Below, piece by piece: positions 1-59,413 of a DNA stretch of 59,413 nucleotides. Positions within the stretch are counted from its first letter, which is position 1. Each line of letters opens with the position of its first letter. This stretch comes from an uncultured Lachnospiraceae bacterium (GTDB taxonomy: Bacteria > Bacillota > Clostridia > Lachnospirales > Lachnospiraceae): positions 1-59,413 of the forward strand of contig CAMLYL010000010.1 of the NCBI GenBank assembly GCA_946491665.1. Reading direction: 5' to 3'. Made by a program: the position numbers and the translations under genes. The notes under the pieces were generated by a model, which made no database searches, was not told where the DNA came from, and saw nothing but the letters and a program-made list of their open reading frames with translations.

Positions 1-353
1 AAGTTTTTCCGCCCTACCGCATAGGGGCGGGCGATATTTTCTGCGATATTGTTCAATATGGAGCACCGCCCATCCAACAGGTAGTTCTCCATATATGGCT
101 TCTGGTTTTCGCATAGGTCACCGCTTTGGCCAGACGGCTTCCACCAGCTGGGTTCACCATTTCAAGTCACGACCAGTAAGCCTCCCATATGATTTCATTA
201 AGATATGCGATCGTCTGGTTCAGCTGTGCGGTCTGCTCCTCATTGCTTTTGGCCATCTGCCCGATCGTAAGACACTGGCTGCCCAGTAAGCCCACTAGTT
301 CTGCACTAAGAACTCAGTTCTAACCAATGTTCATCATTTGAAGTTGAACTCAT
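1..353 (-). pseudogene. IS66-family transposase remnant, internally deleted
   Basis: The reverse strand carries pieces of an IS66-type transposase. A start at 353 follows AGGAG; it leads into MSSTSNDEHWLEL and a stop. In another frame comes an N-terminal-like segment with NEEQTAQLNQTIAYLNEI (about 200-290), then a stop. The C-terminal part reads KAVTYAK and, after a one-base slip in an A run, YMENYLLDGRCS, NNIAEN and ARPYAVGRKN. The last is the NAIRPFVVGRKN-type motif typical of IS66 TnpC. The middle of the protein is missing and the reading frame changes more than once, so the element is dead. It runs off the left edge. The family call rests on motifs remembered from IS66, not on a search. 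Confidence 0.72.
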
Positions 354-915
354 TTGATTCGTCTCCTACAATGTGAGACTTTGGAATAATCAAGTACAAC
401 AAAAGCGATAGAAGAAGCGAGCTGTAGACATAGCTTTTGTAGTTTCGAGAACCAGACATGAAGTGAATTACTCCAAGTATTTGCAGTATCTCACAAAAGT
501 TAAAAATCTCCTACCCGGTCGGTTATAAAGTGCTTACGTTTTAATTGATAACCGCTCTGATTCAGAGTATAATCGTTCTGTAAAATATTATTTCTGTGCA
601 TATTTATATTTTACACCTTTTGCAGGACTTTGTTTAGCCCGGCATTTGATTTATCTGCTGAAAAAAGGACCGCCGCACTAATTGTGCGACAGCCCCATCA
701 ACAACAGTTATTCCCAAGGACAATTTTGAGTACTTTTGTCTTTCACATTTCTCTGAAAAAAATAACTTCTTGTGGATAACTCTTTTATTATGGCTTAATA
801 AATTTCGTCACTTTTTATTTCATTCAGCCGGGAGACTGAACTGTTACGGTCAGACCCCCATAAAAAGAAATCTAACCAATTGCTGACATTAGTCTTTGCG
901 AGAAAAACAATTTTC
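354..915. other. Intergenic: putative IS66 end, inverted repeats, operon terminator
   Basis: No credible gene is seen here. On the minus strand GTAAGC at 532-537 could be the left terminal inverted repeat of the IS66 element, since IS66 ends begin GTAA. A 10-bp inverted repeat (TGTAAAATAT at 579-588, ATATTTTACA at 606-615) and a CTCTGATTCAGAG palindrome (555-567) lie just beyond it. The T7SS operon terminator follows at about 660-697. The rest, 700-915, is AT-rich and featureless to me. Confidence 0.45.
660..697 (-). terminator. Rho-independent terminator of the T7SS operon
   Basis: On the minus strand CTGTCGCAC pairs with GTGCGGCGG around the loop AATTA, with G-U pairs allowed, extended by three more pairs and followed by TTTTTT. 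It lies downstream of the DUF4176 gene, the last gene of the operon. Confidence 0.65.
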
Positions 916-1194
916 TCATTCGCTCTGATTTTCATAAAAATTACTCAATGCTTCTATAAATTCCTCCCGTTCCTCATCTTCATATCCATGAAAATATATT
1001 TCTTCAATATCTGAATGATTAAAAAGAAACTGCGTATTTTCACCCATGTTTCCCTCCGGATACAGCACACTGATATAGTCATATTCTACACCAGTGTCAT
1101 TATTAGTCTGCTTAATCCCATAAATCATAACTCTCTTTTTTCCGTTTTTTAACAACACAACGCTGCCAATCGGCAATAACTCTTTCACTGTCAT
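916..1194 (-). CDS. DUF4176 family protein, T7SS-associated
   Basis: A 92-aa soluble protein beginning MTVKELLPIGSVVLLKNG, the characteristic opening of DUF4176 (LPIGSVVLLK, then a basic patch and a short beta-rich core). A good ribosome site (AGGAGG) precedes the ATG. DUF4176 members recur beside T7SS effectors in Firmicutes and some are reported to act as targeting or chaperone partners; that role here is inference. It is the last gene of the operon, 12 bp after the candidate effector, and ends before a terminator. No signal peptide or membrane segment is visible. Confidence 0.75.
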   Translation of the reverse strand: MTVKELLPIGSVVLLKNGKKRVMIYGIKQTNNDTGVEYDYISVLYPEGNMGENTQFLFNHSDIEEIYFHGYEDEEREEFIEALSNFYENQSE

Positions 1195-1206
1195 ATATTT
1201 ATCCTC

Positions 1207-2286
1207 CTATCCGAATAATAACATACCCTTTGACCATAATGACGATACGCCGTTCACCACATTCCCAAGCCAATTCTTAGCCGCTGAAAATCCATCACAG
1301 ACCCCGTTTGCGACTGTCTCTCCAATATCGTCTCCTCCTGTGATCCACTCACAGATGCCATTTGCTGCCCATGTCACACCAGCAACAGCCAGGCCAGTAA
1401 CCACCGCTGGTGCTGCTGTCACCCCTAACGCAGCCGCACCAGCCGCAACTGCTGCTCCGCCCACCACTCCAAGTCCGATATCCACACCTGTTTCAATCAC
1501 AGTTTCCGCTACAGCCCGGCCTGCAGTCATCTGCCCTCCGCTATTTTGATATTCTTCATAATTCTCAAAACCATTTGCAAATGAAGTAAGAATATACCCG
1601 CCCCATTTTGTTGCGACCTTTGCATTTTTTACAGTGATTCCTCCCGTTTCAAAAGTCAGATCATCTGCTGTTTTCGCCCAATAAGACCTCCAGGCGCTGG
1701 AAACACTGGACATATCCATTTTTTCAAAAGAATCCTTCAATCCCAACAGATAGTCTTTCCACTTTGCTTTTCCAACAGCAGAAAGTCCGTTTCCGATCAT
1801 TTTCAACATATATTTCCCGGAATTGATCCAGTTTTTAGCGCTTCCATCTCCTGTAACCATATTAAAGATCGCAGCGAGACCCGAACCAATAATACCTGCC
1901 TCCGAAACAAACTTCCAAAAATCACTCCATGAAAGTATGCCTCCTTTTGTGTCAGAAGTCTCCCCAGACGTACCTGTCGAAGCCTGTTCAGATGTAATTG
2001 GGATAACAGCTTCTCCCGCCCCGCTGATTTCCTTTTCAGACTGCGCATACCACGAAACAGACTGTGACAATCCGGATGATAATTTTCCTACACTCTCTGC
2101 GCTGCGATTAATTTCAGAAGAAATAAATTGCAAATTTTTCTGTATCGTGCGCGCGGAAGTTGACGAAATTTTCACATTATTTCCGATTTCCTCTGCTTCT
2201 GATCCAATTTTATTTAGTTTTCTTTCAATCGCATCCAGATTTTCTGCCAAGCGTTTCACCTTTTCTGTCTGTATCTCCAGTTCCAT
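1207..2286 (-). CDS. Candidate T7SS effector, WXG-like N-terminus and glycine-rich hydrophobic tail
   Basis: A 359-aa protein. Residues 1-95 form an amphipathic helical region like a WXG100 hairpin but without a W-x-G turn; it ends with WYAQSEKEI, which contains the YxxxE export motif known from T7SS substrates. There is no classical signal peptide. The central part is polar. Residues about 265-310 are rich in Gly and Ala with spaced glycines (GLGVVGGAAVAAGAAALG), resembling glycine-zipper segments of membrane-active T7SS toxins. The start follows AAGGAG that lies in the end of the upstream gene, 4 bp away, so the two are probably translationally coupled. A two-TM protein upstream and DUF4176 downstream support an effector, immunity and partner set. 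The effector role is inference. Confidence 0.6.
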   Translation of the reverse strand: MELEIQTEKVKRLAENLDAIERKLNKIGSEAEEIGNNVKISSTSARTIQKNLQFISSEINRSAESVGKLSSGLSQSVSWYAQSEKEISGAGEAVIPITSEQASTGTSGETSDTKGGILSWSDFWKFVSEAGIIGSGLAAIFNMVTGDGSAKNWINSGKYMLKMIGNGLSAVGKAKWKDYLLGLKDSFEKMDMSSVSSAWRSYWAKTADDLTFETGGITVKNAKVATKWGGYILTSFANGFENYEEYQNSGGQMTAGRAVAETVIETGVDIGLGVVGGAAVAAGAAALGVTAAPAVVTGLAVAGVTWAANGICEWITGGDDIGETVANGVCDGFSAAKNWLGNVVNGVSSLWSKGMLLFG

Positions 2287-2290
2287 AATC

Positions 2291-2881
2291 TCACTCCTTA
2301 TTTAATTGTATTTCTGATACCAAGCCGTAAAAAAAAGCTTTTCCATATTTACATCTAACCAAAAAACACTTTACATCCTGCCTTATTCGTCTTTCACGAA
2401 TAGTAGCGGTATCTGCCAGAAATTCTCTTTGACAGATCTGTCCTGCTTCATTCACAATTCGCACCATTTCTCCATGTGTCACATCATGTTGATCATCTAT
2501 CTCGAAAATCTGACAGTTCATTAATTTAAAATGGCCGGCTGACAACCTTTGCATAAACTTCATTTGAATACTGATTTGTCTGAACAAAAAAAGGGTTAAA
2601 CATATAATTATGACAAAGAGAACAAATTCAGCAATCACATCTGACAAAACCTTCCCAGAAAATAATAAATCCATACTTATCCCAAAATCGATTATTAACA
2701 GGAAAGCCAGTCCAATATATAATATAACACCGTGTCTTTTTTCATCTTTTAATACCGCCTTCCCAACTTTTATCGCAAAATCTGCGCTGTCAGGTATGTA
2801 AAATCCTGTCATATGTTCAAGTTCTACCTGATTCATAACCACTCTGTCATATGTCGCTTTGTGTATTCCCATCGCTGCCAT
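2291..2881 (-). CDS. Two-TM membrane protein, possible immunity protein
   Basis: About 196 aa from the chosen start (MAAMGIHKATYDRVV), which follows AGAGG by six bases; a longer start at 2908 has no clear ribosome site. Two strong hydrophobic segments (VILYIGLAFLLIIDFGISM and VLFVIIICLTLFLF) sit close together in the middle, with soluble regions on both sides. The C-terminal part is beta-rich and ends FFYGLVSEIQLNKE. I do not recognise a named family. Its stop lies 4 bp before the candidate pore-type effector, which makes a membrane immunity or chaperone role a reasonable guess, nothing more. Confidence 0.5.
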   Translation of the reverse strand: MAAMGIHKATYDRVVMNQVELEHMTGFYIPDSADFAIKVGKAVLKDEKRHGVILYIGLAFLLIIDFGISMDLLFSGKVLSDVIAEFVLFVIIICLTLFLFRQISIQMKFMQRLSAGHFKLMNCQIFEIDDQHDVTHGEMVRIVNEAGQICQREFLADTATIRERRIRQDVKCFLVRCKYGKAFFYGLVSEIQLNKE

Positions 2882-2929
2882 ATAAAACCTCTGTTTCCTT
2901 CTCATCATATACTTAAACTGTAATACACC

Positions 2930-3247
2930 CTATTTATATGTCCGACTCTGCGCGATCTCCAACGCCCGCAGTTCCATATCCCGCGTATTTTTAGCTACTG
3001 TACGAATTGTATTCGCTGCACTGCGAAGATTTTTCGATAATTTCAGAATATCGGTCTGCACCTTCTGTCCTTTCTGAATATAAGCATTGGAACTGTTCCC
3101 CTTCCATGCAGAACGAATCTGCGAGAAACAGCTGTTCATGCTGTCATTTGCCACAGCAGACAGAGAACCAGCCAACTTTTCCAGCCGTTCTGCCTGCTCC
3201 ACAGCTCTTGTATAATCCATGGATATCGTATACCTGCTTTTAGCCAT
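2930..3247 (-). CDS. WXG100 family protein (W-K-G)
   Basis: About 105 aa of two predicted helices around the turn SAWKGNSSNAY, the W-x-G signature of ESAT-6-like T7SS substrates. The start chosen, MAKSRYTISMDY, follows GAGGTGG; a longer TTG start at 3271 would overlap the upstream gene and lacks a spaced ribosome site. The C-terminus (MELRALEIAQSRTYK) has no obvious YxxxD/E motif, so it may ride as the partner of another WXG protein. It is the only WXG100 gene placed after the hairpin at 4980-5004, next to the candidate effector, which suggests dedicated pairing (inference). Confidence 0.82.
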   Translation of the reverse strand: MAKSRYTISMDYTRAVEQAERLEKLAGSLSAVANDSMNSCFSQIRSAWKGNSSNAYIQKGQKVQTDILKLSKNLRSAANTIRTVAKNTRDMELRALEIAQSRTYK

Positions 3248-3267
3248 AAAATCTCCACCTCTCCTGT

Positions 3268-4890
3268 TCAATACTTAAAATAAAACCGCTCATTTGAAAG
3301 CCTGATTTCATCATTATCCCGCAAAATAACTCCATTCCGGTCAATCTTTCTTCCATTGACATAGGTGCCATTGCTGGAATCCAGATCATAGATCCAGAAC
3401 TGTCCTCCATGATTTCGGATCACCGCATGCCGTCTACCCACCGTATTATTATTTGTTACCACATAATCCGCAAAATCCGGATGGCGCCCCAGCACAAATT
3501 CAATATTACTTACTGAAATCCTCTGATTATTCCGCAACCGGATTAAATAAGGCTGTCTTTGTGCCTGGCAGACAGCTCCTTTCTCCGGCTCATATATACA
3601 CTCCGTGCTCCGGTATTCAGCACCTTCCCTCTGCAGTCTTTCATAAACAGGATCTGACATCTCCCTGCCTGCTGAATTTCTTTCCTGGCCGCAATTTTTC
3701 TGACCTTGAGAAGTATTTTCATTTCTCTGTTCATAAACACGCTGCGGACCCTGTCCATCCGAAATCTTCGCATTCATCTTCTGTTCCAGATTCTTCGTCA
3801 ATACAATCAGCCGAAGCAAAAGCATTAACAGGAGGATCACTCCCCCGCCAAGCACATAGATTATAATCTGCGTTATTGGCATCTTCTCTTCCAGTCCATC
3901 TCTGGCACTCTGAAGAGACTGTGAAGCTTGATGTAATATTTCAATACTACTGTTATCGTCCTGGGTCAGATCCGCATATTCTTCCACTGCACTCTGAAGC
4001 GCCGCCATTGACTCTCTGGTATATCCACTCTGCTCCGTCAGAGCATAACACTCCTCATAAACTGTCTGGAACTCTGTTCTTGCCTGATCCATCTGCTTAC
4101 TTTCATAGGGAATCCCATAATTATCCAGTACATGAGCAATCTCTCCGACCGGGAGAGCATAATACTTCTGACCTGTCTCGTCTGCTCTTCCGTAATTGTT
4201 CAGTCCAATCAGATAGCCCTCATCATCCACTAGCGGACCTCCAAGATTACCCGAAGATACTGTCGCAGAATGCTGCAACCATTCTGTTCCATCCCTCAAT
4301 GCTGCCTTATCCTGGATCTTCCCCTCCTGGACGACAACTTCCGCACTATCATACTGCGCATAAGGATCTGTGGTTGCCCCGTCCGCAAATCCCAGTGCAC
4401 AGACATCGCTTTCAGATGATAATTCTGCGATATCTGCCAGATGCAGCGCCGACTTTTCATTCATCACCTCGTCTGCACTGAGAATACAAAAATCCTTTGT
4501 TTCACTTTCGGCTTCCACGGAAACTTCGGAAGTTACATCTCCTTTAACGACCACCCGAATGGATTCCGAAACCCCGTAAGAGTCTGTACTGATCCCATTC
4601 TGTTCGCAAAACTGCTGTTTCTCCGCATCTGTAATGCGAACTGCATGGTAAGCTGTCACGATATATGTATTATTATCAGAATTACTGACCAGACAACCAC
4701 TGGCACTTTTCATCCTGTAAAATTCACCGTTTTGATCCGTAATTCCTGTAAAGAGCTCTACAACTCCTGTTTTCGCTATTTCTACAGAATATGTCTCAGT
4801 CCCTGCCGCTGCTGCGGGTATGCAAAGAAACACCGCTATTGCAACTCCAACTATAATTCCCGATAAACGTTTCTGTACCTTTTTCTTCAT
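3268..4890 (-). CDS. Trypsin-like (HtrA-type) pseudoprotease with TM and C-terminal FHA domain
   Basis: About 540 aa from MKKKVQKRLSG, which gives a proper N-terminal hydrophobic signal; the longer TTG start at 4947 is less likely. Residues about 30-265 are a chymotrypsin-fold domain with His (TAYHAV, ~82) and Asp (KDFCIL, ~133). The nucleophile motif reads SSGNLGGPLV instead of GNSGGP, so the catalytic Ser is Leu and activity is doubtful. A helical region follows, then a TM at about 342-364. The C-terminal FHA domain shows VLGRHPDF, RRHAVI and SSNGTYVNG. The layout puts the protease domain outside and the phosphothreonine reader inside, next to T7SS genes. It may act as a scaffold linking kinase signalling to the secretion machine (inference). 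Confidence 0.8.
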   Translation of the reverse strand: MKKKVQKRLSGIIVGVAIAVFLCIPAAAAGTETYSVEIAKTGVVELFTGITDQNGEFYRMKSASGCLVSNSDNNTYIVTAYHAVRITDAEKQQFCEQNGISTDSYGVSESIRVVVKGDVTSEVSVEAESETKDFCILSADEVMNEKSALHLADIAELSSESDVCALGFADGATTDPYAQYDSAEVVVQEGKIQDKAALRDGTEWLQHSATVSSGNLGGPLVDDEGYLIGLNNYGRADETGQKYYALPVGEIAHVLDNYGIPYESKQMDQARTEFQTVYEECYALTEQSGYTRESMAALQSAVEEYADLTQDDNSSIEILHQASQSLQSARDGLEEKMPITQIIIYVLGGGVILLLMLLLRLIVLTKNLEQKMNAKISDGQGPQRVYEQRNENTSQGQKNCGQERNSAGREMSDPVYERLQREGAEYRSTECIYEPEKGAVCQAQRQPYLIRLRNNQRISVSNIEFVLGRHPDFADYVVTNNNTVGRRHAVIRNHGGQFWIYDLDSSNGTYVNGRKIDRNGVILRDNDEIRLSNERFYFKY

Positions 4891-4979
4891 TTTGTCTGCC
4901 CTGATTACTGCCGGAAACTTTCCGTCTAAAGCGAAATATATTCCCAATCACCCTTCATGAATATTTTCCGAAAGAAATC

Positions 4980-5004
4980 CTGGGCATCTTTTTAAGATGC
5001 CCAG
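4980..5004 (-). terminator. Intra-operon hairpin, possible attenuator
   Basis: A perfect 11-bp stem (CTGGGCATCTT and AAGATGCCCAG) with a 3-base loop. The minus-strand sequence after it is GATTTCTTTC, a broken T run. It sits between the WXG100 genes and the protease/FHA gene, so it could give high WXG100 and low downstream expression or protect the upstream mRNA. Confidence 0.6.
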
Positions 5005-5019
5005 ACTGCTCTGTTTTTG

Positions 5020-5337
5020 TTACACAATTACATCGGAAGAAAGTGAATTTGCCGCGTCAATATTTTGACTTTCAGCCGACTCATAGCCGGAAGCCATTTG
5101 CTGCAGGTCATTTACATGCTCCTCAACCATTTTAATTATCCGGTTGATATCATCCTGCAATCCGTTGAATTTATTCACATATACAGTTGCCGCATCGCCA
5201 CTCCAGATAGCTCCGGATAAACTTGTAACAGTCTGCGTCATCTGATTGGTCAGATTTTTAATCTCCGCTCCAGTTCCATTAAATGCGCTGGCAGTTTTTG
5301 TCAATTCACTTGTTGATACATTAATAATACCTTCCAT
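5020..5337 (-). CDS. WXG100 family protein (W-S-G)
   Basis: 105 aa, all helical. The turn is SGAIWSGDAATVY and the C-terminal tail carries ASGYESAESQNID, an intact YxxxE export motif. It begins MEGIINVSTSELTKTAS after GAGGAAA. It directly precedes the hairpin at 4980-5004. With a full WXG and YxxxE it is a good candidate for a secreted subunit. Confidence 0.88.
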   Translation of the reverse strand: MEGIINVSTSELTKTASAFNGTGAEIKNLTNQMTQTVTSLSGAIWSGDAATVYVNKFNGLQDDINRIIKMVEEHVNDLQQMASGYESAESQNIDAANSLSSDVIV

Positions 5338-5398
5338 TAATATTTTCCTCTCTTTCCTGTCTCTTAAAATACTCTGTGCTGATCAGTATTGCATTTCA

Positions 5399-5701
5399 CT
5401 AATAATTTCTTTGCGTTGCAATATTTGTATTTGCACTCTCCGCACTCTCATATCTGGCCGCCGTCTCATTCAGCACCGTGACATATCTTTCTATTGCATT
5501 GTAAAAATTGTTCATCTGAATAATGTCCCTGGTGAAAGCTGAATGGAAAGCATCATTCGCCTCGCCTTCCCACATACTGTTCAGACTATTCTCCGTTGAA
5601 GAAAGCTCCTCAATCTTCGTTTTCAGAGAACTGTTATAATTTTTCAGTTCCTCCGCTTTCTGTTTCAATGTTCCTGTGTTCACTGTTACTTTGTTTGCCA
5701 T
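5399..5701 (-). CDS. WXG100 family protein (W-E-G)
   Basis: 100 aa with the turn NSMWEGEANDAFHSAF and the tail ARYESAESANTN (YxxxE). The ATG follows AAGGAGG. The tail resembles that of the next gene (YESAES in both), suggesting a recent paralog pair. Acts as a small helical T7SS substrate, usually as a dimer. Confidence 0.9.
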   Translation of the reverse strand: MANKVTVNTGTLKQKAEELKNYNSSLKTKIEELSSTENSLNSMWEGEANDAFHSAFTRDIIQMNNFYNAIERYVTVLNETAARYESAESANTNIATQRNY

Positions 5702-5741
5702 AATGTCAGTTCCTCCTTTAAAATTTATCTAAAATGAATTT

Positions 5742-6050
5742 TTATACTTCATTTATAGCCTGTTTTACAGCTTCCTGATCAGCTTCCCATGTCTTTTTGG
5801 CCTGCATCTCTGCTGCCGCCGAGATCATCCTAATCCTGCCGGAAATTTCATGCAGTCTCTCATTAATATGTTGTATACTTACCCGGTACCCATCCGCACT
5901 TTCCCCCTCCCATGCTGTATGCAGATTCCTCATACATTCTTCTAATCTTGTTTCATCTCTCCGAATCTGCACGGCAATATCTTCCAGTTCTCTCACCTGT
6001 GTTTTTGATTTTTGCAGATCGAGATGAATCTGCATCATTGTTTTTTTCAT
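5742..6050 (-). CDS. WXG100 family protein (W-E-G), no YxxxE tail
   Basis: About 102 aa from MKKTMMQIHL, chosen because AGGAG is correctly spaced from this ATG; the upstream TTG at 6071 overlaps the ribosome site. The turn is HTAWEGESADGY. The tail reads KKTWEADQEAVKQ and has Trp where the Tyr of YxxxE is expected, so it probably depends on a partner for export. Overlap with the upstream gene would vanish with this start. Confidence 0.82.
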   Translation of the reverse strand: MKKTMMQIHLDLQKSKTQVRELEDIAVQIRRDETRLEECMRNLHTAWEGESADGYRVSIQHINERLHEISGRIRMISAAAEMQAKKTWEADQEAVKQAINEV

Positions 6051-6063
6051 TTTCATCTCCTGT

Positions 6064-6381
6064 CTATACAATCACATCTTCCGGAAGTACGCTTTTCATC
6101 GTTTCCGTCAGTTCCTCTTCGGTCTCTATATAGATATTTGCCATCTTTAACAAATCATCCGGATGTTCCCAGATACGCTTCAGCATCGTCTCCATATCCG
6201 GGTCTAAATCTCTTATATACTGCTGATGGATACAGCTGGCCTCTCCCTCCCAGTAAGAATCACTCTTCTGAATCAGACTGGTAAGCCTCTGCCACTGCTT
6301 CCGCAAATCACTAACCTGCGTTTTTATCTCGGATGCCGCTGTTTTCAAAACATCTGCATCTACCTTCAACTGAATTGCCAT
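6064..6381 (-). CDS. WXG100 family protein (W-E-G)
   Basis: About 105 aa from MAIQLKVDADVLK, preceded by AAGGAG at nine bases. The turn is SYWEGEASCIHQQY; the tail IYIETEEELTE contains a YxxxE. A Cys just after the turn is unusual for the family. It follows the W-D-G paralog by 46 bp. Confidence 0.83.
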   Translation of the reverse strand: MAIQLKVDADVLKTAASEIKTQVSDLRKQWQRLTSLIQKSDSYWEGEASCIHQQYIRDLDPDMETMLKRIWEHPDDLLKMANIYIETEEELTETMKSVLPEDVIV

Positions 6382-6427
6382 CCCGCTTATCTCCTTCCAC
6401 AAATCTGCCCTTAAACACCTGCCAGCT

Positions 6428-6730
6428 CTACACTCTGATATTGTGAATCATCTCTGCCACTTTCTGTTCACAGCTGTTATACTTACTCTTTGCTGTCTGT
6501 TCAAACTGATATACTTTTTTCAGATTCTGGATCATCGAACTCAGCATTTTCATATCACTCGCAAACGCTGCCTTGAATGCTTCACTTCCATCTCCATCCC
6601 ACATCTGATCCATTCTGGTGACACTTTCCTGCATTTTCTCCATTTCTGACTTCATCTGTGCGATACAGTTATTCACCTGTTCTGCATCACTTTGTAAGCG
6701 ATTTGTATTTATTTTAATTTTTGTCGCCAT
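6428..6730 (-). CDS. WXG100 family protein (W-D-G)
   Basis: 100 aa, start MATKIKINTNRLQ after GGAG. The turn is DQMWDGDGSEAFKAAF and the tail SKYNSCEQKVAE has YxxxE. Its start lies inside the end of the upstream 138-aa gene (17-bp overlap), so the two are probably co-translated and might form a heterodimer. Confidence 0.88.
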   Translation of the reverse strand: MATKIKINTNRLQSDAEQVNNCIAQMKSEMEKMQESVTRMDQMWDGDGSEAFKAAFASDMKMLSSMIQNLKKVYQFEQTAKSKYNSCEQKVAEMIHNIRV

Positions 6731-7130
6731 CTGTCTGTACTCCCTTCAATCTTTTAAACAACACACTACAGTCCTCAGGCAATAGTATTTTCGGGCAGGG
6801 ACAACCTGGAATAGTAATAAAACGTATTGCAACAGCAACCCTTTCCTGTCCTTCCATGGCATCAGCAATCTCCTGCTCCGTTCTCCTATAGTAGAGGATA
6901 CTTTTATTCAGTACCAGAACCATTCTTAAAAGCATTTCTGTCTCATGCTCTAACTGCTCCGCTGTCTTCATCAGTCTGAGCCCCAGTTCCTGACTTGCCG
7001 TATCTCCGGAGTTCCTCATCTGCATACTGATCGATCTTAATCTGTCTGCTTGTCTTAAAATCCGTATCCTCGATGCATTGATTTCATATTCAATTGTTGA
7101 TAGTCTTTCTGCATCCATTTTGAACTGCAT
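6714..7130 (-). CDS. Helical T7SS-associated protein, WXG-like without WXG
   Basis: 138 aa. The first 95 residues look like a helical hairpin. There is no W-x-G turn, but SILYYRRTEQEIAD supplies a YxxxE motif where T7SS substrates have it. A short Cys/Pro-rich tail (IPGCPCPKILLPEDC) follows and ends in a basic stretch. I do not recognise a named family. Overlap with the following WXG100 gene suggests a partner role. It sits between the YukD-like gene and the WXG100 series. Confidence 0.6.
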   Translation of the reverse strand: MQFKMDAERLSTIEYEINASRIRILRQADRLRSISMQMRNSGDTASQELGLRLMKTAEQLEHETEMLLRMVLVLNKSILYYRRTEQEIADAMEGQERVAVAIRFITIPGCPCPKILLPEDCSVLFKRLKGVQTDGDKN

Positions 7131-7225
7131 TTATCTCTCACTCTCTTTCATATCCGGAAGTATAACAGATTCTTTCCTTCAAATGTTGAAATCTCCCCGA
7201 AATGCACGTTTTAATCCCCGAAATA

Positions 7226-7474
7226 CTATACCAGGATCAATCTGCTTCCATCCCGGATTCTATTCTCCTGAAGCGTAAGGTTCCGATCCAGAGCTCTTTC
7301 ATCCCCCGTGGAATATAACATAAAACAACCAGAGCCATTACCCGGACCGCTCTTCGTCTTTTTTATAATCATCTCCGCGACTTCCACTATGATTTTCTCT
7401 ACCACCACCGATTCATCCAACCAAAAGTCACATGTCATATCTATCGCCGGCATATAGACATCCACAAGAATCAT
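7226..7474 (-). CDS. YukD/EsaB-like ubiquitin-fold protein
   Basis: 82 aa. It begins MILVDVYMPAIDMTCDFWLD, with alternating beta strands, and ends QENRIRDGSRLILV, matching the pattern of YukD/EsaB proteins (beta-grasp fold, final strand after an IxDGSxLxL motif). A strong GGAGG precedes the ATG. YukD/EsaB are small cytosolic T7SS components; position near EssC and the WXG100 genes supports this. Confidence 0.82.
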   Translation of the reverse strand: MILVDVYMPAIDMTCDFWLDESVVVEKIIVEVAEMIIKKTKSGPGNGSGCFMLYSTGDERALDRNLTLQENRIRDGSRLILV

Positions 7475-7497
7475 ATCCTTCTGCCTCCATAAAAAGA

Positions 7498-8190
7498 TTA
7501 TATGTCAATCAGTTTCTTTAAAAGCTTCTCGCTGTTCTTCCGTATACATGGAAACCGTTCAAAAATGCCATTTTCATAAAAATACAGATAGCTGCATTCT
7601 CCTCTGTCACAACAAATCAATTTCTTTTTCATCTTTCCTGTCGTCATCTGCATAAGTTCAAACACAGAGTCCACATTGGCTGAATTAAAATTTTCTATGG
7701 AACAATACTGCAAATCAGAAATTTCCTGGACAATCTCCGGCTCATCCTTCTCTCCCAGCACAGTCTCCGGAAAATATCCGTCCTCCCATAAATATTCTGT
7801 CCACGATGTCATATCCATACAACTGATGCAAAGTGTATTTTTTTGTCTGGGCTCTCCATATACAGAAACCACTGCATCCTGTACAATATAGTGACAGATA
7901 ACATCCTCCGTGCCTTCGGCCCTTTTCGACAGGATACATTGTTCCGCCAGATTCAAAACTGCAAACATCAGATCAAACGGCTCCTTCAGAAATATCTGTT
8001 CCGTATCACTGAATCCGATAATCTGCTTTTCACATAGCCCTGCCAGTGTCCTGTGAGATTCCTCTTCTGAGCTGACATTAAATTTCTCCGTTAATTGTAT
8101 TCCAAACCAGCGCGTCATACCCATTGCAGACAAAATCAGAAAGAATTCCTTTTCGGACAGATAATATTTCATATTATGAATACCTTTCAT
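7498..8190 (-). CDS. T7SS-associated protein of unknown function (EspG/DUF5081-like?)
   Basis: 230 aa, soluble, no signal peptide. It begins MKGIHNMKYYLSEKEFFLILSAMG after AAGGAG. The N-terminal helix followed by a mixed alpha/beta body with an ICCDRG motif recalls chaperone-like EspG or DUF5081 proteins found in Firmicute T7SS loci. I am not sure of this. The gene overlaps the end of the upstream LytTR regulator by 17 bp, and the YukD-like gene follows at 23 bp, so it belongs to the operon. Confidence 0.5.
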   Translation of the reverse strand: MKGIHNMKYYLSEKEFFLILSAMGMTRWFGIQLTEKFNVSSEEESHRTLAGLCEKQIIGFSDTEQIFLKEPFDLMFAVLNLAEQCILSKRAEGTEDVICHYIVQDAVVSVYGEPRQKNTLCISCMDMTSWTEYLWEDGYFPETVLGEKDEPEIVQEISDLQYCSIENFNSANVDSVFELMQMTTGKMKKKLICCDRGECSYLYFYENGIFERFPCIRKNSEKLLKKLIDI

Positions 8191-8899
8191 ACAGTCTCTC
8201 CTTTAAATCCGCTCTGTATGTCCGTGACAACGGAACTGTAATTTCATAATCCAGATAAATCAGGTTCTCTGAAAAACGAACTTCTACAAAATAATCCAGA
8301 TTCACTACAAAACTTCTGTGACAACGAAAAAAATGTTTTGGCATCTTCTGAACCAGATTTTCCAGAGAATCATATTTTACATATTGCCGGTCTCTTGTAC
8401 GCACATATAGCTTCTTTTTTCTTACCTCTACAAAAAGAATATCTGCGTAAGGGACAGCAATTTTTCCTTCCCGATTCTCTATCCATATCGCTGCACCGCT
8501 CTCTTTCAGATTTTTTCGATGGCAAGCAAGCAGATATTCCCTCATTGCCTGCCGCGCCTGATTTCGTGAGAATGGACGAAGCAGCAGCGAACTTGCCCGT
8601 ATTTTCGGCGTCATATACTGCATGGGAGAAATGCTGCTCTCCGCTACCAGAAAAATTTCTGCATGCTCCTGCTTCTGCCTGAGCCATTCAGCAAAGGCAA
8701 TATCTTCTCCCGAACCGATTTCGGTTATTGCCATAGACAGCAAACACCCGTTTTCCAGACATCTGACCGCGTCCTTTTGCTTTGTGAAAGCATATATTTG
8801 CAATGCTTCATCCGATAACAGCGCCATAACATCTCTTACGCATGTGATTAATAACTGTTTCTCAGCTTTCTCTCTGTCCAGAATCAACATTTCCGCCAC
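8174..8899 (-). CDS. LytTR-type response regulator with degenerate receiver
   Basis: 241 aa from a GTG preceded by GGGAGGT. The C-terminal LytTR DNA-binding domain (about 140-240) is clear: IAVPYADILFVEVRKKKLYV, then HRSFVVNLDYF. The N-terminal 120 residues have receiver-like alternation (MLILDREKAEK, IFLVAESS, LLRPFS), but at the phosphoacceptor strand the sequence is AITEIGSGED, with no Asp at the expected point. It may therefore work without phosphorylation or sense something else. It is embedded in the T7SS operon between EssC and the YukD region, with no histidine kinase nearby, so it may control this operon (inference). Confidence 0.82.
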   Translation of the reverse strand: MAEMLILDREKAEKQLLITCVRDVMALLSDEALQIYAFTKQKDAVRCLENGCLLSMAITEIGSGEDIAFAEWLRQKQEHAEIFLVAESSISPMQYMTPKIRASSLLLRPFSRNQARQAMREYLLACHRKNLKESGAAIWIENREGKIAVPYADILFVEVRKKKLYVRTRDRQYVKYDSLENLVQKMPKHFFRCHRSFVVNLDYFVEVRFSENLIYLDYEITVPLSRTYRADLKERLYERYS

Positions 8900-8931
8900 T
8901 GTATTTACCTCCCTGTACAGTTATCTCCGGT

Positions 8932-11900
8932 TTACTGATGGCGCATCTGTGCCAGCGGAATCACTACCTTTGCGGCACCATATTCCTCTGAACCAGTTGG
9001 AAGAATTCCGATCCCCGGTTTTTCCGCTTTTGCCTGCTGTACATAGGGAATATGATCAAACGGCAACAGCGGATTCTCAGATACCTTTCCGCCAAAATGA
9101 ATACCTGTCTTATATCCAACAAAGGAATCATAAATTCTGTAGCCAGCAAGACCGCTTCGCTTGCTGAGAGCCAGTTCCGCAATAAAATAAATATTATGCA
9201 GCCGCCCTTTCGCAATGATCGTCTCCAAAAAACCTCTCATATCAAGCTCTGCCTTATAAATAAATGGAACAAACCAGGAAAGGTCTGAGATAAAAATAAA
9301 ATATGGTTTCTCTCTACTCATCACCTCTGCAATCTCTGATTCTTCGCGATCCTCATTCAGCATCTGGTTTTTCATTACGTTCCGGCGTTTAAACTCCGGT
9401 GTGAGTTCTTTGAAATAATCAAATACGCTCTGTTCATCTGTGACGTAAGTGATATTTTCATACTTCTCACACGCATGCAATTCTCTTCCTGGTCCATCAA
9501 TTACACAAATTGACGCATCCTTTTGAAGGGCAGACTGAATACAAAGTTTCATAAAATTGGTCTTACCCGTGCGTGTACCACCGCAGACAAGATAACAATA
9601 GAAATCACCAAGCGGTAAACTGTAGACAGAAGCATCCGCCATATTGTAGCCCACAGGAAGCATACGCTGATTCTCCGTTGATTTCCGGAAATCCTCCAGC
9701 GCAGAAAATTGCGACCAGACCGGTTTCTTCGGAATCTCCGGAACCTGACGTGCAAAGACACCGTCCCAGCTTTCCCTCATCTGTCTGCAAAGTTTTTCAA
9801 TCTGTTCCTGTCTCTGATAGTCGTTTTCTGCCGCAAACGCTAACGCCGTCTGGTATTCCAGAATACGCTTGCCGTACCATGCCAGCCCACGCCCCTTAAT
9901 GCCCTCCTCCGGAAGCACGGATATCTGCATACTGTGAAGCAGATCAGCATACGCGAACTTATCTGCCATAGCCAGACACAAAACCGTCTTTATATTTTCT
10001 CCTACACGGCTTGTGATGTCTGCCATACCAAAACTTTTGCCGGAAACCACCAGAAAAATGCCATGATTAATTCCTTCCTTTGACAGGCGAATCAAATCTT
10101 CCTCATAAGCCTCTTTTGTTTTTTCCTTAAACGTACCATAATTGTCTATGAAGATCACAATTGCCGGAAGAATCACACCATGCACCTGCACATACTGCCT
10201 GTAATTTCCGCCGCCGAAAAGCTGCTTACGTTCATTCAGAATCCCACGTATCATATTAAAAAATTTTCCAATTTTTTCAGTATCATTCTCATACATCACG
10301 CCGCCGACATGGGGTGCCTGCTCAAATGCTCCCAGGATTTTACTGCTGAAATCCAGAAGGTAAAGATTTACCATCGACGGATCATATTTCTGAATCAAAG
10401 CATATATCATGGTCTGCAGCATTGTACTCTTTCCGCTGACAATACTTCCACAAACCGCAATGTGTCCGTCCTCCGCAAAATCTACAGTCAGCGGCATCTG
10501 ATTCTGATTTTCCGGATCATCCATCATTCCAATGGGAATTTCCAGACTCCAGTCCCCGGTCTGTTTCATCCAGCCAGATATGGAAAAACTGCTTTCTTTC
10601 AGAGCCGAAAAAGTATCCAGATAAATATGGGAGGGCAAAATAGGCATCCACAACTGGATATTATGCGTATATCCATTCTTCTTTGCCTGTGAAGCCAGAT
10701 ACTCTTTTATCGCATCGAGCTGTGTCTTTTCCTTCGGCTGCGGCAGCTTATAGCCATGTGTCTGCACTCTTTGGATCACACGTTCCGCAGATCGTTCACC
10801 CTCCGTCGCGGCATCTTCCATATATACCGCCAGAAACTCTTTCAATCGATCTGTATTATATTTATTCTCTGCATAATCAATATCTTTCCTCTGCAATTCC
10901 TGATAAAGCTCTGCGATGATTTCCTGCTGCATACCACTGTCTGTCTCCCGTGCTGCAGGTAAGATGTTAAAGTTCTCCATAACCGTATCCAGACATTCCA
11001 GAAGCAGTTCAATCCAGGCGTTCTGCGCCCGCTTCTTCTGCGACAGTTTCACAGAACTCCCTGTCATTTCTACTTTTCCGGAGATTCCTATCATTTTAGC
11101 AATATCTATATTTGCTGCAGTCATATTTTCATCATATATTGCACCGCTGAATCCAGACTGAAACAACTCATAAACCTCATCATTCCCTACCTGCAGATAA
11201 CAACGTCCCGCCTGCGTAATATAGGCAGCATCCGGTTTATGCAGCATATCTTTACTATCCTGCTGATCCTGTACCCGCAGGCACAGCCGGAACTTTGAAT
11301 TGCTCCAGATATTATCATCCACGGTTCCGCTGGGTTTCTGGGTCGCAAGAATCAGATGCACACCCAGGCTGCGTCCGACCTGCGCCACACTAATCAATTC
11401 CTTCATGAATTCCGGCTCTTCCCGCTTTAACTCCGCAAACTCATCAATGATTATAAAGAGATGAGGAATCGGCTGTGCAGCTTCCCCATTTTTATACAGT
11501 TTGGTATAAAGGTTTATGTTATTTACACCATTCTCTGTAAATATGCGCTGGCGTCTTCGGTTCTCACTTTTTATAGAGATCATCGCACGCTTTACCTGAT
11601 TTCCGGAAAGATTTGAAATTGATCCAACCATGTGCGGCAGTCCATCAAATAAATTCGCCATTCCGCCGCCCTTATAATCAATAATAAAGAAACCTATATC
11701 ATCCGGACTGTAATTGATTGCCAGAGACAGCATATAAGTCTGCAGTGTCTCGCTTTTACCTGAACCTGTTGTTCCCGCCACAAGGCCATGCGGTCCGTGA
11801 TATTTCTCATGTACATCCAGAAAAACAGGCGTACCTCCGGCTTTTTCTCCAATCTCTCCACGTATATTCTCATAAATCCGGCTCTTCGCCCATAGTTCCC

Positions 11901-13941
11901 GAATCGGCAGCTGTTCCGGGCGGCTGATATGCAGCATATCAAAAAATGTCAGAGAAGCCGGTATCTCTCCTCCACGCTCCATTTCCAGCACCTTTACAGA
12001 AGACAGATGCCTCGCAAAACGTTCAAGACTTTCTCTTGTTACAGTATCAAAAACAATCTTCTGCCTCAATTCATTGCCAGCGAAAACATCGTACATACCA
12101 GAAAAGGCCGATGTATTCTCAATCACATATTCACAACTGTTTGGTAATTCCTCATAGCGTTTTGCCAGAAGTATTGTTGTCAGACCATAAGCATCATTCT
12201 GTTCAAACACATATTTTGCGAATGGCTCTCCCTCCAGCAAAGATGCATCCGATATAAAAATAATATACCAGGGAACAGGTATCTCTTTTTTCCCATACTC
12301 CTGCTGTGCTTCCTGTCGTGCCCGGAATATTTTGGTCAGTTCATAGAAAACATCGCTGGCTTCCGTCTTGTCTGACGCTACAAACCGATTTTTCTTATCC
12401 TCCGACCAGACATGCGGCAGCCACCGGGTATAATCCCACTCTTTCACATTTATTGCGGAAACCTTATCATAAATAAATCCAAGTTTTACATCCGTATAAC
12501 AGTTTCCGGCTGCAATCTGCGCAGTTAGCGATTTTACAATATCCATCGCGCCAGACAGATCCTCTCCGCCCACGATACCAATCAGCTTATGATCTGACAA
12601 ATCCAGCGTCACCGGAACCTGGTACAAAGTAGCATAATTATCCCTGATAAATTCAGGCTTTTCCGCGAGTTCATCCTGATACAGCGTAAATTTTCTTTTT
12701 GGAACATCAATTATTATCTGAAACGGGATGTCCCCAAGACCAAGTCTGTGATTCAGAAAATCCTCATGCGTGCGGTTTCTGTTCCAGAGCTGCCCTCTTG
12801 TCTCATCCACATTCAAACAATCCGAGGCACTCGGATATGTATCCTTCAGTTTCTGTGCACTCTGCTCATACTTTACTTTGATCTCCTCTGTTTTCTGGAT
12901 CAGATAGTCACTATAGGCTGACAGCCGGTGTTCCTCCCGGGCTTTTTCTTCTTTTTTCTGGTAACGTATATTTGCCAATGCCCAGAAAACACCTACTGCC
13001 GCCGATGCTATTGACATAATAAGCCCGGAAAACATAAAGAGAGAATTTCCACTTCCGGAAGCATTTGACGCAAAAATCATCATCATACACCCCAGCAGCA
13101 TCGGCAAAGCCATCGTAAGCGATGGACCAATGCTCAAAAACAGCGATTGCTGTCTGGATGTAACTGGATGCGGCGGGGCTTCAATCTCAATATGCTCTTC
13201 TACCAGTTTTTCATAATTTCTGGGGGCCCGACGATAAAATTCATCCTGTGCCGCCGCGGGATCCCCGACAGATGATACAGAGTTCTGCTCTTCATCCCCC
13301 TCAATAGGAAACAATTTTGACGGGTTAATCTGCAGTCGGTCTCCTGAAGTATCTATTGCCAGAATATCTCCAAGATACACCATATGAAGTCCCATAATAT
13401 TAATATAGTCACCAAATACAAGTCTTTTCTCCCCGTCATATCTCTGATTATTCACATAAGTGCCATTCTGACTGTTATTCACAATCCGATATCCGCTCTG
13501 ATCCCGGACAATTCTGGCGTGCAGCTTTGAAACAAAATTCATGTATTCATACACAATATCGCTGTCCTTATTTCTACCGACAGACAGCTCATTCACAGAG
13601 CGCAGGCTATATTTCCGAAACGGATGAAAAACAGATTCTGTCTCACTCACAATGATCGACAGCAACTCTTTGTGCCTGGTCTTGATACGGATCATTGCCC
13701 CGTCCTCCAGCACCGGCTCCGTATCTTTTTCTACCTCTTTTTCCACTCTGGCGAAAGAATCATTTTTTATTCTCCATTTACCATCCATAATCTCCAGACG
13801 GACATTCAGCCCCTCCTGGAGACCGAAGAAATCGGCCTCCAGCCGGATCATATAGTCTGCATTATTAATTGACGGAAGATAATACTCTTTAAATGCATCT
13901 TTTGAATATACTGCCAGTATCATGTTCATATCATTCCACAC
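8932..13941 (-). CDS. essC: T7SS motor ATPase, EssC/FtsK-SpoIIIE type
   Basis: 1669 aa. A first FHA-like region (1-90) is degenerate; a second FHA at about 110-175 shows LSVGRNKDSD, SKLHARI and NSQNGTYVNN. Two TM segments lie near 280-325. Three ATPase domains follow with Walker A motifs GTTGSGKSET (~724), GSIVSGKSTM (~1167) and GGTRTGKTNF (~1457); the first has the acidic strand LFIIIDEFAEL. This is the full EssC architecture that drives WXG100 export across the membrane. The GTG start follows GAGGGG; ATGs at 13929 and 13923 are alternatives. It begins at the stop of the 67-aa membrane protein. All three nucleotide loops look intact. Confidence 0.95.
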   Translation of the reverse strand: MWNDMNMILAVYSKDAFKEYYLPSINNADYMIRLEADFFGLQEGLNVRLEIMDGKWRIKNDSFARVEKEVEKDTEPVLEDGAMIRIKTRHKELLSIIVSETESVFHPFRKYSLRSVNELSVGRNKDSDIVYEYMNFVSKLHARIVRDQSGYRIVNNSQNGTYVNNQRYDGEKRLVFGDYINIMGLHMVYLGDILAIDTSGDRLQINPSKLFPIEGDEEQNSVSSVGDPAAAQDEFYRRAPRNYEKLVEEHIEIEAPPHPVTSRQQSLFLSIGPSLTMALPMLLGCMMMIFASNASGSGNSLFMFSGLIMSIASAAVGVFWALANIRYQKKEEKAREEHRLSAYSDYLIQKTEEIKVKYEQSAQKLKDTYPSASDCLNVDETRGQLWNRNRTHEDFLNHRLGLGDIPFQIIIDVPKRKFTLYQDELAEKPEFIRDNYATLYQVPVTLDLSDHKLIGIVGGEDLSGAMDIVKSLTAQIAAGNCYTDVKLGFIYDKVSAINVKEWDYTRWLPHVWSEDKKNRFVASDKTEASDVFYELTKIFRARQEAQQEYGKKEIPVPWYIIFISDASLLEGEPFAKYVFEQNDAYGLTTILLAKRYEELPNSCEYVIENTSAFSGMYDVFAGNELRQKIVFDTVTRESLERFARHLSSVKVLEMERGGEIPASLTFFDMLHISRPEQLPIRELWAKSRIYENIRGEIGEKAGGTPVFLDVHEKYHGPHGLVAGTTGSGKSETLQTYMLSLAINYSPDDIGFFIIDYKGGGMANLFDGLPHMVGSISNLSGNQVKRAMISIKSENRRRQRIFTENGVNNINLYTKLYKNGEAAQPIPHLFIIIDEFAELKREEPEFMKELISVAQVGRSLGVHLILATQKPSGTVDDNIWSNSKFRLCLRVQDQQDSKDMLHKPDAAYITQAGRCYLQVGNDEVYELFQSGFSGAIYDENMTAANIDIAKMIGISGKVEMTGSSVKLSQKKRAQNAWIELLLECLDTVMENFNILPAARETDSGMQQEIIAELYQELQRKDIDYAENKYNTDRLKEFLAVYMEDAATEGERSAERVIQRVQTHGYKLPQPKEKTQLDAIKEYLASQAKKNGYTHNIQLWMPILPSHIYLDTFSALKESSFSISGWMKQTGDWSLEIPIGMMDDPENQNQMPLTVDFAEDGHIAVCGSIVSGKSTMLQTMIYALIQKYDPSMVNLYLLDFSSKILGAFEQAPHVGGVMYENDTEKIGKFFNMIRGILNERKQLFGGGNYRQYVQVHGVILPAIVIFIDNYGTFKEKTKEAYEEDLIRLSKEGINHGIFLVVSGKSFGMADITSRVGENIKTVLCLAMADKFAYADLLHSMQISVLPEEGIKGRGLAWYGKRILEYQTALAFAAENDYQRQEQIEKLCRQMRESWDGVFARQVPEIPKKPVWSQFSALEDFRKSTENQRMLPVGYNMADASVYSLPLGDFYCYLVCGGTRTGKTNFMKLCIQSALQKDASICVIDGPGRELHACEKYENITYVTDEQSVFDYFKELTPEFKRRNVMKNQMLNEDREESEIAEVMSREKPYFIFISDLSWFVPFIYKAELDMRGFLETIIAKGRLHNIYFIAELALSKRSGLAGYRIYDSFVGYKTGIHFGGKVSENPLLPFDHIPYVQQAKAEKPGIGILPTGSEEYGAAKVVIPLAQMRHQ

Positions 13942-14145
13942 TTATCCCCTCTTCTCGTTTTTCAACAGACTATCCAGCTGATTTTTCTTTTCCCGCTCTG
14001 CCATTTCTTCCATCTCTTTTATGACAGCTTTCTTTTTTCTGGAAAATCTCAGAACCAGCAATAACAGAATTACACATCCCGCACATTCATATATTATAAT
14101 CATTAGATCCGACAATAAAAATGTAACAACTGTATTCCAGTCCAT
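13942..14145 (-). CDS. Small single-TM protein preceding EssC
   Basis: 67 aa from MDWNTVVTFLLSD, chosen because GAGGTGG precedes this ATG; an upstream start at 14208 has no ribosome site. One TM (LMIIIYECAGCVILLLLVL) is followed by a charged helix (FSRKKKAVIKEMEEMAEREKK) that faces the cytosol. It may take the place of EssA or anchor EssC. It shares the MDW start, single TM and charged tail with the 49-aa protein at 20947-21096, so the two may be paralogs. It is the first gene of the T7SS operon. Confidence 0.6.
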   Translation of the reverse strand: MDWNTVVTFLLSDLMIIIYECAGCVILLLLVLRFSRKKKAVIKEMEEMAEREKKNQLDSLLKNEKRG

Positions 14146-14324
14146 ATTTTCCACCTCGCTCATTTGCATATCGCTATTTATCACAAGTTGTAATATGAGA
14201 TTTTTCATAACACAACTTCTAATAAATAACTTTCCGGTCTCCCGTGCAGATTAATCTGCACGGGAGTATCCGAAAAATCACTAATTATCCCAAAAATTTA
14301 TCCTCGTTTACTATTCAATTAAAA
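14146..14324. promoter_or_regulatory. Likely start region of the T7SS operon
   Basis: This gap separates the surface-protein gene from the T7SS operon. It holds the palindromic hairpin at 14239-14266 and, closer to the operon, a 7-bp inverted repeat (AAGTTGT at 14185-14191 and ACAACTT at 14212-14218) that could be an operator. I could not fix a confident -35/-10 pair. Confidence 0.35.
14239..14266 (-). terminator. Perfect palindromic hairpin after the surface-protein gene
   Basis: CTCCCGTGCAGATT and its exact complement form a 14-bp inverted repeat about 60 bp past the stop of the surface-protein gene. No long T run follows on the minus strand, so it may be a weak terminator or a processing site. 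Confidence 0.5.
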
Positions 14325-17300
14325 TCATAGAGATATTTTTCCTTTTTTATCGCCAGTGTTTACAAATCGCTTCCCTTTTTTAATATTCACGCATACCGTC
14401 ATTATTAAAATACTTAAAGAAGCAATCAACAATGCATACCATACAGGAAGATCAGCACGATCTCCAGTCTGTGGATTTGTTCTTCCAATATTTTGGATTT
14501 TACCGTCATCTCCAATATCAATACTATTACTATATTGTTTTATATCAATAACCGGAGCTTTATTGCCTTCTTCAATATTCAGGAATGTCAATTCATTCCC
14601 ATCCAACTGCATTTTCACCGTAAACACAGAGCCGTTTTCAGCAATAATATCATTTCCATTTAATGCAACCGGAGAACCGAGTTTAATATTGAATTCTTTC
14701 TGAGCAAGAACATTTTCATTAACATCTTTTACATAAATAATATGCTGACCGAATTCAACACTATTAAATTGGAAACTTCCGTTTTCGTCAGTTCTACTCG
14801 TTTGAACAAGAGAATGAATTTCAACAATTTTGTCTTCACAGGCTTTACCATTTTTATCAACTAAGATTCCTACAAATGTAATGCTTTCTGTGTTTCCGGC
14901 TTCTTTTTCTAATGCAATAATTTTATTTTCTGCATCCTGTAACCTGGTATAATTCGTTACATAGCCTTTTTGTGAGGCAGTTAGCATATTATATGCGTTC
15001 CTTGCAGCATTAACAGCATTTCTGCTGTCAAGCGTAATCGGATCCGGCAATGCGTCAATCATGCTGACAACTTTATCCGCAGCAGCTTTATCTTTGGCGT
15101 TTTCCTCTAACTGTTTAATTGCAGCTTCCGCACGATTCAATCTGTCGTAATTTGTTACAAGCGCCTGCTGGGCAGAGGTCAACTCGTTATAGGCTGTTCG
15201 CGCATCATTGATTATCTCTCTGTCATCCAAAGTAACTGTCGAAGGGATAGAACCAATCAGAGAAATAACCCTGTTAGCCGCGGCTTTATCTATTTCTGCC
15301 TGAGTAGGTTTTTCGTTTATCGTAAAGTTCTGTGCAGTACGATTCATTTCAGCGCCGCTATCACCTTTGCCGTCCCCATCTGTATCTTTACGGAACTCCA
15401 TGGCTATTGTATTGGTTCCATCCTTGTCTGCCCGATTCTCAAAAGTTTGGCTTTTGATAGTAATCTTTGTGCTGCCTGACTCGGAATCATAATCAACGCC
15501 AGGATCCAAAAGTTCACCGTTGAGCCATAATCCAACGAACTCACCATACTCACCGTTTGAAGTGAACTCCGTGTCTGCAATTTCATTCAATTCAAACGAG
15601 TAGTCACCAGTTTGTGTACCAATAGGTTGCTTAATAGAATACCCATCGTCACTATCCGATGCTAAATATACATTTTCGTCAGTATTAGGCTTTACGACTA
15701 ATTCAAAATCTTTATAGGACGGATCAAAGTATCCTTCTTCACCATCAACCAGATATTTTACTTCTACTGTGAAAGAATATGTGGTTTCAGAACTACCGTA
15801 AGGAACCGTAGGCACACCATAAATTTCGCCCGTTTCACTATTTAGAGTAATTCCCTCCGGCAGCGTTCCCGATCCATCAACAATGCTGAATTTTGTTTCA
15901 ACCCAATCATGCATATTGTTTGTAGCTACAATCTGCTGATAAGGTACATATTTAACTGCGTCGGAAAGAGTCTCTGTAATAATTTCAGGATTTTGAGCCG
16001 TACCATTCAATGTTATCATGACAGGCTCCTGCCCCTTTGCTCTGATAATTAAAGTACCCTCAACTTGACCATCGCCATCAGGCAGCAATCGAATTTTCGC
16101 CATATTTGCCAGCTCACCATAATCCGTATTGGTAGAAGTGGTGGTAAATGCTGCCAGGGTATCATTGCCATCTCCTCCGACTGTCCAATAAGGATCCAGT
16201 TTAACATTTTTAGCGTCAAGCAATTCTACACTGATATCCTCAAGAGGAGCATTGCCAATATTTGCAATCAAAATATCATGTTTAAATTCAAAATATTCAT
16301 CAAGAATAACTTCACGCTCTCTGGGGCCATACACATAAAGTTCAGGTCCATTGTTATTTAACTTTTTAAAAGTAACCCAATAATTGCGCTCATTTTCCTG
16401 ACCATCTTCATCAATAATTACCCCTGTATACTGTTGATTTTCCTCAGTAAAATCTCTTATATGATTTTCATCAACACGATTTCCGGTATCTTTTGAAACG
16501 GCATACACTCTATCAGTGTTTGCATACCAGAAATCAGGCTTAATACTGGACAAATCAGCATTAGCGTCATTGATAAAAATCGTCTGATAACCGTAGCCGT
16601 AATATGTATCCATATTTATATTTTTGCCATTTTCAACTACATAGGTATCATATTTCTCACCATCACTGCTTTCTGCTCCCTGCACTCTAAACCACGGATC
16701 TGCTTCGCCAATAATCGGATCATCAGTAAAAGTTCTAACATAGCTTTCATCATATTCTGGCTCATATTCCATCGCTAATACCAAGATTTTAAAAACACTG
16801 CCATCTTCAAAGAAAATAGTAAATGGCGTCCCTCCATTCTTATAGTTATAATCTGACTTATAACCACGAGAGGCTGCTGTTTTATCGGCAGGGATTAATT
16901 GTTCTTTTATATCTTCGCAAGCCGCTGCATCTTCTAATGTATCATAGTGTCCAACAACAGCTTTTGATACATAACTATTAGCATCATCTCCATACGTAGC
17001 GCCGTGTGCTTCTAAAACACAATAATATCCGAGTCCACTGAATAATCATCTTTCAGCATTAAGCAAAGTTCGTGAACTCCTGCTCCCGCAAATACCGAAT
17101 CAATATCCTCAAAGCCAATATGATCTGCATCAAGCATCACTATATCTGTAAACTCATCATTCACCTTTTGATAAAGATTTGCTTTAATGTAAGTAACATC
17201 TTTAACCGCCGCAAAACTAACGAAAGACTGATCAATAATCTGGTTGTCTTTATCAAAATATACTAATGCTAATATGGTTGCATTTTCCGAGCCATAAACA

Positions 17301-18052
17301 ATCGGTAAGCCATTCCCACTTTGCATCATATTTTGGTCTAATGCTTTAGAAGTTATGGGAGTTGCATTGGTAGTATTAATGAGATAATCCCAAAAATCAT
17401 ACACTTCCATCCTTATATTTGGATGTTCGTCAGCAACGGATGAAAGATTCAAATAATATTGACTTCCATTTTCCGGCTCTGGAACCGACCACTCGTTGGC
17501 CGTTATGTCAGAAAAAAGTTGGGTATTAACTGCTGACGTGACTCTTTCAGGTGTCACCTTGCTACGAACGCCGTTTGTATCCTGCAAATAAAGTTCGTAT
17601 CCGATTTCTTCTTGGATAGTATTTGTAACATAGACTTTAATGATATAGCGAATATTATCATCGTCTAATTGATTTGAAGATCCTATAATCAATTCGATAG
17701 TATATGCTTTTATTCCTGATTCAACAGATAAATCTATTGTTTCATTTTTACCAATATTATATTGCCGATATTCTTCCAAACCATCTTCATTTGATTTAAC
17801 ATATCTCCAAACAGTAGTTGCATCACTAGAAATTGTGATCTGATTACCATTTGAATCAACGAGCATACTCAAAACATCATCCAAATTCATGGATTTTAAC
17901 TCGTCATCAGTTTTTTCATTCAAAACCAGATATGCATTAACCTCTTTTAAGGGAAGCAGAGAAGCATGTGCAATCCTTCCAGTCGACAATAATGTTGTGC
18001 ATACCATTGCCAGCGCCAAAACAATTGCTATCAATCTTTTCAGTTTTTTCAT
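14325..18052 (-). pseudogene. Large surface protein, copy A, one-base frameshift (sortase-type anchor)
   Basis: Read as one gene of about 1242 codons. Signal peptide MKKLKRLIAIVLALAMVCTT, then the same domains as the intact 1409-aa protein at 25223-29452 up to VDSDI. There a single base is missing (near 17021-17030, GATATTATTGT against GATATCTACTGT) and the frame stops; the next frame continues CVLEAHGATYGDD and stays open to 14325. Later parts include Ig-like segments, two 60-aa helical modules (AYNELTSAQQALVTNYDRL), a carboxypeptidase-regulatory-like fold (GKACEDKIVEIHS), and a C-terminal NPQTGD motif, hydrophobic stretch and basic tail. NPQTG resembles sortase B signals and a sortase B gene lies at 31193. 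The start is coupled to the kinase stop (TGATATG). It could be a true pseudogene, a phase variant or a sequencing error. Confidence 0.82.
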
Positions 18053-18053
18053 A

Positions 18054-20906
18054 TCACTTTCCTCCTGTCAGCTCATCTTGAGCCATTTTAATGAGTTCAT
18101 CTATATTATAAATGCGAGATTTTCGCACATTGCCCGTAGAATAGTCAAAATATAGTTCGTTATCAAACACATCACTGAGATACGGCAGCTCTGCAAGAGT
18201 TTCGCACTTATTATTCATTAAAATACCATAGTAATAATCATCAGTAGTAACATACTGGGCAATGATATACTCACCGATCTCTGTTATATATGTCAGATAT
18301 CCTTCTTCTTTTAATTCGCAGATTAGTTCATCTGTATTTTTATCATAGACAGCCGGTGATCTATGGAGCGGAGATTCTATTCTCAAAGAATCCGTATAAA
18401 ACTCCTCATATAATGACAAATCCGGCTCTTCAATCTGCTCTTCCGAAATCAAATTCCCATCCCGAGCATTATACGTTAAAAGTGTCCCGTCATTATATGT
18501 AACCTCTAAATATGATTCATTATCTGTCCGAATAAACTGCTGATCATATACTTGGCTCGCATTGGGAATATCCACTTCTTTTATTAATGTTCCGCCAATG
18601 TCATACACACGAAATTGTTTATACGAAAACAACATTACCGTTTTTCCATCAGCACTTATCCTTGCCTCATCATGCTCATATGACGGGTCATATGTAAAAA
18701 TTTCAGCTTCAGGATGATTTTCATATTTCAGGATTTTGATTACAGGCGTATCTATTCCGCCAATAAGTGCCACACCGTTGGATAATTGAAGAAAATCTCC
18801 TGTATCATTCTCTTCAATTCTTGTAAGCAATCGTGAATCGGCATTGAAAAACATTACCGATTCATCCGTCTCAATTACAGTTTGCATATTATTTGTATCG
18901 TAATGCATTATTTTTTCGGATGTTGTTACCAACGGGTTTTGCTCACCGGTTACCGGATGAATTTTTACTAAGAGGTTGTCTCGCAATACATATATTCCGT
19001 TTTCGTCAACGTTTACGCCAAAATAGCCATTTGCATCAAATCCACCGGTCTGAACCTTGTCAACTGTATCTACCACCGCAAATATTGAATTATTTTCCCC
19101 CGTTGCAGAAAATGCTAAATACTGTTCATAAAAACCGCCTTCAAAATGACTATATCCTGAAGTGCTGTCGAATATTTCAATATTATTATCGGAATTAGTT
19201 AAATCATAAACTTCCAAAGAGCCATCTGAAAAACTTATCCCCAGTAAAGTCCCATCCTTGTTTAGTTCGAATAAGTTATCATTCGGGTTAGCAAAACTAT
19301 CATTTACCGTTACACTCTGATGTTTTCCTTTTAAATCTATCTCAGTTTTTACAGCTCCAGTTAGAGCATCATAAATAATGGCAGTGCTTTCGTCTTTGTA
19401 AATCGCCGCTACTGTTTTAGAATCCTGTGATACACAGATTGCTGTACAATTAGCACCCGACCAAAGCGTTTCATTTCTTGTGATATCATACACTTTTATT
19501 CCATCGATCCCGGCATAAACAATGGTCTCATTATTTAAAAATTCCACCTCTGCTAAAGCTGATTTTTCTGCCTCTAAAGTAGCAACGATATTTGCATTTT
19601 CAGTATCGATAACAGCAATATATCCTGAATACAGACAAGCGGCATTATGACCGTTCGGAGAAATAACCATGTACAGGGGATTGCTTGGCAGCTCTACTAC
19701 CTTGTGTTTTTTGTAACCATCCGACAAGTCATAAACACCTAAGGCATCAGATATAGCTTTCTGAGCTTCAGGAATATACGCAGGATTAAACAAATTCACA
19801 TTTGTTGGCAATGCCTGAAGTGCATAGTCAAGCGCTGTTTCCGAGTCCCCCTCAGCTAATGCCGTCTGGGAATATTCTGATAATTTAAGCCAGCTTTCCT
19901 TAACCTGCATTCGCTTAAGCCCAACAAAAGTTGTCGAGACACCGATCACAAACAAAACCGAAAAAATAATAGCTGCTGCAACATTGTTTCTTTTTAAACG
20001 CCTGGTTCTCTCATCATTCTTATGTAAATTAGAGAAAGCTTCCAACATTTCATCGGCAGACTGGTATCTTAAATCCGGATTCGGATTCATAGCCTTTGAA
20101 ATGATTTTTACAACTTGAGGACTGAACTCTTTATCAGAAAGAGGCACAACTTCCATAGCATTTTTTGCTGTTTTTTTCCCACTAAGTAAATGGTATAGTG
20201 TTGCGCCAAGGCTATAAATATCCGACCGAGTATCCGGCACAATTTTTTTTGTTGATGAGCTCGAACCGCTGTTGGATATAGTAATCGTTGCTGTTTCATC
20301 AAGCAATGTCGCTGTTTCGTTATCGTCAATTGTCGCTGTTCCACTACCGAATGAAGTAAAATCTAATCCATAATGTTCTGGTGATGCGTATCCTGCGCTG
20401 CATCCAACTACGTTTTCTTCTCCAAGTGCAAGTGCAATATTAAAGTCTATCAAGCATATATCGCCATATGGTGTGCGCATAATATTGGTTGGTTTTATAT
20501 CACTGTGTACATATCCGCGCGGTGGATTTCCGTGCGTGGGGCTATGCAGATAGCTGAGTGCTTCTAAAAGCTGTTTTGCCCACTTAATTACTTGGGGCTG
20601 AGAAAATTTTTCGCCTCGTTTTAAAGGCTTGTCGAGACTTTCACCTTCAATATAATCCATTACTGTATAGACCGTTTCGTCTTCAACAAAGAAGTCATAT
20701 ACTTGCGGAATATATGAATGACTCAACTCTTTCAGAATATCGACTTCGCGCCGCAGCAATTCGGGACGAGCAGTAATTTTACGCTTGTCCGCTTTTAAAA
20801 CAACTTTTTTCCCCAAACGCTGGTGAATAGCTAAATAAACATTTCCACCACCGCCTGAGCCTATTTTTCCAATCAATTCATATGTAGACGCTATCACTTT
20901 TGGCAT
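18054..20906 (-). CDS. Transmembrane Ser/Thr protein kinase with extracellular beta-propeller
   Basis: About 950 aa from MPKVIASTYELIGKIGSGG, preceded by GGGTAGG. The kinase domain (1-295) has the Gly loop GSGGGGNVYLA, VVLKAD, the catalytic loop HSDIKPTN (HSD in place of HRD), DFN in place of DFG, and SPEHYG. The activation region contains a Thr-rich insert (GTATIDDNETATLLDETATI) likely to be autophosphorylated. One TM lies near 310-335 (VAAAIIFSVLFVIGVSTTFV). The outer part is a long WD40/PQQ-like propeller of repeated strands (IAVIDTENANIVATLE, IKVYDITRNETLW). Its stop overlaps the ribosome site of the surface-protein gene, so the two are translationally coupled; it may monitor that protein. 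The PP2C and FHA genes upstream complete the circuit. Confidence 0.88.
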   Translation of the reverse strand: MPKVIASTYELIGKIGSGGGGNVYLAIHQRLGKKVVLKADKRKITARPELLRREVDILKELSHSYIPQVYDFFVEDETVYTVMDYIEGESLDKPLKRGEKFSQPQVIKWAKQLLEALSYLHSPTHGNPPRGYVHSDIKPTNIMRTPYGDICLIDFNIALALGEENVVGCSAGYASPEHYGLDFTSFGSGTATIDDNETATLLDETATITISNSGSSSSTKKIVPDTRSDIYSLGATLYHLLSGKKTAKNAMEVVPLSDKEFSPQVVKIISKAMNPNPDLRYQSADEMLEAFSNLHKNDERTRRLKRNNVAAAIIFSVLFVIGVSTTFVGLKRMQVKESWLKLSEYSQTALAEGDSETALDYALQALPTNVNLFNPAYIPEAQKAISDALGVYDLSDGYKKHKVVELPSNPLYMVISPNGHNAACLYSGYIAVIDTENANIVATLEAEKSALAEVEFLNNETIVYAGIDGIKVYDITRNETLWSGANCTAICVSQDSKTVAAIYKDESTAIIYDALTGAVKTEIDLKGKHQSVTVNDSFANPNDNLFELNKDGTLLGISFSDGSLEVYDLTNSDNNIEIFDSTSGYSHFEGGFYEQYLAFSATGENNSIFAVVDTVDKVQTGGFDANGYFGVNVDENGIYVLRDNLLVKIHPVTGEQNPLVTTSEKIMHYDTNNMQTVIETDESVMFFNADSRLLTRIEENDTGDFLQLSNGVALIGGIDTPVIKILKYENHPEAEIFTYDPSYEHDEARISADGKTVMLFSYKQFRVYDIGGTLIKEVDIPNASQVYDQQFIRTDNESYLEVTYNDGTLLTYNARDGNLISEEQIEEPDLSLYEEFYTDSLRIESPLHRSPAVYDKNTDELICELKEEGYLTYITEIGEYIIAQYVTTDDYYYGILMNNKCETLAELPYLSDVFDNELYFDYSTGNVRKSRIYNIDELIKMAQDELTGGK

Positions 20907-20946
20907 ACAAAACATCCTACCCTTTTTGTTGCTATTCGGTTACAAA

Positions 20947-21096
20947 TCACTTTTTTCCATACTCACTTTCTAATTGAGCATTTAAACGTACAGACTTTAT
21001 CTTCGAAATACAAAAATATATAATCGCTAACAATAAAGAAACGCCAGTAATGCCAAGCCCACCGTAAAACAAAACTTCGTTGGTTAACCAATCCAT
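20947..21096 (-). CDS. Small single-TM protein (49 aa) before the kinase
   Basis: A short gene found by reading the gap: MDWLTNEVLFYGG, then one TM (ITGVSLLLAIIYFCI), then a basic and charged tail ending AQLESEYGKK. AAGGAG precedes the ATG by nine bases. It lies between the PP2C phosphatase and the kinase and resembles the 67-aa protein before EssC in length, MDW start and layout. Function unknown; small membrane adaptor is a guess. Confidence 0.6.
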   Translation of the reverse strand: MDWLTNEVLFYGGLGITGVSLLLAIIYFCISKIKSVRLNAQLESEYGKK

Positions 21097-21181
21097 TTCC
21101 CATTTCTCCTTCATCTTCGAATATTAAATATCTAAAATGCAATACATTGCCAATACGATACTGACTATCACTAAAATCGTA

Positions 21182-22009
21182 CTAATCAAGAAGCCATTTT
21201 TTTATGAAAAATATTTTTTGCCCAAGGCTCGTATATTTTCTGCCAAATGATTTAATTAAAATTACTGAAATATTATCTTTCTCTTCACGCTGCTTATTTA
21301 AATCAATTAAATATTGGCATTGTTTCTTCATCGTCTTTTGATTTTTGAGGCGTTCAAAAACAAAGTTTTCAAAAATTTCCCGCTCTGTTATCTTATGTCT
21401 GAAGCCGTCAGAACATAACATGTACACCCCCTGTCTGACTGATCCCGACACAATCTGTGGTTCCACCTTTCGCGATGCACCTACACACTGAAGAAGCATA
21501 TTCCGATATTTATTAGTTCTGGCTTCTTCCTGCGTCAGATTTCCCAACATAACCTCTCTTGCAACATAAGTATGGTCACATGTCATCTGCTCCAGGGATT
21601 TCCCTATATAGTACAGCCGGGTATCTCCTACATGAACTAATACAAACTGGTCATCTACAAAAAGAACTCCCGTAAATGTCGTTCCCATTTTTTCTCCGAC
21701 TTCTTGCCCATATTCCTGAATTCTGCAATTTAAAGATTTCAATAGTAATGCCCATTTGTTTCCAATAACATCCATATCTACATGCCTCAGTTCATTAGAC
21801 ATCTCTGCCGAAAACCATTCCTGAAATGCCTTAATCACCATTGCACTTGCAATCTCCCCTTTAGATAAACCTCCTATTCCATCACAAATAATTGCTATCA
21901 GCACTTCCCTGTTGCCGGATAAAGTATGTTTCAGAAAAATGCCGTCCTGATTCACATCTTTCATTCCCGCATCTGATTCCGCTATTGCCATATATCGCAT
22001 CACTATCAC
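21182..22009 (-). CDS. PP2C-family Ser/Thr phosphatase
   Basis: 275 aa. The metal-binding motifs of the PPM/PP2C family are all present: NQDG near the start, CDGIGG, GTTFTGVLF, VHVGDTR, LCSDGF and DNISVILIK. It would remove phosphate from substrates of the kinase encoded 280 bp downstream. The GTG start at 22009 follows AAGGA; the ATG at 22000 is an alternative. It has no TM, so it is cytosolic. The FHA gene lies 20 bp upstream, making FHA, phosphatase, small membrane protein, kinase and surface protein one gene run. Confidence 0.93.
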   Translation of the reverse strand: MIVMRYMAIAESDAGMKDVNQDGIFLKHTLSGNREVLIAIICDGIGGLSKGEIASAMVIKAFQEWFSAEMSNELRHVDMDVIGNKWALLLKSLNCRIQEYGQEVGEKMGTTFTGVLFVDDQFVLVHVGDTRLYYIGKSLEQMTCDHTYVAREVMLGNLTQEEARTNKYRNMLLQCVGASRKVEPQIVSGSVRQGVYMLCSDGFRHKITEREIFENFVFERLKNQKTMKKQCQYLIDLNKQREEKDNISVILIKSFGRKYTSLGQKIFFIKKWLLD

Positions 22010-22028
22010 ACATTACTTTCCTTCGGAT

Positions 22029-23153
22029 TCAAACCCGAAAAAGAAATTCTTCATTTGCAAGCTTCAATATATCACCATCAAAAATCTCTATCTCATGTTC
22101 CGTTGGTAAAACTCTGTTATTAATAAATGTCTTATTTTTTGATCGAAGATCAAAAACATAATATCTGCCATCCCGGATAATAATATCTGCATGGCTCCGG
22201 CTCACAGCTCCATTGTTCATCACCACATAATCAACACAATTTTCATCTTTCCCTATACGAAACACTAGTTTATTCACTTTGATCTCTTCTTCTGTTACAA
22301 CTCTGATCAACGTTGGATATTTAGAGTCATCCTCTGCCTTTTTCTCAAACAACTCAGCCGACTGATCCAGCAACACTGTGTTCTCATCTTCCAATATTAC
22401 TGTCGCATCCTCATTCTTCTCATACTGAGTTTTAAAGGCTTCCATATCTTGGAGTATTATATCTGTTAAATCATCATCTCCTGATTGTTGTTCTCCAGTA
22501 TTTACACTGGTTTCAGACTTATATATCTTTTGCTCTAATGCAGAAACTTCAGAATACTTTCCATTACGTATTTTGTCTCCTTTAATAAGATCTACTATTT
22601 TATGATTCAGCTGATAAATATATAGTTCTATTTTTTCTGCGTCGAAATAATCCATTTTCTTGATAAAATAACTAAAATCTGATAGATACATAGAATCCAC
22701 ATTCTCCAGGCATACTGAATATACAATCTGCTCAATAAAATCCAAAATATCTGCACTGCCGTGCGGAGTTATCACCGGCACATACAAGAAAATTAATTCC
22801 TTTGTGGGTTCATTGAAAAAAACATATTTTGAATCCAATACAAGATTCCCCCAAGATAACCCCAGTTGTCTGAGCCTTTTTACAATATCTACAATTTGTT
22901 CTATCAAAAAGAAAAAATCATATTCTGATATAGGTCTGTTTAACCTTGAATATAAACTTATTCCCTGAGGCCCAGTATATTCAAGCTTATTTTTTTTTGA
23001 ATAATTCAGTTTAAAAAATCCATAATAAGACTTTTTATCTAAAAGATCACACTGTTTTATATTCAATGTATAATTCGAATCCACTTTTAACTTTACTTTG
23101 AGCTTTCCATCCTTTTTTCTTATTTTTATTTTCTGAATCACCTTATCATTCAT
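22029..23153 (-). CDS. FHA-domain protein with DUF6382-like N-terminus
   Basis: About 374 aa from MNDKVIQKIKIRKKDGK, chosen because GAGGTG precedes this ATG. Residues 1-160 resemble DUF6382 regions found in Lachnospiraceae FHA proteins; the stretch GLSWGNLVLDSKYVFFN recalls the pseudokinase fold of EssB/YukC. A Thr-rich linker (DATVILEDENTVLLDQ) precedes the C-terminal FHA domain, whose key parts are FRIGKDENCVDYVV, SRSHADI and SKNKTFINN. The linker looks like a phosphosite that the FHA domain could bind, as in GarA/OdhI. It is probably the phosphothreonine reader of the adjacent kinase and phosphatase. No TM is seen, unlike EssB. Confidence 0.82.
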   Translation of the reverse strand: MNDKVIQKIKIRKKDGKLKVKLKVDSNYTLNIKQCDLLDKKSYYGFFKLNYSKKNKLEYTGPQGISLYSRLNRPISEYDFFFLIEQIVDIVKRLRQLGLSWGNLVLDSKYVFFNEPTKELIFLYVPVITPHGSADILDFIEQIVYSVCLENVDSMYLSDFSYFIKKMDYFDAEKIELYIYQLNHKIVDLIKGDKIRNGKYSEVSALEQKIYKSETSVNTGEQQSGDDDLTDIILQDMEAFKTQYEKNEDATVILEDENTVLLDQSAELFEKKAEDDSKYPTLIRVVTEEEIKVNKLVFRIGKDENCVDYVVMNNGAVSRSHADIIIRDGRYYVFDLRSKNKTFINNRVLPTEHEIEIFDGDILKLANEEFLFRV

Positions 23154-23324
23154 CAAACTGCACCTCATAATAAAAACAGTATTATTCAGAATTATTTTCA
23201 ATCATATCTATAAATAAAAATAATCCCTGCCCGCCAAAGCATTTCCTTACAGACAGAGAAAATTTTATAGATATCAAACTCAGCAATTTTTCACATAATT
23301 GCCAGCACATCTGTGCTCTCCCCA

Positions 23325-24777
23325 TCATCTCAGATACTCTTTTTCCCACGCCTTTAGCTGATTCAGTGAATCCTCTTCGCTCATTACATTCCTCCCGGCA
23401 GCTATACTCTCCAGAAAATCATACACCGCATCCAACACATCTCGTTCCCTGAAAAAGAAAATACGGAACTGATTGTGGGAAACATTCTGAAGAAGCATCC
23501 GATCTCCGGCATTTACAATCACCTCCCAGAGATAACTAAGAGGAAATTCATCTTCCGGGACCAGGTGGATATGATACCATCCTTCCTCTGCGGCCTTCAG
23601 AATCCGGCAAATGATTTTTCGTCTGTCTTCCGGAGTCAGCGGCCCAGAAAAAAGGGCTTCCGGATATTCTTTCATTACTCCGGTTCTGACAAATTCTTCA
23701 GCCGTAGCCATACTGGTCAGAACTGTAATCTGTCCCTGCCGGTATGCTTCATGCAGCGCGGCCGAATATGTAATATAGCTTTCCGTCATTTCCTTATAAT
23801 CGGGAATTTCTGGATTCAGATATTTCCGTATCAACCGTTCATCCCAGAACTGGGTTCGGCACAATCCGGAGCACATTTCTACGGTATTGGAAAAATCAGC
23901 TGTTTTGGCATAATCCATCCCCCACCCGGCAAGTTTCACCCCAGCTCCGTCCATCCTTGACATCAAAGGATGCGTTTCCTTACAAATATCGTCAAAAAAA
24001 TCTGTCAGATACTGAATCGTCTCTGCATCATTGTGCAGAATTGCAGCCTTATGATCTGAAGAAATCTGGATGGCATATTCTTCAGTCACAGCCAGACACG
24101 GCATAACATTCATCAGACCATAATGTTCTTTTGATTTACCATAATAATATCGTGGCTCATAACAACTGATCCCTACCCCATATCGCAGGATCCGACGTAT
24201 ATTTTCCAGATTGCTGCAACCATCCTGTCCGCTGTCCGATTCCAGACAAATGATCTGAATCACTTTAATATCTGCATGCTCACTGCAGGCCAGCACCAAA
24301 GGTTCCATCAGGACAGCATAATCAGGCTGAATAAGTATACGAATTACCCCCCCCCCGGGATTTCAGCCGTCTGATTACATAGTGAACCATACGGCTGACT
24401 TCCAGTTCTCCTTTGATCAGTCGGTCAGTTCCCGCCTCAATGGAAACCGGATCCCCCAAAGCATCATATACATTTATTCCCTCTTCATCCACCGTCAGAA
24501 GAGAACGCAGAATCTCCTTTACTTTCCGGCGTCTGTTATAATTCAATAGTCCAATCTGCTCAATCTCATAAGCCTCCATGACTTTCATACGCTCATCCGG
24601 AGTCAAATGAAGCTCTGATATAATCCTTTCCAGTTGTGCTATATTACGAAAAGATCGTTTGCCTTTTAGATACTGATAGAGTGTTGCCCGATCAATTTTA
24701 CACCGTATAGCCAGTTCCGGTATATTTCTGTCTCTTTGATTAACAAAATAAGTAAGCGTTTCAGATAAAACCGACAT
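23325..24777 (-). pseudogene. HTH transcriptional regulator interrupted at a G10 tract (possible phase variation)
   Basis: Two ORFs are best read as one gene of about 484 codons. The 5' part starts MSVLSETLTYFVNQRDRN after AGAGGA and contains a helix-turn-helix (IPELAIRCKIDRATLYQYL). It runs to RLKSRGGG and ends 33 bp later at TGA. If the run of ten Gs (minus strand, 24347-24356) were nine, the frame would continue GGVIRILIQPDYAVLMEPLV into the 3' ORF, a 327-aa ligand-binding-like region. I see no separate ribosome site for the 3' ORF, supporting one original gene. Off by slippage, a sequencing error or a mutation are all possible. A strong promoter lies just upstream. Confidence 0.75.
24347..24356. 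repeat. Mononucleotide tract C10/G10 inside the regulator
   Basis: Ten C on the plus strand. A length of 3n gives one frame and 3n+1 another: ten separates the two ORFs while nine would join them. Such tracts mutate by slippage. Confidence 0.8.
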
Positions 24778-24818
24778 CTTCCAAATTCCTCTCTTTATCT
24801 TTTGCACTTATTGAAATA

Positions 24819-24848
24819 ATGATACTACGAAAAATTTATGAGCGTCAA
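24819..24848 (-). promoter_or_regulatory. SigA-type promoter of the HTH regulator
   Basis: TTGACG (24843-24848) and TATCAT (24819-24824) with an 18-bp spacer. The whole element is conserved at 29953-29982. It should start transcription about 30 bases before the HTH start. Confidence 0.7.
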
Positions 24849-24869
24849 TCTGTGGCAGATTCTGTGGCA
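24849..24869 (-). promoter_or_regulatory. Twin TGCCACAGA repeats, candidate operator
   Basis: Two exact 9-mers (24849-24857 and 24861-24869) 12 bp apart, directly upstream of the -35. The same pair with the same spacing occurs in the second copy (29983-29991, 29995-30003). They may bind the HTH protein encoded downstream. Confidence 0.6.
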
Positions 24870-25021
24870 GGGCTTCTGATATTCTTTTATCATAATTTAT
24901 TTTTCATCACCATATAAGCTATTTTATTTTACTTATAAGTGTCTATTTTCAACAGCAAGTAATCGCGGCCGGCCATACTGTCTGTTTCCCATGTATCCCC
25001 CCCGCTCCAAAGGCATTTCAA

Positions 25022-25070
25022 TGAAAAAAATAAGACCGGAAATAAATGATACTCTCATCTTTCCAGTCTT
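25022..25070 (-). terminator. Hairpin with T run, duplicated element
   Basis: AAGACCGGAAATAAATGA (25032-25049) pairs imperfectly with TCATCTTTCCAGTCTT (25055-25070); on the minus strand TATTTTTTT follows. It would stop transcription of surface protein B. A second copy lies at 30146-30205. Confidence 0.7.
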
Positions 25071-25140
25071 ACAAACAATATGGGAAAAAGCAAATAAAGC
25101 AATTCGTTAGCCATCTTTTTCTCTTTTCGGAGGATAAATT

Positions 25141-25178
25141 TCAGGAGCAGGCGAGACTCATACGAGTCACGCCTGCCC
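25141..25178 (-). terminator. Hairpin directly after surface protein B
   Basis: GGAGCAGGCG pairs with CGCCTGCCCC (one G-U), with an inner GACTC/GAGTC stem and a 4-base loop. The T run on the minus strand is weak. It lies about 45 bp past the stop. Confidence 0.5.
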
Positions 25179-25222
25179 CTGTTTAGAACTATCTATTTTC
25201 CAACAACCCTCTTCTGTCCTAT

Positions 25223-28200
25223 CTAATAGTAATATTTTCTTTTCCGTATTGCTATTCCGACCGTTACAGTTGTAGATATCGCCAGCATGCACAGCCATAA
25301 TGCAGTTTCCGTCTCATCTCCTGTCTGCACTGAATTCGATTCTCCATTTCCACTTGCACCGTTTGCATTTCCGGCATTACTGCCCCCTTCTTGTGCAAGA
25401 TCACTGTTCAGCATCGGTATTACTTCAGTGTAGCTGTCGCCGCAAACCGCACATGTATAAGTCCGGATCCCTGTTTCCGTGTCTGTTGGTTCTTTGGTAA
25501 CAACGCCGTTATCGTACTTGTGTCCCGCAGCCGGAATCCTTTCCGCATAAACATCACCGCAGTATTCGCACGCCAGTCTCTTCAATCCCGATTCCAGACA
25601 TGTAGCTTCCTCAATAATTTCCTCGGTAAATTTATGTCCGCCGGCAAGAATCGTCTCCTGCCTGATTGCCCCGCACTCTGTACATGTGTAAGTCATCATT
25701 CCATTTTCAAGACAGGTCGCTTCCTTAGTAACAATACCGTCATCATATGTATGCAGGTGTGTTCCATCTCCAAGCGCAGGGATCACTTCTGTAAAAGTAT
25801 CACCGCATACTGAACAGGTATATGTTCTCAGTCCATCTTCTGTCTCCGTTGGTTCAGTCGTCATTTCCACTATATAGCTGTGCCCTGGCGCCGGGATTCT
25901 TTCCGTGTAGGTATCGCCGCATTTTCTGCAGATGCCCGTTCTGACTCCGTCTGTTGCACAGTCTGTTCCCGGCGTAACCGTGATTTCATACTCATGTCCT
26001 GTTGCCACAGTAACCTCTGTTTTCATAAGTACACCGCATCTGGTACAGTAATAGGATGTTTCCCCGTTTTGCGTACATGTCAGTTCCTGCGTCACCTGTC
26101 CCGCACCGGCAATATGTCCTAACGCCGGGATCGCTTCCGTATACTGGCTACCGCATGAACAGGTATAAGTTCTCACGCCTGCTTGAGTACATGTAGGAGC
26201 TTTTGTTACCCGTCCTGAACCATAAGAATGCGTATGCTCTATATAGAAGTTCTGTGAAGTTTTTTTCAACTCATTGCTGTTGCTGCTGTCATTTTTACTG
26301 CTTGGATCGCTTGTACGATATTCCGCCGCAATTGTATTTCTCTCCCCGTTTTTATTGGCTTTATTCGCAAATGTCTGCGCCCTGATAGTTATTCTGGTAC
26401 TTCCTTCCTCCGCTGTATAATCCACATCTCTCTCAAGCTTTTCACCATTCAGCCATACGTCAACAAACTGATCAATCTCACCCTCCGAACGGAATACCTG
26501 GTCACTGTTGTAATCCTCCAGGACGTAATGATGGTTACCGGCAGTTGTTTCTGTACCGATCGCATCCAGAATACTGTAATTATCCGCCGCGTCTGTTGCA
26601 TTGAATACATTGTCGTCCGTATTATCATTCACCGTCAGCGTAAGTTCTACCTCTGATGGATCGAACGCGTAATTTTCGCTGGTACTTTCAAAATATGTGC
26701 TTACAGTAAATGTAAACGTGCCTGTTTCCTGCGGCATGCCGTAAAGTTCACCGGTTTCCTCAATCAGATCAACACCATCCGGCAGGCTTCCTGCGGTCAG
26801 TTCATATGAAACATTTACCCACTCATACATGTTATCTGTTGTGATTAGGTAAGAATATGGAACATATTTTACCGCATCGTCTACCTCTTCTGTCGTAATT
26901 TCCGGATTCTGCGCCAGATCCGACAGAATGACCGTTGCAAGCAGCTCTGAATTTTCCGCATCTCCTTCCTTACCGGAATAAATCTTTAAAGTCCCTCCAA
27001 TCTCTCCTTTACCGCTTGCGGGTGGAACCAGACGGATCTTTGCCACGTTCGAAAGCTCGCCATAACTGGTCGAATCCAATTCCAGAGAAAAGTCGTCCGG
27101 GCATGCCTCCAGTGTACTATTTCCTTCACCGCCAATCGTCCAGTAATCATCTAATTCCACATTCGTTGCATCCAAATCAAGCCACAGATCAGTCAACGGT
27201 TCATCGCCAATATTAGCAATAAAGATATCATGTTTATTTTCATGGTACTCGTCCAGAAATACGGAACGTACATCCGGTGCAAGCGGGCCCGCAACATATA
27301 ATTGCGGCCCTGAAGCCTTTTTCACAAAAGTCACGTCATAGTTTTTTGTATGCGGTCCGTTCTCGTCCGTTATGATCACGCTGAAAGTCGCGTCAAGTGT
27401 ATTTTCTCCCTCAAGGAACGAAAGTACCGAGCCTTCCTGAAACTCTCTTCCATTTGCGTATATTCTGTCAATGGAAATGTTTTCGTCGTTGGCTTTCCAG
27501 AATGTGGGAACAAAACTGTCTATATCTTCATTGATGAATACAGTCTGATATCCATAACCATACATGGTGTCAATATTGATATTTTTCCCATTTTCAATTA
27601 TGTATGTGTCACAGGCATTGCCCTCTGTGTCATTTACGCCGTTTACTCTGAACCAGGGATCTGATTCGCCGATGATGGGGGTGTCGGTATATTCCCTCCT
27701 ATAATCAGGATCATATTGTGAATCATACCCCATAGCAAGAACCTGTATTTTCCAAATATTTCCATCTTCAAAGAAAATTGTGAAAGGTGTTCCGCCTTCT
27801 TCGTAATTGTAATTGGCTTTATACCCTCGATTGGGGGAATTTTTATCTGCGGGAATCAGCCAATCCTTTATATCCTCACATTCCGAGGCTTCATCCAAAG
27901 AATTATAGTGACCTTCTACAGCCTTTACTACATAACTGTTAGCGTCATCTCCGTATGTTGATCCATGGGCATCTAAAACACAGTAGATATCCGAATTAAG
28001 AGAATATCCATTCTTCAACATTAAACAAAGTTCATGAATCCCATCATCGGCAAATACTGAATCCATATCTTCATAACCGTAATGCTCTGCATCAAGCAAC
28101 ACAATGTCAATCAGCTCATCTCCTTCTTTATTGTAGAGACCCGCATTAATATATGAAGTGTCTGCAACGGCCTTAAATGTTACGAAAGACTGGCCGATCA

Positions 28201-29452
28201 ACTGATCCGATTTATCATAATATACTATCGCAAAATAATCTGCCACACCATATTCAATCGGAAGCCCTTCTCCCGACTTCTCCATATCGCGATTTAATAT
28301 TCTGCTCGTAATAGGCTGCGCATTCGTTGAAAACAAATATTCCCAAAAGTCATAGACTTCCACACGCATATCAGGATGTTCATCTGCTTCCGAAGAAATC
28401 CCTAAATAATATTGACTTCCCTCCGGGCATTCTGGCACAGCATATTCATTCGCAGTTATATCACCAATCTCAACAAGCTGGGTATTAATCGCCGAGGATG
28501 TCCGCTCCGGTATCACCTCGTTTCGTGAACCATTACTGTCTTCTAAATACAAAGTATAATCCAACTCTTCCCGAACAGTATTTGTTACATAAACTTTAAC
28601 AATGTATCGTACATTATCGCCATTCAACTGGCTGCCTGACCCTACAATAAGTTCCAAATGATAATTATATATGTTTTCTTCAGTCGTTAAATCGATCGTT
28701 TCCCCTGTACCTATTGAGTACTCCTCATAGTTTTCTACATTCGCATCTTGATCCTTTACATATCTCCATACAGTTGTTGCATCCGACGGAAAAACAGAGA
28801 TGGGATTTCCTTCTCTATCTACCATACTGTTCAGCATCTCATCAACAGAAAAAGTTTTAAGTTCCTCATCCGTCTTTCCGTTCAGTATCAAATATGCCTC
28901 AACTTCCTCCAGTGGCAGTAACGACATCGTTGAGACGTCCCCCTGCTGCATCGCTGCCAGTGCATTACTCAGATTTTCCATCACAGCACTGTAGAGTTCC
29001 GGATAATTCTCGATAAAATAATTGCATTCATCAATTTCCAACCCATCAAACGCATTTATTGCATCTGTAGTCTGCTGCATTACTTCATTGAGTTCTTCTT
29101 CCGACATATTCTCTGCTTCGAAAGCCTCCGGAAGCTGTTCAAAAAGAGTTACTACCTCTTCTATCGCCGTCATATCCAGATTTGCTCCTGCATTACCGAT
29201 TTCGCCGCTGGCCATAGCCTGTGCATCTTCGTCTTTGCTTTCTTCACTTAATCCATCGCTTTCCTCATCATTGTTCTGCTCTGTTGATTGGATTTCATCA
29301 CCAGATTCTTCCGTATTGCTGCCGTCCTCTTCTACGGCTGCATTTGCTGTCATCTCATCAGCAAAAACCGTCGCCGGATTATTGCCAATACACACTGTTG
29401 CCGTCATGATCATTGCAATCAGCAAAGCCAGACAGCGTTTTGTCTTCTTCAT
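25223..29452 (-). CDS. Large surface protein, copy B, with CxxC repeat region
   Basis: 1409 aa. Signal peptide MKKTKRCLALLIAMIMTATVC, then an acidic stretch (residues 35-85) and a helical region absent from copy A. Residues about 180-1120 are homologous to copy A through Ig/cadherin-like segments (PEITTEEVDDAVKYVPYS, LPDGVDLIEETGELYG). About 1125-1345 carries seven modules of ~39 aa with CTxxG, a CxxCG pair and an IPALGH end, as in many Lachnospiraceae surface proteins. The C-terminus is SVQTGDETETALWL plus a hydrophobic segment and RKRKYYY; the usual Pro of the anchor motif is missing. It starts right after the stop of the chimeric ORF (GGAGG inside its end). Likely cell-wall attached; ligand unknown. 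Confidence 0.88.
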   Translation of the reverse strand: MKKTKRCLALLIAMIMTATVCIGNNPATVFADEMTANAAVEEDGSNTEESGDEIQSTEQNNDEESDGLSEESKDEDAQAMASGEIGNAGANLDMTAIEEVVTLFEQLPEAFEAENMSEEELNEVMQQTTDAINAFDGLEIDECNYFIENYPELYSAVMENLSNALAAMQQGDVSTMSLLPLEEVEAYLILNGKTDEELKTFSVDEMLNSMVDREGNPISVFPSDATTVWRYVKDQDANVENYEEYSIGTGETIDLTTEENIYNYHLELIVGSGSQLNGDNVRYIVKVYVTNTVREELDYTLYLEDSNGSRNEVIPERTSSAINTQLVEIGDITANEYAVPECPEGSQYYLGISSEADEHPDMRVEVYDFWEYLFSTNAQPITSRILNRDMEKSGEGLPIEYGVADYFAIVYYDKSDQLIGQSFVTFKAVADTSYINAGLYNKEGDELIDIVLLDAEHYGYEDMDSVFADDGIHELCLMLKNGYSLNSDIYCVLDAHGSTYGDDANSYVVKAVEGHYNSLDEASECEDIKDWLIPADKNSPNRGYKANYNYEEGGTPFTIFFEDGNIWKIQVLAMGYDSQYDPDYRREYTDTPIIGESDPWFRVNGVNDTEGNACDTYIIENGKNINIDTMYGYGYQTVFINEDIDSFVPTFWKANDENISIDRIYANGREFQEGSVLSFLEGENTLDATFSVIITDENGPHTKNYDVTFVKKASGPQLYVAGPLAPDVRSVFLDEYHENKHDIFIANIGDEPLTDLWLDLDATNVELDDYWTIGGEGNSTLEACPDDFSLELDSTSYGELSNVAKIRLVPPASGKGEIGGTLKIYSGKEGDAENSELLATVILSDLAQNPEITTEEVDDAVKYVPYSYLITTDNMYEWVNVSYELTAGSLPDGVDLIEETGELYGMPQETGTFTFTVSTYFESTSENYAFDPSEVELTLTVNDNTDDNVFNATDAADNYSILDAIGTETTAGNHHYVLEDYNSDQVFRSEGEIDQFVDVWLNGEKLERDVDYTAEEGSTRITIRAQTFANKANKNGERNTIAAEYRTSDPSSKNDSSNSNELKKTSQNFYIEHTHSYGSGRVTKAPTCTQAGVRTYTCSCGSQYTEAIPALGHIAGAGQVTQELTCTQNGETSYYCTRCGVLMKTEVTVATGHEYEITVTPGTDCATDGVRTGICRKCGDTYTERIPAPGHSYIVEMTTEPTETEDGLRTYTCSVCGDTFTEVIPALGDGTHLHTYDDGIVTKEATCLENGMMTYTCTECGAIRQETILAGGHKFTEEIIEEATCLESGLKRLACEYCGDVYAERIPAAGHKYDNGVVTKEPTDTETGIRTYTCAVCGDSYTEVIPMLNSDLAQEGGSNAGNANGASGNGESNSVQTGDETETALWLCMLAISTTVTVGIAIRKRKYYY
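25400..26235 (-). repeat. Seven protein-level CxxCG modules
   Basis: Tandem coding repeats of about 115 bp. Each reads roughly xTCTxxGxxTYTCxxCGxxYTExIPAxGH; modules 4 and 7 have lost the first Cys. Paired cysteines could bind metal or form disulfides outside the cell. Confidence 0.8.
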
Positions 29453-29453
29453 T

Positions 29454-29912
29454 TCATTCTCCTCCTGTCAGCACTTCCTGTGCCATTTTTATTTCTTCGT
29501 CTATACTGTAAATCTGAGATTTTCTTATTTTCCCCGAAGGGTAGTCAATGTACAATTCACCGGAGATCACATCACTTAAATAAGGCAGATACGCCACAAC
29601 TTCGCACCTATTATTCATCAGTACGCCATAATAATAACTATCTACAGTAATATACTGAGCGATGATATAATCTCCAGTTTCTGTTATATAAGTAAGATAT
29701 CCTTCCTCGTTCAATTCGCAGACCTTTTCATCTGTCTCTGTGTCATAAACTGTCGGCGCTCCATGGAGCGGAGATATATTATGAAAAGAGCGTTTGCCCT
29801 TCAGATACTGATAAAGTGTCGCCCGGTCAATTTTGCACCGCATGGCCAGTTCCGGTATATTTCTGTCTCTTTGATTAACAAAATAAGTAAGCGTTTCAGA
29901 TAAAATCGACAT
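29454..29912 (-). CDS. Chimeric ORF: HTH N-terminus joined to kinase propeller C-terminus
   Basis: 152 aa. Residues 1-45 are almost identical to the start of the HTH regulator (MSILSETLTYFVNQRDRN and the same HTH). From SPLHGAPTVYD onward it matches the last 100 residues of the kinase (EEGYLTYITETGDYIIAQY, ending AQEVLTGGE). The join at about 29774-29776 shares AT with both parents and keeps the frame, so this looks like a deletion between a former HTH gene and kinase gene in a second copy of the locus. It keeps the promoter, ribosome site and coupled start of the surface protein. It is probably a remnant; a small DNA-binding protein is not excluded. Confidence 0.85.
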   Translation of the reverse strand: MSILSETLTYFVNQRDRNIPELAMRCKIDRATLYQYLKGKRSFHNISPLHGAPTVYDTETDEKVCELNEEGYLTYITETGDYIIAQYITVDSYYYGVLMNNRCEVVAYLPYLSDVISGELYIDYPSGKIRKSQIYSIDEEIKMAQEVLTGGE

Positions 29913-29952
29913 CTTCCAAATTCCTCTCTTTATCTTTTTCACTTATAAAATA

Positions 29953-30003
29953 ATGATACAATGTAAAATTTATGAGCGTCAATCTGTGGCAGGTTCTGTG
30001 GCA
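29953..30003 (-). promoter_or_regulatory. Second copy of promoter with twin TGCCACAGA repeats
   Basis: TTGACG (29977-29982), 18 bp, TATCAT (29953-29958), preceded by two TGCCACAGA 9-mers 12 bp apart. It would drive the chimeric ORF and surface protein B. Confidence 0.68.
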
Positions 30004-30145
30004 GGACTTCCGATATTCTTTCATCATTGTTTTATTCTTATCACCATATGTGCAATTTATTTTTATCTGTAGATAACTTATGCCTGCATCGGGAAGCCGT
30101 AATCTGACAATCTGTCTTCCCTGCTTCCCCCCGTCTCCGGAGCAG

Positions 30146-30205
30146 TTTCAGCAAAAAATAAGACCGGAAATAAATGATCTTCTCATTTTTTCCAGTCTTA
30201 TTTTT
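30146..30205. terminator. Second copy of the duplicated terminator hairpin
   Basis: AAGACCGGAAATAAATGA and TCATTTTTTCCAGTCTT with A/T runs on both sides, so it could work both ways. It lies between two divergent genes, where no terminator is needed, which fits origin by duplication. Confidence 0.6.
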
Positions 30206-30344
30206 ATATACATATTATTCTGACCCAATATCCGCTATTTCATTTTTATTCCTCAACTTTTTTATAATATTCAGAATAAAAAAGGATCGTTTTGAGCACT
30301 CTTTGTGTAGAGAAAAACGGAATCTACCGGAGGTAACAGAAAAT

Positions 30345-31130
30345 ATGGCAGCATACAAAGTTGAAATTTGCGGAGTCAACACTTCCACTCTCCCTATTTT
30401 GAAAGAAGAAGAAAAAGCGGAGCTTTTCCAGAAAATCAGGCAGGGAGATCTGGCTGCCAGAGAAACTTACATCAAGGGGAATCTGCGTCTGGTTCTGAGT
30501 GTAATCCGGCGGTTCGCTTCCAGCAATGAAAATGTAGACGACCTGTTTCAGATCGGCTGCATCGGTCTGATCAAGTCCATCGACAACTTTGATCCGACCA
30601 TGGATGTAAAATTTTCCACTTACGCAGTTCCCATGATCGTGGGGGAAATCCGGCGATATCTCCGGGATAACAACAGCGTCCGCGTCAGCCGTTCCCTGCG
30701 CGACACGGCTTATAAAGCCATGCAGGCAAAAGAACAGATGATGCGGACTACAAATTCCGAACCGACAATTAATGATATCGCAAAGGAGACCGGCATTCCG
30801 AAAGAAGATATCGTCTACGCTCTGGATGCCATTCAGACTCCTGTCAGCCTGTACGATCCCATTTACACAGATGGAGGCGAACCTCTTTATGTGATGGATC
30901 AGATCAGCGATAAAAAAAACCGGGAAGAACGCTGGGTAGAAAACCTCTCCCTGAGCGATGCCATGAAACGGCTGAACGAGCGGGAAAACCGCATCATCCG
31001 CCTGCGTTTCTTTGAGGGAAAAACGCAGATGGAAGTCGCTTCTGAAATCCACATTTCCCAGGCTCAGGTCAGCCGTCTGGAAAAGAACGCTCTGAAAACC
31101 ATGAAAAACTATCTGACGCTGAACTGCTGA
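30345..31130 (+). CDS. sigG: RNA polymerase forespore sigma factor SigG
   Basis: 261 aa from MAAYKVEICGVNTSTLP, preceded by GGAGGT; the open frame extends further up but has no ribosome site. KVEICGV, the core-binding region 2 (NLRLVLSVIRRFASS, DDLFQIGCIGLIKSIDNFD, KFSTYAVPMI), GEIRRYLRDNN and the region 4 HTH (GKTQMEVASEIHISQAQVSR) match B. subtilis SigG closely. It directs late forespore genes. In B. subtilis sigG sits right after sigE; here it lies on the other strand, about 2.5 kb from sigE, with sortase and L,D-transpeptidase genes between. Confidence 0.95.
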   Translation: MAAYKVEICGVNTSTLPILKEEEKAELFQKIRQGDLAARETYIKGNLRLVLSVIRRFASSNENVDDLFQIGCIGLIKSIDNFDPTMDVKFSTYAVPMIVGEIRRYLRDNNSVRVSRSLRDTAYKAMQAKEQMMRTTNSEPTINDIAKETGIPKEDIVYALDAIQTPVSLYDPIYTDGGEPLYVMDQISDKKNREERWVENLSLSDAMKRLNERENRIIRLRFFEGKTQMEVASEIHISQAQVSRLEKNALKTMKNYLTLNC

Positions 31131-31151
31131 TTTTACGGAAAATCAGCAGTT
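31122..31151 (+). terminator. Terminator of sigG
   Basis: AACTGCTGATTTT and AAAATCAGCAGTT form a perfect 13-bp stem with the loop ACGG. The sigG stop codon is inside the left arm. The following TCTGTC is a poor T run. Confidence 0.65.
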
Positions 31152-31192
31152 TCTGTCATACCGGCCGGCTTATTTCCCTCCCGGCAGATGTT

Positions 31193-31993
31193 TTACTCAT
31201 ACAGCTTCTGATCAATGCACACGCCGTGCACAACGAAGCGGATTGTATCACTGGATGAGCAGGTAGACAGGGTCACAATCCGATCCTCATTTGTGGGCGT
31301 AATCCCTGTATCTTTCATAGATCCTGACACCATAGTGTCAATCAACGCCTGATACTGCTCATCAGGGGCATATCCCACAGTATAGATCTCACTGTCATCC
31401 GCTACATTTTCATAAGAAAAGATCTGGTAGCGATAAGCGCCCTGCTCCGTATAAATTGTAAAATACTGGTTGGCATCATAAAAGTTCTCGTCTCTGTTAT
31501 ACTTTTTCAGAGTGCCGAACATACTGCCGTTCTTCATATTGTGGCCGTAAATGATGTTGTAGTAGTCAGAGAAGTCCGGAGAATTGGCCGCCTCCAGGAA
31601 AATACTTCCGGCAGAATGTTCCTCTCCCAGAAGATCCTTATGGAGATATGTATCATTATCATCCGCATGAAGAATCGGGTAATCCACATTCACCGCATCT
31701 GTATCATCGAATCTGATCCACCCGACCACATCCGGATTAATAGCCTTCAGACTGTCAAAGTCAATCTGAACTCCGGCCCAGTCATAGCCTTCCTCCACAT
31801 CACCGGTTATATCTCCGGTGTCTACATAATCCTGAACCAGTTCTGCATAATTATCATCCGCCTGCTTGTAATCAATCAGGATCGGAATCAGCTTGTAAAG
31901 CGCAAAAGCCATCACCACAATCGCAATAATCAGAATGACAGTATTCGCTGCGCGCCCGGATTTTTTATTTTTCTTCGTATTGTCCCTGCTCAT
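31193..31993 (-). CDS. srtB: Class B sortase
   Basis: About 266 aa from MSRDNTKKNKKSGR, preceded by AAGGAAG. An N-terminal TM (VILIIAIVVMAFALYKLIPI) leaves the catalytic domain outside. The class B motifs are visible: VVGWIRFDDTDAVNVDYPI, IIYGHNM (catalytic His), TLSTCSSS (catalytic Cys) and IRFVVHG (Arg). It would attach proteins with NPQT/NPxTG-like signals to peptidoglycan. The NPQTGD tail of surface protein A, 13 kb away, is a plausible substrate (inference). The L,D-transpeptidase gene lies 40 bp upstream, so the two may be co-transcribed. Confidence 0.92.
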   Translation of the reverse strand: MSRDNTKKNKKSGRAANTVILIIAIVVMAFALYKLIPILIDYKQADDNYAELVQDYVDTGDITGDVEEGYDWAGVQIDFDSLKAINPDVVGWIRFDDTDAVNVDYPILHADDNDTYLHKDLLGEEHSAGSIFLEAANSPDFSDYYNIIYGHNMKNGSMFGTLKKYNRDENFYDANQYFTIYTEQGAYRYQIFSYENVADDSEIYTVGYAPDEQYQALIDTMVSGSMKDTGITPTNEDRIVTLSTCSSSDTIRFVVHGVCIDQKLYE

Positions 31994-32033
31994 AACCATT
32001 TCTTCCTTTTACTGTAATTTACCGTTCAGAATC

Positions 32034-33443
32034 CTAATATACTACTACCGGATACCCGATCTTAATCACCTCATAAACAGTCTTCATAGCCTCCGGAGGC
32101 GTATTCACACAGCCGTGAGATCCATTTGTCCTGTAAATACTGCCGCCAAAAGAACTTCTCCAGTCAGCGTCATGAATACCCACGTTCCCGTTAAAAGGCA
32201 GCCAGTAGGTCACATCTGTATTATAATCCTGTCCGGTCAGCGTATAAGGCGAAATTCTGGCATCCACGGCCCAGACGCCTCCTGCCGGAGTATCCCACCC
32301 TCTGGACGGATTTCCTGTCACCACAGGGGTGGAAACCACGCATTCGCCATCCTTATATACCCACATATACTGATCCGAAATGCTGACCTCCACGTAAGTT
32401 CCGCCAATATCATTCGTATCACGGCAGATGCCGCTGTAAAGGTAGACAGGCTCCACTGTAACATTTTCTCCCGCTTTCACCAGACCGATCAATTGTTCCA
32501 CCGTCTCGGAGCGGTTGATACACCAGCCGTAATCTCCGCCCTTCAGCGTGATCTCCTGACCGCTGTGTGTCGTAAATTTCCGTGTCAGGCCAAAAGTATC
32601 CGTCTCATAAGCCATGTCATAGACGTAGTCTCCTACCGCCTCTTCACTCAGATCGTATGTAAAATTATCTCCGAAAGTAATCCAGTCCTTGATCACGGAT
32701 TTATCCACTACCATCTGGCGATCGCTGAAATCGTACGTAATCTCCACGTTGATCATCTTGTTCACAGCGTCGCATTCTTCCTGCAGCCGCTCGTCATCCT
32801 TATAAATGGCCGGAGCCACATAGCAGGAAAGATCTTCCAGAGAAATTTCCGTCTCTCCGGACGTAACAGATTCCCGTACTGTGTTATAAACGGTGTCATA
32901 CTCAAGCTGATTTCCGTAAGTCTCTTCCTGGATCGCAAAAGCGCCGTCCACATACTCCAGATGCGCATCCGTGGGAGCCGTCATATTCTCTTCCTGCATA
33001 CAGGACAGCCCCTGCACCGCTTCTGAAAGGCGGGTCTCATCCGCAGTCATCTGAACTCCACGGTCTTCCTTTGAAGATGCAGCCATAAGAAACCATGCCG
33101 CAGTCTTCTGCTCCTCCAGAAGCTGCTCAATCTCTCCCTGGTCGTCATACTCCAGTCCAATCTGATCTGCAGTGATGGTTTCCTCTCCGTCCCGGGTGAC
33201 TATCTTAAGCTGATACTCTCCCACCTTCTGTATGATCTGTTCCTTTAAAGACTCTGCCGTCTGGTTTCTCATCTGGATCCCGAAAACAGTTCCTCCGCCG
33301 TAAAAATGTCTGCTGTAATAGACGCAGCCCACAATATACACGGCCGCCAGCACAATCAAAATCCCCAGGATAATCTTCCACGCCCTGGAATTCCACAATC
33401 TCTGTCTCTTCAGTTCCTGTCGTATTTTTGTCTTCTGTTCCAA
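32034..33443 (-). CDS. L,D-transpeptidase with YkuD catalytic domain
   Basis: About 469 aa from a TTG (protein MEQKTKIRQELK), preceded by AGAGGGG at six bases; a longer frame to 33545 has no ribosome site. A TM (IILGILIVLAAVYIVGCVYY) is followed by two peptidoglycan-binding-like repeats (PG_binding_4 type) at about 60-330. The YkuD domain is C-terminal: GTYVEVSISDQYMWVYKDG, then IHDADWR and SHGCVNTP with the catalytic His-Gly-Cys. It makes 3-3 crosslinks or anchors material to peptidoglycan outside the membrane. Placed after sigE in the same direction, it could take part in sporulation, which is not shown. Confidence 0.9.
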   Translation of the reverse strand: MEQKTKIRQELKRQRLWNSRAWKIILGILIVLAAVYIVGCVYYSRHFYGGGTVFGIQMRNQTAESLKEQIIQKVGEYQLKIVTRDGEETITADQIGLEYDDQGEIEQLLEEQKTAAWFLMAASSKEDRGVQMTADETRLSEAVQGLSCMQEENMTAPTDAHLEYVDGAFAIQEETYGNQLEYDTVYNTVRESVTSGETEISLEDLSCYVAPAIYKDDERLQEECDAVNKMINVEITYDFSDRQMVVDKSVIKDWITFGDNFTYDLSEEAVGDYVYDMAYETDTFGLTRKFTTHSGQEITLKGGDYGWCINRSETVEQLIGLVKAGENVTVEPVYLYSGICRDTNDIGGTYVEVSISDQYMWVYKDGECVVSTPVVTGNPSRGWDTPAGGVWAVDARISPYTLTGQDYNTDVTYWLPFNGNVGIHDADWRSSFGGSIYRTNGSHGCVNTPPEAMKTVYEVIKIGYPVVVY

Positions 33444-33618
33444 ATTCAGCCCCTCTATTTTCTCTGTAATCGTGATTCTGTCATGAATCAGAAGTTCCGA
33501 ACAATTCCTAGTGAACCCCTTCCTATTGTAACCGTTTTTTCTCAATCATCAACCTTTCTCACAAAAAATTAACATAATTGTAACAGTTAATTTGCCGAAA
33601 TGATTCAAATCACCAGAT

Positions 33619-34359
33619 CTACTCGTACTTCATAATCTCCTTTTTCAGCCGCTTCATAATCTTTTTCTCCAGCCTGGAAATATACGACTGAGAAATCCCC
33701 ATCAGATCAGCCACCTCTTTCTGTGTGTATTCCTTTCCGTTTACCGTAGACATCCCGTAACGAAGTTCAATAATCTTCCGTTCCCTGGGCGACAGCCTGG
33801 AAATGGCACGCTTTAAAAGCTTTTTTTCGACCTCCGTCTCCATATCCCGGTAAATAATGTCCTCATCCGTTCCCAGAATATCTGACAAAAGAAGTTCATT
33901 TCCATCCCAGTCCACATTCAGCGGTTCATCAAAGGACACCTCCAGCTTCATTTTGCTGGTCCGCCGCAGATACATAAGAATCTCATTTTCAATGCACCGT
34001 GAGGCATACGTGGCCAGCTTGATATTTTTAGCCGGATTATATGTATTAATGGCTTTAATCAGCCCAATGGTCCCGATTGAGATCAGATCCTCCACACCGA
34101 TTCCGGTATTATCAAACTTTTTCGCAATATAGACCACCAGACGAAGATTGTGTTCGATCAGCGTTGCCCTTGCATCCTCACGGTCCTCCGTAGCCAGCAT
34201 GGAAATACAGTCGCTTTCCTCCTCCGTCTTTAAAGGCGGCGGAAGCACATCCGCTCCTCCGATATAATGAATTTCATTGGACTTCAAAAACAGAAGATTC
34301 TGCAGAGTCGGCACCAGCTTTAACTGGATTTTTCCGGGTATTGATACTTTCAAATACAT
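33619..34359 (-). CDS. sigE: RNA polymerase mother-cell sigma factor SigE precursor
   Basis: 246 aa. A short N-terminal pro-region ([17 protein letters not shown], amphipathic) precedes [20 protein letters not shown], matching the B. subtilis pro-SigE junction. Then come [71 protein letters not shown] and the region 4 [22 protein letters not shown]. It directs early mother-cell transcription after cleavage by SpoIIGA, encoded 42 bp upstream. The ATG follows GGGAGAG. No odd residues were noticed. Confidence 0.96.
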
Positions 34360-34401
34360 GTTTCTTTCTCTCCCTCATCAATTCTCCATTTTTCCCGCAG
34401 T

Positions 34402-35175
34402 TCAGCAGAAGCTCCCGTTCAGCAGCATCTGCACTCCGGGCTCTGACATGAATTTGCCCTCATGCAGCCCGATCCTCGGAGTATCTATCTCTTTCACTGT
34501 ACCTTTCAGAAAAATCCTCATTTTGTCCAATGTAACAACCTGGATCTCTGCCGACTCCCGGCCGATGGTAGAAAAGGGAATCCACCGCGCCGTTTCTGAC
34601 AGCTCTCCGGCCCATTCCTCCGGAAACACTTCCTTCCGCAGAATACTGACTGCCATTCCACTGTCCGGATCCCGAAGCAGATTTCCACTGTCGCAGAAAG
34701 CCTTCAGCGATATTGTCTGTCCGGAAAAGCTCAGTTCCACCAGACACACTCTCCCAAGAACTCTCTGCCGGCACTGCCAGACGATAAACAGAGCCATAGC
34801 GAGAATCCCGCAGAAGAGAATCTGCCCCTCTGAATTCATTCCCGTCTGCAGACGAATGCTCTGCTGAATGCCTCCCGCCACCGCCAGCACCAGATAAACC
34901 GTCAGCCAGAGTCTCAGAAAATCTCTCAGGCTTTCCGGCCGGAAAACCAGCAGCACCATCAGCGGATTAACCACAGCATGCATTATTAAAACATAACTTA
35001 TGTATCCCGGCAGAAAAACCAGCAGCAGCATGGAGAGTATCACGGCGCCGGCCGGCACCAGAAGCAGCCTGGCTGCAGTAATCTTCTGATTGCAGCAGAC
35101 TGCGGCTGTCAGAAGACCGGAAATATCCATCAGCAGGCTGACCAGAAAAAACACATCTATATACCACTCATAAAT
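34402..35175 (-). CDS. spoIIGA: SpoIIGA, pro-SigE processing aspartic protease
   Basis: About 257 aa. Five hydrophobic segments occupy the first 150 residues; the cytosolic half carries AFCDSGNLL with the Asp of the D[ST]G protease motif (~162). This is the membrane protease that matures pro-SigE. The N-terminus is notable: the first usual start codon (GTG, 35154) lies 28 bases past GGAGGTG, while an ATT at 35175 lies at seven bases and gives IYEWYIDVFFLVSLL, aligning with the family's MKIYLDV start. I therefore choose ATT. Located just before sigE, as in spoIIG operons. Confidence 0.9.
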   Translation of the reverse strand: MYEWYIDVFFLVSLLMDISGLLTAAVCCNQKITAARLLLVPAGAVILSMLLLVFLPGYISYVLIMHAVVNPLMVLLVFRPESLRDFLRLWLTVYLVLAVAGGIQQSIRLQTGMNSEGQILFCGILAMALFIVWQCRQRVLGRVCLVELSFSGQTISLKAFCDSGNLLRDPDSGMAVSILRKEVFPEEWAGELSETARWIPFSTIGRESAEIQVVTLDKMRIFLKGTVKEIDTPRIGLHEGKFMSEPGVQMLLNGSFC

Positions 35176-35209
35176 CTTCTATCACCTCCCGGCCCGCCGA
35201 TCTTTTTCC

Positions 35210-35243
35210 AGTATACAAAAAACCCTGCGATTTTTTTGTCAAA
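35210..35243 (-). promoter_or_regulatory. spoIIG-type promoter with 21-bp spacer and Spo0A-box-like site
   Basis: TTGACA (35237-35242) and TATACT (35210-35215) separated by 21 bp. B. subtilis spoIIG has perfect-like hexamers 22 bp apart and needs Spo0A. The plus strand reads TTTGTCAAA (35235-35243), close to the 0A box TTTGTCGAA, overlapping the -35. Confidence 0.72.
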
Positions 35244-35254
35244 ATCACAGGGCT
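35216..35254 (-). terminator. Rho-independent terminator of ftsZ
   Basis: CCCTGTGATTTT pairs with AAAATCGCAGGG (one G-U) around a 6-base loop and is followed by TTTTTTG on the minus strand. It overlaps the spoIIG promoter. Confidence 0.88.
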
Positions 35255-35287
35255 GAAAAACTTTTTGCATCCAATACAGACGCTGTT

Positions 35288-36454
35288 TTATTTTCTTGTA
35301 TTCTTCAGGAAATCCGGAATCTTGATATCCTTCGGCTGAACGGAAGGTGTGGGATTCTTCGGCTTCTGAATCGTATTCATATTAACATTCTGCTGCGTGC
35401 CGGAAACTGTTCTGCTCTGGCCGGAAGCTGTTCTTGAAATATTCAGAGTACTGCCGTTTCCGAGTCTGGAACCCAGTCCGGACATAATATTCGGAGTCTC
35501 CGAAGTCTCCTCCAGACCTGTGGCAATGACTGTAATCGTCGCCGCATCCTGAACGGACTCATCATACTTCGCGCCAAAGATAATATTGGCATCGTCGCCT
35601 GCCAGATCCTGAACATAGCTGGCCGCGTCATTGGCATCCATCAGGGAGATATCACCGGAGATATTGATAATTACATGAGAAGCCCCTGTAATCGTAGTCT
35701 CCAGCAGCGGGCTGGAAACAGCCATCTTCACTGCCTCAATAGCCTTGTCATCGCCGGAAGCCGCGCCGATACCGATATGTGCCATGCCCTTGTCCTTCAT
35801 AACCGTCTGGACATCGGCAAAATCAAGATTAATCAGAGCCGGCAGGTTAATCAGGTCCGTAATTCCCTGAACCGCCTGCTGCAGCACTTCGTCTGCTTTC
35901 TTCAGAGCATCGGGCATTGTGGTTCTTCTGTCTACAATCTCAAGGAGTTTGTCATTGGGAATCACAATCAGAGTGTCTACATTCTCTTTTAAATTCTCAA
36001 TACCGCTGACAGCATTGGCCATACGCTTCTTCGCCTCAAACTTGAAAGGTTTGGTCACTACGCCTACGGTCAGAATTCCCATGGTCTTGGCAATTCTGGC
36101 GACTACCGGAGCTCCGCCTGTGCCTGTACCGCCGCCCATGCCGCAGGTGACAAACACCATGTCCGCACCTTCAATTGCCTTGGACAGCTCCTCAGCGCTC
36201 TCCTCCGCAGCTTTCTGTCCAATCTCCGGCTGGGCGCCCGCACCCAGTCCCTTTGTCAGCTTCTCACCGATCTGAATCAGTGTCGGCGCCTTGCAGAGTG
36301 TCAGAGCCTGTTTATCGGTGTTGACTCCGATAAACTCCACCCCTCCGATATTCTCATCTATCATACGGTTCACGGCATTATTGCCAGCTCCACCTACACC
36401 GACTACAATGATTCTGGCACTGGACTCAGCCCCTATAGACATAATCTCAACCAC
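35288..36454 (-). CDS. ftsZ: Cell division tubulin FtsZ
   Basis: 388 aa from a GTG preceded by AAAGGAGG; the open frame goes on to 36478 but without a spaced site. The nucleotide-binding domain shows [20 protein letters not shown] and the tubulin signature [13 protein letters not shown] (~105-117). The synergy loop region [11 protein letters not shown] and the C-terminal interaction peptide [14 protein letters not shown] are both present. It polymerises into the Z ring at the division site and, in sporulation, at polar septa. Last gene of the dcw cluster, followed by a strong terminator. Confidence 0.98.
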
Positions 36455-36682
36455 AGTTGTTCCTCCTTTATATCTCAAACTTGATATCTTAAATTCCTGA
36501 ATTCTGTCATACTCTCTTCTGAATCTTCTATAACATTTTCATTCTATAATCTTTTACTTAAATAATCAACTGATTTTTCTAAAAATTTGATTTTTTTAAA
36601 ACAGTTCGTTACGGTTCTCAGCCATACAGGAGTATGCTCTGCTCAGTGTCATACTGGCATGGACGGAGCTCCCGGTGCAGTT
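36455..36682. other. Leader region of ftsZ
   Basis: A 228-bp gap between ftsQ and ftsZ, AT-rich in 36480-36600. A possible promoter, TTGATT then TATAGA with about 15 bp between, is too close-spaced to trust. The gap suggests ftsZ has its own transcription start. Confidence 0.35.
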
Positions 36683-37471
36683 TCATTCTTCTGCCGGAAC
36701 CGTCTGAACGTCCGCCGGAATCTCCGTCAATTCATTCATCTTAAAGTAGATATCGGTACTGGATTCACTCCAGGTATCCAGATGCAGCGTACCGGTCTGC
36801 CCCTCCAGCTGCGGCAGAATCTGATCCATACGCATAATTTTCTCATTCAGAGAAGATCCGCTCCCTACATCCACCTGGATATTTCCATAGCTCAGAAGAA
36901 CAGTATCTCCCTGCACATATATTGTTTCCGGAATCCGTTCATACTTTTTCACCAGCTGTGTCAGGCTTAAAAGTGTACGGAGAATCCCGCTGTCTTCCAT
37001 CCCCAGCTTCTCATAAAGCACTGCGTGATCCACCGACAGACCTGTAATTTTAATTGTTCCGTCAATGACCTCATTCGACAGTTCTACCACAAAACCATCC
37101 TTGTCAAAATAGGCATTTTTCCCAAGAGAAGGAATGTATACATATCCCAGCACGCCCTTTTCAATGACCCGAATCCGGATCTTTGAGGGGGATTTCAGCG
37201 AAATTTCCATCGAATCTACAAAAGGAATTTCCTCCTGCTTCTGAAATTTATTTTTCAGCACCACATACAGAGAATTCCATGAATACTCATCATCCAGTAC
37301 CCAGCTTTCAATTTGCTGTGCAGAGTAAATCTCATTCCCTTCTACTTCCACGTCCCGGACTACAAAGACCTTCCATATCATGACTGCTCCCAGCGCCAGG
37401 ATCAGGATCACAGTCGGAAGAACCACTCTCAGGACACGCCGGCGCTGCTTCCTTTTTCCTCGTTTTCGCAT
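36683..37471 (-). CDS. ftsQ: Cell division protein FtsQ/DivIB
   Basis: 262 aa. Basic cytosolic start (MRKRGKRKQRRRVLR), one TM (LPTVILILALGAVMIWKVF), then a POTRA domain beginning VVRDVEVEGNEIYSAQQIE and a beta-domain with GKNAYFDKDGFVVEL. This matches the DivIB/FtsQ layout; the protein bridges FtsL and the septal synthases outside the membrane. The position between ftsW and ftsZ agrees, although murG, commonly between them in Clostridia, is absent. Confidence 0.9.
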   Translation of the reverse strand: MRKRGKRKQRRRVLRVVLPTVILILALGAVMIWKVFVVRDVEVEGNEIYSAQQIESWVLDDEYSWNSLYVVLKNKFQKQEEIPFVDSMEISLKSPSKIRIRVIEKGVLGYVYIPSLGKNAYFDKDGFVVELSNEVIDGTIKITGLSVDHAVLYEKLGMEDSGILRTLLSLTQLVKKYERIPETIYVQGDTVLLSYGNIQVDVGSGSSLNEKIMRMDQILPQLEGQTGTLHLDTWSESSTDIYFKMNELTEIPADVQTVPAEE

Positions 37472-37484
37472 AATCTATCTCCTG

Positions 37485-38609
37485 CTATTCCATTGGAACC
37501 TCTCCGTCGAAACGGATTCCTCTGGACACGGACAGCACCAGTCCCATCTCCGCCAGAAGAATCACCATGGAAGTTCCTCCATAACTGATAAACGGCAGAG
37601 TAACACCGGTATTCGGTATGGAATTAGTAACAACGGCAAGGTTCAGAACCACCTGAAGAGCAATATGGGACATAACGCCCACCACAATCATCGCCCCGAA
37701 CAGATCCGGCGAATTATTGGCGATTACCATAAAACGCCAGATCAGGAGAACAAACAGCAATATGACGCAAATCGCGCCAAACAGCCCCACTTCCTCACAG
37801 ATAATTGTGAAGATAAAATCATTCTGCGCCTCAGGCACATATCCGAGCTTCTGAATGCTTCCCCCCAGCCCCTTTCCGAACAGACCGCCGGATCCGATGG
37901 CATACAGCCCCTGCAGTGTCTGGTAGGCATCATCCGGATAATCCTCCGGGTGCAGCCAGGCCATAATGCGGTCGCCTCTATAGGACTGGGTCAGAATAAA
38001 CACCGCCCCCACCGCCACGACCAGTCCGGCCAGAATGAAGAAATGCGAATACTTCGGACTTGCCACAAACATCATGAGAATACAGATGCCCGCCACAATA
38101 ATGGCAGTACTCAGATTACTGTAGGCAATCACAAGAATAATCGGCGCCACCCGGATCAGAATCTTGACAATGGTTCTGAAATCCCGGATCTGTTTCGGCA
38201 TTTTGCTCAAAACAGCCGCCATATAAATAATCACCGCAATCTTGGCAATCTCCGACGGCTGAAAACGAATCGGACCAATTTCCAGCCATCTCTGGGAGCC
38301 ATTTCCGGCGTCTCCCACAAAAATAACCGCAATACACAGAAGAAACGCCAGCAGATATATCGGGGTGCTGAACCGCTTCCAGATGCCATAAGGGATCCTG
38401 GATATCACCAGCATACAGACCAGTCCGCCCAGCGCCATGCCGGCCTGCCGCTTCAGATAATGAGCGGCATCGCCGAAAGTGCTCTGGGCCTCATAGGAGC
38501 TGACGCTGTAGAGCATGACCAGCCCGAATCCCACCAGAAAAATGATGAGAAACAGCAGACTGTAATCAAAATATTTCAATGGCTTTTCTTTCCCGCTGCG
38601 ATTACTCAT
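37485..38609 (-). CDS. ftsW: FtsW/SpoVE-type SEDS peptidoglycan polymerase
   Basis: 374 aa, about ten TM helices. SEDS features include the opening DYSLLFLIIFLVGFGLVMLYS, the loop GIGSGGLFGKGLGGS, QNDFIFTIICEEVG and ISYGGTSM near the end. It polymerises lipid II with its class B PBP partner. From sequence alone I cannot say whether it serves vegetative division (FtsW) or cortex synthesis (SpoVE); only one SEDS gene but two PBPs are in this cluster. Starts ATG after AGGAG, 7 bp after murD. Confidence 0.92.
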   Translation of the reverse strand: MSNRSGKEKPLKYFDYSLLFLIIFLVGFGLVMLYSVSSYEAQSTFGDAAHYLKRQAGMALGGLVCMLVISRIPYGIWKRFSTPIYLLAFLLCIAVIFVGDAGNGSQRWLEIGPIRFQPSEIAKIAVIIYMAAVLSKMPKQIRDFRTIVKILIRVAPIILVIAYSNLSTAIIVAGICILMMFVASPKYSHFFILAGLVVAVGAVFILTQSYRGDRIMAWLHPEDYPDDAYQTLQGLYAIGSGGLFGKGLGGSIQKLGYVPEAQNDFIFTIICEEVGLFGAICVILLFVLLIWRFMVIANNSPDLFGAMIVVGVMSHIALQVVLNLAVVTNSIPNTGVTLPFISYGGTSMVILLAEMGLVLSVSRGIRFDGEVPME

Positions 38610-38616
38610 TCAAAAA

Positions 38617-39978
38617 CTACTCCTTTAATGCATGCACCATTTCCTTAAACATCTTTCCTCTCACCTCATAGTTGGGAAACATTCCCCAGCTGGCACAGGC
38701 CGGAGACAGAAGAACCGCGTCCCCGTTCTCAGCCTTCTCGTAGCAGAGATCCACAGCTTCCTGCAGACTGTCTGCATAGACATAATCCGTAAATCCGCAG
38801 TCCTCCGCCTCCTTCGCTATTTTCTCTCTGGTCTGACCGATCAGAACCAGCAGTTTTACCTTCCCGTCAAAACTTTCAATCCATTCCCGGTAACTGGAGT
38901 CCTTATCATAGCCGCCGCCGATCAGGCAGGTAGGACGTTCCATGGCCTGGATTGCCTTAATCGCCGCATCCGGATTCGTTCCCTTGGAATCATTGTAAAA
39001 ACGGACGCCCCGCTTCTCCGTAACATACTCAATCCGGTGCTCCACCGCCTGGAATGTCCTCAGAGCTTCCCGGAGCTTCTCCAGAGGCACGCCGTAACTG
39101 ATGGCCATGGCGCTGGCAGCCATTACATTCTCATAATTATGGCGTCCGAGAATATTCAGCTCATCTGTGCGGATAACCTCTGTCACCTGCTCCCCGTCCG
39201 AATACAGGATCTGATCTCCATCCAGGTAAGCGCCCTCTTTCAGAGTATGCAGACTGCTGAACCAGATAATCTTCGCTTTCACCTGCGACGCCTGTTCCCG
39301 CAGAATCTCATCCTCATAATTCAGCACGCAGACATCCTCCGCAGTCTGATTTTTCGCGATACTCATCTTCGCCGCAATATAATTATCCATCGTATGATGG
39401 CGGTTCAGGTGATCCGGCGTAATATTAAGCACGGCAGAAACTCCGGGCCGGAAAGAATCAATCGTCTCCAGCTGAAAACTGCTGATCTCCGCCACTGTTA
39501 CGGTATCGTCCGTCATATCTGAAAGCACGCCGGTGTAGGGAATTCCGATATTTCCCACCACCTTCACACTGTCATAGCACCGCTTCATAATCTCTCCCAG
39601 CAGCGCTGTGGTCGTTGTCTTCCCATTGGTTCCGGTGACAGCCAGAACATCGCCCTTACCGCAGCGATACGCCAGCTCAATCTCCCCCCATACAGGGAGA
39701 TGCACCTCCCTGAATTCATTGACCAGGGGCAGATCCACAGGCACGCCGGGACTTAAAATCACCAGATCCAGACTTTTTTTCACATCCTCCGGCAGTTCTC
39801 CCGCATACAGTTCAATATGCTCCGTATTTCCGAGATTTTCCACAACTTTGCCGGTATCCAGATCTTTATTTCCGTCAAACAGAATCACTTCCGCATTTTT
39901 ACTCTGCAGCAGCTTTGCAGCTGCAATACCGCTGATTCCGGTTCCGAAAACCAGAACCCTTTTTCCTGAAAAGTCCAT
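38617..39978 (-). CDS. murD: UDP-N-acetylmuramoylalanine--D-glutamate ligase
   Basis: 453 aa from MDFSGKRVLVFGTGISG; AGGAGG overlaps the earlier ATG and is well spaced from this one. The Mur ligase P-loop GTNGKTTTTALLGE, the central HRIEYV motif (AVEHRIEYV), FYNDSKGTNPDA and the C-terminal LLSPACASWGMFPNYEVRG are all present. It adds D-Glu to UDP-MurNAc-L-Ala using ATP in the cytosol. Normal length for MurD. It lies between mraY and ftsW. Confidence 0.96.
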   Translation of the reverse strand: MDFSGKRVLVFGTGISGIAAAKLLQSKNAEVILFDGNKDLDTGKVVENLGNTEHIELYAGELPEDVKKSLDLVILSPGVPVDLPLVNEFREVHLPVWGEIELAYRCGKGDVLAVTGTNGKTTTTALLGEIMKRCYDSVKVVGNIGIPYTGVLSDMTDDTVTVAEISSFQLETIDSFRPGVSAVLNITPDHLNRHHTMDNYIAAKMSIAKNQTAEDVCVLNYEDEILREQASQVKAKIIWFSSLHTLKEGAYLDGDQILYSDGEQVTEVIRTDELNILGRHNYENVMAASAMAISYGVPLEKLREALRTFQAVEHRIEYVTEKRGVRFYNDSKGTNPDAAIKAIQAMERPTCLIGGGYDKDSSYREWIESFDGKVKLLVLIGQTREKIAKEAEDCGFTDYVYADSLQEAVDLCYEKAENGDAVLLSPACASWGMFPNYEVRGKMFKEMVHALKE

Positions 39979-40012
39979 TTCCATCCTCCTGTATGTCGAT
40001 TTCTGTAACTGC

Positions 40013-40963
40013 TCAGAGTCCGATAAACGCTACCAGACAGAGCAGCGCCGTAATAATGGAAAAAACTGCCACCACTCTGGTCTCCGACCATCCGCAGAGC
40101 TCAAAATGATGGTGGATCGGCGCCATTTTGAAGAAGCGCTTGCCGCCTGTCTTCTTAAAGTAAAGCACCTGAATCATGACCGAAAGGATCTCTATCCAGT
40201 AAATCAGTCCCACAATCAGAATAAAAATCGGCATCTGCATCATGTAAGCCGTGGCCGCCACAAAACCGCCCAGCGCCAGCGATCCGGTATCTCCCATAAA
40301 AACGCTGGCCGGATACACGTTAAACAGCAGAAAGCCCAGAAGGGCGCCTACAACCGCGCAGGTAATCGGCTGGATGCCGCTGCCGTTTCCGACTGCTACC
40401 ACAGAGAAAAAGGTTGCCACCAGAACTGTCACGCTGGAAGCCAGACCATCCAGTCCGTCAGTGAAATTGACTCCATTCACCGTTCCGATCACCGCCAGGA
40501 ACAATACCGGAACAGCCACCCAGGACAGAGACAGGTATTTTCCGCCGGAAAACGGAATCAGCATAGACAAAGAAATATCCTGATGCAGCAGATATACAGC
40601 GAACACCGCTGTCACCACAATCTGACAGAGCATCTTCTGCCATGCCAGAAGACCGTCGGATCTCCGGAGCACAACCTTCAGATAATCATCCAGGAAACCG
40701 ATGATTCCAAATCCCACTGTCACAAACAAAATCGGGATAATCCTGGGGTAGTCCTTCACATAGAGAAGCGAAGTAACTACAATCGCAATCAGAATCATAA
40801 TGCCTCCCATGGTGGGGGTTCCATTCTTTTTCTGATGAGACTCAAGCTCCTCTCTCTCTGTATTTCCAATCTTCAGTTTTCTCAGATACGGGATCATAAT
40901 CGGTCCCAGGATTGCCGTAACGGCAAATGCAATCAATACCGGAATTATTACCTGAAATGTCAT
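40013..40963 (-). CDS. mraY: Phospho-N-acetylmuramoyl-pentapeptide transferase
   Basis: 316 aa, ten TM helices. Family motifs: KKNGTPTMGGIMIL, the catalytic Asp pair GFLDDYLKV, NGVNFTDGLDGLASS, FMGDTGSLALGG and PIHHHFELCGWSE. It moves phospho-MurNAc-pentapeptide to undecaprenyl phosphate, forming lipid I. ATG after GAGGTAGG. It is separated from the upstream PBP gene by 170 bp that contains a GC-rich hairpin. Confidence 0.96.
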   Translation of the reverse strand: MTFQVIIPVLIAFAVTAILGPIMIPYLRKLKIGNTEREELESHQKKNGTPTMGGIMILIAIVVTSLLYVKDYPRIIPILFVTVGFGIIGFLDDYLKVVLRRSDGLLAWQKMLCQIVVTAVFAVYLLHQDISLSMLIPFSGGKYLSLSWVAVPVLFLAVIGTVNGVNFTDGLDGLASSVTVLVATFFSVVAVGNGSGIQPITCAVVGALLGFLLFNVYPASVFMGDTGSLALGGFVAATAYMMQMPIFILIVGLIYWIEILSVMIQVLYFKKTGGKRFFKMAPIHHHFELCGWSETRVVAVFSIITALLCLVAFIGL

Positions 40964-41025
40964 TTTCCTACCTCTTTTTCTCCCAGCCAGACAGCTGTAT
41001 CGTACATTTTATATTCATATTCTCA

Positions 41026-41053
41026 TGCCCCGGACAGCAAATATCCGGGGGCA
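41026..41053 (-). terminator. GC-rich hairpin between the second PBP gene and mraY
   Basis: TGCCCCGGA and TCCGGGGGCA form a stem of nine pairs with a nine-base loop and a one-base bulge. No T run follows, so an attenuator or processing site is as likely as a terminator. Confidence 0.45.
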
Positions 41054-41133
41054 GAGTGAACGATAACCTGAAATTTCATTGTAACTCATGTAGTATACGT
41101 CTTTTTTCCGGGATTTGCAACCGTCTTTTCTTT

Positions 41134-42984
41134 CTACTGCTGCACTTCTCCCTCCGCACTTTCCTCTGTCGTCTCCGTTTTTTCCAGTCCCAGATAGGGG
41201 AGTACATCGGAAAATATTTCCTGCATTACAGGAGCCGCTATGGTTCCTCCGTAATAGATTCCCTGAGGATTATAAATCACCACCAGGCCGATAATCTGCG
41301 GGTCCTCCGCCGGGGCAAAACCCAGGAAAGAAGAGATATATTTCTTCTCACTTCTCGGAAGAGTCTGGGAAGTTGCCGTCTTCCCGCCGACAGAATACCC
41401 CTCAACGGCTCCCTTCTGTCCGGTGCCCTCACTGACCACCTTCTCCAGAAGATACCGAAGCGTTTCTGATGTGCCGCTGTCCACAATTCCCTCTGTCTGT
41501 TCATAGGAAAAGGTTTCCACCACATTTCCGTCACTGTCCTCCACCCGGACTCCAAAATGAGGGGTAATTCTGTTTCCCCCGTTGATCAGGGAGGCAGCTG
41601 TAGTAATGAGCTGCATCGGCGTAATCTGGAAGGACTGACCAAAAGAAATTGTTGCCAGCTCCACCTGACCAATATTCTTTTCCTCATGCATAATAGTGGA
41701 CGCCTCTCCGGGCAGATCCACATTGGTCTTGGACAGAAGTCCGAACTGCTCAAAATACTGACAAAAGCTGTGTGCTCCCAGCCGGAGCCCCAGCTCGATA
41801 AACACAGGATTACAGGAATTCATAATTCCCTCTGTAAAAGTCTCCGCGCCGTGTCCCGTTGTTTTATGACACCGGATTCGCCGGTCTTCCACTATCTTGT
41901 ATCCCGGACAGTAAAAATTATCGTCCAGTGATACCACTCCTTCTTCCAGCGCAGCTGCCGTCGTTACAATTTTAAATGTGGATCCCGGCTCATAAGTATC
42001 GCTGATGCACCGATTCCGCCACATCTGATTCAGGAGCTCCTGCTCCTGTTCCTCTGTCAGATCATCCTGTATCAGAACATGTTCTGTTTTCTCTTCATCT
42101 TCTTCCTCCGCGGTGTCCGTATTTTCCACTGTATCAGGTTCTTCCTCCTGTACAAGGAATTCTTCTGTGAGGGTAAAAGGATCATTCAGATTATACTCCG
42201 GCACATTGACCATAGCCATAATTTCCCCGTTCCGGGGATTCATGAGTATCACGCTGACTGCGTCAGCCTGCTTTTCCTCCATTACGGTCTCCGCTGCCTG
42301 CTGAGCATAGCACTGAATATTATAATCCAGGCTCACCACCAGATTATCTCCGTTTACAGGCTCCTGCCGCCGCTCCCCCGCCTCCTCAATTTCCACTCCG
42401 GAGGCGTCAGTCATTGTCAGAATACGTCCTTCCGTACCCGCCAGCCACTCCTCGTACTTTACCTCCAGCCCCAGGATCCCCTGATTATCCCCGCCGGTAA
42501 AGCCAAGCACTTTAGAGGCCAGTTCCTCATAGGGATAATACCTTTTATAGTCTACATCCACTTTCACGCCGGCCAGATTGTAATCCAGGATCTTATCCCC
42601 GGTCTCCTTCGACACATTGGACTTGATTCTCTCGATGGAACTGATCTTCTCCACCCGTTCTCTGACTGTCTCTTCCGACATACCCAGTTCCTTCACAAGC
42701 ATATCGATAACAGCCTCCTCATCCTCAATCTGGCTGTGAATCACAGATACTGTACACACTGACTGATTGGAGGCGAGCACCACACCGTTGCGGTCCAGAA
42801 TTTCCCCGCGGGCCGCTTTGATGCTGCGCTCTCTTTCATGCAGATCCTCCGCCTTTTCACCGTAAAATTCAGACTTGAATATCATCAGCCAGGTCAGTCT
42901 TCCCGTCAGAAAAATAAGACCGCCGATCACGATCAGCACCAGTACCAGAATTTTCTTCTTCTGAAATGTTTTCAAACGCTTCAA
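41134..42984 (-). CDS. Class B penicillin-binding protein, SpoVD/FtsI family
   Basis: 616 aa from a TTG preceded by GGAG. TM near the start (ILVLVLIVIGGLIFLTGRLT), then a PBP dimerisation domain (RGEILDRNGVVLAS). Transpeptidase motifs: EPGSTFKIV (SxxK), MNSCNPVF (SxN) and GGKTATSQ, where KTA replaces the usual KTG. An acidic insert (VENTDTAEEEDEEKTEHV) lies before the active Ser. No C-terminal PASTA domain is visible, although B. subtilis SpoVD has one. By position it is the second PBP of the cluster, where spoVD lies in B. subtilis; the call between SpoVD and another class B PBP is open. Confidence 0.88.
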   Translation of the reverse strand: MKRLKTFQKKKILVLVLIVIGGLIFLTGRLTWLMIFKSEFYGEKAEDLHERERSIKAARGEILDRNGVVLASNQSVCTVSVIHSQIEDEEAVIDMLVKELGMSEETVRERVEKISSIERIKSNVSKETGDKILDYNLAGVKVDVDYKRYYPYEELASKVLGFTGGDNQGILGLEVKYEEWLAGTEGRILTMTDASGVEIEEAGERRQEPVNGDNLVVSLDYNIQCYAQQAAETVMEEKQADAVSVILMNPRNGEIMAMVNVPEYNLNDPFTLTEEFLVQEEEPDTVENTDTAEEEDEEKTEHVLIQDDLTEEQEQELLNQMWRNRCISDTYEPGSTFKIVTTAAALEEGVVSLDDNFYCPGYKIVEDRRIRCHKTTGHGAETFTEGIMNSCNPVFIELGLRLGAHSFCQYFEQFGLLSKTNVDLPGEASTIMHEEKNIGQVELATISFGQSFQITPMQLITTAASLINGGNRITPHFGVRVEDSDGNVVETFSYEQTEGIVDSGTSETLRYLLEKVVSEGTGQKGAVEGYSVGGKTATSQTLPRSEKKYISSFLGFAPAEDPQIIGLVVIYNPQGIYYGGTIAAPVMQEIFSDVLPYLGLEKTETTEESAEGEVQQ

Positions 42985-43039
42985 AAGTATGCTCCGGAAA
43001 TGTCATTTATTACAATCTATTCATTATTTTTCCTTACTA

Positions 43040-44989
43040 TTACTGCCCTGCGCCGGTGAGATTATTCTCTCCCACAATATCCAGGTCGGCATTCATCCCT
43101 GTCTGCTCTTCATCCGGATAAATATTCATATAAGGAAGAGCTTCCTCCAGAATCTCCCGTGCCAGATTCTGAGCATAGGAGCTGTGAGCCTGATCCTCCA
43201 CATTAGGTTCATCTACAACAACATAAATCACAACTTCGGGATTGTCTGCCGGTACAGATCCGATAAAAGAAACCAGATATTTTCCCTGAGCACGCTGTGA
43301 GGTGGCATTTCCCTCCTCATCCAGGACAAATTTCTGGGCTGTACCTGTCTTGCCGCACATGGAATAGCCATCCACCTTTGCGGTATTTCCTGTTCCCTCA
43401 TCCACAACAGCCTTCAGATATTCTTTAAGAGTATCCGCTGTCTCCTGGGAAATCGTCTGCCGCAGCAAAGTGGGACTGATCTCTTCTACCGTGTTTCCAT
43501 TCTCATCTTCCAGCTTATTTACCACATGGGGCAGATAATAGCTTCCGCCGTTGACAATAGAACTGTATGCGCTGGCAAGCTGTATCATAGTCACATTAAA
43601 ATTCTGCCCGAAGGAATTCGTAGCCAGATTAATGGTATTCAGATCTTCCGCTTTATAAATCAGAGTATCTGTACGACTCTCTCCCGGCAGATCAATATTC
43701 GTCCGCAGTCCGAAATTAAACAGCTGCTGATATTTCGCGAAATTGTTGCCGCCAATTTTATAGGACATCTGCATCAGCGCATCATTACAGGAATCCTCCA
43801 GAGCTCCGGACAGGGTCTCCAGGCCGTGTCCGCTCCGGCTTACACAGTGAATGGTATGGCCGGAAATCTGCTCAGAACCGTCACACATAAAAGTCATATC
43901 CTCTGTCAGGGTTCCGGTCTCCAGACCGCAGGCAATAGTAAATGGCTTTGCTGTGGATCCCGGTTCATAGGTGTAAGTAAGACAGAAATTCTGTTTCAGC
44001 GCCTCCACCGCTTTCTCCTGAGCTGCCTCATCCATGGAAGCGATATTCTCCTCCGAATAAAAAAGTCCCAGGTTCTCATCCGCAGTCAGTGTATAATCAT
44101 AGTTAGGATAATTTGCCATAGCCAGCACCTCTCCCGAATTGGGATCCATCATCAGTACACCGATATGAGCAGCTCCGCCTCCTGTTTCAGCATGATTCGT
44201 CAGTCTGTTATAAAACTCTTTCATCTTTGTTTCCACAATCGACTGCAGGTTGGCGTCAATGGTAGACACTACGGTCTGCCCGTTAATGGCCTCCTTCATA
44301 TTAATCTCATAATTAGAATCGGAATTCAGATAACCGTACTGACGGCCGTCTGTTCCGTTTAATACATCATTATAGGAATCCTCAATCCCTCCGATTCCCA
44401 GATTGCCGGATGCCGTATAGCCGATCAGGGCGCTGGCCAGAGAGCCGTAAGGATATTCCCGAATGTATTCTTTTTCAAACCAGATTCCCTTGATTTTCTC
44501 ATTTTCTCCCTGAAGAGTCTCAAAAGACTCAATCTCATTATAAGGAAGCCTGTCTGCCAGTTTCAGATATCTGTTGTCCTGATTATTTGATATAAACTCA
44601 CGGATCTCCGCAAAAGTATAATTCAGCTCTGACTCCTCAAAACAGGCCTGCAGCGCTTCCATAGTAGGTTCTAAATACTCTTCCTTGGATGTCAGCACGC
44701 TGCAATCTAAAATGACATTGTATACGTCTGTACTGGTCGCCAGAACAGTACCCTTACGATCTACAATGTCCCCCCGCCGAAACGGTATTGTAGTACTGCT
44801 GTATTCCTGATTGCTCAGCACAATTTTCTCATACCGTTCCCCGCTCTTCACTTCAATATAGCCAAGGCGCCCGATCATTACGATCAGGGCACCGCTCACA
44901 CAGATAAACAGAATCATAAGTTTCTTTTTCATCCGCAAAAGAAACTTAAACTCCCGTGTTCTCTTTTTTTTCTTCCTCATGGCTGCCAT
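43040..44989 (-). CDS. Class B penicillin-binding protein, FtsI/PBP2B-like
   Basis: 649 aa. Basic N-terminus, one TM (LMILFICVSGALIVMIGRLG), dimerisation domain (RRGDIVDRKGTVLATS), then transpeptidase motifs EPGSTAKPF (SxxK), EDSCNDALM (SxN) and CGKTGTAQKF (KTG). All look functional. It crosslinks septal peptidoglycan with its SEDS partner. ATG after GGAG. It lies just after ftsL, the usual place of the division PBP. It ends in an acidic tail (YMNIYPDEEQTGMNADLDI) without PASTA repeats. Confidence 0.9.
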   Translation of the reverse strand: MAAMRKKKKRTREFKFLLRMKKKLMILFICVSGALIVMIGRLGYIEVKSGERYEKIVLSNQEYSSTTIPFRRGDIVDRKGTVLATSTDVYNVILDCSVLTSKEEYLEPTMEALQACFEESELNYTFAEIREFISNNQDNRYLKLADRLPYNEIESFETLQGENEKIKGIWFEKEYIREYPYGSLASALIGYTASGNLGIGGIEDSYNDVLNGTDGRQYGYLNSDSNYEINMKEAINGQTVVSTIDANLQSIVETKMKEFYNRLTNHAETGGGAAHIGVLMMDPNSGEVLAMANYPNYDYTLTADENLGLFYSEENIASMDEAAQEKAVEALKQNFCLTYTYEPGSTAKPFTIACGLETGTLTEDMTFMCDGSEQISGHTIHCVSRSGHGLETLSGALEDSCNDALMQMSYKIGGNNFAKYQQLFNFGLRTNIDLPGESRTDTLIYKAEDLNTINLATNSFGQNFNVTMIQLASAYSSIVNGGSYYLPHVVNKLEDENGNTVEEISPTLLRQTISQETADTLKEYLKAVVDEGTGNTAKVDGYSMCGKTGTAQKFVLDEEGNATSQRAQGKYLVSFIGSVPADNPEVVIYVVVDEPNVEDQAHSSYAQNLAREILEEALPYMNIYPDEEQTGMNADLDIVGENNLTGAGQ

Positions 44990-45003
44990 ATATTACACCA
45001 CTC

Positions 45004-45525
45004 CTATCTGGACGCCACATCCGAATACTGATTCATGTAGTCACTGCTCTCCACGGAATAGTGCTGAATCTGATCGGAACCGGGATAAATCAGACCAAGC
45101 TCACCCGCACGGGTCTTGATCTCATCCAGAGTCATGGATGTCTCCAGACGCTTTTCCATTGCGTCATTATCGCCCTTCAGTTCACTGATCTGTGACTCCA
45201 GGGACGCAATTGAGGAAATACGCGTCGTAATATTCGACTGAAAATAAATAAAAACAGCACATACAGCGCAGCACAAAAGCGTTGCTGCTGTCAGGAAAAC
45301 AACATATCCCCGATTTACAGCCAGAGCACGCTGACGGTTTCTCCTGGCGGCTCTCTGTCTCTCACGTTCACGGATAATCTCCTCTCTGCTCCGCTGAGGA
45401 ACCTCTTCGCTCCGCCGCGGAACCGGAACTGTCTGCTGTCTTCGAACCGTATTTCCGTCTGTATATGTATGTTCACGATATTGTTTTCTGGATGCATGCT
45501 TCTGATATTCGTTTCTGTCTGCCAT
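45004..45525 (-). CDS. ftsL: Cell division protein FtsL-like
   Basis: About 173 aa from MADRNEYQKHASRKQ, spaced from AGGAAAGAG. A long basic, disordered cytosolic region (1-75, rich in Arg and Gln) precedes one TM (VVFLTAATLLCCAVCAVFIYF) and a short extracellular coiled coil (ISSIASLESQISELKGDND) ending with GLIYPGSDQIQHYSV. Membrane layout and place between rsmH and the PBP gene identify it as FtsL; sequence conservation in this family is always low. The N-terminal tail is longer than usual for FtsL. Confidence 0.82.
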   Translation of the reverse strand: MADRNEYQKHASRKQYREHTYTDGNTVRRQQTVPVPRRSEEVPQRSREEIIRERERQRAARRNRQRALAVNRGYVVFLTAATLLCCAVCAVFIYFQSNITTRISSIASLESQISELKGDNDAMEKRLETSMTLDEIKTRAGELGLIYPGSDQIQHYSVESSDYMNQYSDVASR

Positions 45526-45562
45526 TGGTACCATCTCTTTCCTGAATTTTGATTTTTACTTT

Positions 45563-46525
45563 CTAACCGTTCTCAGTTACTTTTTCAAACACTCGAAGCT
45601 TTGCGCTTTTTGATCTTCTGTTTCTCTCCGTCTCCTCCTCAGAAGGAAGAATCGGCTTTTTCGTCAGCATTCGGCCCCTGGATGTTTTCCCGCAAACACA
45701 TACAGGGAAATTCGGAGGGCAGGTACATGGATTTTCATTTCGTTTAAAACAATTTTTCACAATCCGGTCTTCAATAGAATGGAATGTTATCACACACAGC
45801 CGTCCGCCCGGTTTCAGCAGATCGATCATGCCGTCCAGAGAATCCTCAAGAACCTCCAGTTCATGGTTCAGCTCAATACGGATCGCCTGATAAGTCCGTT
45901 TGGAGGGATGTCCGCCCGTGGCCCGGGCTTTGGCCGGTATCGCAGCGCGGATAATCTCATTCAGTTCCCCGGCAGTCTCAATGGGCTTCTTCTCCCGGGC
46001 CATAACAATGCGTCTGGCAATATTTTTCGCGAATTTTTCTTCGCCGTTATCCCGGATCATCCGGTAAAGCTCTGCCTCGCTGTAATCAGCCAGAATGTCT
46101 CTCGCCGTCATACTCTGCTGCTGATCCATCCTCATATCCAGACGGGCATTCTCGTCCCGGTAGGTAAATCCCCGGGAAGGCTCGTCCAGCTGATAGGAGG
46201 AAACTCCCAGATCCAGCATAATGCCATCCACCTGTGTAATCCCGATCTCTGCAAGTCTCGGAACCATCTGCGCGTAATTGCTCCGGATGATCGTCACCCT
46301 GTCGGAAAAAGGCTTCAGCCGTTCCCCGGCCGCCTCAACAGCCGCCGCGTCCTGATCGATGCCGATCAGTCTGCCCGCGCCCGAAAGACGGCTGCAGATT
46401 TCAAAACTGTGTCCGGCGCCCCCCAGCGTTCCGTCCACATAGATTCCTTCAGGATCGGTTACCAGTGCATCCACCGTCTCATACAACATGACAGATACAT
46501 GTTCAAACTCTTTTTTTGTCATCAT
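45563..46525 (-). CDS. rsmH: 16S rRNA m4C1402 methyltransferase RsmH (MraW)
   Basis: About 320 aa. The start [21 protein letters not shown] follows GGAGGTG at 12 bases and aligns with the family start; an ATG at 46555 overlapping the mraZ stop (TAATG) is the alternative. SAM-binding [40 protein letters not shown] and [12 protein letters not shown] are all typical. It methylates C1402 in the ribosome P site. The C-terminal [20 protein letters not shown] is also the family norm. Confidence 0.96.
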
Positions 46526-46554
46526 TGTCCCGGGCTGCACCTCCGATCCATTCA

Positions 46555-46992
46555 TTAAATTCCCAGACCCAGAGCTGCCATGTGCTCTGCAATCTCATCC
46601 ATATCGTCATACTCGTTCTCCTGCCAGCGTTCCTTGCTCCAGATCTCAATTCTGTTTAAGACTCCCACCAGAACAACCTCTTTATTCAGTCCGGCAAACT
46701 CTCTCAGCACAGAAGGGATCAGAACTCTGCCCTGCTTGTCCACTTCACAGTCAGCAGCTCCCGCAAAGAAAAAACGGGAGAACTTTCTCGCATCTTTTGT
46801 TGTAAGCGGTATCTCGCGGAATTTGTTTTCAATGTTCTCCCACTCATCATTGGGATAAACGAAAAGACAGCCATCCAGTCCCTTTGTCACCACAAACATA
46901 TCCCCGAGAATCTCGCGGAACTTTGCCGGCATAATAATTCTGCCTTTTGCGTCTACGGAATGACTGTACTCGCCTTTGAACACTGAAAACAC
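46555..46992 (-). CDS. mraZ: Transcriptional regulator MraZ
   Basis: 145 aa from a GTG. Two SpoVT/AbrB-like half repeats each carry the DNA-contact pattern: [16 protein letters not shown] and [32 protein letters not shown] and [12 protein letters not shown] are also conserved. MraZ is an octameric ring that binds repeats upstream of its own gene and adjusts dcw transcription. Matching GTGG repeats lie 90-110 bp upstream. First gene of the cluster. Confidence 0.95.
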
Positions 46993-47034
46993 CTTCTTCC
47001 CCGGTCATATTTGAAATGGGGAAACGCTCAGAAG

Positions 47035-47064
47035 TTATCAACAAAGTTATCAACATTATCCACT
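47035..47064 (+). promoter_or_regulatory. Three DnaA-box-like 9-mers
   Basis: TTATCAACA at 47035-47043 and 47047-47055 and TTATCCACT at 47056-47064. Each is one mismatch from TTATCCACA. They lie in the mraZ leader. Confidence 0.5.
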
Positions 47065-47104
47065 TTGCACCCTTTTAAACCACAATCCCACCACTTCACG
47101 CCAC
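47060..47104 (-). promoter_or_regulatory. GTGG repeats, probable MraZ operator
   Basis: GTGG on the minus strand at 47101-47104, 47091-47094 and 47080-47083 (10- and 11-bp steps) and again at 47060-47063. Known MraZ sites are GTGG/TGGG-type repeats about one helical turn apart near the transcription start. Confidence 0.65.
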
Positions 47105-47114
47105 TTGTAACCTA

Positions 47115-47143
47115 ATGATATAGCATTTCAGGGCAAAAATCAA
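47115..47143 (-). promoter_or_regulatory. Promoter of the dcw cluster
   Basis: TTGATT (47138-47143), 17-bp spacer, TATCAT (47115-47120). The GTGG repeats begin about 10 bp downstream. Confidence 0.65.
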
Positions 47144-47189
47144 TGTTTTTTTCTCAGCTCAGACGGAAAAAAGAATTTATCTTTATAAC

Positions 47190-47226
47190 AAAAAAAGCCC
47201 GAATCTTCTTAAGATTCCAGCTTTTC
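47190..47226 (-). terminator. Terminator after the Spo0E-like gene
   Basis: AAAGCTGGAATCTT and AAGATTCGGGCTTT pair around AAG with a two-base mismatch, followed by TTTTTTTG on the minus strand; roughly symmetric, so it may work both ways. Confidence 0.7.
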
Positions 47227-47326
47227 TTTCATTTCCATATTCAGTTTTTCCAAGAAGTGGAGGGAATTCCCTGAATTTCCTAATTAAAAAAGATATATGT
47301 GGAAAAAACCTCCCCCACCGCGTCAC

Positions 47327-47473
47327 TTATCTGTCGTAATACCGGTCAATCAACCGATCCACCAGACGGCTCTGCTCCGCAACTGTTTCCTGGTCTGCCT
47401 TCTCTCTTACCAGCTCGTCCAGATATTTCCTTTCCTTTTCGATCTGCACACGTAATTCATCCATTTTGTCCAT
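47327..47473 (-). CDS. Spo0E-like sporulation regulatory aspartyl-phosphate phosphatase
   Basis: 48 aa from MDKMDELRVQIEKERKYL, preceded by GGAGGTG; the frame extends to 47536 but that start has no ribosome site. The Spo0E family pattern of two short helices is visible: IEKERKYLDELV, then SRLVDRLIDRYYD, close to the SxxLDxLI signature (one residue inserted before the Asp). Such proteins dephosphorylate Spo0A~P and delay sporulation. Because the signature is imperfect, activity is not certain. Confidence 0.75.
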   Translation of the reverse strand: MDKMDELRVQIEKERKYLDELVREKADQETVAEQSRLVDRLIDRYYDR

Positions 47474-47627
47474 GACCGCACCTCCTGAATTCTTTTGTTG
47501 TCCTTTTCGTGACACAGAATTTGTTTCCCGTATCATTCTCCTATCATAACATGCCCGCGTGTAGAAAAATGTCGTCTTCTGTCAATTACTCTCAGAAAAA
47601 TTATTATTTTATCACAAAAATGAAGAA

Positions 47628-47660
47628 ATCCTGATTGTATTCTCAAAATACAATCAGGAT
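47628..47660 (-). terminator. Terminator of the DUF1540 gene
   Basis: ATCCTGATTGTATT and its exact complement form a 14-bp stem with a 5-base loop, followed by TTCTTCATTTTT on the minus strand. Confidence 0.85.
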
Positions 47661-47680
47661 CTGCGAAAACCGGAACGTTA

Positions 47681-47998
47681 TCAGCAGCTGCATCTGAAAT
47701 CGGCGCACTCGGTTTCCTGGCACTGACAGGCGCTGCTGCCGCCGCCGATGCCGATATGATCTGCCGCACATTTACAGTTCTCGTTATGAACACATTTGGT
47801 TGCCTCACAGTCAATATCAACTGTCGCAGAAGCCTGCGCGGCGGAATTCATGGTGTTCGTTCCCTTTTCCCGGAAACTCTCACAGCAGGTATCGCCCGCT
47901 CTGGTTGCATTCTTTCCTCCGATGGTAATATCGCCTTTACTGCACAGGCAGTCCCTGTTATAAAGACAATTGGTTACAGTACAATCTAACTGGGTCAT
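47681..47998 (-). CDS. DUF1540 protein, two cysteine-rich domains
   Basis: 105 aa from MTQLDCTVTNCLYN, preceded by AAGGAGA. Two repeats of the DUF1540 pattern, CTVTNCLYNRDCLCSKGDITIG and a second VDIDCEATKCVHNENCKC, end GAGDTCCESF-like and QCQETECADF. Spaced cysteines suggest a small metal-binding or disulfide-rich protein. DUF1540 proteins are common in spore-forming Clostridia; a spore or stress role is guessed, not shown. It has its own perfect terminator, so it is a single-gene unit. Confidence 0.87.
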   Translation of the reverse strand: MTQLDCTVTNCLYNRDCLCSKGDITIGGKNATRAGDTCCESFREKGTNTMNSAAQASATVDIDCEATKCVHNENCKCAADHIGIGGGSSACQCQETECADFRCSC

Positions 47999-48079
47999 AA
48001 TAAAACAGACTCTCCTTTCCTCCAATTTTATTTCTGCCCGGTTAGTATGTGCGTGAAAAAAATTTTTATTCTTCTATTT

Positions 48080-48253
48080 TTATATCTGATGACGGACGAC
48101 CGCATACTCATCACCCGATTTGAAATACGGACATTCTTTATAATTGCTGCTTAAAAAACGGTACATCTCATCCTCATCCAGATTAATGTCACAGTAGTAA
48201 CACTCGTCTTCTTCATCATATGCATAATTTGCACAGTAATCACAGGATATCAT
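48080..48253 (-). CDS. Small cysteine-rich protein, DUF6472-like
   Basis: 57 aa found by reading the gap. It begins MISCDYCANYAYDEEDECYYC and continues LDEDEMYRFLSSNYKECPYF, ending VVRHQI. Six cysteines in C-x2-C and related spacing suggest zinc binding. The pattern matches my memory of DUF6472, a short family in Lachnospiraceae. GAGGAG lies four bases before the ATG. Its start is next to the stop of the trigger-factor-like gene (1 bp apart), so it is co-translated with it. Confidence 0.75.
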   Translation of the reverse strand: MISCDYCANYAYDEEDECYYCDINLDEDEMYRFLSSNYKECPYFKSGDEYAVVRHQI

Positions 48254-48254
48254 A

Positions 48255-49217
48255 CTACTCCTCTACACTCTCCGCCACGATGAAATCAAGCGCCTTTTTA
48301 TGAAGAAGATCATTTCCTACCATCTCCACGCCTTCATCGCCAAGCATTTTCTGAAGCTCCTCAACCGTCATCTGATAACCTCTCGCCATCCTGAAAAGCT
48401 CCTCATCCAGCTCCGCCTGCGTAAATTCCATGCCTTCCGCTCTGGCAATTTCAAGAAGAACCGCCTGACCCTTCAGCATATTCAGCGCGTCATGGGTTAG
48501 ATACTCATCCAGCATTTCCGGTGTCAGGTTATTATAATCCATGTAGTCCTGCAGCGTATTGCCGCCATTCCGAAGCTGCCCCTCCAGGCTGTTTTTCAGC
48601 ACCTGGGCCCGTCCCTGTATCATTTCCTCGGGAATCTCCAGCTCAGACGCCTCCACAATCTTTGTCAGCACCTCATTTTCTTTCTCCTGAAGCTGCTGAT
48701 CTTCCTTATAACGTCTGATCTCGTTTTCCACATAAACTTTGAACTCCTCTATGGTTTTGCAGGGAGAAATTTTCGCAACCACCTCGTCAGAAAGCTCCGG
48801 CGTAATAGTAGCGCGAAGGCTTTTCACTGTCACTTTGAAAACCGCGTCTCTGCCGGCATATTCTTTTGCATGATAATTGGTGGGAAAAGGCACCTTCACA
48901 TCCACCTGCTCCCCCACCTTCGCTCCTACAAGCTGTTCCTCAAAACCCGGAATGAAAGTATTGGAACCAAGCACAAGGGGATAATCTGTTCCGTCGCCGC
49001 CCTCAAAAGGCTGATCGTCAATATATCCCACGAAGTCAATCACCACCTGGTCTCCCATGGCGGCCTGCCCGTCATCCTTGTCCTTTGTAATGGATGCATA
49101 AGAGCGGGCGCGGTCCAGCTCCGCCAGAACCTCCTGCTCCGTCACAGTCACCTGGCGCTTCGGCACGGTAACCCCCCTGTACTCTGCTAACTTTACCTGA
49201 ATCTTCTGTTCGCTCAT
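48255..49217 (-). CDS. Trigger-factor-like peptidyl-prolyl isomerase without ribosome-binding domain
   Basis: About 320 aa from MSEQKIQVKLAEYRG after GGAGG. An FKBP-type PPIase domain covers about 50-140 (GDQVVIDFVGYIDDQPFEGG, LGSNTFIPGFEEQLVGAK). The helical C-terminal chaperone domain follows (LSDEVVAKISPCKTIEEFK). The N-terminal ribosome-docking domain, with its GFRxGKxP motif, is absent, making it about 110 residues shorter than Tig. It would act on proteins off the ribosome. A full trigger factor probably lies elsewhere in the genome. Confidence 0.85.
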   Translation of the reverse strand: MSEQKIQVKLAEYRGVTVPKRQVTVTEQEVLAELDRARSYASITKDKDDGQAAMGDQVVIDFVGYIDDQPFEGGDGTDYPLVLGSNTFIPGFEEQLVGAKVGEQVDVKVPFPTNYHAKEYAGRDAVFKVTVKSLRATITPELSDEVVAKISPCKTIEEFKVYVENEIRRYKEDQQLQEKENEVLTKIVEASELEIPEEMIQGRAQVLKNSLEGQLRNGGNTLQDYMDYNNLTPEMLDEYLTHDALNMLKGQAVLLEIARAEGMEFTQAELDEELFRMARGYQMTVEELQKMLGDEGVEMVGNDLLHKKALDFIVAESVEE

Positions 49218-49514
49218 AAAGTCCTCCATAAATCTATTTTTACAGAAATAATAAAATTCACCGTATTGGCTTGCCCATCTTACGAAGCCTTTCTATTATT
49301 TCATGAGGAACATTTTACAGGATTCGCCGGAAATATACAACCAGAAGATAAAAAGATTGACCGGAAAGGCAAAGAAAAAGGCACCGGGAGTTATTCTCCG
49401 CAGCACCCTTGCCTTTGATATTTGATATCCTACCTCTGTCGCGATAAAATGTCAATAAAATATATAAAATTTCTATAAATTCAGCATTTTGTCGAAATTG
49501 CACATTTCCCGGTT

Positions 49515-50417
49515 TCATTTTTGTGCATGATTACCATTATGAAACTCCATGCCATAATGCTCCACCACATACCGGTACAGTGTCTTTGCGGCCGGAGCCA
49601 GAAAACCGGGATTCAGAGCCGAAACGCCGATAATCCTGCTGGCCTCCGGAAGTGTAGGATAAGTGTCTACCGTATAGGGAATGTCATTCATCACCAGCTC
49701 CGGCATGATACAGATCCCGAACCCCGCCGCCACCATGGCGATTGTCGAAAGATCATCCACCACATGATAATCAGACCGGACATTCAGGCCGTTCTCTTTC
49801 ATGAACTTTACAATATCCGCATCCGTTGACTCCATCTGAGACACAAATACCTGATCCTTCATCTCATCCGGCGTCATATAGGGCGTATCCTCCCGCTTCT
49901 GAAAACCTTTGGGCACCACACAGAGCAGCGGATCCCGGTACAGCGGTTCGATGGGAAGGTCCCCTGCACTGGACACAGACAAAAACCCCACATCCACAAT
50001 GCCGCTCTTGATCCAGTAAGCCACATCTGCGTAAGTCCCCTGATAGATCTCAATATGAATCTTCGGATATTTTTCCCGGAAAGAACGGATAATATCAGTC
50101 ATCCAGTTGGTACAGACGCTGGAAAAACACCCGACCTTTACCTCCCCCTGCTGCAGTCCGTTCAGGCCGGCAATTACCTGCTTCAGACTTTCCTCAGTGT
50201 TTAACACCGCATTAATATATGGAAGCAGCCGCTCTCCGTAATTCGTCAGAGAGACCCCCGCCTTATTTCTGGTAAAAAGAGAAAATCCCAGTTCTTTTTC
50301 CATGGAGGATACCGCATGACTGACAGCAGAAGGCGTCAGATTCAATACCTCTGCCGCCTTCTGAAAGCTCTCCTGTTCTACTACCGCTTTAAATACCTGA
50401 TAAGAAAGTAACGTCAT
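49515..50417 (-). CDS. LysR-family transcriptional regulator
   Basis: About 300 aa from MTLLSYQVFKAVVEQESF, which avoids overlap with the upstream purH-like gene; the ribosome site (CCGGA) is weak. The winged HTH is textbook (FQKAAEVLNLTPSAVSHAVSS), followed by a substrate-binding domain (VKVGCFSSVCTNWM, IVDVGFLSV, AGFGICIMPE). Ligand unknown. Same strand and 9 bp after the AICAR transformylase gene, but LysR proteins often control divergent genes, so a purine link is unproven. Confidence 0.92.
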   Translation of the reverse strand: MTLLSYQVFKAVVEQESFQKAAEVLNLTPSAVSHAVSSMEKELGFSLFTRNKAGVSLTNYGERLLPYINAVLNTEESLKQVIAGLNGLQQGEVKVGCFSSVCTNWMTDIIRSFREKYPKIHIEIYQGTYADVAYWIKSGIVDVGFLSVSSAGDLPIEPLYRDPLLCVVPKGFQKREDTPYMTPDEMKDQVFVSQMESTDADIVKFMKENGLNVRSDYHVVDDLSTIAMVAAGFGICIMPELVMNDIPYTVDTYPTLPEASRIIGVSALNPGFLAPAAKTLYRYVVEHYGMEFHNGNHAQK

Positions 50418-50425
50418 ATTCCGGA

Positions 50426-51607
50426 TTAATGGTGGAACAGGCGGATGCCGGTAAAGCACATAGCCATTCCATACTTATTGCATGTCTCAATCACATGGTC
50501 GTCCCGGATGGAACCGCCGGGCTCCGCAATATATTTCACACCGCTCTTGTGGGCACGCTCTATATTGTCGCCGAAGGGGAAGAACGCATCGGATCCCAGA
50601 GCCACATCTGTGTTGCCCGCCAGCCATGCTTTTTTCTCCTCTGCTGTAAATACAGGCGGTTTCTCTGTGAAAACCTTCTCCCACTCGCCGTCTGCCAGAA
50701 CATCCATATACTCATCTCCAATATAGAGATCAATGGCATTGTCCCGGTCCGCCCGTTTGATATCTGCGCGGAAAGGAAGATTCAGCACCTGGGGAGCCTG
50801 GCGCAGATACCAGTTATCTGCCTTCTGACCCGCCAGTCTGGTACAGTGGATTCTGGACTGCTGTCCGGCGCCGATACCGATGGCCTGTCCGCCCTTGGCG
50901 TAGCACACGGAATTGGACTGAGTATACTTCAGCGTGATCAGCGCAATAATCAGATCAATTTTGGCAGAATCCGGAATTTCTTTGTTCTCCGTCACCACAT
51001 TGCCGAGAAAATCCCGGTCAATCTTCAGTTCATTTCTTCCCTGCTCAAAAGTAACGCCGAATACCTGCTTATGCTCTACCGGGTCGGGAACATAATCCGG
51101 ATCAATCTGGATCACATTATACTTTCCGCCCTTCTTTGCCTTCAGAATCTCCAGAGCTTCCTCTGTATAACCGGGAGCAATCACGCCATCGGATACCTCC
51201 GGCTTGATCAGAAGAGCGGTATCCTTATCGCAGATATCTGAAAGAGAAATGAAATCACCGAAGGAAGACATTCTGTCCGCCCCTCTCGCACGGGCATAGG
51301 CGCAGGCCAGAGCCGACATGTCATCTTTGTCCTCTCCCACCCAGTAAATCTTTTTCTCCACCTCAGTCAGAGGCAGTCCGACTGCTGCTCCCGCCGGGGA
51401 AACATGCTTAAAAGAAGTGGCTGCCGGAAGTCCGGTTGCCGCCTTTAATTCACGCACAAGCTGCCAGCCGTTGAACGCATCCAGAAAGTTAATATATCCC
51501 GGTTTGCCGTTCAGCACCTGAATCGGCAGCTCGCTTCCGTCAGCCATATAGATTCTTGAAGGCTTCTGATTGGGGTTACAGCCATATTTTAATTCAAATT
51601 CCTGCAT
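50426..51607 (-). CDS. AICAR transformylase, single-domain (PurH-type)
   Basis: 393 aa. It matches the formyltransferase half of PurH only: YGCNPNQKPSRIYM, the catalytic KH in TSFKHVSPAGAAVG, LKYTQSNSVCYAKGGQAIG, GAGQQSRIHCTRLAG and GSDAFFPFGDNI. It transfers a formyl group from 10-formyl-THF to AICAR. The IMP cyclohydrolase domain normally at the N-terminus is missing; the next gene upstream supplies it as a separate PurO-type protein. AGGAGG precedes the ATG. Confidence 0.94.
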   Translation of the reverse strand: MQEFELKYGCNPNQKPSRIYMADGSELPIQVLNGKPGYINFLDAFNGWQLVRELKAATGLPAATSFKHVSPAGAAVGLPLTEVEKKIYWVGEDKDDMSALACAYARARGADRMSSFGDFISLSDICDKDTALLIKPEVSDGVIAPGYTEEALEILKAKKGGKYNVIQIDPDYVPDPVEHKQVFGVTFEQGRNELKIDRDFLGNVVTENKEIPDSAKIDLIIALITLKYTQSNSVCYAKGGQAIGIGAGQQSRIHCTRLAGQKADNWYLRQAPQVLNLPFRADIKRADRDNAIDLYIGDEYMDVLADGEWEKVFTEKPPVFTAEEKKAWLAGNTDVALGSDAFFPFGDNIERAHKSGVKYIAEPGGSIRDDHVIETCNKYGMAMCFTGIRLFHH

Positions 51608-51642
51608 TTACGGATTCCTCCTTTTCGGACAATTTCTGTTTA

Positions 51643-52356
51643 TTATTTATTCTTATTTACAATGCGTGTCTCGTAAGTTCCGTCCGCAATATTAATGTAG
51701 CGCACGAAAAGAGATACCTTGTTTTCCTCATTAAGACTGTTCCACAAAAGTTCTGTGTACTCATCAATATCATCCACGGTATCCACCAGCTCCGGCTCAC
51801 CCTCAAAACTCGGAAGCGGATTGCCGTCGCCCATATAGGTGTGAATAAAATGCGCCTCTCCGTTTACCGGTGTGGAATAAGCGAACATAAAACGATTGCA
51901 TGCCGCCGGATTGCCATTGTTGCTCTTCAGAATAGACATGGCATAGCTGTAAGAACCGTTTTCCACATGGAGAACACCTGAAATACGGGGTGTGTAGTTG
52001 GGCGCGTCAGGTTCAAACTCCCGGCCTCGCAGAGACTGTTCAAAAGTCATCTGCTTATCCATAAGTTCAAAAATCGTGTCGGTCTGATCTCCGTTGGTAA
52101 CTATAGTTTTGTTTCCGAGAACACGAACCGGCGCATAAATAATCAGACTGGGATCTTCCAGTTTTGACGGATCAAAAGCCTGGGTACGGATTCCCTGACC
52201 CTCTTCCACAAAAACCCGGTTGCGGCTGTTTGAGCTTCTGCCCATGATAAAATAAGCAGCCACAGCCTTCGTGCCGTCCGGCGTCTTCCCGAGAATAATT
52301 CCTCTTCCCGGATATGCGTTTTTCTGAAGCTGCTCGGCAATGGATTTCATTTCCAT
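51643..52356 (-). CDS. IMP cyclohydrolase, PurO-type
   Basis: About 237 aa from MEMKSIAEQLQKNAYPGRG after GGAGG. NAYPGRGIILGKTPDG, GRSSNSRNRVF and RISGVLHVENG match the PurO-like IMP cyclohydrolase family (PF07826), first known from archaea. It closes the purine ring of FAICAR to give IMP. It precedes the single-domain AICAR transformylase by 35 bp, so together they replace bifunctional PurH. Confidence 0.9.
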   Translation of the reverse strand: MEMKSIAEQLQKNAYPGRGIILGKTPDGTKAVAAYFIMGRSSNSRNRVFVEEGQGIRTQAFDPSKLEDPSLIIYAPVRVLGNKTIVTNGDQTDTIFELMDKQMTFEQSLRGREFEPDAPNYTPRISGVLHVENGSYSYAMSILKSNNGNPAACNRFMFAYSTPVNGEAHFIHTYMGDGNPLPSFEGEPELVDTVDDIDEYTELLWNSLNEENKVSLFVRYINIADGTYETRIVNKNK

Positions 52357-52401
52357 ATCCTGTTCCTCCTTCATCCTCATACAGTAAAATGTGTCAGTTA
52401 T

Positions 52402-53766
52402 TTAGTTCTTAAAAGAATGCACCGGCGCGGGAATCCGTCCCCTGCGGCTGATAAAAGCGTCGCAGGAATAACGGTTCACCGGAATAATAGGCGCATATCC
52501 CAGCAGGCCGCCGAACTCCGCCATCTCTCCTACGCCTTTTCCAATTACCGGAATCAGGCGCACCGCCGTTGTTTTCTGATTCACCATACCGATGGCCATC
52601 TCATCGGCGATAATTCCGGAAATCGTGGACGCACTGGTATCCCCGGGAACAGCGATCATGTCCAGTCCCACAGAGCAGACACAGGTCATGGCCTCCAGTT
52701 TCTCCAGTGTAAGAGCATCCGCCTTCACCGCATCAATCATCCCCTGATCCTCACTTACGGGAATAAAAGCTCCGCTCAGACCTCCGACATAGGAGGAAGC
52801 CATGATACCGCCTTTTTTCACCTGATCGTTCAGCATTGCCAGAGCCGCCGTCGTACCGGGCGCTCCCGCATATTCCAGACCAATCTCTTCCAGTATCTCA
52901 GCCACACTGTCACCTACAGCCGGCGTAGGCGCCAGGGACAGGTCAATAATTCCAAAAGGAATTCCCATCATCTGTGAAGCTTCCTTTGCTACCAGCTGGC
53001 CTACACGGGTAATCTTAAATGCAGTCTTTTTGATCGTCTCACAGAGAATCTCAAAGCTTTCTCCTCTGACCGCCTCCAGCGCTTTCTTCACCACGCCGGG
53101 ACCGCTGACGCCTACATTAATAATGGCATCTGCCTCCGTCACGCCGTGAAAAGCTCCCGCCATAAAGGGATTGTCGTCCGGCGCATTGCAGAATACCACA
53201 AGCTTGGCGCAGCCCAGGGAATCATTATCCGCCGTCATCTGCGCAGTCTCTTTCACGATCTCTCCCATCAGCCGGACTGCATCCATATTGATGCCGGTCT
53301 TGGTGGATCCCAGGTTCACAGAGCTGCAGACCCGTTCTGTGCAGGCCAGAGCCTCCGGGATAGAGCGGATCAGAAGCTCGTCGCTGGCAGTCATCCCCTT
53401 GGAAACAAGAGCAGAATAACCGCCTATGAAATTCACGCCCACAGTGTGAGCCGCCTGATCCAGTGTCTTCGCAATTTCCACATAATCCCGCGGCTCCCGG
53501 CAGGCAGCCGCCCCCACCAGTGCAATGGGGGTAATGGAAATTCGCTTATTTACAATGGGAATGCCATATTTTTTCTCAATCGTCTCTCCGGTGGCAACCA
53601 GATCACTCGCCACAGTGGTAATTTTCTGATAAATCTTTTCCTTCAGTCTCTCCAGATCAGAATCAATGCAGTCCAGAAGACTGATTCCCAGAGTGATTGT
53701 GCGGACATCCAGATTCATCTGACTGATCATCTGGTTTGTTTCCGTAACTTCCTGTATGTTAATCAT
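52402..53766 (-). CDS. PFL family protein (UPF0210)
   Basis: 454 aa, soluble. Glycine-rich conserved blocks include [43 protein letters not shown] and [13 protein letters not shown]. The fold is related to the pyruvate formate-lyase/ribonucleotide-reductase barrel in family descriptions, but catalysis is unknown. It usually pairs with an ACT-domain UPF0237 protein, which is the next gene upstream. ATG after AAGGAG. Confidence 0.92.
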
Positions 53767-53849
53767 GATACTCTCCTTGCATTTTTCTATGATGCTTCAT
53801 GCATCCGTATGTTTTCAGCTGCGCCCTCTGAAATTCAGGGCTCCGGAAA

Positions 53850-54149
53850 TCAGATTCTGTGCATCATCGCAAATATCTCTTCCTTCTGGCAGTGAATCGT
53901 AACACCGATCTCTTTTCCCAGCTCCTCCAGCTCAGCAGCACACTCATCAAAAGGCTTTGTAGAGGTACTCAGATCCACAATCATCATCATATTGAAAAAG
54001 TCCTGCACAATGGTCTGGGAAATATCCAGAACATTAATGCTGTTTCCTGCGAGATAGGTACACACTCTGGCAATAATTCCCACGGTGTCTTTTCCTACGA
54101 CAGTGATCACTGTCTTTTCTGCTGTTTTTTCCATGTTTTCTGCGCGCAC
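53850..54149 (-). CDS. ACT-domain protein (UPF0237)
   Basis: 99 aa from a GTG with AGGAG nine bases before; the ATG at 54134 is possible. One ACT domain: VITVVGKDTVGIIARVCTYL and ILDISQ-type VLDISQTIVQDFF, FNMMMIVDLS. ACT domains bind amino acids or small ligands. It precedes the PFL gene, its usual partner, and probably regulates it. Confidence 0.9.
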   Translation of the reverse strand: MRAENMEKTAEKTVITVVGKDTVGIIARVCTYLAGNSINVLDISQTIVQDFFNMMMIVDLSTSTKPFDECAAELEELGKEIGVTIHCQKEEIFAMMHRI

Positions 54150-54235
54150 TCCGGCGCTCTCCTCTCTGTGATTTTATTTTCAGGACCGCATCCGTGCAGG
54201 GCACACCGCAGTCTGTATGTCATCAGGAACAGACA

Positions 54236-55033
54236 TCAGAATGATATCAGCTCTGAAACCTGATCCCTCCTGGCCACCTCCACGGGAAAATCCGACCCCT
54301 TATAGGGAGTATCCGCCATGGTGATCTCCATCTTAACACTTTCATAAGCAAGCTGGGGATAATTATTCTCCCTGCTCAGATGCCCCAGAACTACCTTGCG
54401 GAATCCGTCATGAAGCACGCGGCTCAGAAGCTGTCCGGACAGTTCGTTGGACAGATGTCCCCGGTCTCCCAGGATACGCTGTTTCAGATAATAGGGATAT
54501 ACTCCCACCTGCAGCATATGTACATCATGGTTTGCTTCCAATAATAATACATCCAATCCCTGCAGCTTGTCCACAATATAATCATCATATTTTCCCAGAT
54601 CCGTTATAACGGCCATGGACTTCTGTTCTTTCCGCATCACATAAGCTACCGGATCAGCCGCGTCATGTGATGTGGAAATGGGCTGAATTGTCATATCGCC
54701 GATCCGGAAGGGCACCTCCGGCTGAATCACGCAAAACAGCGACTCATCAATCTGGCCCACAGATTTATTGTCCAGGATGGCATCGATGGTTCCCTTTGTG
54801 CCGTACATGGGTATCCCGTGTTTTCTGGCAACCACTCCCAGTCCCTTAATATGATCCGCATGCTCATGGGTAATCAGGATACCGTCCATCTCACTGGTCT
54901 TATACCCGATCTCATTCAGTCCCGCCTCAATCCGCTTTCCGCTGATTCCGGCGTCAATCAGAAGATGGCAGTCATCGGTTCCCGCGTAAATGCAGTTCCC
55001 GCTGCTGCCGCTGGCTATACTGCAAAGTTCCAT
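54236..55033 (-). CDS. MBL-fold metallohydrolase, WalJ/YycJ-like
   Basis: 265 aa from MELCSIASGSSGNCIYAG, preceded by GGAG; longer frames have no ribosome site. The metallo-beta-lactamase motif ILITHEHADHIKGL, then ISTSHDAADPVAY, VITDLGKYDD and VVLGHLSRENN give the metal ligands. The family acts on nucleic acids or, in Bacillus, links to WalKR and DNA end processing. It starts 1 bp past the coaE stop and its ribosome site lies inside coaE, so the two are coupled. Confidence 0.92.
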   Translation of the reverse strand: MELCSIASGSSGNCIYAGTDDCHLLIDAGISGKRIEAGLNEIGYKTSEMDGILITHEHADHIKGLGVVARKHGIPMYGTKGTIDAILDNKSVGQIDESLFCVIQPEVPFRIGDMTIQPISTSHDAADPVAYVMRKEQKSMAVITDLGKYDDYIVDKLQGLDVLLLEANHDVHMLQVGVYPYYLKQRILGDRGHLSNELSGQLLSRVLHDGFRKVVLGHLSRENNYPQLAYESVKMEITMADTPYKGSDFPVEVARRDQVSELISF

Positions 55034-55034
55034 A

Positions 55035-55661
55035 CTATTTCTCCATACATTCTTTTTTCCGGATGCCTCTCGCCTGCAGCAAATCATCGATCTGCCTGAA
55101 AGCTGTTTCCGGTGTCCGATTATTGTCAATCTCTGCGCCGCACCGGGCACGGTATTCCATTTCGCTCATCTGGCTCCTGAAAATACTGTCGATCTTTTCA
55201 TCGGAATATCCTCTGTTTTCTTTCAGACGTTCCCTCCGGTTTGTCTCAGAAGTATAAATATACCACAATTCGTCACGAATTGCACCATCTTTCTCATCCG
55301 TCAGCAGAGCGGCCTCGCTGATCAGAAGATCCAGCTCCCCTCTCTGTCGTTCCAGCCGCACCTGCTTCCTGATATAATCCCGGACAGCAGGATGAACGAT
55401 TCCGTCACAGCTCCTGCGTTTCTCATCATCGGAAAACAGAACCTGCGCCAGCTTCGGGCGGTTAATCTGTCCGTTTTCCAGAAAAACGTCATCCTCCCCG
55501 AACAGTTCCCGCAGCTTCGGATAGCAGGCTGCGCCGGGCTCCATCAAATCGTGGGCTATATGATCCGCCAGCAGAATCCGGCAGTTATAATTCTCTTTCA
55601 GATAATTTAAAATAGCTGATTTGCCGGCGCCCACACCGCCGGTGATTTCAATATATAACAT
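55035..55661 (-). CDS. coaE: Dephospho-CoA kinase
   Basis: 208 aa. P-loop ITGGVGAGKSAIL, the CoA-binding ADHIAHDLMEPG, FLENGQINRPKLAQVLF and VHPAVRDYI match CoaE. It phosphorylates dephospho-CoA as the last step of CoA synthesis. The C-terminus is rich in charged residues (RSQMSEMEYRARCGAEIDN). ATG after AGGAGG. Confidence 0.95.
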   Translation of the reverse strand: MLYIEITGGVGAGKSAILNYLKENYNCRILLADHIAHDLMEPGAACYPKLRELFGEDDVFLENGQINRPKLAQVLFSDDEKRRSCDGIVHPAVRDYIRKQVRLERQRGELDLLISEAALLTDEKDGAIRDELWYIYTSETNRRERLKENRGYSDEKIDSIFRSQMSEMEYRARCGAEIDNNRTPETAFRQIDDLLQARGIRKKECMEK

Positions 55662-55682
55662 AAGTTCCTCCTGACCGTCTCA

Positions 55683-56582
55683 TCAGCCGGCATTATCTTT
55701 CTGCGCCGGTTCCCCCGGATAATATCCCGCCATCCATCCCGTAACATCCGCATGAATACGGTTCCACACTGCGAGAACCCTTACTCCCAGATAATCCGGA
55801 AGAACCAGATTCTTCAAATCAGTAAATACGCCTGCCACCGCCTCTGACAAAACAGTAAATCCGTTCATCAGCTTCAGATAACTGAGTACAGTAAAGATAT
55901 TGTCTGCTTCTTCAATATCCCCGGGAAGAATCCCCAGGGCATGAAGCTTTCTGATTGTAGAATAATAGATACCGGGACTTTTCTCTCTGCTCACAGTTAC
56001 AAGTGTTCCCCCCTGAAAATCGCTGAATTCCACCTGTTTTTGTTTCCCCCAGGAAGATCGGGCAGAAAATATAAGAGCCCCTCTCCTGCGGATGATCTCC
56101 TTTTCATAAAACTCAGCGGATGTCTCCCACTCATGCTCCAGTGTAAGCCACAGATCTATCCTGTTCTTTCCCAGCGCCTCTCTCCCCTCAGAAAAGGACA
56201 TCCTGTGAAGAACCAGTTTCAGTTCCGGTGCAGTGTGGTGAAAATATTCAAAAAACTGCGGAAGAAAATCATCTGTATAAACTCCGTCAAAACACCCTAC
56301 ATTCAGCAGCTGCTTTTTTGCTTTTCCTGCCAGAGCCGCATTCTTCTTCGCGGCTTCCAGCTCTTTCAGAATATTCTTCAGATCTTTCTCAAACTGTCTC
56401 CCCGCGCTTGTCAGAATCACGCCCCTTGCCTGACGTTCAAACAGAGGAACGCCTACTTCCTGCTCCAGAAGAGCGATCTGCTTGCTCAAAGCCGGCTGTG
56501 AAATATACAGCGCTTTTGCTGCGCCTGTAATGCTCCGCTTTTCTGCCACCTGCAGAAAATACGCAATCTGCTCCAATCGCAT
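55683..56582 (-). CDS. LysR-family transcriptional regulator
   Basis: 299 aa. MRLEQIAYFLQVAEKRSITG and AAKALYISQPALSKQIALLE form the winged HTH; the effector domain begins LLNVGCFDGVYTDDF. ATG after GGGGGAG. Ligand and targets unknown. It lies 21 bp ahead of coaE, but no metabolic link is visible. Confidence 0.93.
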   Translation of the reverse strand: MRLEQIAYFLQVAEKRSITGAAKALYISQPALSKQIALLEQEVGVPLFERQARGVILTSAGRQFEKDLKNILKELEAAKKNAALAGKAKKQLLNVGCFDGVYTDDFLPQFFEYFHHTAPELKLVLHRMSFSEGREALGKNRIDLWLTLEHEWETSAEFYEKEIIRRRGALIFSARSSWGKQKQVEFSDFQGGTLVTVSREKSPGIYYSTIRKLHALGILPGDIEEADNIFTVLSYLKLMNGFTVLSEAVAGVFTDLKNLVLPDYLGVRVLAVWNRIHADVTGWMAGYYPGEPAQKDNAG

Positions 56583-56636
56583 AAATCTCCCCCCGTTTCC
56601 TCAGACCAGTTTACACTGTTTTTTTCAAACACGCAA

Positions 56637-56664
56637 CAATCCCGGGGAAATTTCCCCGGGATTG
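56637..56664. terminator. Perfect palindrome between ASST gene and LysR gene
   Basis: CAATCCCGGGGAAA and its exact complement. It is the likely terminator of the arylsulfotransferase-like gene, although no clean T run follows on the minus strand. Confidence 0.6.
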
Positions 56665-56748
56665 CTGTCATTTGCCGAATTCCGCCGTCTGCTTTACAGT
56701 ATCTTCTGATCTGTTTTTATCCGTCTGTCAGACATACGCTTCAGCCGG

Positions 56749-59382
56749 TTAATGTGCGTTCTTATAAGTACGATAAGAGAACAGCGCTTCTGTTGTCTGT
56801 GTCTTTTCATTTCTTATTGCTGTAAGTTCAAAGGAAACTGTTCCATCTGCCAAATTGTAATCGGTGAAGATTGGTCTGCTTCCCTGATGAAGTGCTTCAT
56901 CGGAGAAGTTGGTGTCTATCTGCCCTGCCCCCGGAATCGGAGGAATATTGTCAATCACTCCATGAAGTCCCCATCCGATCGTCACAGATGTAGCACTGTC
57001 ATACTGTACACTGCCGCAATGACTGGCAATATGATATTTATCTGTCTTTTTATTCAGTTCCGTACCATTAATCACATTATAAATGCTGGCCGTTCCCGCA
57101 TTTTCATCGATTTCCGCCATAAAAGTACGGGTCTCCGTTGTGGGCGCACCGGGATAAGTGGGCGTTGTCAGAAACGGTCCGATACCGGTCTGATTATCAA
57201 ACACACTGATTACAGGATTCCCTGTCAGAGTTCCATCCTCATTCCGGTTTGTATATCTGGCAAAATGCTGACCAAAGGTCAGCGCCTCAAAGGCTTCCCC
57301 AAAATCATCTGTACGTGTTTTTGTAAACTCATCATACCCTGTCAATGTACTTGCTTTGCCGCCAAGTATCCAGTCAAGAGCTTTTGTTCGGAAATCAAAC
57401 TGATAAACCGCGCTCTGATCTCTCATGGAAACAAGAATTTTATCCACATTTCCGTCCGTGTCCAGAGTATAATCCACACTGTTTACATGAACATAATCCA
57501 TAATTCCGTCCGCCAGAGAGAAAACCGGTCCCTGTCCGGCATCAACCTCTATGCCGTTCAGCGTGCTGTTCTCATAATCAATTTTCTCCACTGCAGATTC
57601 ATACAGCAGCGGATAGTCCGCTGTATTGACCTCATTGATCACCTGTCCATCCTTTACCTCCTGGATGATGCCGGCCCAGACATAACCGGTATTCGTTCCA
57701 TTAATCCCCTTCACAGTATCCGGAAGGTTGTCCGCCAGAATCGGTGTGTAGCTCAGAAGGATATAGTGGTCTTTTCCCAGAATCAGGAATTCATGCTGGT
57801 CAAGATATCCCAGACCATGGTTCTGATTTTCGGTGTGATTTGCTTCCAGGACGGCCTTGTCTATATCCTGATAATTCTCATCCATCACCAGATAAAAGCC
57901 ACTGGAAAATCCTCCGTTTGAATTTCTGAAATCGGGCTCCAGTTCTATAAAAGCGCTGTAATATCTCTCATTATTAAGCGTATCCTGCGCGGCAAAATTC
58001 TCCGCCATCAGTTCCTTGCCGCCGCTCTCTCCCACGCATGTCATATTCCGATAATAAATCAGTTCACCCTGGGTATTGACGCGAAGGAAGAAATGATCCA
58101 CTGCAAATGTATACACGCCTTTATCGGCTTCAGCCACGCCATTATTGACAATCTCCAGCTCCGGCATAAGTTCATTCAGAGTATGGATCTTATACTCGGT
58201 TGTTCCGTCAGCCATGGTCACAGTAATGACCTCATCCACCGGCTCATTGGCATCAATCGACACAGGAGCCACTCTTGCAGTTCCGTCCTCTCCCACAGCA
58301 ATCGGCTGATCCTGCCGGCTGCTTGTCACAGACGCAATCTGCTGACCGTCCGCGGGCGCAATAATCAGCTCATTGCCCGCAACATACGCATTCAGATAAT
58401 AATCTGTCGTGTTCGCCGCATCTGCGGAAGCCGTCAGCACCACGCCGCTTGCTCCATTTTCATCTGCGACAGAAATATTAATTGCCGCAGCTTCCGGCTG
58501 CATGGGAACTCTGTTCATCTGTGCTTTGATCTTTGTAGTATAATCAAAAGGCACATCCACATAATCAATCTCTGCTGCCGTCTCAATCACCTTTCCGGCC
58601 TTAACAGGAACATTCCTCATGCCTTCCTCCGTCTCAACCGCTGCTGTTCCGTAGTAATTGTAAGCAGCCTTTCCGTCCTGTACATACCACAGCTGACCAT
58701 CTGCAGCCACATCCAGAAGGCCGGTATATGTACCGGTGACTTTGCTCTCTTCCAGATTATAAAAGGTGTCGTTAAATTCATACAAGCCTGTCTTATCAAA
58801 TTTCACCTGACCGCCTTCCACATACCAGGTACCATTGTGATTGGTTCCCAGTCCGGTATATCCAAAATCTACCTTGCCGCCGGAGATATACCACCAGCCG
58901 TTCTGGTTCTGTTCAATACTGCTGCAGTCAAAATCTACCTTGCCGTTTACAACCCGCCACCAGCCGTTGGCATTCTGCGCTACTCCTGTGTAGCCGAAAT
59001 CTACCCTGCCTCCGCGGATATACCACCAGCCATTCTCATTTTTCTCCACGCTGTTACAGTTAAAATCCACCTTACCGTTCTCAATCCGCCACCAGCCGTT
59101 GACATTCTGCGCCACTCCTGTATAGCCAAAGTCTACTTTTCCTCCGCGGATGTACCACCAGCCGTTCTGATTCTGTTCCACGCTGTTGCAGTTAAAATCA
59201 ACTTTGCCGTTCACAATCCGCCACCAGCCGTTGGCATTCTGCGCTACTCCCGTATAGCCGAAATCCACCTTTCCTCCGCGGATGTACCACCAGCCGTTCT
59301 GGTTCCGTTCCACGCTGTTGCAGTTAAAATCAACTTTGCCATTCACAATCCGCCACCAGCCGTTAAGTCGGATCGTAGCCAT
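56749..59382 (-). CDS. Arylsulfotransferase-like protein with N-terminal NGWW repeats, 5' end doubtful
   Basis: 877 aa as read. Residues 1-230 hold eight NGWW modules of 22 aa (alternating [13 protein letters not shown] and [17 protein letters not shown]) plus degenerate ones, like cell-wall-binding repeats in Lachnospiraceae surface proteins. A linker domain follows; the C-terminal 480 residues look like an arylsulfotransferase propeller ([53 protein letters not shown]). The enzyme class moves sulfate between phenols. No signal peptide or ribosome site is seen at the ATG, and an in-frame stop lies 30 bp upstream, at the window edge. The true 5' end may have been lost or replaced. Confidence 0.75.
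58800..59370 (-). repeat. Tandem 132-bp coding repeats (two 22-aa modules each)
   Basis: At least four dimer units encode NGWWRI...NCNSVE and NGWWYI...GYTGVAQN in turn. The DNA copies are very similar, so the number may vary between strains and the assembly could be collapsed here. Confidence 0.85.
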
Positions 59383-59413
59383 GTCGTTCTGTGAGCCAAG
59401 GAGTTGGGTCTAG

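Follow-up and report, generated by a model that had tools for sequence, protein, structure and literature searches.

The regulator gene and its neighbourhood

The window, that is, the whole stretch of 59,413 nucleotides that was analysed, carries a C10 at 24347-24356 on its plus strand, which is G10 on the coding minus strand; the next-longest G/C run within the window is 7. The tract splits a helix-turn-helix (HTH) regulator gene exactly where the preliminary description had placed it. The HTH open reading frame (ORF, 24322-24807), whose likely start is the ATG at 24777, preceded by a purine-rich ribosome site recognised by eye (GAGAGGAATTTGGAAG), meets its stop codon a few codons past G10, and the ORF that follows (23325-24308, 327 aa from ATG to stop) is one base off relative to it. 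The frame of this C-terminal half is free of stops back into G10 (341 residues, counted from 24350), and its ATG lies 13 bases from the stop of the HTH ORF. Before this ATG no Shine-Dalgarno-like sequence was seen by eye, in agreement with the earlier statement that the 327-aa ORF has no ribosome site of its own. The features of the regulator and of the genes behind it are as follows:

24322..24807, minus strand: N-terminal half of the regulator, comprising an XRE-type HTH, a linker and the first strand and helix of the second domain (aligns to residues 1-143 of the relatives, or most of them)
24347..24356, minus strand: G10 tract and frame-change point (run scan and ORF comparison)
23325..24350, minus strand: C-terminal half of the regulator, tentatively PLD-like (open frame; modelled structure)
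22029..23201, minus strand: DUF6382 and FHA protein, the next gene past the regulator
21182..22009, minus strand: PP2C-type Ser/Thr phosphatase
18054..20915, minus strand: Ser/Thr protein kinase, with weak, sub-threshold beta-propeller matches in its C-terminal region
14325..18052, minus strand: surface-type protein gene, broken near 17020 into 17012-18052 and 14325-16784 (ORF comparison with a paralog)
8932..13941, minus strand: EssC, the type VIIb secretion ATPase (NCBIfam TIGR03928, 1080.9 bits against a cutoff of 778.4)
5020..7474, minus strand: YukD (7226-7474) and WXG100-type proteins (5020-5337 and 5399-5701 above the NCBIfam cutoff)

The genes after the regulator lie on the same strand in the order DUF6382-FHA (gap 123), PP2C (gap 19), Ser/Thr kinase (gap 266) and surface-type protein (gap 1). 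By eye, the end of the surface protein (14325-14500) shows an NPQTG-like motif, a membrane segment and a basic tail, and a sortase-like gene is found at 31193-31999. Downstream of the kinase array, EssC, WXG100 proteins and YukD occur together, as in a type VIIb locus; positions 916-14208 hold EssC, YukD, several WXG100 proteins, a trypsin-FHA protein and a DUF4176 protein. Among the ORFs scanned in this locus, none was named as the membrane component EsaA or EssB. The preliminary description had the regulator heading a kinase and surface-protein locus, which the same-strand array and the conserved promoter element presented below bear out, but it had missed the type VII secretion genes further downstream.

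In a related type VII locus (genome G143), the FHA, PP2C and kinase genes are present and no such regulator was found in the 19 kb read, so that control of secretion by the regulator would be a local arrangement and is unproven. In other close relatives the neighbours of the regulator resemble, by eye, genes for surface proteins, lipoproteins or zinc-ribbon proteins. In G315, the nearest congener, the 18 kb beyond sigG contain no ORF with at least 45% identity to the window. A defence-system reading was set aside, since the PADLOC matches on the kinase and the PP2C phosphatase look generic and none falls on the regulator halves.

The regulator in its relatives and its predicted domains

Judged by comparison with homologs, the ORFs separated by G10 are the two halves of a single gene. 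We defined a close clade of 14 copies (the window, G111, G124, G223, G326, G327, L189, L190, L192, L193, L194, L195, L198 and L199), counting L197/G111, L191/G327 and L196/G326 as single copies each. Of the 13 other close relatives, 12 read through the site with the N and C halves in the same frame (10/11 when the named loci are taken alone); in G327, the contig end removes about the first 70 residues, and the tract site is still covered. From the MS-x-LS start, the regulator is 482-484 aa long in six named relatives (L189, L190, L192, L193, L195 and L198), matching the single protein of about 484 aa that had been proposed, and it is 503 aa long in G111. The 11 loci from the named-genome scan have 40-58% identity. 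Thirty homolog loci (L019-L048) were taken from the searches of the family and the genus; in 27 of them the gene is a single ORF of 475-635 aa, and the other three, L021, L043 and L045, are shorter.

The gene is patchily distributed. The C half has matches in 40 of 299 sampled genomes of the family and in 2 of 20 genomes of the genus (the window's own genome included in both), and the second genus match is a distant homolog; within the genus of G223, 5 of 16 genomes have a match. Congeners could not serve as a source of tract variants, given that 1 of the 19 other genus genomes has even a distant homolog. A mobile-element origin was likewise rejected: the C half was unmatched in plasmid and phage records, and a scan of viral contigs confirmed no relative.

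The single frame in 12 of the 13 other close relatives runs counter to the preliminary description's own alternative, homologs that exist as two separate proteins. If the two were genuinely separate proteins, an HTH fragment and a C domain would be translated independently, by reinitiation at the ATG 13 bases past the stop, to form a two-piece regulator. The closeness of stop and ATG is compatible with this, and so is the copy in Eubacterium sp. An11 (L194:3573-5026), where a frame change within residues 134-143, at a place with no run of at least 6, breaks the gene into two ORFs (148 and 345 aa) only a few residues from the corresponding position. The frame of the other relatives and the missing ribosome site before the second ORF argue against it, and we regard it as very improbable. 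The An11 split falls within ten residues of the G10 site. The available text of a published report lists Eubacterium sp. An11 among pure cultures sequenced by Illumina NextSeq (PMC6069880).

The preliminary description had also looked to relatives for tract lengths to compare, and here the outcome was negative: none of the 13 other close relatives carries a G/C run of at least 6 at the tract site (0/13), which means that the tract does not represent a conserved switch. Shorter runs lie upstream of the tract position in two homologs: a G6 in L193, about 20 codons away, and an in-frame G8 in the distant homolog L022 (in G118), 31 codons away. The lack of a run in relatives also bears on the idea that the frame is restored during expression, slippage of RNA polymerase or ribosome on G10 yielding both short and full-length proteins. 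The length of the tract and frames exactly one base apart would suit such slippage, but relatives use no run at the site, and polymerase slippage is best known on A/T runs; we hold this to be very unlikely.

The N half of the window regulator matches HTH_31 below threshold (E = 0.0066, 17.2 of 27 bits). HTH_31 is matched at E ≤ 0.01 by 17 of 26 homologs (best 2.9e-8), and the HTH region has profile matches to XRE and controller-protein structures, so that a Cro/C1-type HTH is recognisable through the relatives. The AimR-type receptor family (NCBIfam NF038310) gave a weak match of the HTH region only, at 18.8 bits against an equivalog cutoff of 70, and the regulator is not a member.

For the C half, a Pfam search returned nothing above threshold. 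An AlphaFold2 model of the window's C half, aligned with 21 relatives, is confident (pLDDT 89.2, pTM 0.83), with the first strand at residues 2-6. The best Foldseek match of this half is a phospholipase D (7e0m, E = 1.1e-8), but with a TM-score of 0.33, and the catalytic HxKxxxxD motif is present in none of 31 sequences (some of which are incomplete), which argues against a phospholipase D enzyme. Together, the PLD matches and the missing motif suggest, tentatively, a non-enzymatic PLD-like sensor. Regulators of the TrmB/TrmBL2 type combine a DNA-binding domain with a PLD-like sugar-sensing domain. TrmB (3qph) and TrmBL2 (5bpi, 5bpd) are among the Foldseek matches, lower in the lists, weak (E about 1e-3) and with low TM-scores; the N-terminal part of TrmB is a TrmB winged helix, whereas that of the window regulator is XRE-type. 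We therefore describe the protein, tentatively, as an autoregulating transcription factor that consists of an XRE-type HTH, a linker and a non-enzymatic PLD-like sensor-type domain.

In a model of a full-length homolog (L019; pLDDT 84.1, pTM 0.82), residues 105-112 and 118-129 are of low confidence, and the G10 site corresponds to residue 171, in the loop between helix 152-168 and strand 173-176. A position exactly at the domain boundary was rejected because residue 171 follows the first strand and helix of the C domain; the run thus falls within the start of the second domain, at about 30% of the gene's length, and not in the flexible linker. The out-of-frame product accordingly has the HTH but lacks almost the entire second domain. 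The preliminary description had the whole locus switching on and off, which would be one possible consequence; as the short form retains its DNA-binding domain, 'off' may mean 'sensor-less'.

A candidate operator at two promoters

Upstream of the regulator lies a repeated promoter element that recurs at a second transcription unit of the window. The corresponding features are:

24851..24869, minus strand: candidate operator TGCCACAGAATCTGCCACA, a tandem direct repeat (TGCCACA-N5-TGCCACA) just before the -35 of the regulator
24819..24848, minus strand: promoter-like site of the regulator, TTGACG-N18-TATCAT (consensus scan only)
29985..30003, minus strand: second copy of the candidate operator, before the unit of chimera and surface protein
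29454..29942, minus strand: in-frame chimera, in which the first ~46 codons of a regulator duplicate (the HTH region) are joined, near 29775, to the 3' end of a kinase duplicate
25223..29452, minus strand: surface-type protein of 1409 aa with a putative Ig domain (PF05345), the unbroken paralog of the gene at 14325-18052

At both sites the order is TGCCACA-N5-TGCCACA, GA, TTGACG-N18-TATCAT, and a similar arrangement of operator and promoter is found in most relatives. The genome has two perfect copies of the operator, located only ahead of the regulator and of the second surface-protein unit. In its 27-base form with up to 3 mismatches, the element occurs exactly twice in the genome, both times in the window, with 0 control matches; when the 19-base form is allowed up to 2 mismatches, one further genome match (1 mismatch) appears, inside an ORF on the opposite strand.

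The element was found, with at most 3 mismatches of 19, upstream of all 13 examined regulator genes (the window included, G327 being cut off) and of the chimera. In each of these 14 upstream regions, 0 of 500 mononucleotide shuffles reached the element score, the pattern itself having been defined on four of the 14. Across eight genomes and with at most 2 of 19 mismatches, we counted 19 matches, compared with 3 for the reversed control pattern; lone matches with 2 mismatches (both in G315, both in G124) are near chance level and were therefore not used. Second, promoter-placed copies precede zinc-ribbon-like genes (by eye) in G223 and G326 (L181 and L182; 0 and 1 mismatch), possibly marking a small regulon, and a second copy in G111 (1 mismatch) lies outside the listed ORFs. 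In the distant loci L019-L048, 27 of 30 have no good match (3 to 6 mismatches of the 14 half-site letters); weak matches, with 3 mismatches, are found in L026, L032 and L044, which are among those 27.

Since the element is conserved beside the -35 of the regulator's own gene in several genera, there is strong evidence, at the level of sequence, that the candidate operator mediates autoregulation. The conserved promoter element would likewise tie the regulator to the array behind it and to the promoter of the second surface-protein unit.

Origin and possible consequences of the frame change

We compared the number of long G/C runs with the expectation under Markov models fitted to the window. 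For runs of at least 10, models of order 2-4 predict 0.006-0.05 per window and 0.3-2.7 per 3.35-Mb genome, and models of order 0-1 predict 0.09-0.10 per window and 5.0-5.6 per genome. In the genome, runs of at least 8 were observed in nine distinct places, with two runs of 10, one of which is low-complexity sequence at a contig end. With about 0.3-5.6 expected and two seen, a G10 somewhere in this genome is unremarkable. Tract length alone is thus little proof; the notable point is the position, at a frame change inside a gene that is mostly whole there in relatives. A genome-wide excess of G-runs was dropped as an argument for selection, the hand extrapolation from G6/G8 counts suggesting no more than a modest excess at lengths of at least 9. 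Several of the long runs in the genome are intergenic or at a contig end.

Elsewhere in the genome, a G9 at C20:30975 (L140:4976-4984) throws the last ~57 codons of a GHKL-type sensor kinase (named by eye) out of frame, an HGFGISN motif among them. The genus yielded no close ortholog of the kinase, so we do not regard this run as a second switch that has been conserved and treat it as a parallel case only. That one genome has two signalling genes whose G-runs are out of register is suggestive, and no more than that. Several other flags of the scan for runs at frame changes resemble chance open frames or neighbouring genes, and of the cases examined homology backs the G10 and C20 tracts alone.

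Four of the 14 close copies of the regulator are disrupted, in four different ways that are always downstream of the HTH, and all keep the HTH half. Apart from the G10 tract and the An11 split, there is an out-of-frame deletion in G223, with about 46 residues lost, and an in-frame deletion of 52 aa in G326; three of the four disrupted copies have no homopolymer of at least 6 at the lesion. This pattern fits recurrent loss of the sensor as well as it fits a dedicated switch. Within the window, the break in the surface-protein gene (16784-17020) is also outside any long homopolymer.

With the disrupted relatives, the broken surface-protein gene next to the array and the duplicate that has collapsed to a regulator-kinase chimera, simple decay is a serious rival: the gene would have been inactivated, as an ordinary loss of function, at a hot spot for mutation in a locus that is duplicated and decaying, and the tract would have no role in switching. 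The variety of lesions and the absence of homopolymers from three of them speak for it, as do the lack of the tract in relatives and an in-frame TAG in the tandem paralog of the C20 G9 kinase. On the other hand, G10 itself is reversible by slippage, so a strictly one-way loss is unlikely; both halves are still open (the 341 residues of the C half are stop-free), the C half is confidently modelled and the operator is perfect. On balance we consider loss of function unlikely, while giving it more credence than any of the other alternatives.

A more technical explanation is that most cells carry the gene in frame and that the draft sequence has miscounted a long G-run. The draft consists of 171 contigs and is 84% complete, long G-runs are error-prone, and poly-G at contig ends and N gaps is seen in genomes of the genus. 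Runs of at least G9 are present in 17 of 20 genus genomes (own included), and a good part of 30 inspected G-run loci of the genus are contig ends or N gaps; the poly-G stretches of 13-32 at such places (e.g., L055, L057, L058, L065 and L073) are likely assembly artefacts. The G10 tract, however, is internal to a 59-kb contig and away from its edges. Furthermore, all 22 sense-strand ORFs of the congener G315 that were matched to the window between 30 and 59 kb correspond to a single unbroken frame (22/22; three antisense ORFs and matches below 45% identity were left out beforehand), which makes a general sequence error less likely. A miscount at a long G-run is, moreover, often itself a sign of mixed lengths. 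An assembly error at the tract is, in our estimate, quite improbable.

Two features of a contingency locus are present at the site: a run long enough to be expected to slip lies within ancestral coding sequence, and its length would decide read-through into the second half. A third, retention of the run in relatives, which is common at selected loci though no strict requirement, was not seen. The frame shift by the ten-letter run is probably a reversible accident, and phase variation of the regulator through G10 is plausible. In the mechanism that we propose, the out-of-frame gene would, in the assembled register, yield a product limited to the DNA-binding part and the linker, plus a few stray residues. 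Replication lengthens and shortens runs of this kind, so cells would be expected to alternate between two forms of the regulator, one with the sensor and one lacking it. The regulator would act on two promoters, its own and that of the chimera and surface-protein unit, through the tandem TGCCACA repeat that adjoins the -35 of each; its own promoter would head the array of FHA, PP2C, kinase, surface-protein and, by presumed read-through, type VII secretion genes. A flip of register would then change expression from both promoters, in whichever direction the regulator acts and whatever its second domain may sense. That the slippage-prone G10 flips an autoregulating regulator between these two forms, and so alters the two operator promoters, is a reading to which we give about an even chance.

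A more far-reaching version of this mechanism would be a domain-shedding switch, in which the HTH has repeatedly and independently been uncoupled from the sensor, once by way of G10. Cells would alternate between a sensor-gated and a sensor-blind autoregulated DNA-binding protein and would thereby switch a commensal type VIIb and surface-protein locus through a qualitative change of the regulator, not through its simple loss. We rate this version as improbable.

Discussions of phase variation in gut-type Clostridia mostly concern DNA inversion. Should the tract prove variable, a gut-type member of the Clostridia would have a homopolymer switch within the coding sequence of a regulator of its type VIIb secretion locus. 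Regardless of any switch, the XRE/PLD-like family and the tandem TGCCACA before the -35, conserved across several genera, provide a testable pair of regulator and operator. A literature search by titles and the starts of abstracts gave no description of this combination, and the mycobacterial espR study came nearest.

Homopolymer frame switches are well known, and homopolymer switching at a type VII regulator is established elsewhere, according to the available text of two reports (PMC2831843, PMC11898584). In Listeria, a hypermutable poly(A) tract in the coding sequence of inlA acts as a frame switch (PMC2831843, available text). The likeness to the window is that a run within coding sequence puts the product out of frame; in inlA, a surface-protein gene, it is an A-run close to the 5' end, whereas in the window it is a G-run in a regulator, about 30% into the gene. 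An indel in a homopolymer upstream of espR modulates ESX-1, a type VII system of Mycobacterium tuberculosis (PMC11898584, available text). Here the likeness is that a single-base homopolymer indel at a regulator gene alters the output of type VII secretion. As far as that text describes it, the espR tract lies in the 5'UTR, tunes the amount of protein and has observed variants, whereas the tract in the window lies within the coding sequence of a two-domain regulator and is known from one assembled sequence; the secretion systems differ as well, that of espR being ESX-1 and that of the window being of the VIIb type of Firmicutes.
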